In this document: piece by piece, positions 1-64,000 of the stretch
How the letters are laid out: each line of letters starts with the position of its first letter
How positions within the stretch are numbered: position 1 is the stretch's first letter
Assembly: GCA_918026815.1 (NCBI GenBank)
Contig: CAKJVC010000104.1
Location: forward strand, 1 to 64,000
Direction of reading: 5' to 3'
DNA from: Chalara sp. BL73
Lineage: Eukaryota > Ascomycota > Leotiomycetes > Helotiales
DNA length: 64,000 nt
The notes under the pieces: model-generated
What the model was told of the DNA's origin: nothing
Database searches by the model: none
Seen by the model: the letters and a program-made list of their open reading frames with translations, nothing else
Program-made: the position numbers and the translations under genes

Positions 1-50
1 GCTAATTTCGAGCTTGACAAGCCGTTACCAAAACTTTCTAGTCTATCAAA

Positions 51-2040
51 ATGACTGCTTCGATGGAGAGCAGAAGTCTTGATGCTATTATAATAGGTGC
101 TGGACCGTCTGGCATTGCAATGGCTCACAGTCTAAAGCACAAACTGGGATTTGAAGATTTCGTTGTGAGTAGCGAAATTTCTGTTCATCTGATCGCTGGA
201 ATGGCTGACGAGTAAATATATAGATGTATGACAAACTTGATGGCCCTGGTGGCACATGGCACACTAACACATACCCTGGATGGTGAGTTGAGCAAGGGGA
301 TTTGTTCAAAGAATAAAACTAATACTTTCCGAACAGTGGTTGCGATATTCCAACGCATCTCTATTCCTTCAGCTTCAACTTGAATCCAGAATGGTCAAAG
401 GAGCTGTGCGACCAGCCGGAGATCTTGGAATGTTAGTTATCCATCCCAATCAAGCTAGGAGACCCTAATCTAACCTGAATAGACATCAATGCGACGGTTG
501 ATAAGTTTAATCTACGATCTCATATGAATTTTCAGGTAGAGTGTCTCAAGGCTGAGTGGAAGAATAATGGAGTGTGGGAGGTCAGATTTCTTCATCTGAA
601 AACTGGAAAACAGTTTGTGCGGACAGCGAGAGTCTTGATATCTGCTGTCGGTGGCATTTCGTACCCTCGAGATGTCAAGTTCCAGGGCATGGAACGCTTC
701 AGGGGCGAAATGTTTCACTCTGCGCGATGGAATCATAAGGTGGATTACACCAACCAACGAATGGCTGTAATTGGGAATGGATGCAGTGCAGCGCAGATCG
801 TACCCAAAGTTGCAGAGAGGGCAGCATATGTGCAGCAGTGAGCATTGCATTCCTTCTGCAAATAAAAAGTGGAATACTCTAGTGCTGACTCCCTTTTCTT
901 AGATACGCTCGGAGTCCTCAATGGTATCATGAAAGACCGAACAAAAACATCTCTACCTTTCGAAAGTTCTGCTTCAAATACGTCCCCTTCTGGCAAAGAT
1001 TTCACCGATTGCAGTTGTTTCTTAGAAGTGACAACTTAGTAACAACATATATATCTGGGGATAAAGCTGCAATCAAGAGATCAGAAACAGAACAAGAGGC
1101 TAAGGACTACATTTACTCTCGAACTCCAAAGAAATACCACGATTTTATTGTGCCAGAGTTTCCTCGGCAAGTGTTATTTTATTTTATGGCCAAATATATA
1201 ATAACATGTTTCAGGATGCAAGCGAAGAATCTTTGACCCGATACCTTGATGGGTTGCATCGGGCAAATGTGGAACTTGTACAACAAGGAATTCAGGAGAT
1301 TGACGAGGCTGGGGTCGTTGGCTCTGATGGAAACCACACGGACTTTGACATAATTATCCTGGCAACAGGATTCCAAGTCTCGAGATTCTTAACTCCAATG
1401 GAGGTGATTGGGAAGACAGGACTGTCTTTAGCTGAGCAATGGGACCAGTGCCAAGGAGCTCAGGCATATATGGGGAGTTTCGTCCACAACTTTCCGAACT
1501 TTGCTATATTGTTAGTGTTACCCCAATAGGAGAACCCCGTGCTAATTCCTGCTTGATAGATTTGGACCAAATACTTTCCCGGCGCATAATTCCGCCTTGT
1601 TTACCTGCGAAGTTCAAGTCGAATATGTCACACGAGCATTGATGGCACCTCTCATCGATCGACGCGCCTCTATCGTTGAAATCAAAGAATCTGCTGAGAC
1701 ACGATGGGTTAACGACATAGATGCTAGTCTTCAAGGTTCTGTTTTCGCTGCCGGCTGCACAAACTGGTACATTAATGAGTTCGGGCGAAATGCTGCTTCA
1801 TGGCCCGGTCTTGCCAGCGCTTTCTGGAAGCATGCATATTTCCCAAGATTTCAGCACTTTAACATGAGGCCTGACTCTAGTTTATGGCCCTTGCATACTG
1901 TTAAACGATGGCTTATTACTTGGGGCTATGGTAAAACGCAGTGGCTGATTTTGGGAGCGTTGCTGGCGGTGTTGTCTGGTAAACAAGATTTTACTAAAGG
2001 GGTTACACTTGCAAACAAAGTCTTGGGTAGATCGGTCTAA
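51..2040 (+). CDS. Flavin-containing monooxygenase (CzcO/Baeyer-Villiger-like), copy 1
   Basis: Seven exons fit: 51-164, 224-282, 337-431, 483-837, 903-1170, 1215-1510 and 1560-2040. Exon 1 holds the FAD Rossmann motif GAGPSG; exons 2-3 encode the family's GGTWHTNTYPGCGCD-type stretch; exon 6 has the ATGF motif (IIILATGFQ); the C-terminus has GCTNWYINEFGRNAASWPG. FMOs of this type use NADPH and FAD to oxygenate C, N or S; two such enzymes act in ustiloxin clusters, so a tailoring role is inferred. Oddity: the conserved GCKRRIFDP string at 1214-1240 lies one frame away from the following YLDGLHR, so the gene may hold a frameshift. It is the only copy with exon 1. The start ATG at 51 follows an A-rich leader. 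Confidence 0.85.
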
Positions 2041-2533
2041 CAGTATTTCCTGTTCAATGTATACGTATTAACCTATATTACGTATTGTAATTTTGCATAG
2101 TATACATTTAGTTGTCCCTTTTTTGTAGTGCTTTACAATGCTTTGTAGTAAAACCCTCCCTTCCCCACCACAAGAATATCTTTATTCTTATCATCCTAGA
2201 GATGCCTTCTAATCTCATCTTCTCCCAGCAATTCCTAACGAATATTTTGAGCAAAAAGAAAACAACGAATGAATAACAAAGGCTCATAATAGTGTCGGTA
2301 TAGTACGAGAAAAAAAACTAAAAACTATTAGCTCTAGCGCATGAATGGTAACCCGGAAGTATAATTCCCTCGGTGATAATATTCCGGAAACTGACTCCTA
2401 AACATTGTGATAATTTCATCCCTGTTACTTGTGACTACTCTAAATTGGAGTTTCTTCCGTGGCATGATATTGTAGGAGCATTTCCCGTCCGATAAAGTCA
2501 AGAATCCAACACTTCAGAACGCAGAAATTAAAA
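2041..2533. other. Intergenic, FMO to dehydrogenase (copy 1)
   Basis: AT-rich spacer between the FMO stop and the dehydrogenase ATG. It serves as 3' region of one and promoter of the other. I see no further gene; the same spacer recurs at 13478-13966. Confidence 0.6.
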
Positions 2534-3735
2534 ATGCACGCAGTAGTATTTAAAGGACCAAATGAAGTGTTTCTTGAAGAGCGGGAGATACCAAAGCTAG
2601 AGGAGTCTACAGATATTGTGGTGAAAGTCAAGTACACAGCACTATGTGGAAGGTGGGTAGGAGACTTCTAACGACCCCTCGATTGACATCGTTAACCTGT
2701 GTCCAGCGAACTTCATGTCTACCGAGGATCTACCCCGGGGTTCATCATGGGCCACGAATTCATAGGATACGTCGAACATGTCGGCGCGGCAGTGCAAAAC
2801 TTGTCTAAAGGTGACGTGGTTGTTGCCCCATTTACAACTTCGTGTGGTGTCTGCTTCTACTGTTCAAATGGATACTCGTCCCGTTGCGAAAAGGGACAGC
2901 TATTTGGGTGTCCTCTTCTTGATGGGGCCCAAGCGGAATTTGTTCGGGTCCCTTTAGCAGATGGCACGGTAGTGAAAGCTCCCGAAGGCATCGATGAATT
3001 GAAACTGTGCCTTATGGCAGATATATTTCCGACAGGATATTTTGCAGCTAGCAATGCGTTTTCTGGTTTTGGAGAGACCCAAAGTCGGCAAAGTACTGTG
3101 GTATTGATCGGTTGTGGCCCGGTTGGCCTTTGTGCTCTAGTGAATACCTTACATTATATGCCTAAGAATTTGATTGCTGTGGATGGGGTAGAGCAAAGAT
3201 TGGAGCAAGCGAGAAAACTTGGTGCGGAGCCATGGAATTATCTGACAGATAGAGAGGGGCTGACGGAACGTGTCAAGAAGTTGACGGATGGGAGGGGTGC
3301 TGACATCGTTATTGAAGTTGTAGGGTCCAGCGCTGCGCTAAGAATGGGGTTTGAAATATTGAGACCCTGGGGCAGAATTTCCAGTGTTGGAGTGCATAAT
3401 GGTGAGGTCCCTTGGACGGCAAAAGAGGCATACGGGAAGAACTTGAAGTTACAAATGGGGAGGTGTCCTGTAAGGAGTAAGTTTAGCAAAAAATGAACGT
3501 TGTTAAATTTACATCTGCTAATATGTGGACAAGGTATTTTCCCGGAAGCATTGGAAAGCTTGAAAAGAACACAACATTTGCTTGAGTAAGTTGCGGGCTT
3601 GATATCCTAGCCATTGACTAACAGCTCTCCCTCAGTTTCATGACGGATAACGTTATGCCATTAGGCCAAGCAATTGAAGGTTATAAACTCTTCGATGCTA
3701 TGAAAGTGCAGAAAGTTATCTTTAAGGTGACCTGA
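2534..3735 (+). CDS. Zinc-dependent alcohol dehydrogenase (MDR family), copy 1
   Basis: Four exons: about 2534-2652, 2706-3475, 3534-3585 and 3636-3735. Features are the catalytic-zinc Cys in TALCGSELHVYRG, the GHEF box, the structural zinc cysteines in CGVCFYCSNGYSSRCEKGQLFGC (split by one intron-free exon), and the NAD-binding GCGPVGLCAL motif. MDR enzymes interconvert alcohols and carbonyls with NAD(P)+. Relative to copy 2 it lacks 9 nt (three residues, His-Gln-Lys) after YRG, where family members usually have YRGHQ. It follows the FMO on the same strand about 490 nt downstream and converges on the regulator at 3736-6701. Confidence 0.85.
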
Positions 3736-6701
3736 TCACTTACGCGCACATTCGAACTGAGAGTTAGAGATCTCATCCGAGTCCAGCTGTTCAGTCTGAT
3801 CTGATGCTCTGCCAAGAGCCGACTTGATGGGAGTGCCCAAAGATATCTGTTGCCAATATAGAGGTTGTATGAAAGTGCTCGCTATTGTTCTCTGTAAACC
3901 GTTTCTTACGTCCCATCCCATTTAAACCATCAGTTTCAGCTATCGAACCCCTCTTTTTGCGTAAAGAGTTGCGTGATTTGTTAATCCACTCGCGTTTGAT
4001 ACATATGATAACTTCCAGTGCCCTTGTTGCATTCTGGTAAGCCTGACCAATCTCACCAAGAACTTGGCAACAAAATTGAAAGTCAGCAAGATTACTCGTC
4101 GCAGCAGCTCCCTTCACTGTACAAGCGTTGTAAACACAAATGAGGGAGGCAGTAAAACCAGGTGGACAATATGTACATTGGCGCGGCTTAGAGTATGTTG
4201 TTTGCGGTATATTCGTAGAAGCCTTATGATGGACTGTGCAGCAGAGATGCAAATAAAACGCGGATCTCCGGAGCCCCTTTGACTGGAGGCACTGGTGTTT
4301 CTCAGACTTCGTGAGAAGAAAGGGCGGTGAAGTAAAATTGAAATAGCATAATATTGCATGCTGAAATATGTTAAAGTGGCTCTACTATATGTTCCAAATA
4401 TGGATGGCTTACTGTAACTGTAGAATATGGGGCAGGTAAAACTTCGAATCGTCATGAAGGTCGACTCGCAGGTCCGTAGGTAAATCTTCCTCCCAGGATG
4501 CCAGTTCATCACGCATACTGGCAGCAAATTGTTGAAGGGTTTCCTCTGAAAGGGTTCTAGCAGAATACCTGTTTAACTATTAGCACCTTTGAGCTAGACA
4601 GCATTTAATATAACGGGTTAGATCCATACAATGTCTTACTCAGCTGCCTCATGACTGCACATAATGATACATTAGCATCAGTACATGCTTCGATAGGATT
4701 ATAGATTTCGTTTATGGGTTCATCTGGGCTCAGACTAGACTTAGCCGGATTCCAGGTCATGTGTCTTGCTTTATCTAGCTCTTTTGATGGCCGTGAGATG
4801 GAGATGTCTTGAATATCAATGCTCCACGGACGACCAACATAGAGGCTCCACATGCTACGGAAATATTAGCTATTTCTATTGAGTCAACTGAACACACTAA
4901 CTTATCATGGATATATACACCCCAAAATGTAGTACGGCGTGCCTCGAGCTCACGCGCGGAGAGGATATCGCACATCACTAGTGAGGTCGAGATGTAGACC
5001 AAGGTCGGCGCTGAGTCGCACTGCCATCCCTATTTGAAGTCAATTATCTATAATTCGGAAAGAAGGAAGAATTTACCACTATAAAGCCATCCTCTTGGAT
5101 CTCTAGTGAAAGCCGCCTCCGTGGCGCTCATAATAACAAGGGCTTGTACAGTAGCAATAAGCGGGCTGTCCATCTCAATCTCCAAAAGCACTTTAGCTCG
5201 AGAACTGAAAAAGGTAGCCGCCTCCTGGGGAAGTCCAATATCCTTTCTTGAGGTTAGACATGACCCAGCTGCACATCTTTGGAGGCGCCATGTCAGCAAA
5301 TATCCCATACATAGGAGGATGCTGTTTATTTACATTGCATTCTTTAGTGTTTCTGAGTAAAATGGGTTCCCATCTTGGCCAGAGTAGTAAGCATTCTTCG
5401 AAGCAAAATACATATCTTGATCAACGACATGAATTGCTGGATCTTCCCATTGAAAGTAGAGATCTTCCAAATGCCTCTCTAGATCAGGTGTTATAGCAAA
5501 AGCAAGCCCTACTCGTGCAAGCACATCATCTCCGTCATCACGGACCGTACGGTTGTGCCCCGTTGCTAAAGAGGATAATCCATCATGCAAAATGTGTAAA
5601 TTGGAAGTTGCCCCAAAGTATCGAAGCTGGCCATCTTCCGCAACTTGAAGGAACCTATTCTCGCTGACAGTTGGTTCATAATACCTTCGTCGTCGTCATC
5701 ACTTTGAGAAGTTAATTCAAAACATCCGCTCTGAGGTGATACGTGTGCACTTGCGCCTGCTGTTCCCGTAGCAGTTAGCCTATGTATGAACACCGAACTT
5801 TAGTGTATTTCCACTGGTTAATCCAGAGGCGTACCGTGGATTCTTTCATTGCCTAACGTTGAATTCAATGTGGGCAGAAGGTTCACAGTATCATTCAGGT
5901 GCACTCGCGCTTCATTCTGAAGTTGTATACCAATTCCATCGTTTAACTGATACCCTTTGTAAGTGGACTCCCAAGAATCGTTGGCTGATTGCCATGGCTG
6001 AGTACTTCCTGCCTCGATTATCCCACCCGATTCATCAAGATGTAGACTTCCCTCGGGTACGTGCGTCGGTTGATCGGATTGACCGTCAGCTATTTCGCCA
6101 CCAACATCGCGAAGAGGGGAGTTCTGGGGCTCGATCGGGATAGACGTAGACGCTGGCGGGACTTTGATGCCGTGCTTCTTTAACAGGTCCTCAAGAAGAA
6201 GTACCCGATCCTGAAGGAGCTGTACTGTCTTCTTGTGCGACTGTCTAGACATTGTCAGGTCATCTCATTAAAATGGCCATGGCGATATTCTCACTTGCGC
6301 TTATCCGAATAATCGTAAACACAATTCTGCTTGTAAAGCACACAGTTCGAGCATGATGGCGTTTTGCCATCGCACTGGAGAATCAGAAACAGTCAGGAAG
6401 GGACATTTAGTGAACCTAGCTAGAGAGGATCGTTGAACTTGCCTTGACCTTCCTGTTGCGGCACCACTAAACGACTCTAGAGTTAGCAATCTCCTTTCAT
6501 GCAGTTGGATGGGTATGCCAGAGACCGAGCAAGGACCGCAAAGCAACCATTTAGGCGCCCCGGAAGCCACCTAGAGATCACGGCTATGGAAAACTGCGAA
6601 ATACATACAGTACAGGCAGTGGAGATGTGTCGCGCTTTTGAAATACCATTCCCAGCATCCTTGTCAGGCATTTTTAGTGGCAATTGTATGGGGACGACCA
6701 T
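3736..6701 (-). pseudogene. Zn2Cys6 transcription factor A, copy 1 (frameshifted, 3' deleted)
   Basis: Same gene as 15273-18301, but broken here. A missing base in a run of A near 4158, five missing bases near 4965 and one missing base near 5648 each shift the frame. About 150 nt including the natural C-terminal end are absent around 3740-3830. The N-terminal zinc cluster exons are identical to copy 2. As written it cannot make the full protein; the errors are all indels and could be consensus mistakes rather than mutations. Confidence 0.75.
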
Positions 6702-7462
6702 GGGCCGCTTCCCTAATGGTTGGAGGTGCTTGAGCTTCTGTCGGGTTCCGACTAGACGAACAATTTGAAAATACAGTAGGTATAAAAGGCTTCTGAGGCA
6801 ACAAAAATGTGTGTGCAGGTCTGACAAGCAAGTTGGCAAGAGCCAATCTTTGATATTAATGTTGTTGCTATGATTTCCCCGCACTTCGCTTACTGTAACT
6901 TTCAAGTCTAACTCAAGTTACCTTAGTTAACATAAAGGTATTGCTTATGTCATATCAATACTGGAAACTGTCATGATTCAGCACTGTTGTTCTTATCATC
7001 CTGCAGCAGTGTACACTTGTGGTAAAGTATAATATCTTACTGAGAGTATTGACAGGTCTATCCTACTAACTACACTTTCTAGAGCGGTATCTGCCCTGTT
7101 CTTAAGTAGTCTTACCTTTAGCAACCATCAACTTTTCCCCTGTAAAGGGGAATGCAAGGACGGAGTGAGTCCTGGAGATTTACCGTGGTTCACCTTCCAG
7201 CCATCGCCCTTGCGCAGTATCGTTGTGGAGGAAAATCCTTGCCAAGATACCAGATTGCGAAGACCAGAGTCAGGCACGGAAATGCAATTCCGAACATCAC
7301 AAACGTATTTCGGAACAAATTGCCCCACCCAAGCTCATGGAATTTTAGATATTACTTTCTCATGATACCCAAGGTGCTTGGATGTATGCTGGTATTGTAA
7401 TGTGTCGCAAAGTCTCCTGATCCAATCTGATCCAAGCAACTCAAAGGACGACTTGACACAGC
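6702..7462. promoter_or_regulatory. Divergent promoter between two regulator genes (copy 1)
   Basis: About 760 nt between the start of the minus-strand regulator and the plus-strand regulator at 7463. It contains an inverted repeat with CCG at 7290-7292 and CGG at 7311-7313, in arms CAATTCCGAA and TTCGGAAC. Everted CGG triplets are a known class of Zn2Cys6 site, so autoregulation is possible; this is inference. The 5' limit depends on which Met the minus-strand gene uses (6905, 6701 or 6671). Confidence 0.4.
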
Positions 7463-9177
7463 ATGGGCAGCATTTTGGAACTCAATGCGACTCAACGTGA
7501 CAGCGAACACTTGGACCTCAGTCCAATTGCGGAGTTTAACACCGGTGCTGCCGCCACTTCAGCTATTAAAGATGTAATTCAAATTTCTGATCCAGCCCAG
7601 TCCAAAAGACGACGACGACGGGGTAAGAGGTCTGCTAAGGCCTGTACTGTCTGCCATCGGAGGAAAGTCAGGTGCAATGTCATTGTTTATGGAGTACCAT
7701 GTTCAAATTGTGAGCATGACGAAGTTCAGTGCACCGTTCCCGTCAAAATTCAGTACGAAGTGCCATTTTTAAATATAGTTGCTCATCTACTACAATTGGT
7801 GATACAATTGCTGACGTTTGCTTTACAGCGCGAACCAAAAAGTGATTCCACCACCAGAGTTAATCATGAGCTCCAGCGAGGATGGAGTCCGTTCCAGAGG
7901 AATGAACAGCAATGTCTCAAAGCAAGTCTTTGCTCCGTCTCAGATACAGGAGCATACCTCGCACAAGTCTATACAAAAGAACACGGTAATTCACAGCGCA
8001 ACGGGCTTCCACTACCTACCGCCCCCGGCTTGTTCAGGCATATCTCTTCTCGAAATATTCACACCTTTCCCTCCACATATAGGAGAGAGGGAGGCAAGAT
8101 ACTTGCGATCACATGACGCACTCACTTTACCGCAAGCAGAGTTTCGGGAGCAGTTGTTGAAGGCATATATAGAGTTTGTGCATGGACACCTGCCTGTGAT
8201 TGACCTAGACGACTTTCTTACCATGGTCGAATATAGCGATTCGAAAACTGGCTTCAACAGCATGACCAGGAAAAGCGCAACACACCACATTAGTTTCCTA
8301 CTCTTTCAGGCTGTTATGTTCGCTGCAGTTGGTTATGTGAGTACGGAAGTGCTACAAAAGGAGGGTTTTATGAGTAGAGAGAGCGCCAAGAAAATATTTT
8401 TCAATCGGGTAAAGGTATTCAAAGAAAAATTAGACGCCGAGTTTATACACGCACTAATTGTATGGCTCAGATTTTGTACGATTTCGAAATTTGTGTTGAT
8501 CGCCTTATAACTATCCAATCTCTGCTTCTCATGACGCTTTGCCCAACAAATGGAACACCGAATAGAGTTATTAAGGACGCATGGTACTGGCTTGGGCTAG
8601 CCATCTCCCTTGCCTATGTTCTGGGACTTAATCGGGATTTTCCTTCTCAGGATCCAAACCCGCGGAAAAACGCCTTGAGAGAAGGATATGGTGGGTTACA
8701 TTCATAAGAGAACACACATTATCCTCAACGTCGAGCTCTATACTTCCAAGAATACCTCGTATTAAAAGGGAGGATTCTCATATCAGAATGCTGAGCTTGG
8801 AAGACTTTGACCTAGATAAAAGTCCAGCTAGATACGAGGAAATTGATGAAATTAGAATGAGGATCAATGCAACAGACTGTGTAGAGAAGGCAATAATTTG
8901 TTGGTGCAGCAATGAGTCTCTAATCTCCAAATCCCTGGCCAACAAGGCAACAAGGTCGCCCGCTGCATCGCCCATACACCTCCCTTCCATCCCACAATCA
9001 CCGCACACTCAATGCCGAGACAAGCTTTGGACATCTGAAGACGAAACCGAAAGTTCCTCTGTTGAAAGAAGCACAAATGAAAAGCCTGTATCTTCGCTAC
9101 CTTCCGGACTCAATATAGAGAGCGAGTTTGGCGACTTTGTGGAGTATCTCCAAGACTCTATCATGGAAAATAAATAG
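7463..9177 (+). pseudogene. Zn2Cys6 transcription factor B, copy 1 (frameshifted)
   Basis: Same gene as 19063-20778. The zinc cluster and middle domain read open, but one A is missing from the run at about 8667 (five A instead of six), which ends the frame at 8707 instead of 9177. The downstream part is still present in another frame. Because the only change is a homopolymer length, it may be a sequencing error. Confidence 0.75.
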
Positions 9178-9857
9178 TCATAAACAGCAATTTTTGACAT
9201 GAGGATAGCAGTTCGAGGAATGAGATGCTAGGGTTTTATATTCATGATATCAAAGGCTTACCCCAGTATCGATAACTAGATGACCGAAAACATTGTCAGG
9301 GCAAACGTGTGGGCAGGTAAAACCACGTATCATAAAATGGGTTTGAGAGCAATGGGCGTGTCAAAATGGCTCTTTCCCGGGTTAAAATTTCTTGTGAAGC
9401 TCGATGAGACTTTTTTGAAGAGACCGAGAGTGGTTTTACAGAGGCCCCGGGTTGACTAGTAGAAAAACCCGAGAAATCGGTCTAATCAAGCTTGGTAATC
9501 ATAGTTGCAAATAATATTTTGAGACCTACCTAGAAACAGTAACTAGGAATTGGCATCAAAGAAGTGTGACAGGCATTGTAGTTGATTCTGGCACGCGCAA
9601 TGAAGGCGATGGCTTCCATTCTTCCATTGCTTTTTAGTCGTGAATTGATAAATCCTCCTCTACGTTTTATTGCAATGCTGTTGATTAATAATGAAAGACT
9701 CATGGAATAGTGGATAGGTTAACACAGAGTTTGTATGAAGGAGCACTTTATATTTAGGCCAATATATCTTAGTTGAAATGAATAGGTTGAGTTTTGATTT
9801 TAGTCACCGCTAAACTTCGACTATTGCCTTCCAAGGTGTTAAAATTAATAATACTCT
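9178..9857. other. Intergenic region with decayed short ORF (copy 1)
   Basis: Between regulator B and the minus-strand UstYa gene. It holds the counterpart of the 78-residue ORF at 20883-21119, but shortened homopolymers (t run near 9413 and cccggg near 9449) break it here. Confidence 0.5.
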
Positions 9858-10946
9858 TCACGGTTTAACCTCTGGCATATTATGGTGAAAATCAACTGTA
9901 GTCCACGCATGCTGCCTGCCCCATTCTAAAATCTCGTTGTAATTTCGACAAGTTCGAGGGTTAAGGTTGCGTTCGCAAGCTCACCCTTGACTTGCCATGT
10001 GTAGGTAATAAAGGTGGTATCAGGGCGACACATAAGGGCTTGACGGACTAGATCAGCGCAGTGGTCTACAATGTTTAAGTTAACAATATATTCAAATAAA
10101 TTACTGCAGTAAGTAAAACCATCTTCCTGCTCGGAAGCGGGAAAGAAGCCAAGATGGGATAAACACGTGAACTCCCAAGATGCTGGTGAATCAATTCTTC
10201 AGGTTCCTGTGAACAATGGCTCCCTCGCATGGTAATAATCAAAATGTGAGTATTGCCATAATATTTTCTAAACATGGTCAGCAAGACGAACTTTAAACAA
10301 GCTTGAACCTCACAACGGATTACGTACAACACAATGCAATTGATGGAAGACAGCTAGATTTGCCATGTATCCTCCACCCATTTTCTTAGTCAGCTTTACT
10401 GTGTCCATTGGCGCTCCTATCTCTTGAAGTACTTCAAGTGAAACTCCAAACGGGTCAACTAGGTGGTGAAGAATAAATATTAACTAATATTCTTACCAGT
10501 CAAGAGAAGATGATCAACATATTCACTTACCATGCATTATCTCGTTCCAAGCAGCCTCGCCACGAGGGCCAGCTTGACGATACGGAGATGAAGTGGAGTC
10601 TGTGAATCGTTTGGTTTCGTAGCTGTAATCAAAATGATTGTCAAAGCAAGCTTCAATATTGAATTAGCAACGCAAACTATATCTTCAAATAGATACGTAC
10701 TAATGTTGTTATAGACCTCTTTAGGCTCTCTGACACATTCATCGGTCCGAAACTGCAGATTCAAAGATGCAATAAATAGCGAAAGCGACAATAGCAGAGA
10801 CGCGCCATGTACGATCACAGCCCACGAGAACCTCAGCGATTTCTTCTTAGTCATCAAAATTGGAAACCTTTCTCTTTTAAAAGTTCTTCCCTCTCAAGTG
10901 AAACGTCTTCTAGCATATTCTTTTCCGTGTAATTCGTTTCATCCAT
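9858..10946 (-). pseudogene. UstYa/DUF3328 protein A, copy 1 (multiple frameshifts)
   Basis: Counterpart of the intact gene at 21463-22550. Differences that break the frame include four missing bases near 9961, altered bases near 10167-10180 and 10207, and one missing T near 10877 in the N-terminal exon. The membrane segment and both HxxHC regions can still be recognised. Either a dead copy or poor consensus of the same locus. Confidence 0.75.
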
Positions 10947-11427
10947 GGTGGGTGGTAGTGATGTTGTTGGTCCGTTGAGCGAGAGACGGCGAAGTGCGGA
11001 AAACACTAAAAGTGGGCGATCATGGGTTTTATACTATCGCGAGCAATCTGGGTGATTTAGCGGTTCTCTAGTGCTTACTTACTAAATTACAAAGTGCTAT
11101 CGTGTGATGAAGAATGAACCAAATTCACTGTACATTTCAAGTCGTGCGGCAGTTCAAATTTCCTACTTCCTAATGCATAATATCGACCAGACTCAGTACT
11201 TCAGATCAAAATCAATCTAACACTCAAGATGACTACGGCCAAGGCTACATAATTCAGCCAGAATTCGCTTAGTTGCCAGTCTCATAGGGAGTAAGCATTT
11301 GAACTATCTAATCTCTTCTTCAAAATCCTCAATCCATTTTATTTATCATCAACGGCAAAGTTGGACCCAAAGATTTAGCCCTTTTCAGATTACAATACTC
11401 ACTTCCCTAATACTTGTATAATTCTAT
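10947..11427. other. Intergenic (copy 1)
   Basis: Spacer of about 480 nt between two minus-strand UstYa genes; promoter of the first. No additional gene seen. Same sequence at 22551-23031. Confidence 0.5.
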
Positions 11428-11597
11428 CTAGGGCGGCGTAGGATAGATCTTTGATCCCAGCGGAATTGGTAAGTCGCTGTTATCAGGAGTAGTAGGAATT
11501 TTATTTTCATGAATCCACTCTCTCTACGCTTCAATATCGCGGCATTTATGCCACGTGTTAAAATTCGCGAACGGATCGGGCTTTGTTTGATCCACTG
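11428..11597 (-). pseudogene. 3' stub of UstYa/DUF3328 protein B at duplication junction
   Basis: Only the last part of the gene that is complete at 23032-24202 is present, up to the QWIKQ region; the rest is replaced by FMO sequence at 11598. It also has two compensating small indels near 11520-11535 compared with the intact copy. It cannot encode an oxidase because both HxxHC motifs are gone. Confidence 0.85.
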
Positions 11598-13477
11598 TTC
11601 GTTGTGAGTAGCGAAATTTCTGTTCATCTGATCGCTGGAATGGCTGACGAGTAAATATATAGATGTATGACAAACTTGATGGCCCTGGTGGCACATGGCA
11701 CACTAACACATACCCTGGATGGTGAGTTGAGCAAGGGGATTTGTTCAAAGAATAAAACTAATACTTTCCGAACAGTGGTTGCGATATTCCAACGCATCTC
11801 TATTCCTTCAGCTTCAACTTGAATCCAGAATGGTCAAAGGAGCTGTGCGACCAGCCGGAGATCTTGGAATGTTAGTTATCCATCCCAATCAAGCTAGGAG
11901 ACCTAATCTAACCTGAATAGACATCAATGCGACGGTTGATAAGTTTAATCTACGATCTCATATGAATTTTCAGGTAGAGTGTCTCAAGGCTGAGTGGAAG
12001 AATAATGGAGTGTGGGAGGTCAGATTTCTTCATCTGAAAACTGGAAAACAGTTTGTGCGGACAGCGAGAGTCTTGATATCTGTCGGTGGCATTTCGTACC
12101 CTCGAGATGTCAAGTTCCAGGGCATGGAACGCTTCAGGGGCGAAATGTTTCACTCTGCGCGATGGAATCATAAGGTGGATTACACCAACCAACGAATGGC
12201 TGTAATTGGGAATGGATGCAGTGCAGCGCAGATCGTACCCAAAGTTGCAGAGAGGGCAGCATATGTGCAGCAGTGAGCATTGCATTCCTTCTGCAAATAA
12301 AAAGTGGAATACTCTAGTGCTGACTCCCTTTTCTTAGATACGCTCAGTCCTCAATGGTATCATGAAAGACCGAACAAAAACATCTCTACCTTTCGAAAGT
12401 TCTGCTTCAAATACGTCCCCTTCTGGCAAAGATTTCACCGATTGCAGTTGTTTCTTAGAAGTGACAACTTAGTAACAACATATATATCTGGGGATAAAGC
12501 TGCAATCAAGAGATCAGAAACAGAACAAGAGGCTAAGGACTACATTTACTCTCGAACTCCAAAGAAATACCACGATTTTATTGTGCCAGAGTTTCCTCGG
12601 CAAGTGTTATTTTATTTTATGGCCAAATATATAATAACATGTTTCAGGATGCAAGCGAAGAATCTTTGACCCGGATACCTTGATGGGTTGCATCGGGCAA
12701 ATGTGGAACTTGTACAACAAGGAATTCAGGAGATTGACGAGGCTGGGGTCGTTGGCTCTGATGGAAACCACACGGACTTTGACATAATTATCCTGGCAAC
12801 AGGATTCCAAGTCTCGAGATTCTTAACTCCAATGGAGGTGATTGGGAAGACAGGACTGTCTTTAGCTGAGCAATGGGACCAGTGCCAAGGAGCTCAGGCA
12901 TATATGGGGAGTTTCGTCCACAACTTTCCGAACTTTGCTATATTGTTAGTGTTACCCCAATAGGAGAACCCCGTGCTAATTCCTGCTTGATAGATTTGGA
13001 CCAAATACTTTCCCGGCGCATAATTCCGCCTTGTTTACCTGCGAAGTTCAAGTCGAATATGTCACACGAGCATTGATGGCACCTCTCATCGATCGACGCG
13101 CCTCTATCGTTGAAATCAAAGAATCTGCTGAGACACGATGGGTTAACGACATAGATGCTAGTCTTCAAGGTTCTGTTTTCGCTGCCGGCTGCACAAACTG
13201 GTACATTAATGAGTTCGGGCGAAATGCTGCTTCATGGCCCGGTCTTGCCAGCGCTTTCTGGAAGCATGCATATTTCCCAAGATTTCAGCACTTTAACATG
13301 AGGCCTGACTCTAGTTTATGGCCCTTGCATACTGTTAAACGATGGCTTATTACTTGGGGCTATGGTAAAACGCAGTGGCTGATTTTGGGAGCGTTGCTGG
13401 CGGTGTTGTCTGGTAAACAAGATTTTACTAAAGGGGTTACACTTCTTGCAAACAAAGTCTTGGGTAGATCGGTCTAA
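11598..13477 (+). pseudogene. Flavin monooxygenase, copy 2 (first exon missing, frameshifts)
   Basis: Matches 159-2040 but starts after the exon that encodes the FAD-binding GAGPSG motif. Two bases are missing at about 12345 (QYARSPQW stretch) and one extra G sits at about 12672, each changing the frame relative to copy 1. A 3-nt loss near 12080 and a 3-nt gain near 13446 are in frame. Without the dinucleotide-binding exon it should be non-functional. Confidence 0.85.
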
Positions 13478-13966
13478 CAGTATTTCCTGTTCAATGTATA
13501 CGTATTAACCTATATTACGTATTGTAATTTTGCATAGTATACATTTAGTTGTCCCTTTTTTGTAGTGCTTTACAATGCTTTGTAGTAAAACCCTCCCTTC
13601 CCCACCACAAGAATATCTTTATTCTTATCATCCTAGAGATGCCTTCTAATCTCATCTTCTCCCAGCAATTCCTAACGAATATTTTGAGCAAAAAGAAAAC
13701 AACGAATGAATAACAAAGGCTCATAATAGTGTCGGTATAGTACGAGAAAAAAACTAAAAACTATTAGCTCTAGCGCATGAATGGTAACCCGGTATAATTC
13801 CCTCGGTGATAATATTCCGGAAACTGACTCCTAAACATTGTGATAATTTCATCCCTGTTACTTGTGACTACTCTAAATTGGAGTTTCTTCCGTGGCATGA
13901 TATTGTAGGAGCATTTCCCGTCCGATAAAGTCAAGAATCCAACACTTCAGAACGCAGAAATTAAAA
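13478..13966. other. Intergenic, FMO to dehydrogenase (copy 2)
   Basis: Repeat of the spacer at 2041-2533 with two small indels. No gene seen. Confidence 0.5.
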
Positions 13967-15176
13967 ATGCACGCAGTAGTATTTAAAGGACCAAATGAAG
14001 TGTTTCTTGAAGAGCGGGAGATACCAAAGCTAGAGGAGTCTACAGATATTGTGGTGAAAGTCAAGTACACAGCACTATGTGGAAGGTGGGTAGGAGACTT
14101 CTAACGACCCCTCGATTGACATCGTTAACCTGTGTCCAGCGAACTTCATGTCTACCGAGGACACCAAAAATCTACCCCGGGGTTCATCATGGGCCACGAA
14201 TTCATAGGATACGTCGAACATGTCGGCGCGGCAGTGCAAAACTTGTCTAAAGGTGACGTGGTTGTTGCCCCATTTACAACTTCGTGTGGTGTCTGCTTCT
14301 ACTGTTCAAATGGATACTCGTCCCGTTGCGAAAAGGGACAGCTATTTGGGTGTCCTCTTCTTGATGGGGCCCAAGCGGAATTTGTTCGGGTCCCTTTAGC
14401 AGATGGCACGGTAGTGAAAGCTCCCGAAGGCATCGATGAATTGAAACTGTGCCTTATGGCAGATATATTTCCGACAGGATATTTTGCAGCTAGCAATGCG
14501 TTTTCTGGTTTTGGAGAGACCCAAAGTCGGCAAAGTACTGTGGTATTGATCGGTTGTGGCCCGGTTGGCCTTTGTGCTCTAGTGAATACCTTACATTATA
14601 TGCCTAAGAATTTGATTGCTGTGGATGGGGTAGAGCAAAGATTGGAGCAAGCGAGAAAACTTGGTGCGGAGCCATGGAATTATCTGACAGATAGAGAGGG
14701 GCTGACGGAACGTGTCAAGAAGTTGACGGATGGGAGGGGTGCTGACATCGTTATTGAAGTTGTAGGGTCCAGCGCTGCGCTAAGAATGGGGTTTGAAATA
14801 TTGAGACCCTGGGGCAGAATTTCCAGTGTTGGAGTGCATAATGGTGAGGTCCCTTGGACGGCAAAAGAGGCATACGGGAAGAACTTGAAGTTACAAATGG
14901 GGAGGTGTCCTGTAAGGAGTAAGTTTAGCAAAAATGAACGTTGTTAAATTTACATCTGCTAATATGTGGACAAGGTATTTTCCCGGAAGCATTGGAAAGC
15001 TTGAAAAGAACACAACATTTGCTTGAGTAAGTTGCGGGCTTGATATCCTAGCCATTGACTAACAGCTCTCCCTCAGTTTCATGACGGATAACGTTATGCC
15101 ATTAGGCCAAGCAATTGAAGGTTATAAACTCTTCGATGCTATGAAAGTGCAGAAAGTTATCTTTAAGGTGACCTGA
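13967..15176 (+). CDS. Zinc-dependent alcohol dehydrogenase (MDR family), copy 2
   Basis: Same four-exon gene as 2534-3735 and fully open. It keeps the residues His-Gln-Lys after YRG that copy 1 lacks, giving the more usual family spelling. Catalytic Cys in TALCGS, GHEF box, four-cysteine structural zinc loop and NAD motif GCGPVGLCAL are all present. Exons join by introns beginning gtgggt, gtaagt and gtaagt; the last exon ends KVIFKVT. Inferred role: oxidation or reduction of a cluster intermediate. Its stop is about 97 nt from the convergent stop of regulator A. Confidence 0.9.
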
Positions 15177-15272
15177 TCACTTACGCACATTCGAACTCAA
15201 CAGAGTTAGAGATCTCATCGAGCCAGCTTTCAGCTGATCTGTGTTTCGGCATGCGAGGGAATTCTTAGCATG

Positions 15273-18200
15273 TTAGAATGGATTTCCATGTTGTCCATTA
15301 TTTGGTCCTACGTGTGCATTATGTTCAGTCGAGATGAAGATGTTGTTGACAAAGAACGGGTCGCCAAGATGAGCCCCATCACTCTCTGCTTGAAATTGCC
15401 AAGAGCCGACTTGATGGGAGTTGTGGTGCCCAAAGATATCTGTTGCCAATATAGAGGTTGTATGAAAGTGCTCGCTATTGTTCTCTGTAAACCGTTTCTT
15501 ACGTCCCATCCCATTTAAACCATCAGTTTCAGCTATCGAACCCCTCTTTTTGCGTAAAGAGTTGCGTGATTTGTTAATCCACTCGCGTTTGATACATATG
15601 ATAACTTCCAGTGCCCTTGTTGCATTCTGGTAAGCCTGACCAATCTCACCAAGAACTTGGCAACAAAATTGAAAGTCAGCAAGATTACTCGTCGCAGCAG
15701 CTCCCTTCACTGTACAAGCGTTGTAAACACAAATGAGGGAGGCAGTAAAAACCAGGTGGACAATATGTACATTGGCGCGGCTTAGAGTATGTTGTTTGCG
15801 GTATATTCGTAGAAGCCTTATGATGGACTGTGCAGCAGAGATGCAAATAAAACGCGGATCTCCGGAGCCCCTTTGACTGGAGGCACTGGTGTTTCTCAGA
15901 CTTCGTGAGAAGAAAGGGCGGTGAAGTAAAATTGAAATAGCATAATATTGCATGCTGAAATATGTTAAAGTGGCTCTACTATATGTTCCAAATATGGATG
16001 GCTTACTGTAACTGTAGAATATGGGGCAGGTAAAACTTCGAATCGTCATGAAGGTCGACTCGCAGGTCCGTAGGTAAATCTTCCTCCCAGGATGCCAGTT
16101 CATCACGCATACTGGCAGCAAATTGTTGAAGGGTTTCCTCTGAAAGGGTTCTAGCAGAATACCTGTTTAACTATTAGCACCTTTGAGCTAGACAGCATTT
16201 AATATAACGGGTTAGATCCATACAATGTCTTACTCAGCTGCCTCATGACTGCACATAATGATACATTAGCATCAGTACATGCTTCGATAGGATTATAGAT
16301 TTCGTTTATGGGTTCATCTGGGCTCAGACTAGACTTAGCCGGATTCCAGGTCATGTGTCTTGCTTTATCTAGCTCTTTTGATGGCCGTGAGATGGAGATG
16401 TCTTGAATATCAATGCTCCACGGACGACCAACATAGAGGCTCCACATGCTACGGAAATATTAGCTATTTCTATTGAGTCAACTGAACACACTAACTTATC
16501 ATGGATATATACACCCCAAAATGTAGTACGGCGTGCCTCGAGCTCACGCGCGGAGAGGATACCTTTTCGCACATCACTAGTGAGGTCGAGATGTAGACCA
16601 AGGTCGGCGCTGAGTCGCACTGCCATCCCTATTTGAAGTCAATTATCTATAATTCGGAAAGAAGGAAGAATTTACCACTATAAAGCCATCCTCTTGGATC
16701 TCTAGTGAAAGCCGCCTCCGTGGCGCTCATAATAACAAGGGCTTGTACAGTAGCAATAAGCGGGCTGTCCATCTCAATCTCCAAAAGCACTTTAGCTCGA
16801 GAACTGAAAAAGGTAGCCGCCTCCTGGGGAAGTCCAATATCCTTTCTTGAGGTTAGACATGACCCAGCTGCACATCTTTGGAGGCGCCATGTCAGCAAAT
16901 ATCCCATACATAGGAGGATGCTGTTTATTTACATTGCATTCTTTAGTGTTTCTGAGTAAAATGGGTTCCCATCTTGGCCAGAGTAGTAAGCATTCTTCGA
17001 AGCAAAATACATATCTTGATCAACGACATGAATTGCTGGATCTTCCCATTGAAAGTAGAGATCTTCCAAATGCCTCTCTAGATCAGGTGTTATAGCAAAA
17101 GCAAGCCCTACTCGTGCAAGCACATCATCTCCGTCATCACGGACCGTACGGTTGTGCCCCGTTGCTAAAGAGGATAATCCATCATGCAAAATGTGTAAAT
17201 TGGAAGTTGCCCCAAAGTATCGAAGCTGGCCATCTTCCGCAACTTGGAAGGAACCTATTCTCGCTGACAGTTGGTTCATAATACCTTCGTCGTCGTCATC
17301 ACTTTGAGAAGTTAATTCAAAACATCCGCTCTGAGGTGATACGTGTGCACTTGCGCCTGCTGTTCCCGTAGCAGTTAGCCTATGTATGAACACCGAACTT
17401 TAGTGTATTTCCACTGGTTAATCCAGAGGCGTACCGTGGATTCTTTCATTGCCTAACGTTGAATTCAATGTGGGCAGAAGGTTCACAGTATCATTCAGGT
17501 GCACTCGCGCTTCATTCTGAAGTTGTATACCAATTCCATCGTTTAACTGATACCCTTTGTAAGTGGACTCCCAAGAATCGTTGGCTGATTGCCATGGCTG
17601 AGTACTTCCTGCCTCGATTATCCCACCCGATTCATCAAGATGTAGACTTCCCTCGGGTACGTGCGTCGGTTGATCGGATTGACCGTCAGCTATTTCGCCA
17701 CCAACATCGCGAAGAGGGGAGTTCTGGGGCTCGATCGGGATAGACGTAGACGCTGGCGGGACTTTGATGCCGTGCTTCTTTAACAGGTCCTCAAGAAGAA
17801 GTACCCGATCCTGAAGGAGCTGTACTGTCTTCTTGTGCGACTGTCTAGACATTGTCAGGTCATCTCATTAAAATGGCCATGGCGATATTCTCACTTGCGC
17901 TTATCCGAATAATCGTAAACACAATTCTGCTTGTAAAGCACACAGTTCGAGCATGATGGCGTTTTGCCATCGCACTGGAGAATCAGAAACAGTCAGGAAG
18001 GGACATTTAGTGAACCTAGCTAGAGAGGATCGTTGAACTTGCCTTGACCTTCCTGTTGCGGCACCACTAAACGACTCTAGAGTTAGCAATCTCCTTTCAT
18101 GCAGTTGGATGGGTATGCCAGAGACCGAGCAAGGACCGCAAAGCAACCATTTAGGCGCCCCGGAAGCCACCTAGAGATCACGGCTATGGAAAACTGCGAA

Positions 18201-18301
18201 ATACATACAGTACAGGCAGTGGAGATGTGTCGCGCTTTTGAAATACCATTCCCAGCATCCTTGTCAGGCATTTTTAGTGGCAATTGTATGGGGACGACCA
18301 T
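15273..18301 (-). CDS. Zn2Cys6 transcription factor A (fungal_trans type), intact copy
   Basis: Multi-exon regulator. Near residues 30-57 the spliced N-terminus gives ACTWC, CRNRKVKC and PSCSNC, a complete Zn2Cys6 cluster. The intron after CRNRKVK uses a GC donor (gcaagt), a rarer but accepted type. A leucine-rich dimerisation helix follows (VQLLQDRVLLLEDLLKKHG), then the fungal-specific domain with GQLRYFGATSNL, GLHLDL, TFWGVYIHDK, GRPWSI and QYYAISILLHRPFF. Nuclear DNA-binding regulator, probably pathway specific given its place inside the cluster. Start chosen at MVVPIQ (18301); MPDKD at 18271 is an alternative. The splice between the exons ending near 17420 and starting near 17385 is uncertain. 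Confidence 0.85.
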
Positions 18302-19062
18302 GGGCCGCTTCCCTAATGGTTGGAGGTGCTTGAGCTTCTGTCGGGTTCCGACTAGACGAACAATTTGAAAATACAGTAGGTATAAAAGGCTTCTGAGGCA
18401 ACAAAAATGTGTGTGCAGGTCTGACAAGCAAGTTGGCAAGAGCCAATCTTTGATATTAATGTTGTTGCTATGATTTCCCCGCACTTCGCTTACTGTAACT
18501 TTCAAGTCTAACTCAAGTTACCTTAGTTAACATAAAGGTATTGCTTATGTCATATCAATACTGGAAACTGTCATGATTCAGCACTGTTGTTCTTATCATC
18601 CTGCAGCAGTGTACACTTGTGGTAAAGTATAATATCTTACTGAGAGTATTGACAGGTCTATCCTACTAACTACACTTTCTAGAGCGGTATCTGCCCTGTT
18701 CTTAAGTAGTCTTACCTTTAGCAACCATCAACTTTTCCCCTGTAAAGGGGAATGCAAGGACGGAGTGAGTCCTGGAGATTTACCGTGGTTCACCTTCCAG
18801 CCATCGCCCTTGCGCAGTATCGTTGTGGAGGAAAATCCTTGCCAAGATACCAGATTGCGAAGACCAGAGTCAGGCACGGAAATGCAATTCCGAACATCAC
18901 AAACGTATTTCGGAACAAATTGCCCCACCCAAGCTCATGGAATTTTAGATATTACTTTCTCATGATACCCAAGGTGCTTGGATGTATGCTGGTATTGTAA
19001 TGTGTCGCAAAGTCTCCTGATCCAATCTGATCCAAGCAACTCAAAGGACGACTTGACACAGC
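18302..19062. promoter_or_regulatory. Divergent promoter between the two regulators (copy 2)
   Basis: Identical in layout to 6702-7462; the CCG/CGG inverted repeat recurs at about 18890-18913, about 150 nt upstream of the ATG of regulator B. A TATAAAAGG string on the plus strand lies at about 18380. Confidence 0.4.
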
Positions 19063-20778
19063 ATGGGCAGCATTTTGGAACTCAATGCGACTCAACGTGA
19101 CAGCGAACACTTGGACCTCAGTCCAATTGCGGAGTTTAACACCGGTGCTGCCGCCACTTCAGCTATTAAAGATGTAATTCAAATTTCTGATCCAGCCCAG
19201 TCCAAAAGACGACGACGACGGGGTAAGAGGTCTGCTAAGGCCTGTACTGTCTGCCATCGGAGGAAAGTCAGGTGCAATGTCATTGTTTATGGAGTACCAT
19301 GTTCAAATTGTGAGCATGACGAAGTTCAGTGCACCGTTCCCGTCAAAATTCAGTACGAAGTGCCATTTTTAAATATAGTTGCTCATCTACTACAATTGGT
19401 GATACAATTGCTGACGTTTGCTTTACAGCGCGAACCAAAAAGTGATTCCACCACCAGAGTTAATCATGAGCTCCAGCGAGGATGGAGTCCGTTCCAGAGG
19501 AATGAACAGCAATGTCTCAAAGCAAGTCTTTGCTCCGTCTCAGATACAGGAGCATACCTCGCACAAGTCTATACAAAAGAACACGGTAATTCACAGCGCA
19601 ACGGGCTTCCACTACCTACCGCCCCCGGCTTGTTCAGGCATATCTCTTCTCGAAATATTCACACCTTTCCCTCCACATATAGGAGAGAGGGAGGCAAGAT
19701 ACTTGCGATCACATGACGCACTCACTTTACCGCAAGCAGAGTTTCGGGAGCAGTTGTTGAAGGCATATATAGAGTTTGTGCATGGACACCTGCCTGTGAT
19801 TGACCTAGACGACTTTCTTACCATGGTCGAATATAGCGATTCGAAAACTGGCTTCAACAGCATGACCAGGAAAAGCGCAACACACCACATTAGTTTCCTA
19901 CTCTTTCAGGCTGTTATGTTCGCTGCAGTTGGTTATGTGAGTACGGAAGTGCTACAAAAGGAGGGTTTTATGAGTAGAGAGAGCGCCAAGAAAATATTTT
20001 TCAATCGGGTAAAGGTATTCAAAGAAAAATTAGACGCCGAGTTTATACACGCACTAATTGTATGGCTCAGATTTTGTACGATTTCGAAATTTGTGTTGAT
20101 CGCCTTATAACTATCCAATCTCTGCTTCTCATGACGCTTTGCCCAACAAATGGAACACCGAATAGAGTTATTAAGGACGCATGGTACTGGCTTGGGCTAG
20201 CCATCTCCCTTGCCTATGTTCTGGGACTTAATCGGGATTTTCCTTCTCAGGATCCAAACCCGCGGAAAAAACGCCTTGAGAGAAGGATATGGTGGGTTAC
20301 ATTCATAAGAGAACACACATTATCCTCAACGTCGAGCTCTATACTTCCAAGAATACCTCGTATTAAAAGGGAGGATTCTCATATCAGAATGCTGAGCTTG
20401 GAAGACTTTGACCTAGATAAAAGTCCAGCTAGATACGAGGAAATTGATGAAATTAGAATGAGGATCAATGCAACAGACTGTGTAGAGAAGGCAATAATTT
20501 GTTGGTGCAGCAATGAGTCTCTAATCTCCAAATCCCTGGCCAACAAGGCAACAAGGTCGCCCGCTGCATCGCCCATACACCTCCCTTCCATCCCACAATC
20601 ACCGCACACTCAATGCCGAGACAAGCTTTGGACATCTGAAGACGAAACCGAAAGTTCCTCTGTTGAAAGAAGCACAAATGAAAAGCCTGTATCTTCGCTA
20701 CCTTCCGGACTCAATATAGAGAGCGAGTTTGGCGACTTTGTGGAGTATCTCCAAGACTCTATCATGGAAAATAAATAG
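19063..20778 (+). CDS. Zn2Cys6 transcription factor B, intact copy
   Basis: Three exons. A basic run of five Arg precedes the zinc cluster with Cys at residues 61, 64, 71, 80, 83 and 90 (ACTVCHRRKVRC, PCSNC). After an intron beginning gtacga the protein continues with a fungal_trans-type region (HGHLPVIDLDDF, then ILYDFEICVDRLITIQSLLLM, DAWYWLGLAISLAYVLGLNRD, RRIWWVTFIRE) typical of regulators of secondary metabolism and xenobiotic genes. The C-terminal 100 residues are Ser-rich and acidic, a possible activation region. It faces regulator A head to head across a shared promoter. Copy 1 of this gene is frameshifted. Confidence 0.85.
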
Positions 20779-21462
20779 TCATAAACAGCAATTTTTGACA
20801 TGAGGATAGCAGTTCGAGGAATGAGATGCTAGGGGTTTTATATTCATGATATCAAAGGCTTACCCCCAGTATCGATAACTAGATGACCGAAAACATTGTC
20901 AGGGCAAACGTGTGGGCAGGTAAAACCACGTATCATAAAATGGGTTTGAGAGCAATGGGCGTGTCAAAATGGCTCTTTCCCGGGTTAAAATTTCTTGTGA
21001 AGCTCGATGAGACTTTTTTTGAAGAGACCGAGAGTGGTTTTACAGAGGCCCCGGGGTTGACTAGTAGAAAAACCCGAGAAATCGGTCTAATCAAGCTTGG
21101 TAATCATAGTTGCAAATAATATTTTGAGACCTACCTAGAAACAGTAACTAGGAATTGGCATCAAAGAAGTGTGACAGGCATTGTAGTTGATTCTGGCACG
21201 CGCAATGAAGGCGATGGCTTCCATTCTTCCATTGCTTTTTAGTCGTGAATTGATAAATCCTCCTCTACGTTTTATTGCAATGCTGTTGATTAATAATGAA
21301 AGACTCATGGAATAGTGGATAGGTTAACACAGAGTTTGTATGAAGGAGCACTTTATATTTAGGCCAATATATCTTAGTTGAAATGAATAGGTTGAGTTTT
21401 GATTTTAGTCACCGCTAAACTTCGACTATTGCCTTCCAAGGTGTTAAAATTAATAATACTCT
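20779..21462. other. Intergenic region, mostly empty (copy 2)
   Basis: Between regulator B and UstYa A. Apart from the short ORF at 20883-21119, described separately, I see nothing here. Confidence 0.5.
20883..21119 (+). other. 78-residue ORF, possible decayed dehydrogenase C-terminus
   Basis: Starts MTENIVRANVWAGKTTYH and continues with KWLFPGLKFLVKLDETFFE. The wording loosely resembles the end of short-chain dehydrogenases (a Phe/Pro-rich helix, then TF..TEESGF), but no Rossmann motif or YxxxK site is present upstream. It is broken in copy 1. I regard it as a remnant or chance ORF. Confidence 0.2.
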
Positions 21463-22550
21463 TCACGGTTTAACCTCTGGCATATTATGGTGAAAATCAA
21501 CTGTAGTCCACGCATGCTGCCTGCCCCATTCTAAAATCTCGTTGTAATTTCGACAAGTTCGAGGGTTACTTAAGGTTGCGTTCGCAAGCTCACCCTTGAC
21601 TTGCCATGTGTAGGTAATAAAGGTGGTATCAGGGCGACACATAAGGGCTTGACGGACTAGATCAGCGCAGTGGTCTACAATGTTTAAGTTAACAATATAT
21701 TCAAATAAATTACTGCAGTAAGTAAAACCATCTTCCTGCTCGGAAGCGGGAAAGAAGCCAAGATGGGATAAACACGAACCAAGATGCTGGTGAATCAATT
21801 CTTCAGGTTCCTTGAACAATGGCTCCCTCGCATGGTAATAATCAAAATGTGAGTATTGCCATAATATTTTCTAAACATGGTCAGCAAGACGAACTTTAAA
21901 CAAGCTTGAACCTCACAACGGATTACGTACAACACAATGCAATTGATGGAAGACAGCTAGATTTGCCATGTATCCTCCACCCATTTTCTTAGTCAGCTTT
22001 ACTGTGTCCATTGGCGCTCCTATCTCTTGAAGTACTTCAAGTGAAACTCCAAACGGGTCAACTAGGTGGTGAAGAATAAATATTAACTAATATTCTTACC
22101 AGTCAAGAGAAGATGATCAACATATTCACTTACCATGCATTATCTCGTTCCAAGCAGCCTCGCCACGAGGGCCAGCTTGACGATACGGAGATGAAGTGGA
22201 GTCTGTGAATCGTTTGGTTTCGTAGCTGTAATCAAAATGATTGTCAAAGCAAGCTTCAATATTGAATTAGCAACGCAAACTATATCTTCAAATAGATACG
22301 TACTAATGTTGTTATAGACCTCTTTAGGCTCTCTGACACATTCATCGGTCCGAAACTGCAGATTCAAAGATGCAATAAATAGCGAAAGCGACAATAGCAG
22401 AGACGCGCCATGTACGATCACAGCCCACGAGAACCTCAGCGATTTCTTCTTAGTCATCAAAATTGGAAACCTTTCTCTTTTTAAAAGTTCTTCCCTCTCA
22501 AGTGAAACGTCTTCTAGCATATTCTTTTCCGTGTAATTCGTTTCATCCAT
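21463..22550 (-). CDS. UstYa/DUF3328 protein A, intact copy
   Basis: Membrane-anchored oxidase-like protein. The N-terminal exon has a short cytosolic tail and one membrane helix (FSWAVIVHGASLLLSLSLFI). Spliced exons then give YETKRFTDSTS, GEAAWNEIM, the first HxxHC motif in VFHQLHCV, and the second in HQHLDHC followed by ADLVRQALMCRPDTT, the classic UstYa order. UstYa proteins catalyse oxidative cyclisation in ustiloxin-type RiPPs, with the HxxHC pairs required. Start chosen at MDETNYTEKN (22550). Four introns fit GT-AG. Copy 1 of this gene (9858-10946) is broken. Confidence 0.85.
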
Positions 22551-23031
22551 GGTGGGTGGTAGTGATGTTGTTGGTCCGTTGAGCGAGAGACGGCGAAGTG
22601 CGGAAAACACTAAAAGTGGGCGATCATGGGTTTTATACTATCGCGAGCAATCTGGGTGATTTAGCGGTTCTCTAGTGCTTACTTACTAAATTACAAAGTG
22701 CTATCGTGTGATGAAGAATGAACCAAATTCACTGTACATTTCAAGTCGTGCGGCAGTTCAAATTTCCTACTTCCTAATGCATAATATCGACCAGACTCAG
22801 TACTTCAGATCAAAATCAATCTAACACTCAAGATGACTACGGCCAAGGCTACATAATTCAGCCAGAATTCGCTTAGTTGCCAGTCTCATAGGGAGTAAGC
22901 ATTTGAACTATCTAATCTCTTCTTCAAAATCCTCAATCCATTTTATTTATCATCAACGGCAAAGTTGGACCCAAAGATTTAGCCCTTTTCAGATTACAAT
23001 ACTCACTTCCCTAATACTTGTATAATTCTAT
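22551..23031. other. Intergenic between UstYa A and UstYa B
   Basis: About 480 nt, promoter of UstYa A and 3' region of UstYa B. No further gene seen. Confidence 0.5.
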
Positions 23032-24202
23032 CTAGGGCGGCGTAGGATAGATCTTTGATCCCAGCGGAATTGGTAAGTCGCTGTTATCAGGAGTAGTAGG
23101 AATTTTATTTTCATGAATCCACCTCTCTACGCTCTCAATATCGCGGCATTTATGCCACGTGTTAAAATTCGCGAACGGATCGGGGCTTTGTTTGATCCAC
23201 TGGTGAGTTATGATGCCAACATCGGCATTGCACACTGGCAGTATCAACGTTAGTAGGTATTTTACATTGTAGATTTTACGTCACTGCAAAACTCGGAGAC
23301 CTACTGATATTTTGACGAAGCATTTCGATGCAATGAGCTTCCATGAAGTCAGCCAGGAATATTAGAGTTGAGATAGGGAAACTACTTAAGTGCAATTTCA
23401 CAGTCCAGGGGCGGTCCGTGAATTCCAAGGCCATGTGGTCCTTATCCATGTAATAATCCCTATGCACTCCTTTTCGGAGTAGATTGAGGCACTATTAGTT
23501 TAGTAAAGAAAACTGAACACCCAGGTGAACATAACGTACGTGCATGTGATGGCTAACTTCCAGAAATCCAATATATCCCCCTCCATACTCAGGAGTAAGC
23601 TTAGATGCATCTGGATCTGCTCCACGTAGTTGGAAGAATTGTTTATCTGGAATACTGGCATACTTGACTATCCAGACCTATGAGAAACGATTTGAAATTA
23701 TGGGTTAGTTAACAGAAGGAGGCTGACCGTAAGCCCATTTCTCCCATGCTGCGTCAACCTTTGGACTAGGATCACCAGTATACTCGTTAGAATAGCCTAG
23801 CGTTCCGTTGAATTTGACCATTTTATACCCCGGCTTCATCTCTTTCAGGACAGGTGCTGAAGCTCCCGTTAGTGGGAAACCCTTGGTCTATCTCAAGTAA
23901 CAGTCACACTTACAATAAGCAGAAGTATGCTCAAGACATTGCTGATCCAAGTTCACTGACCTTGAGCCCATCCAAAACATAAGGCCATTACTGATCAAAA
24001 ACAGGAACATTACGATACTAGCTACTATAGCTCTGGCTGTAAATCTCTTCTTGATCTTCCTCTGGTAGATCCCAAGCAGAGCTTCCCCTGGGTTCGCGAA
24101 GCCATCATCCGAAGCATCATCATCAGGTTGCTTCTCCAGAGACACACGAGTATAGGATGGTTGCGGTACCCCAAACATTATCAATTCTTCTTCTGATAGC
24201 AT
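23032..24202 (-). CDS. UstYa/DUF3328 protein B
   Basis: Complete UstYa-type protein spanning the right edge of the duplication. Exon 1 (MLSEEELIMFGVPQ) contains a membrane helix (IVASIVMFLFLISNGLMFWMG). Later exons give GGYIGFLEVSHHMHC with the first HxxHC (HHMHC), LLRKGVHRDYYM, then HLTHC across an intron as the second motif, followed by IEMLRQNIMCNADVGI. The C-terminus is WHKCRDIESVERWIHENKI, the usual DUF3328 ending. Only its last exon part is present in copy 1. Predicted to act in the secretory pathway on the cluster precursor. Start ATG at 24202. Confidence 0.85.
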
Positions 24203-25408
24203 CGATAGGACTTCGCTGGGCTAGAAGGGAAACCAGAGACATAAGACCAAAGTACGTCCAAATGGCAAGAAAGTTCTATAGATCAATGGATTCGATAGAA
24301 GTAAGTACTTTGTGGAAACTGGCATGAAGTCTCCATTATGGTGGCTTGCTGCCTCCTTTACTCCTCCGCATTAATAAGTACAAATTGGGAAGGTGCTGAG
24401 AATGCAGACTCGGCGTTATGTGTTCTATCGTTTCCTAGCTCTTTGAAACAGACGTGCCACACTAGAGACCAATGGCCACTGCATTATTTTTGATGATATA
24501 AGCCCACATGTTGCATTGCATATTACGCTCATAATGGCGCCACTTCTAATCCTGGTGGACCTGTATTAGAATCGCCTGGTAGAAGTTCCCACAAATATAA
24601 TACTCTTAATATCTGTATAGTCAGGTCGCCGGCGATCATCATTCCCCCACCCACCTTAGCCGAAAAATTCAAGAGGCGAACTAGGATTTAACTGACTTAA
24701 GGAGACTTTAGCAGGGCGTGGTTTTTTTACCTGCCTATTCAAGCTCGTCTGCTAGCCACTGGACTCCATGGGCGCTCTTACATCGACACAAAGTATATTG
24801 CACTTGCATATACGAATAAGAGCTGTTTCCTAATCTTTGAACGGCTGTATCACAAATTCCACCCAAAGTTGCTAAAGTGGGTCTCTGGATCCTACTATAT
24901 TGAAAATCCTATGGTATATTTGGTCCATAGCTCTATTATGTGTTAATGCAAAGATAGTCACATAGCATTACGCGGCGGATGAGCTACAAGCCGCCAGATC
25001 AAGGCCATTTCGCCCTTTTGAAGATGCCTGACTTTTGTTTCGCCGTTGAGAAATTTCTAGTTGTGCCGCTTCTTCCGCCTTATTCTTGAGCTGACCTTTT
25101 GTGGCAGCTGGTGGATGGACCATGCAACTAAACCCTCAGTCGTTTGATCCATCAGTTCTTCGCCGCCCGTTGCTTAATATCCCTGTAGTCAATTTCCCCC
25201 TCATTCTTCAACCTCAGAATTTGGGCTTTATTTTTCACAAATTGCAGAAATAGGTCATCTAGCCATCCTAGCTCCACTCTACTCAAACCCGGCATTATAA
25301 CCTTATAAATCTCTTGTATTGCCCTCTGCAGCGTTCTACACATTTGAATTGCTCAGCTCAGATTCACTTCTTAAGAATTCAATAATTGTACCACTTGCTC
25401 TTCCCAAC
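24203..25408. other. Intergenic, promoter region of UstYa B and precursor gene
   Basis: About 1.2 kb between a minus-strand gene and the plus-strand precursor, so a shared divergent promoter. A TATAAAT box lies at 25304-25310. I see no convincing gene; a 63-residue minus-strand ORF at 25152-25343 has no recognisable motif. Confidence 0.5.
25304..25310 (+). promoter_or_regulatory. TATA box of the RiPP precursor gene
   Basis: TATAAAT about 100 nt upstream of the ATG at 25409, a normal distance allowing a 5' leader of about 70 nt. Confidence 0.45.
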
Positions 25409-25987
25409 ATGGTCCGCCTCACTAGCTTGCTTGTCTCTGCCTTGCTATCTCTGGCGACAGCTGCGCCGTTTCCTCATGGCGACCACATAGAGGGCAAAGT
25501 CTCTGCTCGAGAACCAACCAACATCTACCCTTCCGTGAGCTTTTTAGGAGATCCGGAGGCTGAGAAGGTCAAACGAACCAACATCTACCCTTCCGTGAGC
25601 TTTTTAGGAGATCCAGAGGCCGAGAAGGTCAAACGAACCAATATCTACCCTTCCGTGAGCTTTTTAGGAGATCCAGAGGCTGAAAAAGTTAAACGAACCA
25701 ACATCTACCCTTCCGTGAGCTTTTTAGGAGATCCGGAGGCTGAGAAGGTCAAACGAACCAACATCTACCCTTCCGTGAGCTTTTTAGGAGATCCAGAGGC
25801 CGAGAAGGTCAAACGAACCAATATCTACCCTTCCGTGAGCTTTTTAGGAGATCCAGAGGCTGAAAAAGTTAAACGAACCAACATCTACCCTTCCGTGAGC
25901 TTTTTAGGAGATCCAGAGGCTGAGAAGGTCAAACGAACCAACATCTACCCATCCGTCACTCTAGCTGGAGACCCAGAGGCCGAATAG
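25409..25987 (+). CDS. Repeat-containing RiPP precursor (Kex2-processed, dikaritin type)
   Basis: 192 residues, no intron. Residues 1-19 are a signal peptide (MVRLTSLLVSALLSLATA, then APFPHG). From residue 37 there are eight repeats: seven identical 20-mers beginning TNIYPSVSFLGD and ending EAEKVKR, and a shorter last unit reading TNIYPSVTLAGDPEAE. Lys-Arg at each repeat end is a Kex2 site. The stretch constant in all eight units, TNIYPSV, is the best candidate core; the SFL/TLA part varies and GDPEAE looks like an acidic spacer. Such precursors are cut by Kex2 and cyclised by UstYa proteins, and five canonical UstYa genes surround it. The mature product is unknown. I use the MVRLTS start because upstream in-frame sequence is not signal-like. 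Confidence 0.92.
   Translation: MVRLTSLLVSALLSLATAAPFPHGDHIEGKVSAREPTNIYPSVSFLGDPEAEKVKRTNIYPSVSFLGDPEAEKVKRTNIYPSVSFLGDPEAEKVKRTNIYPSVSFLGDPEAEKVKRTNIYPSVSFLGDPEAEKVKRTNIYPSVSFLGDPEAEKVKRTNIYPSVSFLGDPEAEKVKRTNIYPSVTLAGDPEAE
25517..25984 (+). repeat. Eight tandem 60-nt repeats within the precursor gene
   Basis: Unit length is exactly 60 nt, starting 25517, 25577 and so on to 25937. Synonymous differences (ccggaggct/gagaag; ccagaggcc/gagaag with aatatc next; ccagaggct/gaaaaagtt) give the order A-B-C-A-B-C-D-E, so a three-unit block was duplicated. Confidence 0.95.
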
Positions 25988-26835
25988 GGCAGTGAAGGTC
26001 TACGCCCAGGATTATGGGGTTTCCTGTTCGTCAGTCAATTTTGGAAAGGGAAGGAGGTCTATGAAGAGAAGTTTTGTGCGCGGCAAAGTGATTTCTAGTG
26101 GAGGACATGCTACATGGAACAAGCTTAGCGGGTGGGGATCTCTTCCAAATGCAAGATCAACTGCCTCCCAACCATTAATTGAAATTTCCTTCTGTAAATG
26201 TGATTAATCTCGCACTTCCGACGAAAGCTATCACTGTATTGACGTTGTGCCTTCCCACTTTTCTATTCCCAGAGATATTCTGTGATCAACGGCCAAGGCT
26301 TGGCTTGGCTTGGCTTCACTACGCCGTCAGGTTACATCACAGCGACGCGTCGCAGGAACCCCTCGCTGACATGCATAGCGAAGGCGATCCGCTATGTGTA
26401 GCAGCGAAGGCTTCCCCGCATGTCAATCCCTAGTAAATATTCCGGGATAGACCTTACCTGTGACCCTGATGCCACGTCTGACGTTTATTGTGTCAGCACT
26501 ATCTACAAGGATTTCGCAGGAAGCTGCTAACTTAGTGACCCATAGTGTAAGATGGAATCTACGGTCAGCCTGACAGATTCGGCATTGTCTCAGTTAAGAA
26601 TGTTAACAACGCTATATTTGTTCTACGCCACTATCATGTTAGTTTTCCATAGTGTGTATGTAGTATTCCGCCGCTGGCATCTAACCCATTACTTAGATCT
26701 TGAGCATCTTGATACCTAACTACAACTTACCTGAGCAGCACAACGAATAGCTGGAATACCAAAATTTTCGATTTTTCATTCCCAGTAATCTTTTTTAGGT
26801 TTGACCGATATACGACCTAGCATATCCGATACACT
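25988..26835. other. Intergenic after precursor
   Basis: About 850 nt. Contains four GGCTT units near 26295-26315. No gene supported. Confidence 0.5.
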
Positions 26836-27614
26836 ATGGATACCATCTACAAGAAAGTGTATGATAATCGTTCAACTTAGCTTAACTATAGACTGACTGT
26901 ATCTTTAGTATCAGCACTTCCGACGAGGATGGAATTGATTCACCTGAAGATTACCTATTGGAGAGTGAGAAGCAAGATGTGCATACTCCTAACCGCCTCC
27001 AATACCTTCGCCTGCCATTCACCAGGTTGAAATCAAACTTCAAACCGGTAACATACGGTCGTGAGAGATCTAATCGTACCGTTCTCTCAATTCTGAGCTA
27101 CCTCATTTTCTGGAGCCTCGCTCTCTGGGGGACTATCAGCCTTGGTCTATACGCACACAAATATATTTCTGACCACCGTGTCATTGATTGCTCGTGTGGT
27201 GCGTCTATAGCTGAAGCCATGTTCAAAGGCTGCAAGTATGATACCATGGCCGCTGCGTGGCTACCACCTGCCTGTCGCGACGACGAACTTAGTAGCCAAT
27301 TTAACCAAGCTGGGCCAGGGCCTGACGGGCAGTGGTACTACTGGGCCGACCGAAATCAGACAAAGCTGCTTAGCCTGACGGAGCTATCCCAACTGGCTGA
27401 TTCGGGTCGACCATTCTTCACCACGTGGGATTGGCATGTTGCACACTGCTTCTGGAGGTGGAGGAAGCAGATTCGTGGAAGGGGCATAATGGCGGCTCAT
27501 CTGGATGCGGATGACGCATATGGGCATATTATGCACTGTGAAGAGATCATGAAAGCTGATCCGAAGGCGGTGGTTGCCTCAGGAGTAGCTTTGAATGGCT
27601 CAACTTTCTCTTAG
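26836..27614 (+). CDS. Divergent UstYa-like membrane protein 1 (twin HxxHC)
   Basis: Two exons: short exon 26836-26858 (MDTIYKK), intron 26859-26908, then a long exon. After an acidic tail (SPEDYLLESEK) there is one membrane helix (SYLIFWSLALWGTISLGLYA), then CSCGASIAEAMFKGCKYDTM, AAWLPPACRDDELSSQF and GPGPDGQWYYWAD. Two HxxHC motifs follow: WHVAHCFWRWRK and YGHIMHCEE. This is a fungal family of unknown function often found in secondary-metabolite clusters; it shares the helix-plus-two-HxxHC plan with UstYa but not its wording. An oxidative role is inferred. Its closest relative in the window is at 29390-30189. Confidence 0.75.
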
Positions 27615-27888
27615 TGAACAGCATATGGGAACTTGCAACGGCCTTTCGGACACCATTTCTTTTCATAATTTCAAGTTTTTGCGTGGATATCCGTACATGA
27701 TGATATCAATCAATTATGAAAGCCCCATGAAATCTATCCCAGAGTGTTTAATCCTTTAACTAGTTCACGTTGTGTCTCAGTTTGAAACTATCATGTGTAA
27801 TAAATCTTTATAGTTATTTCAGTATCTTATGATGATCAGCCCCGAAGCCAGAATGCACTACACATTTTACTATACTCCGAATCACAAC

Positions 27889-28819
27889 TCATGTAGTTAA
27901 ATCTTCAAATGGAAATAATTTCCTTAACGTTGGTTTGAGCTCTGTCCAACGATTTTGATATGTCCAATCAAATAGCGCTCTAAAATCGCGGCATTGATGC
28001 GGGTTCTCATTTCCAAAACCAAGGAAATTTTCTGTGGGGTCCAGTGTAATGTCCGCGTTGCACACCAGTGATTGTCGAATCCAGTCCACACAGTGAAGAA
28101 TGTGTTGAAATGACAGAATTTTAATATTATACTTAGGATCTGACTCGCGCCTTTCCATATGATTCTCAATCATTTGCTGTTACGAAATTTAGTCAATGCG
28201 CGTTGGAGATAGTTTTAACTTACAAGGCAGTGTAGCTGGTGAAATACGGCCACTTGATAAATACTGTGACCGCTGTTTGTGGGTGATTCCTTGGAGGGTA
28301 CAAGTTGTTGCTCTCGAGCCCAAGTTGTGGGTACTGATACTACGCCTTCTCCTTCTAACCATGCCTGAGCTTCAATTCTTCGCAACAAAGACTTATTTCA
28401 TAACCACTCACCTGGAATCAGGTTTCTCCAGAAGGTAGAATCAGATCCCGGAATTCTCATGGTAGTGCCTTCAAAGTATATGTCGTAGAATGCAACTGTC
28501 GTGTTGTAGTCCTTGAAACGTCCATCTGAAGTGGAAAAATAATCATATGTCAGTAAGAAAGCTAATATCATCGGTTACACATGCTACGAAATACCAGCTC
28601 ACAATCGCTTTGATAGCCCGGGTTCCCTCGCTGACTATACACTGTTCCCACCCAATATAAAAAAACAATGGCAACATTGATGAGCTCCAGAGATACCAAA
28701 ATCAGGATGATTGATCGACGCCGTTTTGAACATCGACTGCATTGAGTCTCATATACGAACTCGTCATCGGAATTTCCATCGGGTAGAAATGCATACTTTT
28801 GTTTCGGAGAAGCCATCAT
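27889..28819 (-). CDS. UstYa/DUF3328 protein C
   Basis: Intact UstYa-type protein. Exon 1 carries MMASPKQKYAFLPDG and a membrane helix (IILILVSLELINVAIVFLYWVG). After introns with donors gtgagc, gtgagt and gtaagt the protein gives YNTTVAFYDIYFEG, AQAWLEGEGVVSV, the first HxxHC in VAVFHQLHCL, and the second in LSFQHILHCVDWIRQSLVC with NADITL, then HQCRDFRALFDWTYQNR. Convergent with the gene ending at 27614. An upstream in-frame Met at 28873 would add 18 residues; I chose the MM pair at 28819 because the extra stretch is hydrophobic and unlike the family's tail. Confidence 0.85.
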
Positions 28820-28873
28820 TGCCCTTGACTTAGGGGACTCAATGAGAAACACAATTACTGACAAACGTGGCAT

Positions 28874-29389
28874 ACTGCTATACAGGATTATGGTCAGGGG
28901 GTATCTAAAGTATTTTGTAGGATGAAATTAGTAATTGATAAGTCCACCTCCACCTTATATACGAAGTCGCCATAAAGCTGAAACCACCAAAATTTGCATT
29001 AGGGTTATAGTATCTTACATATTTGAAAGTGGGTCTGCGAAACCTAAATCAGTCATACCGATGCCGCATAAGCGCCTTATGAAAGGCGAAAGCCGGAATT
29101 TAGGTGAAAGCCCCGCATATCTCGGCATACGGAATATCTAGCCTCACACCAGGGAAGGTGTGTTCCATCCAGTGAGCTTGGATATCTTTGACTAGGCATA
29201 GAGTTGTAGTAAAGAAAATCCCACTATCAAAAACTCAGGTATCTGAGCGATCCCCTTCCACAATCATCTGGCCTATTTGGTCAGATAATATCCTAAATAA
29301 TTTGTCCCTACATAAGTCAGTTTTAAATTCTCACCGGAAAGATCACTACCCAGCACAACTACTTCATCAAGAATATCAGAAGGTACTAA
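28874..29389. other. Intergenic
   Basis: Divergent spacer between UstYa C and the next plus-strand gene. No gene seen. Confidence 0.45.
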
Positions 29390-30189
29390 ATGTTAACAAT
29401 GGGTGATGAGTAAGATATCACATTAGTCCACGCTTTCTAATGGGATTTTGAAAAGAGATTCTGATATCAAGATATAGCTCGAATTCTTTAGCTCAAAGCC
29501 ACCAAAGAAGCCAAACTGGTTATGACTATCTCCTCTCTACGGAAGAGAAAGAAATATTCGACAACGATTTTGAAAGGCGACAGCCAGGAAATATCAGAAA
29601 AAGCTGGTGTTTTTTCATCTGCAAAATGGCCTGGAAACTAGCTATCACTTTTCTAACACTTTGGGGACTTCTCAATATCAGTCAGAGCTATATAGTTTCT
29701 CTCCTACCACCCAGAGTGGCTGACTGTAATTGCGGAAGCTCAATTAAAGAGGCAATTGCCAATGGGTGCAAATACGATGCGATGGCTACTTCATGGCTTC
29801 CTCCAATTTGCCGTGACGACGAGCTTTCTGCCCAATTCGACTCTGCAGGTCCTGGAGGCGCGTGGACCTATTATGCAAATCAGGACGGAAATCAAACTTT
29901 AACTATAGAAGAGGTATCTCTACTAGCAGAGAAGAAAGGTCGTGAGGCAGAATTTTGGACTACACATGAGTGGCATATTAATCACTGCTTATACTATTGG
30001 CGTAAGGAGAGCCTTGCGCGCAAAAGTGGCGGAAACTTGATTCTGGAGAGTAGTTTTGAAGGCGACTATCACGTGCACCACTGTGAGGAAGTACTGAGGT
30101 CCTGCAGACCACTTGAGGAGATCAATACACGAAGCAGTGCGGGGCTTAATTCGGACTTGGTAGAGGGAGACAGTGTTACTAAGCAGTGA
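29390..30189 (+). CDS. Divergent UstYa-like membrane protein 2 (twin HxxHC)
   Basis: Same family as 26836-27614. The long exon runs open from 29492 (after ttctttag) and reads TGYDYLLSTEEKEIF, a membrane helix (LAITFLTLWGLLNISQSYIV), CNCGSSIKEAIANGCKYDAM, SWLPPICRDDELSAQF, then HxxHC motifs in WHINHCLYYWRK and YHVHHCEE. A tiny first exon from ATG 29390 with donor gtgatg would join in frame; that part is inferred, and the next in-frame ATG is 29626. The spacing and wording closely follow the other member, so the pair probably arose by gene duplication and acts in the same pathway. Confidence 0.7.
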
Positions 30190-31094
30190 GGTTGCTGACC
30201 CAATTTTGATTGTGGACAAGAATAGAGAAAACGTCGAAGTGACAGTCGTACCCCCCAAAGTTTCTACTACTACCGTGAATTCGATTCATTACTGGTTAGT
30301 TATAATAGCAAGGCTGCTGGCATAAGATTATTAATATCCAGCGATAATGGTTAAGTACGCCTCACTATGGTTTATCGAAGCCCTATTAAGAGCGACGAAC
30401 CTATAAGCAACAAGGATCTATGCTCCATATACACTTTATGTTCGTGCTTACGTGCATAAAGCTGACAAAGGAAAGTATCTATAATACATTATTGATTCTT
30501 AATCTCTTTTCCGGTTAGCCCACCTGAATTTTTCCATAGCAAGAATACTACATTGGCATATATTACAGTGCCATTATGGGTTTTAAAAATTTGAGTTGCT
30601 CAGTTTAGTGCCGTTTTGGAATAGTAGTATTGACATCTTTCTTTCCCCACAGTAGCTAGCGCTTATTCTATTTTTTTTATTGCATACGCGTGCTTATGCA
30701 CATGCATGCATGTATCTGCAGGCAGGATTGTGACGGCGGGATGGTAACCGAGCTAGTGGGCTCGTCGCTAATCGCCTACAACTCCTATTTCTCTCTCCGA
30801 AAATTTACACATTGTGTAGCCACCTCAGTAACACTTTCGGCATGATATATGGCGTATTATTTCCACCAATTGTTAATTTGCGACGGCCCGCTGGTGCTGC
30901 AACTGTAGGTCAGCTGAAACTTGAAAGCTTCTGTGGATTCTCCACAGATGGGCAAATTGCGTCAGCAGTCTTCACTATTTCCAGTATCTCGCGATGCCCT
31001 TCACATATGAGCTTCTGATGCTTCGTGTGTATTATACCTAGACCAAGTTCTACTTACATCTGTCTACCAATCTTTGCCTGCAAGCAAGAACGAT
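30190..31094. other. Intergenic
   Basis: About 900 nt between two plus-strand cluster genes, with a short run of gcatgcatg-type alternation near 30700. No gene supported. Confidence 0.45.
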
Positions 31095-32053
31095 ATGTCA
31101 TCAGTTCCAAGTTCTGAAGATGAAATATTACTACCTAAGACAGAGAGAGAAAACGAGTTACATGAACATCGCTTCCTCAAGAAGTTGAAGCACAGGACTA
31201 AAACAAAAGGTTTACGGGGGAAATCTACCTTACTCGCAGTTCTGCTGAGTTTAGTCACTTCAGTCATTGCAATTCTAATTATGCATAATATTATACTGTC
31301 TCAGTTCGAACATTTTAAAGATGAAAGAACAAGCACTCTCCCAGGTTTGGGCATTCCAAGCTGTATGTTAGAGTTATGGCCGCAAGTATATGAATTTAAA
31401 GGATAAAACTCACCACATGGCTTAGTGGGAACGACGCAATCCGTCTTCATGCCGGAACAAATATACCGCCAGCCGCCATCGAATGCCAGCTATCAAGCCT
31501 GGATGAAATTATTTCCGAGTACGTACTCAATGTCTCCCCACAACTTCACGGTAAATCAAAATCTTGATTAACTTATATAATAAACAGAAGGAAAAGGCTA
31601 TGTATCTCTTTTCAAAATGCGCGAAGTGGGGAGAATCCCAGATTTCATTGAGCATGAGAGCGCAGACGGGACAGGACGTTTCTGTATCGCAGCGTTCCAT
31701 CAAATGCACTGCCTGGTATGTTTGAGACCTAAACATAAACTCCTCTCTGAAATTATTTCTCATGCGATATCCAGTATCTCCTTCAATCAGCATTATGGGC
31801 TGCTCTAGATGGGACGATCCACGCTCCAAGCTCTCACACTCTCCACTGCCTGGACTATCTGCGGACTAGCATTATATGTGCGGCTGATACAACATTGGAG
31901 CCGTTCAAATCAAGATTTAGTGGTTTTGCCGGAGGCAACGCAGTTGACGGATTTGGGTCAAACCACCAATGCCGCAACTTTGATGAATTGTATCACTGGG
32001 CTGAGAGAATGCGATACAATGATGATACAGATGCGGAAAGGTTCGAAGGATAG
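31095..32053 (+). CDS. UstYa/DUF3328 protein D
   Basis: Intact across four exons. Exon 1 (MSSVPSSEDEILLPKTE) has a basic stretch and a membrane helix (STLLAVLLSLVTSVIAILIM). Then GTTQSVFMPEQIYRQPPSN, YQAWMKLFP, EGKGYVSLFKM, the first HxxHC in AAFHQMHCL, and the second in SHTLHCLDYLRTSIIC followed by AADTTLEPF. The ending NHQCRNFDELYHWAERMR is the standard DUF3328 terminus. The introns start gtatgt, gtacgt and gtatgt. Predicted single-pass secretory-pathway oxidase of the cluster. The wording around the second motif is closest to classic UstYa. Confidence 0.87.
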
Positions 32054-32436
32054 TTCAAAATTTTAATCTAGCCATTCAAGCACCGCTCTAAAGAGATGTC
32101 CTATAAAAAGACACCTTCAATATCACAAACTATGTATGAATCTAGTATAGCCCTGTATCCTATGAATAGTGACTACAAATGGCCTTTCGAGCAAAGACTA
32201 GGAAATGGAAATGTAGAAATGTAAGATTTCGCGGCGTTCCAGTGGTACGGAGATGCCCGGTCCGTAGTCTAACAGCCAATGACGACCTAGTGGGTATTAC
32301 TAAAGGCGCATAAGTCAAGCAAAGCTTTCTGTTCGGTCTTCTCCATTCTCTCATCTATATTCCCCCGTTACGAATAGAAATACGTCGAATAGGATCACAA
32401 CACAGCAAGCACAACACATCATTGAAACTATTAAAT
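32054..32436. other. Intergenic
   Basis: About 380 nt between UstYa D and UstYa E. No gene seen. Confidence 0.45.
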
Positions 32437-33425
32437 ATGAAAGCCATCACTGGTATAGATGATCATAAGTATGAGCCGCTAGGAAACCTGGAGTCACAAT
32501 GCGAAAGGGACAACTTAGTGCTTCCGGAGGAAACCGGCCCTAGACACAAATCCCTTCTTAGATGGACTTGTAACGATAGCTTCCTTTCTAAAGGCTTTAC
32601 GAGATATCTTATTAACAGCTTGCCTTGGATTCTCGTCTTCATCCTCTCAGCAGCACTGGTCTATAGTTATATTACTCGACCTTTGAATGCTCAACTATTA
32701 TATTGTACGTATTCTGAGAAATAGAATTTCTTTGGCAGCAATGGCACGAAGAAACGATAAGTGGCTTACTTGGTTTCGTGAATGGACAGCTCCAGCAAAT
32801 AGCATTATCAGATATAATACACAAGTCTTTCACTACGATATTGATACCCGCTATCAGGATGATCCATCGCCAGAAGTTGACAAGGCGTGGGAAGATCTGT
32901 TTGACTGTAAGGCATCCCGTCTCTTACTCCTAGTTCCAATTCAACGGGCATCAAAATATACTGACATTTTCTTCATAAATAGTCGGTGGCATCAAACTTA
33001 ACTCATTCGAAGCTGCCCATATTCCCAACAAAACATGGCCAATAGCACAGGAATCGGGATCTTACTACGCAACTCTTTCTGTCTTCCACAACCTTCACTG
33101 TTTGAATAACATCCGTAAAGCTTTATATCCATCTTACTATAACGTCGCCCCAATCCTAAAACAAGGACATATGCCACACTGCCTGGACTTACTACGACAG
33201 AGCATTATGTGCAGTTCGGATATATCGGTTACCGTGTGGCAATGGGTGGACCGTGATGGAAAGGCAGAGCAGCTTGTTAGTGTGCCACACACTTGTCGAA
33301 ATTTTGAGACAATTAGGAAATGGGCTCTAGGCAGGAAGATGGATGTGTCGTTTGATGCCACTACAGACTTAAGGTCCGACCCTTTGGCTGGTGAGGTACC
33401 AGCGGAGTTGCAGGAGTCTACGTAA
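32437..33425 (+). CDS. UstYa/DUF3328 protein E
   Basis: Three exons. Exon 1 starts MKAITGIDDHKYEPLGNLES and holds a membrane helix (LINSLPWILVFILSAALVYSYI). Exon 2 gives MARRNDKWLTWFREW and the typical DDPSPEVDKAWEDLFD. Exon 3 reads GGIKLNSFEAAHIP, the first HxxHC in VFHNLHCLNNIRKALYP and the second in GHMPHCLDLLRQSIMC with SSDISV, then HTCRNFETIRKWA. Intact and in the same direction as UstYa D, which ends 383 nt upstream. Confidence 0.87.
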
Positions 33426-33684
33426 TTTGTATGTGCCTGGAACGGTAACTTGATAGCTGACAATGCTTCATGTAGATATTCATATAGCTAGAATATACTA
33501 CCAAGTAGGCGTAAATAAATCACGGGAGGAAACAATGTACTACCTAAACTGCGTGTGTGGTATCCCCAGTAGCTGACTAAGTAGGGACTTTAGTATATTT
33601 CCGAGGCTTACCTCACCCCACAACCTCCATTCTACATTTTCTGTACCTTAATGCTTCAGAGAGCTTTTTTTTGGTAGCCACAGT

Positions 33685-35149
33685 ATGGCTAACGTTGAAT
33701 GGATGAGGTTTCGCTCTACAGTTCTAGGTTTATTGACGATCAGCACGGTATTCCTGATTACTTTTTTATTCGTCGCTAAAGATGTGTTCGGAAGCTCTGA
33801 GGGCAGCTTTTTTCCCAGTGATTATTTCGTCAATACGACGCTCAAGATTGAGGGCGGGTCAGAGATGTGGAGGAAGCCAACTGGCTTCAGAATCGTTGCC
33901 ATAGTATTCTGTGAGCTTTACTTGACTAAATCTGAGGGGAAAGACTGACAAGCTTCAGATGGTAGACGCAGATATGTCCAGATTCTCGACTGTTATTTGA
34001 AAAAGAATTTGGCTTTGAATGGTGGATTTCTCGATGAAGTACATTTCATTGCTAATACTGCCAATACAAAAGATTTGGAGTACCTAGATTACCTCCTCAC
34101 AACATCAGATCATTACAAGAAAATCAAGCCCAGAATGTTGAACCTCTTCGATGAGATGTGGGCATACGCAACAGACTCAGACACAATGTACATCAAAATT
34201 GACGACGATATTGTATGTCTCCAAACTTTGAGCCATGAGTAAACTAATACTTCTCAGGTTTACATTCACGACTCAGCCATTCCTCGTCTAGTATCGACTC
34301 TTCTCGCGCACCCCGAGTCGCACCTCGCGTCCGCAAACCTCATTAACAGTGCACTTTCTAACTGGCTACACTACCACACTAACGCAATCCATGCCTACCT
34401 CCCAGAGCCTACTCTTCAAGCCGTTGGTCCTTCTGTTTCCATCAACTGGCGTCCTTCTCTCCTGCCAACTTATCCCATATCCTTGCTTCCCACCACACCG
34501 TGGTATTTTCCAGAAGTGCCCTTCGGTGGCCTGACGACTGGCGAACCTGGCGCACCGCCTTTCTCTCCGCATCGCTGGCTTCCTCTTCCCTCTCCTCCAA
34601 ACAGCCCACTATCCAACCTACTCTTAACACCGATCGTAGGTGCTGCCTACGATGCTGAGAATGGGATCCACCACCAATGGGCGATCGCCGCTCAAGAACA
34701 TTACAGCTTCTTTCAAAACCTTGAAAATAACCTCTTAGATATCTATTGGGGCGGAAATCGTGAGGGGGTGTGGAACTTGCAGTATCAAAGACATAATCTG
34801 AATTTTGTAGCGATCTGGGGTGAAAGTGTGAGAAAGGATCCACCAGGCATGCAGGACGAAGTTGACTTATTTGTTACGATTCCGAAGCGGCTAGGGAAGC
34901 GTGAGTCTACTCAACTTGCCTCCACCTATTTCATTTGATGATTCTGCCTTTTGGTTCTAATTTATCTGCACGTTTTGGCAAGAAGACTTGAAGACGAATA
35001 CTGATTTTTGAATAGCTGCGATTGTTGATACGCATGCACTAGTTGCGCATTTCTCATTTTGGCCGCAGGAAAAAGAGCTTTTGACTACAGATTTGCTGGA
35101 AAGATATGATTCGTATGCCAAGGAGATGGTTTGTGTTGTAAGAGTGTAA
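33685..35149 (+). CDS. Putative membrane-anchored glycosyltransferase (DxD motif)
   Basis: Four exons. The N-terminus has one signal-anchor helix (VLGLLTISTVFLITFLFVAKDVFG). Exon 2 begins RRRYVQILDCYLKKNL and contains NGGFLDEVHFIANTANTKDLEYL, ending in MYIKIDDDI, an Asp-rich motif like the metal/nucleotide-sugar site of GT-A glycosyltransferases. Exon 3 has VYIHDSAIPRLVSTLLAHPE and LHYHTNAIHAYLPE. I recognise a fungal family with this layout but cannot name its sugar or acceptor. It lies 260 nt after UstYa E, so it could glycosylate the peptide, or it could be the first gene outside the cluster. Confidence 0.65.
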
Positions 35150-35287
35150 CCTATGGAGGTTGTGCTTGGAACGAGGTATTCATGGTCTGTTCATAAATGC
35201 TCAAGTATGGCGATCCTCCAAGAAACCTCTATATCTATGGATCATGACAGATGGATACTAGTATCTATATATATATAGTATCTATAT

Positions 35288-36082
35288 TTACGTTGCTTTA
35301 CTCTCCAATTCCTTTCCTTTCGGCAGTCTTTTCATATATCTAAACACATAATGGCCCCAAACCGCATCGGGCCCTTCCTTCGCTGGAGGCGGTTTCGGTG
35401 CCCACTCATCCAAATCTACATCTAACGTTCCCACAATCTCAAATCCATGCTTGGCATACGTGGTCCAAGCCGACTCAGAAGAATGCACCCAGATAAACAC
35501 GCCAAATCTATCCGCAGTATCAGCTCCCCATCTGAGCAATGCACTACCGACGCCTCTCGACTGGAATTGAGGCGCCACCGACAATGACACAACAAACATG
35601 CATTTCGTGCCCGGTGGCATCAACTTCTCCATCCAATGCTTCATATCAGCATCGGTCATCGCCTCTAGCTTCTTCACAATATCTTCCTTCTCCTCTTCCT
35701 CTTCCTCCTTGCTCTCGTCGCCCCTGTTTTTCTCGTCTTGGGCAACCTCATCCTTGAAAATGGGTTTCGAGGCATCATTCTCCTTTTTCTCGCCCGGATC
35801 TAGTCGCGGGATTTCATCGGCTTCGAAGCCGCGAAAGCCCCAACAGCTCCAACCTACCGCGGCGCCGGTCTCGTCCACGGCTTTGAGGACAACGCACTTC
35901 ACAGATGAGAGGTAGTGTGCGATTTCGGAGTTTGCGACGTCGTACATGTTGTAGGGCTTTTTGCCCTGACCTTTCATCTGCGTGTGACGGTCTTCTTCGA
36001 AGGAGTCCCCGCTAATCTGGCTGAGAGCGGGGATGTCGGCGTAGGTTACGGCTTGGATGGTGATTGGAAAGGGAGGGGCCAT
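35288..36082 (-). CDS. GNAT-family N-acetyltransferase
   Basis: Single exon, 264 residues. N-terminal ITIQAVTYADIPALSQIS begins the GNAT fold; the acetyl-CoA loop is SLSVAPQFQSRGVGSALLRWG (motif A, Q/RxxGxG/A), followed by WVHSSESAWTTYAKHGFE. A glutamate-rich insert at about residues 120-137 separates the halves. Such proteins acetylate small amines or protein N-termini; substrate unknown. It points toward the glycosyltransferase, tail to tail, and probably marks the end of the RiPP cluster. Confidence 0.85.
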   Translation of the reverse strand: MAPPFPITIQAVTYADIPALSQISGDSFEEDRHTQMKGQGKKPYNMYDVANSEIAHYLSSVKCVVLKAVDETGAAVGWSCWGFRGFEADEIPRLDPGEKKENDASKPIFKDEVAQDEKNRGDESKEEEEEEKEDIVKKLEAMTDADMKHWMEKLMPPGTKCMFVVSLSVAPQFQSRGVGSALLRWGADTADRFGVFIWVHSSESAWTTYAKHGFEIVGTLDVDLDEWAPKPPPAKEGPDAVWGHYVFRYMKRLPKGKELESKAT

Positions 36083-37156
36083 GGTTGCTGGCTGTTGGCG
36101 GTTTGGTGTTGAGAAGGTGATGGAAGGGAGAGGGAAAGGGAAAGGAAAGGGAAAGGATGTATTTTGGTGGCGCGACGATTGAGAAAGTTGACGGGAATGG
36201 GATTCGATGTGTCTTGATTAATCAGGAAGGTGAAGATGCGTGATATGTAAGTGGCTACTGTGGGCGGCTGGGTGGAATCAAGATGGCTCACGAGTAAGAT
36301 GGTTGTGCTCGTAAAACACTGCCATGGATCGAGCGGAGCACCCAGGGGATTGCCATGCAAAAGCTAACTTTTCATATGAACCTCTCTCACTTGCGGTCTA
36401 ATCGCTGTAATTACCAGACATGTATTCAACGGCCATGCACGCATTAAAACGATCTATCACCAAATAAGCAACAAGCTCTCTGGCTACACGACCCGTCTCG
36501 TACAGGAGGGTTACATTGCGAAGCGGTGTTATGCAGTGTTATGCAATCATGGCTTGGGGGGTTACAACAGGGCTGCAGGGGCAGCTTTTAGGGTCTGTGG
36601 GGGGCGCGACAAGGCTGAGATACGGAAGGTAACCTTAGGGATCTTGTCTACGGCCTGTTAGGCCAAGGCAACAGGGGCTTGCATGATCTGTTCAGGGACT
36701 ATAGTGCAATAAAAAAGACCCACGCGTCTGCACGTTTACAGCACAGTCAGCGTCTGCACGACGTTCAATCAAGCTCTTTTAAAAGCGGGCGTCATGGTTT
36801 CGGATAAATTGGCTCGTGTGCTGTTATAGCACGTAGATGGTCAGCTAACCTAATGCCGAGCCTGGACGACGTTGGGCTTCTTCCTGTCCGAGCCGACCAA
36901 TCGCTCTATTGCTGCCGTAAGGATTTGCACGAAGCTATATCGGTGTTCGGTGTTGGGCGATCTTCTTTTCCCGCTTAGTGTGTCTGGAGCATTTCCTGGT
37001 GTCTTGTGACGGCTCTTTGGAGTCCGCCACGATCCACAACATGAAAAGGGCTATCGTGTGTGAGTGCCGGTTTACACGGTTGTGCAAATAGCTAGGCAGC
37101 ACACGCACTCACCCAGTCAGGCCCATCACTCAGCGAAGTTGTGTGTAACCGCTGAG
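36083..37156. other. Intergenic
   Basis: About 1.1 kb between divergent genes (GNAT and transporter), with a ggaaaggg microrepeat near 36130-36160. Nothing else seen. Confidence 0.5.
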
Positions 37157-38997
37157 ATGCCCGAAAATCGTCACGACGAAGACTCGATAGCGTTGGACGA
37201 TAACGGATCTAATGAAACAGCGCAGGCTGCGCTCTCTATCATAAGTCAAGACGATCTATTACTTGAGGGCGGAAATGAGGGTATTGAACCATCTTCAAGT
37301 TGGCTATATCTGTTGGCCTTAACCTGTACAGTCGGAGGGTACGTATACAAATGAGATCTCCTCAGAAGAGCTGTCGTATCCCTTCATCCGTACTATGAAC
37401 TCACTCCCAGCTGTAGTCTCCAAGTCGTGTGGTCCGTAATTTTGTCAAACGGAACAGTAAGTTCTCTGTGATGCCTACTTTCACGCATTAACAGAGTACC
37501 AGCCCGTACTTGTTGCCCTTGGACTCTCCAAATCTCTGACTGCTCTCGTATGGGCGGCTGGACCGCTTTGTGGCATGATTGTACAGCCCATTATTGGTGT
37601 GCTGAACGACGCAAGTGCCTGTCCATTTGGTCGACGTCGACCCCTTATTCTTCTGGGCACCTTAGGAGTTATCACATCCATGCTGACTCTATCCTGGATT
37701 GAGGATTTTGCAGACCTTCTGGCTACCGTTTTAGAGCTCCATGACAGGAATCTAAATTCGCAACCTTTCGTCATTGCCATTGCAATCCTGATGGTCTACG
37801 TACTGAACATATGTATTCAGCCAGTACAGATGAGCATGAGAGCTCTGATCCTCGAACAAGCACCGCCATCGCAGCAACACCGTGCTAGTGCCTGGGCCAG
37901 CTACATGACTGGAGCTGGGAATATCTTTGGGTATGTATTTGGATATCTAGAGGTGGAAAGGGTGATCAAGAAGCCTGCCTTGACTCACTTCCAAAGTCTA
38001 TGTGTGATTGCATCAATTGCGTTGTCTTGCACTGCTCTGACTGCCTGCATCTTTGTTCACGAGAAAACCCCACGATCGAACAGGAAATCAAGGAAATCAA
38101 ATTTTCGCAAGGTACTGGAAATTCCAAGCAGGTTGCTTGCCTGCTACCAAGATATGCCGCAGACCATTCGAAAGGTCTTCCATATACAGTTTTGGGCATG
38201 GATGGGGTGGTTTCCCTTTCTATACTACTCAACAACGTAAGTTTCTGTAAAATCCTGTGCAAGCTGTTATTACTGATTCAAATACTTCTTAAAACAGTTA
38301 TGTGAAAGAACTATGTGAGTAATTTCCAGCCGACCGCATTATAAAATACTGACTCCCTCGAGACGTGTCCTCAGAATTGCCGTTACAGGCTCCTCAGAGA
38401 ACAACCAATGCACGCTCCCTCCGTGCCGGCACTCTGGCTAACCTCTCTTTTGCAGCCGTTGCCCTGTTGGCTAATATTCTCCTCTCTATCTTCTTTACCC
38501 AGACCACTCCCTCTAAATCGCCTCTCGCATTCCGCATTCAAGACCGAAACTTAAATCTACCAATAATCTTCCTCTGGGCGCTAGCTCACATATTCTTCTC
38601 TTTCGTTATGCTCTTTACTTTCTTCATAACCTCCTACATCGGCGGCACAATTCTTGTCGTTAGTCTCGGTTTTTCCTGGTCGTTGACCCTCTGGGCGCCG
38701 TTCGCAATTATTGGACATGAGATTGAGAATGAAATGCGCGAAGAGGGAAAAAAATTCGGTGTAACGCAGACAGGAACTATTGTAGGTTTAAACAACGTGG
38801 CTATTTCGGCGCCACAAATCATTGCGGCAGGGATTTGTAGTGCGGTTTTTGCAGCGGCGGACGCGTTGGGGAGCCAAGATGGGACGGCATGGGTCTTAAG
38901 ATTTGGTGCGTGTGCAATGCTGGGGTCAGGGTGGCTTACTTGGAGGTTGTCAAGATGTAACGGGCAAGGGAATCCTCGAAAGAAGAATTTGTATTAA
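37157..38997 (+). CDS. Sucrose/alpha-glucoside-type sugar transporter (GPH/SUT-like MFS)
   Basis: Multi-exon membrane protein. After an acidic 45-residue tail, helices begin with WLYLLALTCTVGG. The section VALGLSKSLTALVWAAGPLCG and NDASACPFGRRRPLILLGT is the loop 2-3 signature of plant and fungal sucrose:H+ symporters (GRRRPxIL). Later helices include FVIAIAILMVYVLNICIQPVQMSMR and RASAWASYMTGAGNIFGYV; the C-terminal half starts LRAGTLANLSFAAVALLANIL and ends GSGWLTWRLSRC. Plasma-membrane uptake of sucrose or maltose is inferred. Exon joins near 37340-37500 and 38235-38375 were placed by eye. No link to the RiPP cluster is evident. Confidence 0.8.
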
Positions 38998-39202
38998 CTG
39001 AAAATTTTGGCTGAAAGTAGGCGTATCAGGTGTATCAATATGGTAAGACCTGTTGCAAGTATAAATATTAGTCGCGTTGAATACGAAGCTTTTACTTAAC
39101 GCGTAACTCCATACTGATAAAACATCTTTGCACTCTCGAGAGGCTGTGGCTTTCAGGGGCTTTAAGCTTTGAGATCCCGCGGGTCCAGAAGCACACTGAG
39201 TT

Positions 39203-39990
39203 CTAAGACTTGTAATTTCTTAAGACCAAGCTCGCTTCTCCGTATTCAATAGATGCTGTGTACTCTGTAATGGCACAATCAGAGACCGCCCGCTTTGCAT
39301 TACGGATGTAAAGCACGTGTGAGACATGGTTGTTGTCCAAAAACTCATCAAGAAAATACCCAAAGTTTGACCACGTTTTTCGAAAGTCATCCCGGGAATG
39401 ATTAGAAGTGTTATAGACTACGTTGAAACGCCGACAGGCAAGCATTTATCACTTGTGGCAAAATAGAGGAGACACTTGACAAAGCTGGCAGCTCTTGAGA
39501 GAGAATCTACCTCCGTTCTTCCTAAGAGCCAACAGCCAATCTGCCATTAATATCAAGAAGATCAGTGGCTAAAGGGGCTCCCGACTTAATATGTCAGTCT
39601 TGCCTCCAGTTAACCTCTTCTTTGGAGCATAAAGAGTCCCGCAAACTTGAAAATAATGGGTCGAGTCGTAGTCTTTCGCCTTGGATATAGGCAACAGCTT
39701 GTCCTTCACGTCGGCTAATGGAATTTGATATGAAAACGCGGCAAGAATTTTATCGCCATCACCCGCAGTCCCAAAATGGTCATCGGAAATTCCACGTATG
39801 AGACCACTTGGCGGATTCCTTGTAATCACGTAGGGATCAATAAAGTCAGGAAGCCGAGTTTATGTCGTTTTGTCCCTCAATCCCGCAGAAATCTCGCCAT
39901 AAGTATTTTTCTATTCTCGTCCATATACTGTAGAGATGCCCGCCGCAGCCAACAAGTCATCTGGCGGGAAGCCCCAATAAGTGCCTAGCA
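39203..39990 (-). pseudogene. Decayed FAD-dependent oxidoreductase (FAD_oxidored-like)
   Basis: Conserved segments appear in order on the minus strand but in broken frames: AAGISTVYGRE, then YGEISAGLRD (after a stop), then FIDPYVITRNPPSGLI, GTAGDGDKILAAFSYQIPL, AKDYDSTHY, and finally WSNFGYFLDEFLDNNH with VLYIRNAKRAVSDCAITEYTA. These match the middle of a fungal FAD-dependent oxidoreductase family from my knowledge of its motifs. The N-terminal dinucleotide motif and the C-terminus are missing. Stops and frame changes separate the pieces, so it is not functional. Confidence 0.55.
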
Positions 39991-41761
39991 ACTAGCTTAG
40001 GACAGGGAACTGATCCAGCACTCACTTACATTTCCTGTCACTACTGTCATATCTTCTAACATATTTCCACGAACCATTTAGCCTCTCGCAGCACTGACCT
40101 CTGTGAAGCTAACCGGCTGTACAAAATAGTAAGGAGAATTATCTGATCCGGTTTGATTTTCATTCTTACTACAGCTGTTGTGATAGGCGTAAACTCCGCT
40201 CGCCATTGCTTGATGACTGTCTCTGTTGTGCTGTTGAAGGCTTTAGGCTGGTTGCTAAAACCTATCGCTCCTAGACCTTCGATCTGGATTTCTCTTGAGG
40301 TATTGAATGATCAGCCATGCCTTGAGTAAGCTTTCAACACAATCCCGTATCTATTTGCTCGCCTGGCGAAACCCGTGCTACTTTACGTCCAATTTTCACA
40401 CACTGGATAGCAGCGGCAACTACTCCAGATGTCGGCCTATAGGTCACGACGCCAATATCTGGGGAGAATTCGACGCTTCCTATCTCTAATAGATAAGTAG
40501 ACAATCTGATGCCAGGCTAGGGGCCTGCGAACTGACATCCCAAAAGGTGTTCTAGCAACGATACGATCTCGGAAGCTGCAGTCCCAAATCATTAACTGAT
40601 TAAGGAAGTGCTCAAGTAAGGTGTGCATCAAACCAAAGCCCTAAGGTCGTAGGTTTCTGGTTAATTCCCACCCGGCGGGTAGTGTGATGCCATGCAATAA
40701 CTTTTGCTCGGAGTAGACGTATCCGCAAAAGGCAAGGCTTCTAGAGTAAGTCGGGAAAGGAGTCTCCCGTCTTTGGTCTTTATCAAACCACTTTGATTCT
40801 GCGGAATAATTCGAGACGGTGATGTCGTATTCGTTCCGCATTCGATGTCAAACAAAAAGACATACTCGGGAAAATACTCGTCTACCATAAATTCCTGCCG
40901 CAAGAAAGCCTTTGACTTATGTACTCTCAGGATAGGTGTTGTACGACGTACAGGACAGGTCCAAAATGCGCGCTCCTCAAAACAGTATCTGAAACTATAA
41001 CAGTATTGTCGGGCTTCATCTGAGCGTCAGCATATTTTGATCATGTACAATCGGATGATGGCCGAGAGCTCCACGACTCGTCTTTCTGACCTTTCGAGGA
41101 ATGCTCCCCCACATTCCCCAGGAACTCTGGGGAGGAGCATCTAGTGGATCAGTGGCAAAAATTAAATCACAGGAAATTGGGTGAAGACTTCTCTGCACTT
41201 CTTTTGACAAATGAAGTACCCAGCTGACAAATACCTTGGCCATAGGTTCGATTTTCTGGGGTGTCCATGTCATCTTAAAAAGCAATCGCCTTAACTATCT
41301 AACTAACAGCTTCTCCACGAACTCGGAGTACTTTAGCTTATCACATCGTAAGCTGCCCAGACTCTATGAGGCTTCCATCTCCATCCTGTAAACCTGCATT
41401 GAATAAAGGACTTTGAAATCCCAGGTACTTGCGATAGAAAATCAATAATGGCTGGAGGTGGAACCATTTTTGCCAGCCGCCGAGCTTGGGCTTCGGTGAC
41501 GCCTCATTTGGTTTTCGCGTTTGTTCTCTACTCAATGGTTAGCGTTTTATATGGTAGGCTATGTATCATAATGGCAAATGCAGGATTTCCGCTAGTCATT
41601 TGATAGAATAGGGAGTGCATTTGACGTTTTTACAAACCTCATAATCCGATATTAAGTCTTGAAAACAGTGATGGCGTATCTTTCGGTGGGGTCTAAGCAT
41701 TTACGCAACCCGCGAAGCTATTTGGAAAATACAACAATACAGCCAACATATATGTATTGTA
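39991..41761. other. Non-coding or decayed region
   Basis: Contains several 60-90 residue minus-strand open stretches (40661-40903, 41016-41285, 41341-41535) without a continuous frame. They may be remnants of one or more old genes upstream of the FAD oxidoreductase fossil; I cannot identify them. Confidence 0.35.
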
Positions 41762-42432
41762 TGGCATAATATAACGACTAACGTGGAACAACGAAAAATA
41801 GGGTAATAGAATATAATAATTGATCAAATATCAAATCGCAATTAGAAATCAGCTATTAATTTACGAAAAGTACTTAACTAAAAAATATCAAAGCAGTACG
41901 TTTCTAGCTGACTTCTTTGGCTGACCTGATTAGTATAACTAACGCTTCTGGCTACTGTTTCTGGTAAACCGTTATAGTTATATTAAAATACAGGTGCACT
42001 GTAAAAACAGTTGTATTGCAATAGTAAAAATCAAGATAGTTTTGGAAAGGAGTAATATGTACAAGAAGTAAAGAAAAGTAATGTAGAAAAAAGTTATGTA
42101 AAAGAAAGTTATATAAAGGAAAGTCACGTGTAGCTTTCTTTTACTTTTTGTGCATATTACCTTTCTTTTTGAAATTATTTCTTTTATGTTTTTATTGTTA
42201 CCCAACTACAATATAACTAGCTAGAAATGTTAGCCAAAAATGTTAGTTGTACTAGCTAAATTAACCAGGTCGGCCAGGAGAGCCAGCTAGGAACGTATTG
42301 CTTTGGTATTTTTTGGTCAAGTACTTTTTGTAAACTAATAGCTGATTTCTAATTGCGATTTTAAATTTGAACAATTGTTATATTCTATTACCCTACTTTG
42401 CGTTGTTGCAGGTTGGTCGTTATGTCATGCCA
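41762..42432. mobile_element. Foldback MITE with TA target duplication (671 bp)
   Basis: Both ends are inverted copies of each other: the left starts TGGCATAATATAACGAC and the right ends GTCGTTATGTCATGCCA, each flanked by TA. The terminal inverted repeats extend about 200 nt inward; for example GATTTCTAATTGCGATTT on the right mirrors the left at about 41835-41855, as do the blocks at 41800-41815 and 42380-42395. Overall arm identity is roughly 80 percent by eye. TA duplication suggests a Tc1/mariner-type origin. No transposase ORF is inside, so it is non-autonomous. Confidence 0.8.
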
Positions 42433-43310
42433 TAATTGCCACCCGTGCTGGCTTTGGTTATGAACATCCTTCCCCTGTTTGGAAAGTTCCTTGGAACGAT
42501 TCTTGTTGGCCCCTAATAGAACGATTGGACCTAAAAGGGCTATACGTCTCGCTTGCTTCGTGCAAACTATTGGCGTCATCAGTATGCTCTGTTACAATTT
42601 ACTTGCCTCATGCGTATTTTCTCGCAGTTCAGGTCACCAGTAGAGCTGCAGCTCAGTTCAAAATTGGCTGAATTTTAATACACGTTGCAGTGAGCTTGGC
42701 CGAGAATGTGAGGGCATTTTTCTGTGCAAAGTTATCTTAAATGATATTCCCTATTAAGTTGTTCCAATATATCAGAGCGAACTACCGCCAGCAGCCACCA
42801 AATGACCTTTTTTTGTTAGTTCACTTCAACTCCTTCTGGTGCCCGATCACTAATTACTGGAATCGTAAATAGTTCCATGCCCAGCTTAGGACTGATGCGG
42901 GCTGGATCATAGCGACCGCCCTTCGAGTAGCACCAGCAATTATCATCCTCTGCGGGTTGCCATTTACCATAGGTTGGGAAAACCCCCCCCAAATACAGGG
43001 CTCGCGCTAACGAGTAGCAGACCCTCGGTAGCTTATGAATAAAAATCGTCCAGAAGATGCGTTAATAGCTACGAGAAAGATTTATCGCAAGGGAGATTTT
43101 GACAGCAGACTTTGTCACTGTAGGCCTAATTCAATATACGGTGCCAACCAACGTGCCCCAAGCCCCTGACAGAGCCTAAAGCAACCCAGAACGCTATGTG
43201 AAGATGTCCGGGGACGGGCATCGCGTGGCCCGTGCCCGCTCCATTGGGGCTCGATGGACTTGGGGATTATAGTTAGATTTAATTGAACGAATTCGATATC
43301 AAACATCTTC
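42433..43310. other. Intergenic
   Basis: No supported gene. Includes a run of eight C at about 42983. Confidence 0.45.
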
Positions 43311-44300
43311 TCAGAAAGCCAGTTCAGCCTTAGGGACCACAATCTCACCGCTGGCGACCTCTACTCCCCCACCAGAAAAGTCCACACTCAACGTTCCATC
43401 GTCCCTTTTTGTAAGTGTAACCGTAATTATACACTTCCTCCCAACATTCAATCCCTGCGTGACAGTAATCCTCCCCACCTTACCTTCATCTAACTTCAAC
43501 TCTTCATTCTCATACAGATACAAACTCAACGGCCCAGCCGCACTCCCCGTCGCCGGATCCTCTCCCGACATACCAGGACTGAAGAACCTTGCTTGATACG
43601 AATTTTTCTCTCCAGGGATCTTAGCGAAAAGATATAATCCGTACGCGTGTGAGTCCACGAGAGCTAGTTGCTCGAGTAGTTTGTCGCGCTGGACTGAAAC
43701 GCGATTAAGTGCTTCGATGGAGGAAAGGGGAACTTGGAGGTGTTTGGTTGTGGAGGTGGAGAGGACCTGGGGCTTTAGCTGTTGTAAGGAAGAGGAGAAA
43801 CCAATATCGGATTGGAGAATGCCAATGCTGGTTGCTAAGGCAGAGACATCTGGGTGAAATGCGTGTGATTTGGGGGATGCTTGACGAATTGAGACTTCTA
43901 TTTGTTCGTTGGCGTCTTTGAGGATACGAATGGGGAGGACTTCGCCGCCTAGTTCTTGCCAAAATTCCCACTCTTCCTTCCCCTCCCCTACCCTATTCAC
44001 CTCGCCCAACTCGAGTAGCCCAGCGGAAGCCAAATACCACCACACACCCAGGATGTTATGGCCGGCTCCGAATACTTCTCTTCCATCAGGTAAGAAGGAA
44101 CGCAAAGTGTAGTGTGCTTTTGGGAGTTTGGATTTGGCGAAGAAGGTTGTTTCGGAAAGGTTGAATTGTCGGGTTATATGCTGATGTTGGGCTTTTGTAA
44201 GGGAGTGGGATAAGGTGGATACTATAGCGAGTGGGTTACCGTTGTAAGGAGTTGTAGAGAAGACGTCTACCACTGTGAAAGGAAGGGTTTGTGGGGCCAT
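43311..44300 (-). CDS. PhzF-family isomerase-like protein
   Basis: Single exon, 329 residues. Opens FTVVDVFSTTPYNGNPLAIV; the catalytic Glu of the family lies in NLSETTFF (residue 50). GHNILGVWW and the C-terminal block RFFSPGMSGEDPATGSAAGPL are the other signatures. PhzF proteins have a diaminopimelate-epimerase fold and act as isomerases or epimerases; the fungal substrates are mostly unknown. Start set at MAPQTL (44300); an upstream in-frame Met at 44333 is possible. Stand-alone gene with long empty flanks. Confidence 0.88.
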   Translation of the reverse strand: MAPQTLPFTVVDVFSTTPYNGNPLAIVSTLSHSLTKAQHQHITRQFNLSETTFFAKSKLPKAHYTLRSFLPDGREVFGAGHNILGVWWYLASAGLLELGEVNRVGEGKEEWEFWQELGGEVLPIRILKDANEQIEVSIRQASPKSHAFHPDVSALATSIGILQSDIGFSSSLQQLKPQVLSTSTTKHLQVPLSSIEALNRVSVQRDKLLEQLALVDSHAYGLYLFAKIPGEKNSYQARFFSPGMSGEDPATGSAAGPLSLYLYENEELKLDEGKVGRITVTQGLNVGRKCIITVTLTKRDDGTLSVDFSGGGVEVASGEIVVPKAELAF

Positions 44301-46644
44301 TATGAGAGAAAGAGCTGTGTAGCAAGATTTCAAGTGAATTACTTTTCAATTTGTAGTGGTTGCGGAAGACTGGGCCAACTCTTTACTTGCAGTTAGCTAA
44401 TGTGGATGAAAATACCAGATGGACGCTGAAATGAGCTGCTCGACTGAATTCCTTCAAAACTTATATCCCGCGACTATTTCTCTATATTCCGCAATGCTTG
44501 GGTTGAGTGGCACCTTAGATTAGTAATTCGACGCGCCTTTTCGGGGACGCGAGGCTTGGCTTTTCATGAGCGATGACGAAAAGGCGAAAAGGCGCAAAGT
44601 TGTCCGATTAATAATTGGGCAAATGCTAGGGAATAACAATAAACTATTAACGGTAAATAGTAGGAGGCATACCTGAAGGTGTGAGACTTTTGAATTATGA
44701 AACAACATGTTGTGTTGAGCCACGTGACATGGACATGTGACCCAGATGCATTCACCTGCGTTGGACATTGGAGCCTTGTTCTCAGTTAACCTTAACCAAC
44801 CACAATACGCTGATTTGTACCTAACATTACTCACTCAAATACGCGAAGTCTGAATATAAAATTACCAGCATTTGAGGTTTGTATAGTTACTGTAAAGAGT
44901 ATGTGTACGACCCAGTCAAGGACAAGGCATTAAATACTAGTATTTGTCGAACATATCCAGTCAAGGTAGATGTTACTATATGAAAAGCAACTTGTCACGC
45001 CACTGTTAATCAGCTCGCTGTTGTCGCTATTCTAGCCTTTGTAGGTATTTGTTTCCCAACTTGAAGTCATTGCTTGAGTTCCTGACCCTAACTTTTGTGC
45101 TCGTGGCCAAGTGGCAGCTGACACTAACCTTAAGCTACATCGTACCTTAACAAGGATTATTAGAAAGCTTGTTTTTTCCTAAAGTCAGAACCCTGAGTGT
45201 TGGTATACACGTGACACCGATCAGGGATGAGGATAGGAGGGGTGGGGTGAATTTGGAATCATGTGACTTTAAAAAGTAGTGCCATGCGACATTACTTTTG
45301 TATAGGTCGTTTACGGGTTCGTATGTTGACAGCAGAGTTATACAGCAATACAGTAGTATAAAAGGGGTTGGGGGTTTAGCCTCCAGGATTTGCTAAAAAC
45401 ACCTTATTTTTGAGCGTACCGAGGTTCGGGGGTTTGGGGGCTTACCCCTAATAAAAATGTCACAATATATAAGGTGTAATAGTACTTCAGCAAATAGAGT
45501 TCTCTTTTTGCAACAAAAAACGTGGTATATTACTAATAAAAGCAACCATTGTATTCTTGATTGTTACACCTAACGAACGCCTTCATTATTTGGCAATAAT
45601 AGTTGTCAATGGCTCGGTCCCCTCTTTTCTTTTTAGCAATGCTTAGCAACAGCAACAAGGGCAGGATGACTTTTGATTCGACGTCAACCTAAACAACAAA
45701 GTTTTCCCATCAGAAAACTTCAAAGTCTTGAACGCCACAACGCGAGTTCAATGGGACCTACTCGCTTAGCCCCTGACTACTCCATATTAATATCTGAAAT
45801 CGGCCCGCGAACGGCCATGTATTCGGGCCGGGAAGAAATAGCGTGACAGTTGTATGCCAGATTTCCACATTCATCCGATCTGATCTGGCAGGTGAATGCG
45901 GGGAATGTGGGGAGTGGCACAAGCGAGGTGGGATGCTGTGCATGTGCGATAGGAACAGTGATAGATCACCACAACTACCGAACTATTCTCCCCACCATGA
46001 CATGGGGGTCGGGGTGACTTGGTATAGTAGAAGCACCGTTAAATCTACTTCCCGTCAGCCGATTTAGTCAGGGCGTTCAGGCGTGATGCTTTTCCCGCCT
46101 TTGTGCATCTTCTGGAATTATGGGTCGAGAACGTGGGCAGATGCGACAGGGTTTGGCAGATACACATGAAATTGTGGGTCGTAAGCCACTGGTGGTTCTG
46201 GTGACTTACCTCAGTCTTGTGGTTTCGATTTTCAGGGATCGTGAGTCGTGGACTTTTGCGTCCCTGTTTGAATTTCGGAGGATCAACGAGCGAGAAAGTT
46301 TGTTTGAGGTGTCAACGATGCTTTAGTTTGAGGTTTCTCTGGCCCAAATTCCTTATTTTGGGTTGCCTCCCGAACGATTAATATATTAGCGGCTTGGTAT
46401 AGAGGAATTTGAAATTCTCTTCGAGTAGTGGGAAACATGAGGGGGGATAGAGAGAAATTTTTGGGAGCCACTGCCCGGAGGTCACTGTCTATATAAGTCG
46501 AGAGATTCACTCAAGCCAACAAAACTGGGATATATTAGCCACCACATGTATTGAACACACTTCGGCCGTAGTTGACGCCTCCACTGTAAGTGCACTCCCA
46601 CAAAAGAGGATTGAAAACCTCAGGCTGACCTATATAGCTTCGTC
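44301..46644. other. Long intergenic region
   Basis: About 2.3 kb without a gene I can support. Short ORFs on both strands have no motif. A G-rich patch with ggggttgggggtttag and gttcgggggtttgggggc lies at 45364-45450. Confidence 0.5.
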
Positions 46645-47606
46645 ATGCATTTCCTTACGATTCTCGCTGTTCTCTCCACCTTCCTTCCACTTCTCCACGC
46701 CGCTATCCCCACCATCTCTGGCTTCACTCTTACCTGGAGCGATGATTTCATTGGCACCGCTGGCTCTCTCCCCAACCCTTCCAACTGGATCGTTGACACG
46801 GGGACCTCGTACCCTGGTGGCCCCGCCAACTGGGGAACAGGAGAAATTCAAGTCTACACCAGCAGTGCCGAAAATCTTCGTCTCACAGGTGATGGGGTCC
46901 TCATGATCATGCCCCTTAAGGACTCCAATGGCGTCTGGACCTCCGCTAGAATTGAAACGCAACGTACCAACTTCGTAGCACGCGAAGGTGGAAAGATGCG
47001 CATCCAAGCACGGATCATCATGCCGGATGTAACAGGGCAGGAAGCAGTCGGCTACTGGCCTGCTTTCTGGACATTGGGCGGTGCGTACAGAGGAAACTAC
47101 TGGAACTGGCCCAGCATTGGGGAGTTCGACATCATGGAGAACGTCAACGGGATTAATGCTGTCTGGGGTGTCTTCCACTGTGGCGTTAATCCTGGTGGGC
47201 CATGCAGTGAGACGGATGGGTTGCCGAATAGCAGACAGTGTCCTGGCACCCCGTGTCAGGGGAATGTAAGTTCTCCTGTCACTTCATCCGCCTTTTTTAA
47301 ATCTACAAATTTGAGTTCGGAGCTAACCTACACCAGTGGCACACCTACACAATCGAAGTTGATCGCACCACTTCGATAGAAACTCTCAAGTGGTATGTGG
47401 ACGATATCAACTTCCACACCGTCACAGAGAGCCAGGTCGGAACCTCGACCTGGAATACTGCTGTACAGTCCGGGCATTTCATTCTTTTGAACTTGGCGAT
47501 CGGGGGTGCATTCCCTAATAATCGCTATGGCAGCAGCACGCCAATCGCAGCAACTGTCCCGAATAGGCCGATGTATGTTGATTACGTTGCGGTCTATAAC
47601 AACTAG
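46645..47606 (+). CDS. Secreted GH16 endo-beta-glucanase (laminarinase-like)
   Basis: Two exons, 46645-47265 and 47337-47606. Signal peptide MHFLTILAVLSTFLPLLHA. The GH16 active site reads GEFDIMENVNG with nucleophile Glu160, Asp162 and acid/base Glu165. Other fold markers are WGTGEIQVYTS, GYWPAFWTLGG and the C-terminal HFILLNLAIGGAFPNN and MYVDYVAVY. Hydrolyses beta-1,3 or mixed 1,3/1,4 glucans outside the cell, in wall remodelling or plant/fungal glucan breakdown. About 300 residues, normal for the family; no glycan-binding module or GPI signal seen. Confidence 0.92.
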
Positions 47607-48133
47607 GAGCAAATTAGTCAAAAAAGGAGGGGTGGATAAGGGAAGGTGATGCTGGTTGAGGGAAGGGAGATGGGTCGAAGTGCGGTTTGGAATTTAGTAA
47701 GTGATGGACCGTGTTTGTTATTTTTAATTCCTGCATATAATTTGATATCTCTCTCATCGCCCTGTTGTTTGCATCACTATGTTACGGTTCTAGCTATACT
47801 CCGAGAGTATAAGGTTGAATAGAAGATCTAGTCCGAGAGGTTAGGTCCAAAAAAAAGCACGTGACATTCTAGCACGTGACACTTATATTGTTATTTGCTT
47901 ATTTTGATTTCCGATTTGCAATCTGATCAAATATTACTTCTATTAATTCATTTTGCGTTTTAAGTGTATGGTACTTATATAATGCGGTAGAACCCAACAA
48001 ATACATTCAGCGACAGACGTCAACTAAAGCAGAATCAACTCTTGGCTCCTCCATCTTTCCTTGCCCGGGGGATATATGTCAGACTCACTCAGCCCCGGAA
48101 AACTATAGGACCCGGGTCCTTAACGGCAGGCTG
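47607..48133. other. Intergenic
   Basis: Convergent spacer. It has two close GCACGTGACA sites at about 47858-47882, E-box/bZIP-like, of unknown use. No gene seen. Confidence 0.45.
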
Positions 48134-49459
48134 TTAAAGATCTATATCGCTCATCATTTTTCGCAGCTTATTTCGTATCTTGAGGAAGGAATCCTCGCAA
48201 ATGCCCCTGCTGGACTGGCCGCCTAGGCTCTGGCTGTACATGGTGGCCCAAATCCTTTTCCACAGTTTTAGGGTAAGTTCGATCTCCTTTAGCATGATCT
48301 GATTGAACAGCTTTCTCTGAGACGAGGTATCAATCTCGAAGCTACCAAACCCAAATGCCGGCAGGGCGCTGCTGTCCCGCGCAGGCTGCATTGACGAGTC
48401 GAAAACCTGGCCGTATAGGTCAGTGACGGCTTGCATGGCCAGGGCGCAAAGCATCAGGCCTGCATCGCGGTTGTCGCAATAGTCAAGCTCCGAGAGGAAT
48501 TCGGTCAGCGTCCCAATGGCAGTTTTGTTGACGGCCATAATCACGTCCGGCCGCGTCAGCGTGCCGCACTGCCGCCGCCATAGCTGGTCCAGCACACCAA
48601 CACAGGTCAGGAGGCGCGTGCACTCGCCCTGCCGTGTCCGCGCTGCGGTGGTCACCAATGATCTGGCCTCTGATACACACGTCGTGCTTTCCGCTCTCTG
48701 AAACCCGTGGCTACTGGTGGATTTATCATCTAAGAGGTTGAGGCGCGGCGTCGCTGATGCCTCTTTAAGCTGGGGGCACGGGTGCTGCTGTGGCTGATCA
48801 CAAGGCCAGTCGTTGGTCAAGGGATGTAGAAAGTCGTCGCCACTGGCAAAGAGGGAGCTGTCATTGAGGGAGAAGGGGCTGGGCCAGTCCAGCTCCGGCT
48901 GTTGTAGTTGCAGTTGCAGGTGCAAAGAAGATGGTGGTATAAGGCCGCTCTCCGCGTGGCTGGGGACCGGGCTCCGGGCGGGCACGCTCGGCGGTGGGGT
49001 GGTGAAGTGTGTGGATGCGGCAGTGGAGGAAGCGGGCTGGTCTCTATTTTCAAATGTCCTCTCGTGGGAGGCTCCTTGGTCGCCGCCGGAATCAGTGCTT
49101 TCGTCAAAGGAGCGTTTACTCCGTCGACGGGAGCCTTGTACCTTACCCACCATAGAGATGCTGTATGTGCATTCTAGATTGCCGCTCAGGCACCGATGGC
49201 ACGACGGCTTGCCGCCAGTACATTTGACCTTCGGTCCATGTCAGCAGCTACTCTGTTGGGAGTGGAGTGTTTCATCGGCTTGCCTTGGCGAAATGACAGC
49301 TATTGCATGCTGCTCGGAGCCTAAAAGGTTTTGAAAGGGGAGGCTGTCTATACACATCCCTCCTATTTCAGCTAGAGGGTCAAAGACGAAGTTCGGGGGA
49401 CGATAGTTAACAAACCTTGCTTGCGCCGTATCGGGCAGGGAGTCGGACTGATCGGACAT
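48134..49459 (-). CDS. AflR-like Zn2Cys6 regulator interrupted by one in-frame TGA
   Basis: One frame runs from 49459 to 48134 (442 codons) with a single TGA at 49243-49241. Downstream of it the frame reads HGPKVKC, GGKPSCHRC and GNLEC, the second part of a Zn2Cys6 cluster, then SRRRSKRS, a Ser/Pro/Gln-rich stretch, and a C-terminal region (LLTCVGVLDQLW, LGTLTEFL-like LSELDYCDNRDAGLMLCALAMQ) like AflR-family regulators. The TGA stands where the second zinc Cys is expected and the first Cys also appears missing. The intact part from MVGKVQGS (49153) encodes 339 residues without a full DNA-binding domain. A nonsense mutation, a sequencing error or an unusual intron are all possible. Confidence 0.6.
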
Positions 49460-52034
49460 AATGTCTAAGAAGTTAGAAGGAGCGAGTTTATTCTACGGTT
49501 CGTGGCTTACAATTTCTAGTCTTGGGTTCATCATGCTTTATGTATACTCCGTATGTTTGTTGGATATCGTCATCGGTAGATAGGATAGACTTTGTCAGCG
49601 GGCCGCTTTGCACCACACTTCTTAGAAGGGGCTTCCCGTCAAAGATTACCGGCGCATGATGATGGGGTATCTCACTTGAATTGTTTCTTGCGGGAACAAG
49701 GCTTCAAAACACAGGCTCCTGAGCTTTTTTAAGCGAACTGAGGGGTGCAGCACGGCTTGAAAAGGCTAACATTAGCGCCAACGCACCAGCATGCCGCTTT
49801 TATTTTGCCAACGCGGGACTTGTTTGCATAACTTAATAACATAACATGTATATCAAATAACAACGAAAAAAAATTCAAACTTTTGTTTAATCTTATAAAT
49901 CTAACTAAGTTTGATTGTTTTAATATATATTTATATACGTTTCGTAGCAATATTTGTTTAAAAAGGAAAGGACTCTTTAAGTAAAATCGAGTTTAGCGTA
50001 TTTCGCTAAATACAACAGCAAGGCAAAATTCTGGAAGTAGGAAAGCTTAAACATGAATCTCGCTTAACCACCTCGATTGAGGAAATAATGGGGCGCTAAT
50101 GGTAGCCTTTTCAGCCGTACCCAGTAAATGAGGCTTTGTAATCAATTACTTATAGGTTAAAAGAATCAAAGGCAGAAATTTAAGGTTTGCTTGTAAAACA
50201 ACACTGTCAAGTACTTAGAGGAGGGATAATGCTCATAGACAGAAACTTTTACAATTATTAAGATCCGTTCAAACGTATAATGGGGAGTACTAGAAGTATA
50301 AAACCTCAGGGCGTGTGTTTACTTAAATTTAGTGCGCTATAGCGCATGGTATTTGGAACGGGAGACAAGATGAAACAGCCATACGCAAAAAGACAAAGTA
50401 CTATCCCCTTAAATAAACTCTATTCACCCAACTTCCAACCCTATGAGTGACTAGAGGCCCTGTTTATGTAGCCGGCTCAGGGTGGCAACAAAAAGCAAGT
50501 TTGATATACAAGCCGAGGAACTAGGGCTTTTGACCAATAGGAGCGCATGTGATCCTCCATGATCATTCGGATTATTGAGGTTAATCAGGATTAAACACCC
50601 AATACCTGTATTCACCCCTACCTACCACGTACAAATCTTATAGTCTAAAGTCTAAATCAAAATATTTAGAACTATTTTAGGGGATGCTAGAGAAAGCGGG
50701 AAAGAGGGGTAAGCGGGGCAAGAGGGGAAAAGGGTTCGTATAAACCATACGTCAGTATGGCAATTGTAAAGTCTAGGATCTGTTACTGATGAAATGCACT
50801 CATGCTTTTTCCCCTGTTCCTGTCCCCCGAACAAATGACAGTTCTATACACTAAAACAGTCTGTGTAAACCAAAGTCAATGGCGTCCAGCAATAAAATCT
50901 ACTTGCAACTCGGCATATCAATTACACCAAGCGGCCTAGGAGCTCCTTCAACGACAAGGAAAATCATCCGAGAGAGTCACCGGATTTGGTGGGTTTCTGT
51001 TGGCTTTTACACTTGCAAAAGGAAACCACCAACGATCATTAAGTGCGTGCAGCATGACTATACGACATTCTTCGGCACTTTAACATTCTAAATGACAGTG
51101 CATCAACATGTCTTCTTTTGTTGAACTGTTCCTGTTGTCGCAGTAAACTTTTTTTTTTACCCTATTGGAAGATCGTTCAATGGTGTAAAATAATACCTAC
51201 AAAGGTACAATTGTTGAAATTTAATGTGTTAAATATATCACAAAATTAAGATAAAGGGCTGATGATTTCGGATATCTTTCACAAAGATATGCAGATTGGG
51301 GAGTAAAACCGCAAAAAGATTACCCGTTTGCTCGGAGACATTTCGCTCATATTTCGGCGAATCAGCGAACAGCTTTCCTCACGTTGTATTTATCAACCCT
51401 GGGCATCAAACCCAGCCTGGCATTGCACTGGTCTTGCAGTGGAGAAAAATGAGATGTCGATTGATTGATTGGTTGATTTCTCATACCAGATTCCTGCACT
51501 TTGTCATAAAGGGGTATGCCGAAGAGGCTCAGCTTTGGCGCTATTGCCGACATGCTTCAACAACAGTAACCACACTCTACTTCATTACACAATTGCAACC
51601 GGCAACCTTCTCTGTTAAGCGGGGTTTTATTTATATCTATATATATACTCGTATCAAGAAGTACTTTGTTTATATCTAATTCCTATCCACAGGGCAGACA
51701 TCGCTCCATCTCTACGTGCTGGTCTAGACTCTGCATCAGGAATAGAGCGACGCTCGGCCATATATCCTCTGAAATTCTATAATCCTTGCTCATCTGCAAC
51801 TTCTTCTACACCCCGAAAATCGACAAACGAGGGTGCCATCGATTGCTTCCCCGAAACTTAACTCTGTCAACCTTTTTACTCAGAACCAAAACTTCCTCAG
51901 GTTCCCATTTCAGGTCTCGCTTCATCAATCCAGTACAGTTCCAGTCACTAGGTTTCTTTCTCCTCTCCTCTCTTTCTTGTGCATAATTCCATTCGCTCCA
52001 TAGCTTCACCACTAGTTCAACGATTTCAAGAACA
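49460..52034. other. Long intergenic region
   Basis: About 2.6 kb, AT-rich, with a G-rich patch (gggaaagaggggtaagcgggg) near 50699-50730. No gene supported. The last 400 nt are pyrimidine-rich and serve as the promoter of the transporter at 52035. Confidence 0.5.
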
Positions 52035-53458
52035 ATGGACTCAAAAATAACGTCACAACCTGACGGAGGAATTCTGCAAATGGGCTTCGAACCATCGCAA
52101 TTGTCAGATGCAAAGTCGCCAGAGGAAAAGCCTATCCAGGTGCAGCAAGCCCAGATGACATATCCCGAAGGAGGAGCTAGGGCGTGGTCCGTAACCTTTG
52201 GCGCCGCCGGTGCTCTATTCTGTACATTTGGCTATGCAAATGCATTCGGGTATGTTTTTATAAAGACCTATAGCAACAGTTTGATGGCTTAATCAGATAT
52301 AGAGTCTACCAGGAATATTACCAAACACATCAATTGAAACACGCAAGTCCTTCAGCAATTTCTTGGGTTGGTTCAATCCAGACCTTCTTTTTAATGGGCG
52401 GCGCACTATTTAGCGGCCCCCTTTTTGATCAATATGGTGCTCTAGTACGGCTTTCCGGATCTAATCTCCCTGAAACTTAAACTAACCATTTCTCTCAGGT
52501 TATTTGGCCTTCCGCAATTGCTTATGTCTTCTCCGTAATGATGACCAGCATCTCCAAATCCTACTACCAATTCTTCCTTGCACAAGGAATATTAGGAGGA
52601 TTCTGTATGGGGATGATTATGGCACCTGCTATGGCTGCCATAGGGCAATACTTTTACAAGAAGCGTGGGGTGTCCATGGGTCTTGCTGTCGCCGGATCCT
52701 CTCTTGGAGGCGTCATTTTCCCTGTCGCACTTAGCAAGATGCTCTATAATCCGAGTCTTGGCTTCGGCTGGACCGTGCGTATTTGTGGACTTATAATGCT
52801 CGCGTTACTTGTACTTTCCAGTATCGGCATCCGTGCTCGCCTCCCGCCTCGGAAAGGGACATTATTCCTGCCGGCTGCATTCAAGGAATTTTGCTATGTT
52901 ACTCTCATTGGCTCTCTCTTCCTTATGGTGCTCGGCGTATTTACGCCTTTCTTTTACCTCCCAGTATATGCTGTCGAACATGGAATGAGTACTCAACTCG
53001 CCGGGTACATTATCTCTATACTTAACGGCGCATCCCTATTTGGACGGATTATCCCTGGCATCTTGGCCGATAAATTCGGACCTCTCAACGTGCTCTTTAT
53101 CTCGGCCGTAAGTACCGGTATACTTATCTTCTGCTGGCCGAAAATGGAGAGCAATGCTTCAATTATTGTCTTTGCTGGATTATATGGTTACTGTTCCGGT
53201 TCTGTTGTTTCCCTTATGTCTGTGACGTTAGCAAGAATTCCAAAAGATCCACGGAATATTGGGACTTACATGGGAATGGGAATGGCTGTCATTTCTTTCG
53301 CAGCTCTAACCGGACCACCTATCAATGGAGCTTTTTTGAGTCGATATGGTACGTTTGACCAAATGTCGATCTTCAGTGGTTCAGTGGTCATGGCTGGAGG
53401 ATTTTTAGTTTTGTGGGTGAAAATAGGAAATGGAAAGGGCGTTTTTACAAACAGTTAG
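52035..53458 (+). CDS. MFS transporter, monocarboxylate (MCT/MCH) type
   Basis: Three exons. Hydrophilic N-tail of about 50 residues, then ARAWSVTFGAAGALFCTFGYANAFGVYQEYYQ, the MCT-family helix 1 signature (tail with EGGARAW and GVYQEYY). Further helices include AISWVGSIQTFFLMGGALFSGPLFD, QGILGGFCMGMIMAP, the FYKKRGVSMGLAVAGSSLGGVIFP block and, in the second half, LLADKFGP-like ILADKFGPLN. Fungal members export or import organic acids, riboflavin or metabolites. It is convergent with the NRPS 820 nt away, so it could export the NRPS product, but it may be unrelated. Confidence 0.85.
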
Positions 53459-54278
53459 AGAAGTTTTAAATATTGTATTAGACGAAGGAACAAGTACAAA
53501 TTGTGACAGGTTGAACCCGTAAGGATGACTCGGCTGCACGTGCCTTCGGCACGAGCCAGCTCTCATTGCAAACACGTGACAGCGCGTAGCCACCGTGAAC
53601 CCTCCGTGGAGCCACTTGATAGAACGTGAAATACTCAATGATAGTCAGAAGGAATTGGGGGATGCCGTCAGGCTCTCTATTCTTCGCTGTATGATTGTAT
53701 GAAGTGTGTTCTAGCAATTGTGTGTGTGAAAGTCTTCAGCGCTAGCGTTCCCCACTTAGTCAGAGATGTGTCAGCTACCCCTGGATTCTCAAATCCTAAC
53801 ACCACTGGCCAGTTACGTGTAGGGATTGTCGCGATGCACTGACCATGTTGCTCCACAACCGCAAACGCTTATTGGTTCGCCTAGTTAGGATCCTGGAACT
53901 GGCTATGGTAACATAAAGGCAATTCCAGCAGTAGTTATACCTTTTCTTTTTAGTTTATAATCTTCGTATTTAATACTTTACAAACAGCTATCACTGGCGC
54001 CTGTATTGGGATCGTGACAGGGATGTTAAATCACAGTTTATTTTAAACTTCAACCCAACCAAAAGCAAACCAAGAACCGCCGATCTCGAAACTTAGAACT
54101 GCCCTTTGGTGTGGAACTACAACCATTCATTTCATACGATGCATTTCCCATTTTAGGGCGACTCCTCTGGCGTACAAATCGATATCAGTTGCGAACGTGA
54201 ATGTTCTGTATGAAAATAGGTTTTAGATGGCTGGCAAAGTTACTTCACACGACCCGCATACAAATAATGGGAGATTCA
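53459..54278. other. Intergenic between transporter and NRPS ends
   Basis: Convergent 3' regions. A short hairpin GTGCCTTCGGCAC lies at about 53540. No gene seen. Confidence 0.45.
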
Positions 54279-57200
54279 TTATGCTGAAAATGCATGACGC
54301 AGTTCCCTAATGCTCATACTTGAGGACAGTCCTTTGAGAACGACGTTCAGCGTTTCTTTGATCAGTTCCAAGGTCTGAATGGATATCCGGTGGCTGTCAT
54401 ATTCGATACGTAGCCTCCAATCATCCTCTGCGTACTCGGTAAACTCGAACATAAGCAAGAACTTGGATCCCGAAGCATGCATGGGTGTCGCGGATACGGC
54501 GCAGTTTGGAATACAGAGGAGCTCTTGCGGTCCCTTGTCAAGATGGAAAGTGACCATGACTTCAAAAACCGGATGGACGGTGAGATCATTTTGCTGCTCA
54601 GTTGCTAGGATGTCGAGCAGTGCCGAGAACGGGATGGCGTGCGCGAGTGCCGCCTGGCAGGCATCACGAATTTGGTGCAGGAACGCGCCACATGACATAC
54701 CATCGAAAATTTTGCCAATTCGAATTGGGAGCCTGTCCAGAAACAAACCCATTGCCTCCTGCTCTGCGGTCGAGGTGCGACCAGAGCATGGTGCGCCAAG
54801 GACAATATTGTCTTGCTTTGTGATATTCTGCAGAGCCAAAGCTACTGCGCCGATCGCCAGTTGGTGCCGCGTCACATGGTGCTTGTGGATTATTCGCAGG
54901 AGCTTCAAAGTGACTGTGCTAGACAGTTGGGTGATATCCGAAGTTCCGTCGAAGATAGAACCGGACTGGCGTTTTTCTAGGGCTATATCTTGCCTGCCAC
55001 CCCGGAGATAGTTGAGCCAGAATTGTTTGTCCTCCATGCTGACCGGCTGGACCCATCGTTGGAGGCCTGTATAGTCGGAGATCTTGCTGCCAGGTAGTGT
55101 TCCGCCATTGAATACAGTGGAGACTTCCTTAAAGAAATTCTGCAGACTGTTCAGATCTGCCAGCATGTGGCTAACTACCAGGAGTAGCTTATCATCCCAG
55201 AAATGGACGCGGATTAGCTCGTCCTTGCACAGCTTGAACTTATAGTTGATCTCGGCCTCCAAGTCGCCAACAGCACGCTCACAAACGCGTGGTGGTGCAA
55301 TGCGCAGAGTTCTTCGGGGAATGCCAGCGCTGTCTTCTGAATAATTAGAGCGAAATATCTCATTGCTAGCGAGAACAGTGTTGATTGCAATAATCAATGC
55401 CTGCGGGGAGAAGCTGCCATGAAGGCTGATTAGCAGAGGGATGCTAAACGTGGTAGCAGATGACGCAATCTTGTACTTAGAGAACTGGTAACTCTCAAGA
55501 GGTGAGAGAGCATCTATAGGAAGGCGGTGTGTCTGCAAGGCTCCTTGCTTGGGAGTATCGATCTGCCTTGCCTTCACCAGATCCACAAGATCCCCCAGCG
55601 TGTCTGTCCACAATATGTCTTTCAAGGTGATAGGGACTTGAAAGCGAGCCGCCAAGCGAACCGAAAGTTGAATCTGTAAAATCGAATGACCGCCAAGCTC
55701 CGAAAACCTTTCCGAAGGGGCAAGGGCAGCGTCGGCAGGCAGTTTGAGCAGATCTCTCCACTCCTGCGCTATCTGTTCCGGTACGCAGCCGTAGAGCGCA
55801 TCTGTGGCTGCGACTCTATCCTCCCTTTTCTCGAGCATGTTCTGCAGAGCTTGTAGATCTACTTTCTTGTTCGCCGTGAGTGGGAAGTTATCGATTGCCA
55901 CCCAGCGCTGTGGTATCCAGGTAGGAGGCAGCCGGTCCTGAAGCGCCCGTTTCAGCCCGACCGTGTTGATAGATGCCGGCTTCACGACGGCGACAAGGAT
56001 TTCATTGATGACGAGGACTGCGGCAAGGCTAACCGTGGTATCAGAGACATAAATTTGCTGCTCAATGGTTGGAGGCTCGACGCGGAAGCCTCGGACCTTG
56101 ACTTGTCGATCGAGCCGCCCAACGAAGGATATTTGGCCATTGTGCGCCCAGCGGCAGAAATCTCCCGTTTTATACATCATCTGTCCTGGGAACCAGGGGT
56201 CTGGGACGAAGCGAAGTTTCTTCTGCTCCTCAGCATTGAGGTAGCCACGTGACACATGCACACCAGCAAGAACCAGCTCTCCAAGAGCGCCAACAGCCTG
56301 GTGGTGCCCCTTTCTGTCCAACACGTACATACGTGCCGTTCGCACTGCACGCCCAATTGTAATGGGCTCGCCTACCTTTATTTTGGTGAAGCTTACGCAG
56401 ATAGAGGCCTACACTTAGCGTGAGAAAATATGAGCAGAATTTACGAGGAATGTCATGGGCATACCTCCGCTGGGCCGTATGCGTTGTAGAACTCTCTACC
56501 TGGCCCCCATTGCTTCACGAGGCCTGGCGTAATAGGTTCTCCGGTTGCGTAGATCTAAATCGCTGTAGTTAGCGTAGGGACCTGTGAAAGAAGTTCGTGG
56601 TTTCTGGTACGTACTGTACGGAGAAGGGGATAATTGGTGGGATCGAGTGCACCCATCAATGAAGGAGTCAGCGTCGCCGCGTCCACATTTTTCAGGTGCG
56701 CGTAAGGGTCAGCAGGATCACGAAGTATCAACGTGGCACCATGAAGGAGCGCAGAAAAGATCTCATTTGCACAATAGTCAAACGCAGGCGTCATCATTTG
56801 TGCGATGCGCTTTCCCGGACCACTGAACATTGTGGCCTCTCTATTGGATTGGAGCGCCAGCAAACCACGATGGCTAATGGGAACTCCTTTCGGGGCACCT
56901 GTGGTGCCTGAGGTGAAGACGATGAGGGCATCCGAGGACGAATCGACTTTGAAGCAGACATCTTCGGCAGTGATGTTGTCTTTAATGACTTCCTCTACTA
57001 CGAGGCTTAGTCGACCTGGAAGGGGGTCTTCGCACAATTGGTTAGCGAAAGGGAAGACAACTCCTGTAGCTCCTGCCGCCTCACATACTGCCTCCCTTCG
57101 TGAAAAGGGGTACTGCGGGTCTAAGGGGCAGTACGCATGGCCCGATTTTAGTATCCCGAGTATTCCAATAAGCCAGTTTATGGAACCATCGGCGTGGACA

Positions 57201-60200
57201 GCAATGGCCCGGTGCGAGGGAAAGGAACGCCGGATCATAAAGGCGACTTTGTTGGCCAAAGTTTGTAGTTGACGGTATGTGAGCATCTGTTTCATGGATT
57301 CTACGGCAGGTAAGTTTGCATAGAGTTGACAGGACTCGTTGAAGACTTCCTGAAGCGTCAAATGCTGGTTCTCAAACATCGCCACAGAGCTATTCCACTC
57401 TCGCAATATGCGGTCTATTTCTACCTTAGAGATTACTTTCTCCATACACTGCTTTACAGTACGACACTCACAAAGGGCTGCAAGGGCATTTTGGAAGTGC
57501 CTAGAGATGTCCCGTGCGGAGTTTTGGCTATAAACCGATGCTTTAAAAACTAGGCGGAAGAGCCCTTCTTCTTCAACCAAAAGGCTAAGTGGGAAGGTTG
57601 TGTTTTCGAAAGAGTCTGAACTGAGTCGCGGAATATTCACTTTGTATTTTGGATAGTTGTACTGCAGTGCCACAATACTGGATACTAGGTGATTAATTTG
57701 TTGGGGGGTACTCCAAGAGAACTCTGATATCTCGGCCAACCCTCCCATGGTTTCAAGCAAAAGCCGACTCACTTTCGTTTCGGGTCTAAGCCTGACTACG
57801 AGTGGCAAACTAGCCATGAGAGGGCCAATCGTTGTCTGAGGCGCCAGAGGTGTTTGACGTCCTGAAATAACTGCTCCGATGGTAACAGTTTCACGGTCGG
57901 TATATTTAGAAATGACCATAGCCCAGGCAGTGTAAAATAAGGTCGCTACGGTAACCTTGTTTTTTGAGGCGCACTTACGTAAAACCTCCATTGGCACAGA
58001 GGATGAGAATTTGATCTCGCAAGCAAGATCTGCATATTCGCTGCCTGGTAATGGGAGCCCAAGAGTCTCAATCACAGGAATATTCCGGAGGTATGCCTCC
58101 CAAAATACTCTCGCAACGCCATCGTCTGTCTTCTGCTTCCCGATCAAGTTCCACGCAGCCGTCATAAAGGATGGGCTCTGCTTCAGCGGCCGCCCTGCCG
58201 CGACCGCTTCTACTTTACTTAGGATAGCAGCCATAGCGTATCCGTCGATGAGAGCGTGGTGGATAGTCCAAATCACGGCTACTTCTCCCGTATGGTTGAC
58301 CCCTGGGCTTGGTACGTACTTAATAATTTTGAGCCGTGACCCCAGGCCAACGCAAAGTGGCTCGTTGACAAGGGCTTTCTTGTACTCGACCTCTGACGAG
58401 CACTGTGCCTCTTCTGGAAGAGTCAAGGGCCTGTCCCGAGCTACCTGCATGCCGATGCCGCATTCTATGTGGAACTGGGTGCGGAAGATCGACTCAGATG
58501 TCCAAACTTTCCACCAAGAAGAGACTAGAATTTCGGCATACTTAAGATCATATCGAAGGCAAATTTGGTTTGTGTTCTTACCATCCGTGACAGTGGTGGG
58601 CTCTGCGAGCTGGAGCTGTAATATGGTCATGGGAGCCACGGTGTCGCCGCTGTTGCGAACGCTGGAGGAGCCCTTTGAAGGCTCGGTGAGATGCATTTGT
58701 TGTGGGCTTTGTGCTTGATTCTCAATTCCGTTGCTAGCTTGTGATGGAGAAGACTCCGTGATCATGTATGCATTATTGGATATCGACTCGAGCGTTTGAA
58801 AGGTATACACTTGTCGCGGCGAGACCTGTAGGTTGCTCATATGGCAGAGTGACACGAAAGTCATTACATCCAAGGATGATGCACCTAGGATGAATAGATT
58901 TGAACATGGCTCGAGTGGGCCACTATTTGATAGTCCAAGAACCCGCCTGGCGCTGCTCTTCACGATGTCCCATTTTATCTTCCGCAGATCCGTGGCTGGA
59001 GCCTCAACTTCGGTATCTTCCTTGGGGTGCATATCTTCGACCAGTTTGAGAACTGCCTTGGGGTCAATCTTACCATTCACTGTCAACGGTAGTCTCTCAA
59101 CTGCCTCAATCCGATCAGGAACCATAAACGCAGATAATTCTTTGAGCATTCTCTCTCTTAGGCTTCTAGTATCGACGGTTCTTGGAAAGACTAGAGCAAC
59201 CAATTTGTTCCGCAGTACTGTGACGTGGACTCCTTGGATCCCGAAGCCCATGTCTGCCATTGGTGCTTCAATGTCCGCCTCAAGATTGACCAGGAAGCCA
59301 CGGTTCTTAACAATTCGGTCTCTGCGCCCACGAAACTCGATGACGAGACGGCCGTGATTGTCGTTCGTCCACCTTCCATAGTCTCCAGTTCTATAAACCC
59401 GTTGCCCCGCCCACATAATGAATGCCTCCTCTGTCTTCTCGTAATCCTTGAAGTAACCGTCTGCTAGCCCCGGCCCGCTGATGACTATCTCACCCTCCTG
59501 CCCTTGCTCGGTGAGCTCATTGAGGTCTCCATCAAGAAGATAGACGGGGCCGTTAGGCATTGCCTTACCGATGATGCAGTTATTTCTGCTCTTGGTATCC
59601 GCGACATAATGGAGAATGTGCATTAATGAAGCGACTGTGGTTTCCGTTGGACCGTAGGCGTTTAAGATCTTTATCCTTGGGGTGCACCAGGCGTCTAGAA
59701 GGTCTCCAGGTATCGTTTCACCGCCGAGGAGGATCGTGTGTAGCTTGGCATACTCCATGAACTGCCTGTGGTCGTTTCTGTTGCCTGGTGAAGGTGGCGG
59801 TAACGTCGCCAATATCGATGGCGTGGAAGTAAAAATTGTACAGGAAGTAGCTTTTGTCATCAAGTTGAGCTTGTTAGCCGGAACGACAGTCCCTCCTCCC
59901 GCGAGTATTGAAAAGAGCATCCCAGAAGAAGCTGGACGCGGAGCCGTTAGTAGGATACTGATAATCTTTGCAAAGGACTACCTCTCACCATCAAATGCAA
60001 CTGATAGTATGTGTAGAACTCGGTCTGCCGGACCCACATCCATATTGAATGGGCTTGTAAGCGCATAATTGGCGATTGCTCTGTGAGTAATCATCACACC
60101 CTTTGGTTTTCCAGTTGATCCGCTAGTGAAGATAATACAGGCGAGACTAGACGGTGTGGATGTTGGCTCGTTGGAACCTTCTCCCAAAGTTTGCTCAATA

Positions 60201-60592
60201 TCCTTGAGGTTCAAGAAGTGGGCCACCTCGTAGCCACTATGCTTGAATGCGACTTCTGTGGTGTTGACCATCACATGACCCTCTACAGTGGTTAGAACAG
60301 TATGTAACCTTTCTGCTGACCAAGTATCTTGGTCCATAGGTACATAGCACGCTCCTGTCTTTAGGATACCTAATATCGCCACAATATTGCGGGTACCATG
60401 AGCTGTAAGAAGAGGTATACAGTCTCCAGCCTTGACTCCATAGCTGTAGAGTCTTTGTGCAAATGCTGTTGATAAAGATTGCAATTCAGAATAAGTCACT
60501 ACACCTTCTTCGTGATCTATGGCGATATGCTGACTATAATTGCTTGCTGACTGATTGAGAAGATCACATAAGTTGTATGCTTGGCAACTCAT
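54279..60592 (-). CDS. Two-module nonribosomal peptide synthetase, A-T-C-A-T-C
   Basis: Four exons (60592-59989, 59931-56615, 56554-56465, 56408-54279) give 2046 residues. A1 at about 1-500 (IIFTSGSTGKPKGVMITH, FDASSGMLFSIL across intron 1, NAYGPTE, YRTGDYGRW). T1 about 520-590 with LGASSLD. C1 about 640-1060 with the HHALIDG active site. A2 about 1075-1560 (VFTSGTTGAPKGVPISH, FDYCANEIFSALL, YNAYGPAE across an intron, YKTGDFCRW). T2 with LGGHSIL. C2 to the end with SHMLADLN in place of HHxxxDG: second His and Asp kept, first His and Gly changed. This order matches fungal dipeptide synthetases that release diketopiperazines through the last C domain. Substrates cannot be told. No tailoring genes are visible except perhaps the transporter. 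Confidence 0.92.
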
Positions 60593-61400
60593 GCTGGCAG
60601 TACAGAACCGGTTCTAATTCGCTGTGCACTATTGCTCGCAAGCTCCTCCCAGGATAGCGTAATCTAGGCGCTTTCTACTTATAACATCCAGAGGCGTTCC
60701 GGCTTCAGTTCTCGAGGTTCTTGTAACAACCAATGACCCAGTCTGTGGAACATGGCGGGACCCGCGCCAGACCCACTCCCTTTAAAACCGGACCTAGAGC
60801 CGCCCGGACACCGAAACCGACTATCTGTTCTATTAATTAGTTCTGATATTCCGGTATCTGTAGTTTATTTCGGTTACCGGAGCCACAAGATGTCTGGCTA
60901 CGCGGTGCTAGCATTCCAATTTCAGAATGCTCATCCAGCCAGAGCTTCCTCTACAATGGTATTCATGGTGATCAGGCCATTCAATCGTCGCTGAACTTTT
61001 CTCTGGGGCAAAATGGGTGCGGCAGGTGTTGAAATGTTATAACAACTGCTACATAGGTGATAGCTGTTCTGCCTTTATCAAACCTATTAACAATATATGA
61101 CCGATCGCTCTATTAGTCCTAATTAATGCGCGAGAAGCTAGTACCAAATTTGTGTGAAAAAACGACGAGTCGAAATAGAGAAGCATATTTCGAGGGATAA
61201 CTTTGCCTGGATGCATATTTGAGAAAAGAGAGCGATTTCCAACCCTGACGTTCAAATAACAAAATATCCAAGGTATTGATAAGGCTTTAAATAGTTGCGC
61301 AGTGTAATGTGTCATTAATGTCAGACTCACAAGGCTAGTTGCTGTTATTTTATAAACTCAACTTTATATGATCTATATCACTAGCTCAAAGGTTTTTACG
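60593..61400. promoter_or_regulatory. NRPS upstream region
   Basis: Promoter side of the NRPS; GC content drops sharply toward 61400 where the AT-rich block begins. No gene seen. Confidence 0.4.
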
Positions 61401-64000
61401 GAGCACTAGAAGCACTTTAAACTTTTATTACTATCTTGAGTAATAATTTTACAGCCAGTTACTTCATCGATTTGATTTTAATTATATCTAAATAAAAAAC
61501 CCACGATTTCCGTTACACTTTATGTTTAATGTATTCTACTCCCTCTTTGCTTCAATTAATGCTAAAGTTTTATATAATATAGTATTTGTAATTTGCTAAA
61601 AACAAAAATTACTCAATTAGATATTTTAAGTGTTGATTAAACTTTTTTTAACTTGTTACTAATAACAAATTTACGACTTATAAAAGCAATGTTTTGTTTA
61701 TTGTACTTTGAAAAAAAAGCTATAAAGTAAATGCAACTTTTCGCAAAAAACTACTTTAAACGCAAAAACATTAACGAAAGTATATTTACTACGCAAACAA
61801 TTTTCAAAAAGTTCGAAAAATTTAAACACAAAATAAAAAAAAGTGTTTAAAAACGTAAATAAAAAAAAAAGGCGAAACGACATTTTTATGAACTTAAACA
61901 AACAAAATCGGCTATTAATTACGTTACTACGTTTAAAAAACACGTTGTTTAAACAAAATAAAACACGCAAATACTATTTAGTTATTATACTAAAAAACTT
62001 AAACTAGAAATTTAAACTGAATTTGTTTAGTTAAACTTTTTTCGAACTATTAATAATATAGTAAAATTATTTATTAAAACAAAGAGCAAACAGTATAATT
62101 TCAAAAAAAAGCCAATAATCTTTCGGCCGTTTGTTTCAAAACAAGTTTAATACCAAAAAAAACGCTATTAACGTAATTATTAACCGGAATTAATAAAACT
62201 AAACGCTGCTTAAAAAAAGCTTTTTAAAAACGAAATAAAACCAAAAAAAAAAGCTGTATTATACATACAAACAGCTTAAGTATATATTTTCGTTTTATAA
62301 AAAACTTAAACAAAAAAAAAACTAATGCAATATAAATAAAAACTATAAAAAAAACATCGAACGGATTTTCAAAAAATACGACGCTAAATTTTTTTTTAAA
62401 AAAAAAACATAAAAACATAAATATTGCTATTTAACTTTTAAAAATAAATGTAGTATTTAAAACGATTAGTTTTACACTGTATTTATTTCTAAAAAAACAT
62501 AAAAAATAAAAATACGCTTTATTTAAAAAAACGAAAAATTTAATTTTTAATTACAAACACAAAAAAGCCGGATTTTGTTAGCACGTTGCAAAAAAATAAT
62601 AAAACGTTAATATATATTAGAAAAATAGTAAAAGTAATTTACTATAACAATAAAAAAGTAGTTTTTAAATTTTAAAACGAAAAAAAACTTAAAAACCGAA
62701 TAAAAAAAAGCCGACTACTACTTTTTTACAAATGTTTTTAAAACAAAAAAACTTAAAAAATTATAACTTAATATAACTAACAAAAAGTATAGCACAAAAT
62801 AGTACAACAACTATAAAATAAACGTATACAAAAACTAAAAAAATAAAATTTAGCTATTTTGCAGTAAACTGCTTTTATAAACTAGTTAAACAAAAACTAA
62901 AATACCGAGTTTAGCAAAATGCTATTTTCAAAAACGTAATTAAAAAGCAATACTTTATAAAAAAGCGAAAACAGTTAATAAAAACTGTTATTACTTTAAA
63001 ACTAAATTAATTTAAAATATTAGTTTTACTAAATAAAAAAAACATAAAAACAATAATCGACGCAAAAACTATAAAACTATTCGTTAATTTTATTTGCGTC
63101 GAAAAAATATTGTTAAAAACTATAATAAAAAAAAACTATATTAAATTACTGTTATAAACAATAAAAACGTAAAAATGAACGAATAAATTTTAAAAAAAGC
63201 TTTATTTTTAAAACCAAAGTTACTAAAAAAACATACTAAAAAAGTTATATTAAATATAATATCGATAAATTAACACAATATACTTGCAATATCGAATATA
63301 TTGTTTGTACGCAAAAAAAAAAAAACAAAAAAAACTTTAAAAAAAACTTTGCGTAAACTATCGAAAACTAAATACTATTACAATAAAAAATGTATATTTT
63401 GTATTTAATAGCTAATATTTGCAAAATAGTTTAATTTAAATAAAAATATTTACTAAACTCGATTAAAAAAACTTGTTTGTTTTAATACGAATTAAAAAAT
63501 GCTATAATAAAAAACAGTTTTTATATTATTTTTAAAATTATAAAAATACACAATTATACTTTTCGACTTAATTAATATTTTAATTACGTATTAAAAACAA
63601 AATAAAAACATTTTTTTTTTTTATAAAAAACAGTTGTATATTATTTCGACAATATTTTAATTTTTCGAAAAAGCTAAAAAAACACAAAAAACATATAAAG
63701 CAAATTATAAAAAAGTTTATACAAATAAACTTTGGTTTAAAATTGTTAAAATACAAATTTAGTATTATTAAAAAATATTTTTTAAAATATATTATTAAAA
63801 CGAAATACTTCGTTATAAATTCAATTAAAATTAAAAATTACTACGTAACATTAAAAATATACAATTATTTTTAAAATTTGCTAATTTCTGTTAACAATGT
63901 AATAAAAAATGTTTAAAACTTGTTTATTTATTAATATAATTAATTAAAAAAAATTCGAGTAAAAAATAAACTAAAAAAACAGGTTTTAAAAAAATTAAAA
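61400..64000 (+). mobile_element. RIP-degraded Ty3/gypsy LTR retroelement (partial, A-rich block)
   Basis: Composition is close to 85-90 percent A+T and clearly richer in A than T. Plus-strand reading recovers gag wording at about 61780-62080 (IFKKFEKFKHKIKK, ELKQTKSAINY), an ELIKLNAA string at about 62184-62208 like the PMELDA region before the zinc knuckle, and the reverse-transcriptase catalytic region at about 63636-63670 (YYFDNILIF, one Asp of the pair changed to Asn), followed near 63870-63990 by an ANFC-type block. Many Trp and Gln codons are stops. The element runs beyond the window; I could not define an LTR. It is inactive. Confidence 0.75.

What the first reader, a model, noticed from the sequence alone, without database searches (positions are those of the whole stretch)
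21463..33425. Candidate undescribed RiPP pathway: eight-repeat TNIYPSV precursor with seven HxxHC membrane proteins
The precursor has a signal peptide, eight repeats with Lys-Arg sites and a constant core TNIYPSV. That core differs from those I know for ustiloxin (YAIG), phomopsin (YVIPID), asperipin (FYYTGY), victorin (GLKLAF) and epichloecyclins. Five canonical UstYa proteins and two divergent relatives are more oxidases than the one or two in the best-known pathways, suggesting several cross-links or multi-step oxidation around Tyr, Ile, Pro and Val. No tyrosinase or methyltransferase of the ustiloxin type is in the window.
Basis: partly seen in the sequence, partly recalled or inferred. 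Interest (0 to 1): 0.9.

Follow-up and report, generated by a model that had tools for sequence, protein, structure and literature searches.

The report
Fungal peptide cluster, unnamed oxidase family
A fungus carries a gene for a small repeated peptide beside seven probable copper-type oxidases that would tailor it; two of them belong to an unnamed protein family that also sits beside other such peptide genes, sometimes with no known tailoring enzyme near, so it may be a second toolkit for making modified fungal peptides.

Summary
A 192-aa secreted-type precursor (25409-25987 +) has eight TNIYPSV repeats and seven Lys-Arg sites. Seven spliced neighbours (21463-33425) each carry two HxxHC motifs: five are Pfam UstYa/DUF3328, two (C, E) are not. 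It is most likely a Kex2-processed, UstYa-tailored RiPP cluster (dikaritin-like), not described in the papers I could search. The argument from oxidase number is weak: phomopsin has five.

New: (1) Aspergillus alliaceus has consecutively numbered genes for fused E+C (ETB97_011435), a TNIYPGV precursor (011436) and the gene B orthologue (011437). So precursor + B + C + E is the conserved part; A, D, F and G are unproven. (2) C/E is a separate family, alignable to UstYa mainly around the motifs. Of its eight other loci in this genome, four lie within 10 kb of UstYa genes; three of the rest lie within 2 kb of another repeat precursor, with no UstYa match within 60 kb. C/E may therefore modify such peptides without UstYa, unseen by Pfam-based mining.

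Correction: window 159-11597 is an indel-rich copy of 11598-23202, probably an assembly artefact. Product and chemistry are untested.

The parts
25409..25987 (+). Precursor gene, 192 aa: signal-peptide-like start, eight TNIYPSV units, seven Lys-Arg sites
23032..24202 (-). Gene B, UstYa/DUF3328, 6 exons, HHMHC and HLTHC; orthologue of A. alliaceus ETB97_011437
26836..27614 (+). Gene C, C-type member of the Pfam-less C/E family, 2 exons, HVAHC and HIMHC
29390..30189 (+). Gene E, E-type member of the C/E family, 2 exons, HINHC and HVHHC
21463..22550 (-). Gene A, UstYa/DUF3328, 5 exons, HQLHC and HLDHC; membership in the pathway unproven
27889..28873 (-). Gene D, UstYa/DUF3328, 4 exons, HQLHC and HILHC; membership unproven
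31095..32053 (+). Gene F, UstYa/DUF3328, 4 exons, HQMHC and HTLHC; close to Trichoderma and Xylogone proteins; membership unproven
32437..33425 (+). Gene G, UstYa/DUF3328, 3 exons, HNLHC and HMPHC; membership unproven
19057..20778 (+). Possible pathway regulator: Zn2Cys6 cluster and fungal transcription factor domain in separate exons; also present in the duplicate
   Evidence: role inferred from position only
159..11597 (.). Near-copy of 11598-23202, differing almost only by indels, holding a frame-broken copy of gene A near 9989-10893; probably an assembly artefact

Best explanation
This is a gene cluster for a Kex2-processed, oxidatively tailored RiPP with a TNIYP[S/G]V core. Shown: the repeat precursor, its conservation in two other sources, and consecutive gene numbers for precursor, gene B orthologue and C/E pair in A. 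alliaceus. Inferred: the precursor enters the secretory pathway; Kex2 cuts after the seven Lys-Arg sites; the X-Pro pair before the first copy (present in all three precursors) is trimmed by a dipeptidyl peptidase, which would put the mature N-terminus at Thr; membrane-anchored HxxHC enzymes facing the lumen, each holding two coppers and using O2, oxidise or cross-link the core, with Tyr the likeliest site. B, C and E are the conserved enzymes for this core; A, D, F and G, if they take part, add lineage-specific steps. C and E belong to a distinct family that shares the double-HxxHC core with UstYa and probably binds copper in the same way.
For: Repeat precursor with Kex2-type sites. Two homologues of 49 candidates, with TNIYP and the following V constant in 15 of 15 intact units. 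A. alliaceus 011435 (E+C), 011436 (precursor), 011437 (B) on one contig. B with C/E genes at near-consecutive gene numbers in Kalmusia and Trichoglossum. Two HxxHC motifs in 7 of 7 models. C/E profile aligns with UstYa over both motifs, E 6e-5. C model: disordered start, long helix covering the membrane segment, two helices carrying the motifs, the layout described for the copper enzyme CctR (PMC12435403).
Against: No transcript, product or enzyme data. hhalign probability only 65%. C fails and E misses the Pfam UstYa cut-off. No structural neighbour in the PDB. In A. alliaceus only the B orthologue came up among 98 UstYa hits, so most of the seven are not shown to belong. Gene E's membrane segment is weak. 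Gene adjacency in A. alliaceus rests on gene numbers and equal contig length, not on reading the contig.
Confidence: 0.72

Rival explanations
1. The precursor yields a linear secreted signalling peptide (pheromone-like), and the HxxHC genes beside it serve other pathways.
For: 6120 of 7878 surveyed Kex2-repeat precursors have no DUF3328 gene near, and mating factors belong there (PMC7329392).
Against: Seven double-HxxHC genes flank this precursor, and B plus the C/E pair keep company with a TNIYP precursor in A. alliaceus.
Confidence: 0.1
2. C and E are not enzymes of their own but helpers (dimer partners, copper or electron donors) for UstYa oxidases.
For: The CctR authors postulate an accessory protein for electrons or Cu(I) (PMC12435403). 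Four of eight other C/E loci lie within 10 kb of UstYa genes.
Against: C/E genes keep both metal motifs in 13 of 14 places, and three loci with a precursor have no UstYa match within 60 kb.
Confidence: 0.3
3. Two or more clusters overlap: precursor + B + C + D + E make the TNIYP product, while A, F or G belong to other pathways.
For: F has its closest relatives in Trichoderma and Xylogone, 45-53% over most of its length and 57% for one partial protein; no hit bears those names, though many have none. Best matches of A and G are 28-38%.
Against: All seven lie within 12 kb; the Kalmusia B model runs into an A-like N-terminus (24% over 117 columns).
Confidence: 0.35

Closest known systems
Phomopsin cluster (five DUF3328 genes per PMC7329392; other features recalled)
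   Same: Kex2-repeat precursor with several UstYa genes; Tyr, Ile and Pro in the core
   Different: Different core; no tyrosinase match on this contig; two extra C/E-type genes
Asperipin-2a cluster (one DUF3328 gene per PMC7329392; AprY a copper- and O2-dependent cyclase per PMC12435403)
   Same: Repeat precursor with a Tyr-bearing core; UstYa-type cyclase
   Different: Different core, seven HxxHC genes instead of one, C/E family present
CctR of cyclochlorotine biosynthesis (PMC12435403, whole text read)
   Same: One membrane helix and a helical domain with two HxxHC motifs (C model)
   Different: CctR acts on a non-ribosomal peptide; C and E fail the UstYa profile and have their own conserved Cys-rich, CRDDEL-bearing part ahead of the motifs
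A. alliaceus ETB97_011435-011437 (hypothetical proteins)
   Same: Fused E+C, TNIYPGV precursor and B orthologue under consecutive gene numbers
   Different: C and E fused in one model; Gly for Ser in the core; no A, D, F or G orthologue seen

Membership tests
Kex2-processed repeat protein (KEP) | Signal peptide | tested here: met
   Hydropathy and sequence only, no dedicated predictor
Kex2-processed repeat protein (KEP) | Tandem repeats separated by Kex2 sites | tested here: met
   Eight units, seven Lys-Arg
Dikaritin | UstYa/DUF3328 gene beside the precursor | tested here: met
   Five genes over the Pfam cut-off within 12 kb; B orthologue beside the A. alliaceus precursor by gene number
Dikaritin | Cyclic, oxidised product | not testable with these tools
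   Needs LC-MS
Ustiloxin/phomopsin subgroup | Tyrosinase in the cluster | tested here: not met
   39 tyrosinase matches in the genome, none on contig C97
UstYa/DUF3328 (PF11807), genes A, B, D, F, G | Profile score over cut-off and two HxxHC motifs | tested here: met
   73-161 bits against 25; motifs
UstYa/DUF3328 (PF11807), genes C and E | Profile score over cut-off | tested here: not met
   C none, E 11.4 bits; among 49 family members 11 match, best E 3.5e-4
UstYa/DUF3328 (PF11807), genes C and E | Two HxxHC motifs behind one membrane helix | tested here: met
   E's hydropathy is weak. This makes them UstYa-like, not Pfam members
UstYa/DUF3328 (PF11807), genes C and E | Copper- and O2-dependent activity as a dimer | not testable with these tools
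   Reported for CctR, ApnU and AprY (PMC12435403), not for C or E

The most novel reading that the evidence does not exclude
C and E represent a second, so far unnamed class of fungal RiPP enzyme: double-HxxHC, copper-type membrane oxidases outside PF11807 that can modify Kex2-repeat peptides by themselves (minimal cassettes such as C/E - precursor - C/E at C3:975-980 kb of this genome) and are partnered with UstYa enzymes in clusters like this one. Part of the precursors that surveys list as unaccompanied by DUF3328, and so presumed linear, would then be modified.
Probability: 0.45. Interest if true: 0.78.

Novelty: new variant of a known kind. Interest (0 to 1): 0.6.

Why it matters
Fungal RiPP mining leans on PF11807 and a few known cores. 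A Pfam-less HxxHC family found beside repeat precursors, with or without UstYa, gives a new search handle, a way to test whether supposedly linear secreted peptides are oxidised, and possibly a simple one- or two-enzyme system for peptide oxidation. The TNIYPxV core with its conserved B + C + E set names the minimal genes to test first.

Tried and rejected
Foldseek against the PDB with models of C (pLDDT 82.6) and of the A. alliaceus B orthologue (pLDDT 68.6): 0 matches at E <= 0.001 each. PDB sequence searches with the first, later corrected model of B (one hit at E 0.36 to a polygalacturonate lyase) and with the UstYa profile (none). NCBIfam: none of five proteins hit. Pfam on three C/E proteins beside UstYa-free precursors: UstYa at E 0.059 for one, none for two. 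Nine paper searches (the PANTHER numbers were recalled) named no C/E-type family in the listings and passages that I saw. Rejected: counting the broken gene A copy near 9989-10893 as an eighth oxidase (blastn: 1 mismatch, 32 gap openings; MAFFT on a slightly different span: 16 mismatches, 30 gaps). Rejected: a tyrosinase-dependent ustiloxin route. Rejected as a precursor: a WHQHH repeat ORF at C132:241229 without a signal stretch, and an antisense ORF at C129:1002512 (absent under the stricter test).

Partial inputs: P0004 (fusion) was left out of alignment A4, which holds C, E and 47 of the 48 hits. A5 holds 48 of the 98 hits. The tree used 32 rows; the divergent own-genome rows sit on long branches and their place is unsure. 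First versions of A and B, with an unspliced intron at the second motif, went into and were corrected.
Full report
What is there. The window is the first 64 kb of contig C97 of an unnamed assembly of 58.66 Mb in 199 contigs; its introns and named relatives point to an ascomycete (inference; no taxon was determined). The precursor lies at 25409-25987 +, 192 aa, with a hydrophobic start and eight 20-residue units beginning TNIYPSV. Seven Lys-Arg sites separate them. In units 1-7, 6 of 20 codons vary and all six are silent. The genome holds one match.

The seven neighbours. Spliced models each have exactly two HxxHC motifs: A HQLHC/HLDHC, B HHMHC/HLTHC, C HVAHC/HIMHC, D HQLHC/HILHC, E HINHC/HVHHC, F HQMHC/HTLHC, G HNLHC/HMPHC. 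Pfam: A, B, D, F and G are UstYa at 73 to 161 bits (cut-off 25), C has none, E 11.4 bits (first versions of A and B). Of 39 tyrosinase matches and 1 S41 peptidase match in the genome none lies on contig C97. Of 20 further window ORFs 12 had Pfam hits at E <= 0.001: flavin monooxygenase, alcohol dehydrogenase, Zn-cluster and transcription-factor domains, MFS, PhzF, GNAT and NRPS domains.

Relatives of the precursor. Of 49 candidates two matched: P0002 (111 aa, 952-base contig, no name) with TNIYPSVGFKGDPEEKVKR units and P0003, Aspergillus alliaceus ETB97_011436, with TNIYPGVGLAGEENEHAKR units. Read, TNIYP, the V two places on and a G four further are constant in 15 of 15 intact units (8, 4 and 3; P0003 also has one truncated unit); the sixth residue is Ser or Gly. 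In all three precursors the first unit is preceded by Ala-Arg-X-Pro (X Glu or Ser), which would suit a cut after Arg and removal of an X-Pro pair (inference from recalled alpha-factor processing).

Conserved neighbours. A search with C and E gave 48 hits of 3097 candidates, none with a Pfam domain. The best, ETB97_011435, bears the gene number before the A. alliaceus precursor; its first half is E-type, its second half C-type. A search with the five UstYa proteins gave 98 hits of 4608 candidates at E <= 1e-10; ETB97_011437, the number after the precursor, is the B orthologue (57% over 295 columns). Kalmusia sp. has E-, C- and B-type proteins at N0V90_004077, 004079 and 004081, Trichoglossum hirsutum a C/E and a B-type at GP486_002006 and 002008; Periconia and A. 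tanneri have both kinds on contigs of equal length, adjacency not seen. C-type and E-type separate in the tree, 9 and 9 rows, one change each, support 95/92. So precursor + B + C + E is the conserved unit. A, D, F and G are near but not shown to belong. Only the A. alliaceus case has a precursor in hand; the other genomes' precursors were not seen.

C/E as a family. Its profile aligns with UstYa over both HxxHC motifs and a Trp ahead of them, E 6e-5, probability 65%; 11 of 49 members match PF11807, best E 3.5e-4. The predicted fold of C (pLDDT 82.6, pTM 0.66) has a disordered start, a long helix at 53-88 that covers the membrane segment, and helices 173-190 and 200-214 that hold the two motifs, the layout described for CctR (PMC12435403). 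No solved structure resembles it. Some distant members (such as P0035, P0037, P0039, P0041 and P0047) lack intact motifs.

C/E elsewhere in the genome. C finds 14 places, E 13, the window's own included. Both motifs are intact in 13 of 14 ORFs; the one at C3:338 kb lacks them in the ORF read, perhaps because of introns. The 12 places outside the window form 8 loci. Four (C121, C84, C129:1865 kb, C132) lie within 10 kb of a PF11807 place; at most 1.7% of the genome is that near one of the 45 merged UstYa loci, binomial tail 5e-6, positions treated as uniform. I scanned 302 kb for secreted repeat precursors: the eight loci (158 kb), the window (64 kb), 40 kb of contig C49 (38.4 kb distinct, about 10 kb of it repeating the window) and eight 5-kb control stretches. 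Four were found, all within 2 kb of a C/E gene; 0 of 8 control stretches and no C49 stretch had one. Besides the window's own they are AALNAVKPDSEKR x6 between two C/E genes (C3:977 kb), AEPFEVIKR x5 (C3:340 kb) and a VGEVG..QVGYKR repeat (C129:1003 kb). At these three the nearest UstYa match is 576, 60 and 848 kb away, and a locally built UstYa profile finds none in the 10-20 kb fetched.

Mechanism. CctR binds two coppers per monomer at the double motif, needs O2 and electrons, works as a lumen-facing dimer and loses activity when the motif residues are replaced; ApnU (halogenase) and AprY (cyclase) are also copper- and O2-dependent (PMC12435403, whole text). By homology B should act in this way on the TNIYPxV core in the secretory pathway, with Tyr the likeliest site. 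C and E probably do likewise; the alternative is a helper of the kind that the CctR authors postulate.

Comparison with what is known. DUF3328 counts are 2, 5 and 1 in the ustiloxin, phomopsin and asperipin-2a clusters and 1.7 on average beside precursors that have any (PMC7329392 section 7). So seven HxxHC genes are many, five UstYa genes are not. New cores are expected: that survey lists 7878 precursors, 2560 without homologues (section 6), and 6120 without a DUF3328 gene near. It counted HMM profiles of the neighbours, so a family without a profile would not show. I could not open its supplements or the subscription survey of Aspergillus precursors (Nagano 2016, seen only as cited in PMC6339444), so I cannot exclude that the A. 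alliaceus precursor is listed somewhere. Other papers were seen as passages only: PMC12048977, PMC7099791, PMC12871659, PMC9233826, PMC6339444.

The duplication. Window 159-11597 equals 11598-23202 at 99.1-99.6%, with 1 mismatch and 32 gap openings in blastn and 16 mismatches and 30 gaps in MAFFT. Contig C49 carries the segment once: identical to window 1-860, then matching 12296-21660 (and copy 861-10051), and then departing; window 21700-23700 is not found on C49. Differences that are nearly all indels suggest assembly error rather than an old duplication. The precursor and genes C-G lie outside the copied span; gene A is inside it, and gene B's last 171 bases too. What lies left of gene A is uncertain.

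Verdict. What deserves attention is the C/E family.

Noticed in passing
window 159-11597 against 11598-23202; L010, L011 (C49): Head-to-tail copy that differs almost only by indels; the same segment lies once on contig C49, which departs from the window inside gene A.
   Followed up: partly
G000 C3:975087-980016 (L030, L031): Two C/E-type genes flank a repeat precursor (AALNAVKPDSEKR x6, no Tyr in the unit) with no UstYa match within 576 kb: a candidate minimal cassette.
   Followed up: partly
G000 C129:1002546-1004643 (L034) and C3:337833-339967 (L035): Two further repeat precursors 0.7 and 1.1 kb from divergent C/E-type genes, no UstYa match within 60 kb.
   Followed up: partly
G000 C184:102-117 kb and C82:1276-1280 kb: UstYa and tyrosinase matches lie together, as in ustiloxin or phomopsin clusters.
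   Followed up: no
window 54282-60613 -: NRPS domains (adenylation, condensation, carrier) in three long ORFs; a separate secondary-metabolite locus.
   Followed up: no
window 33685-34938 +: Model H next to gene G has a sub-threshold galactosyltransferase match (E 0.056); possible tailoring gene or cluster border.
   Followed up: no
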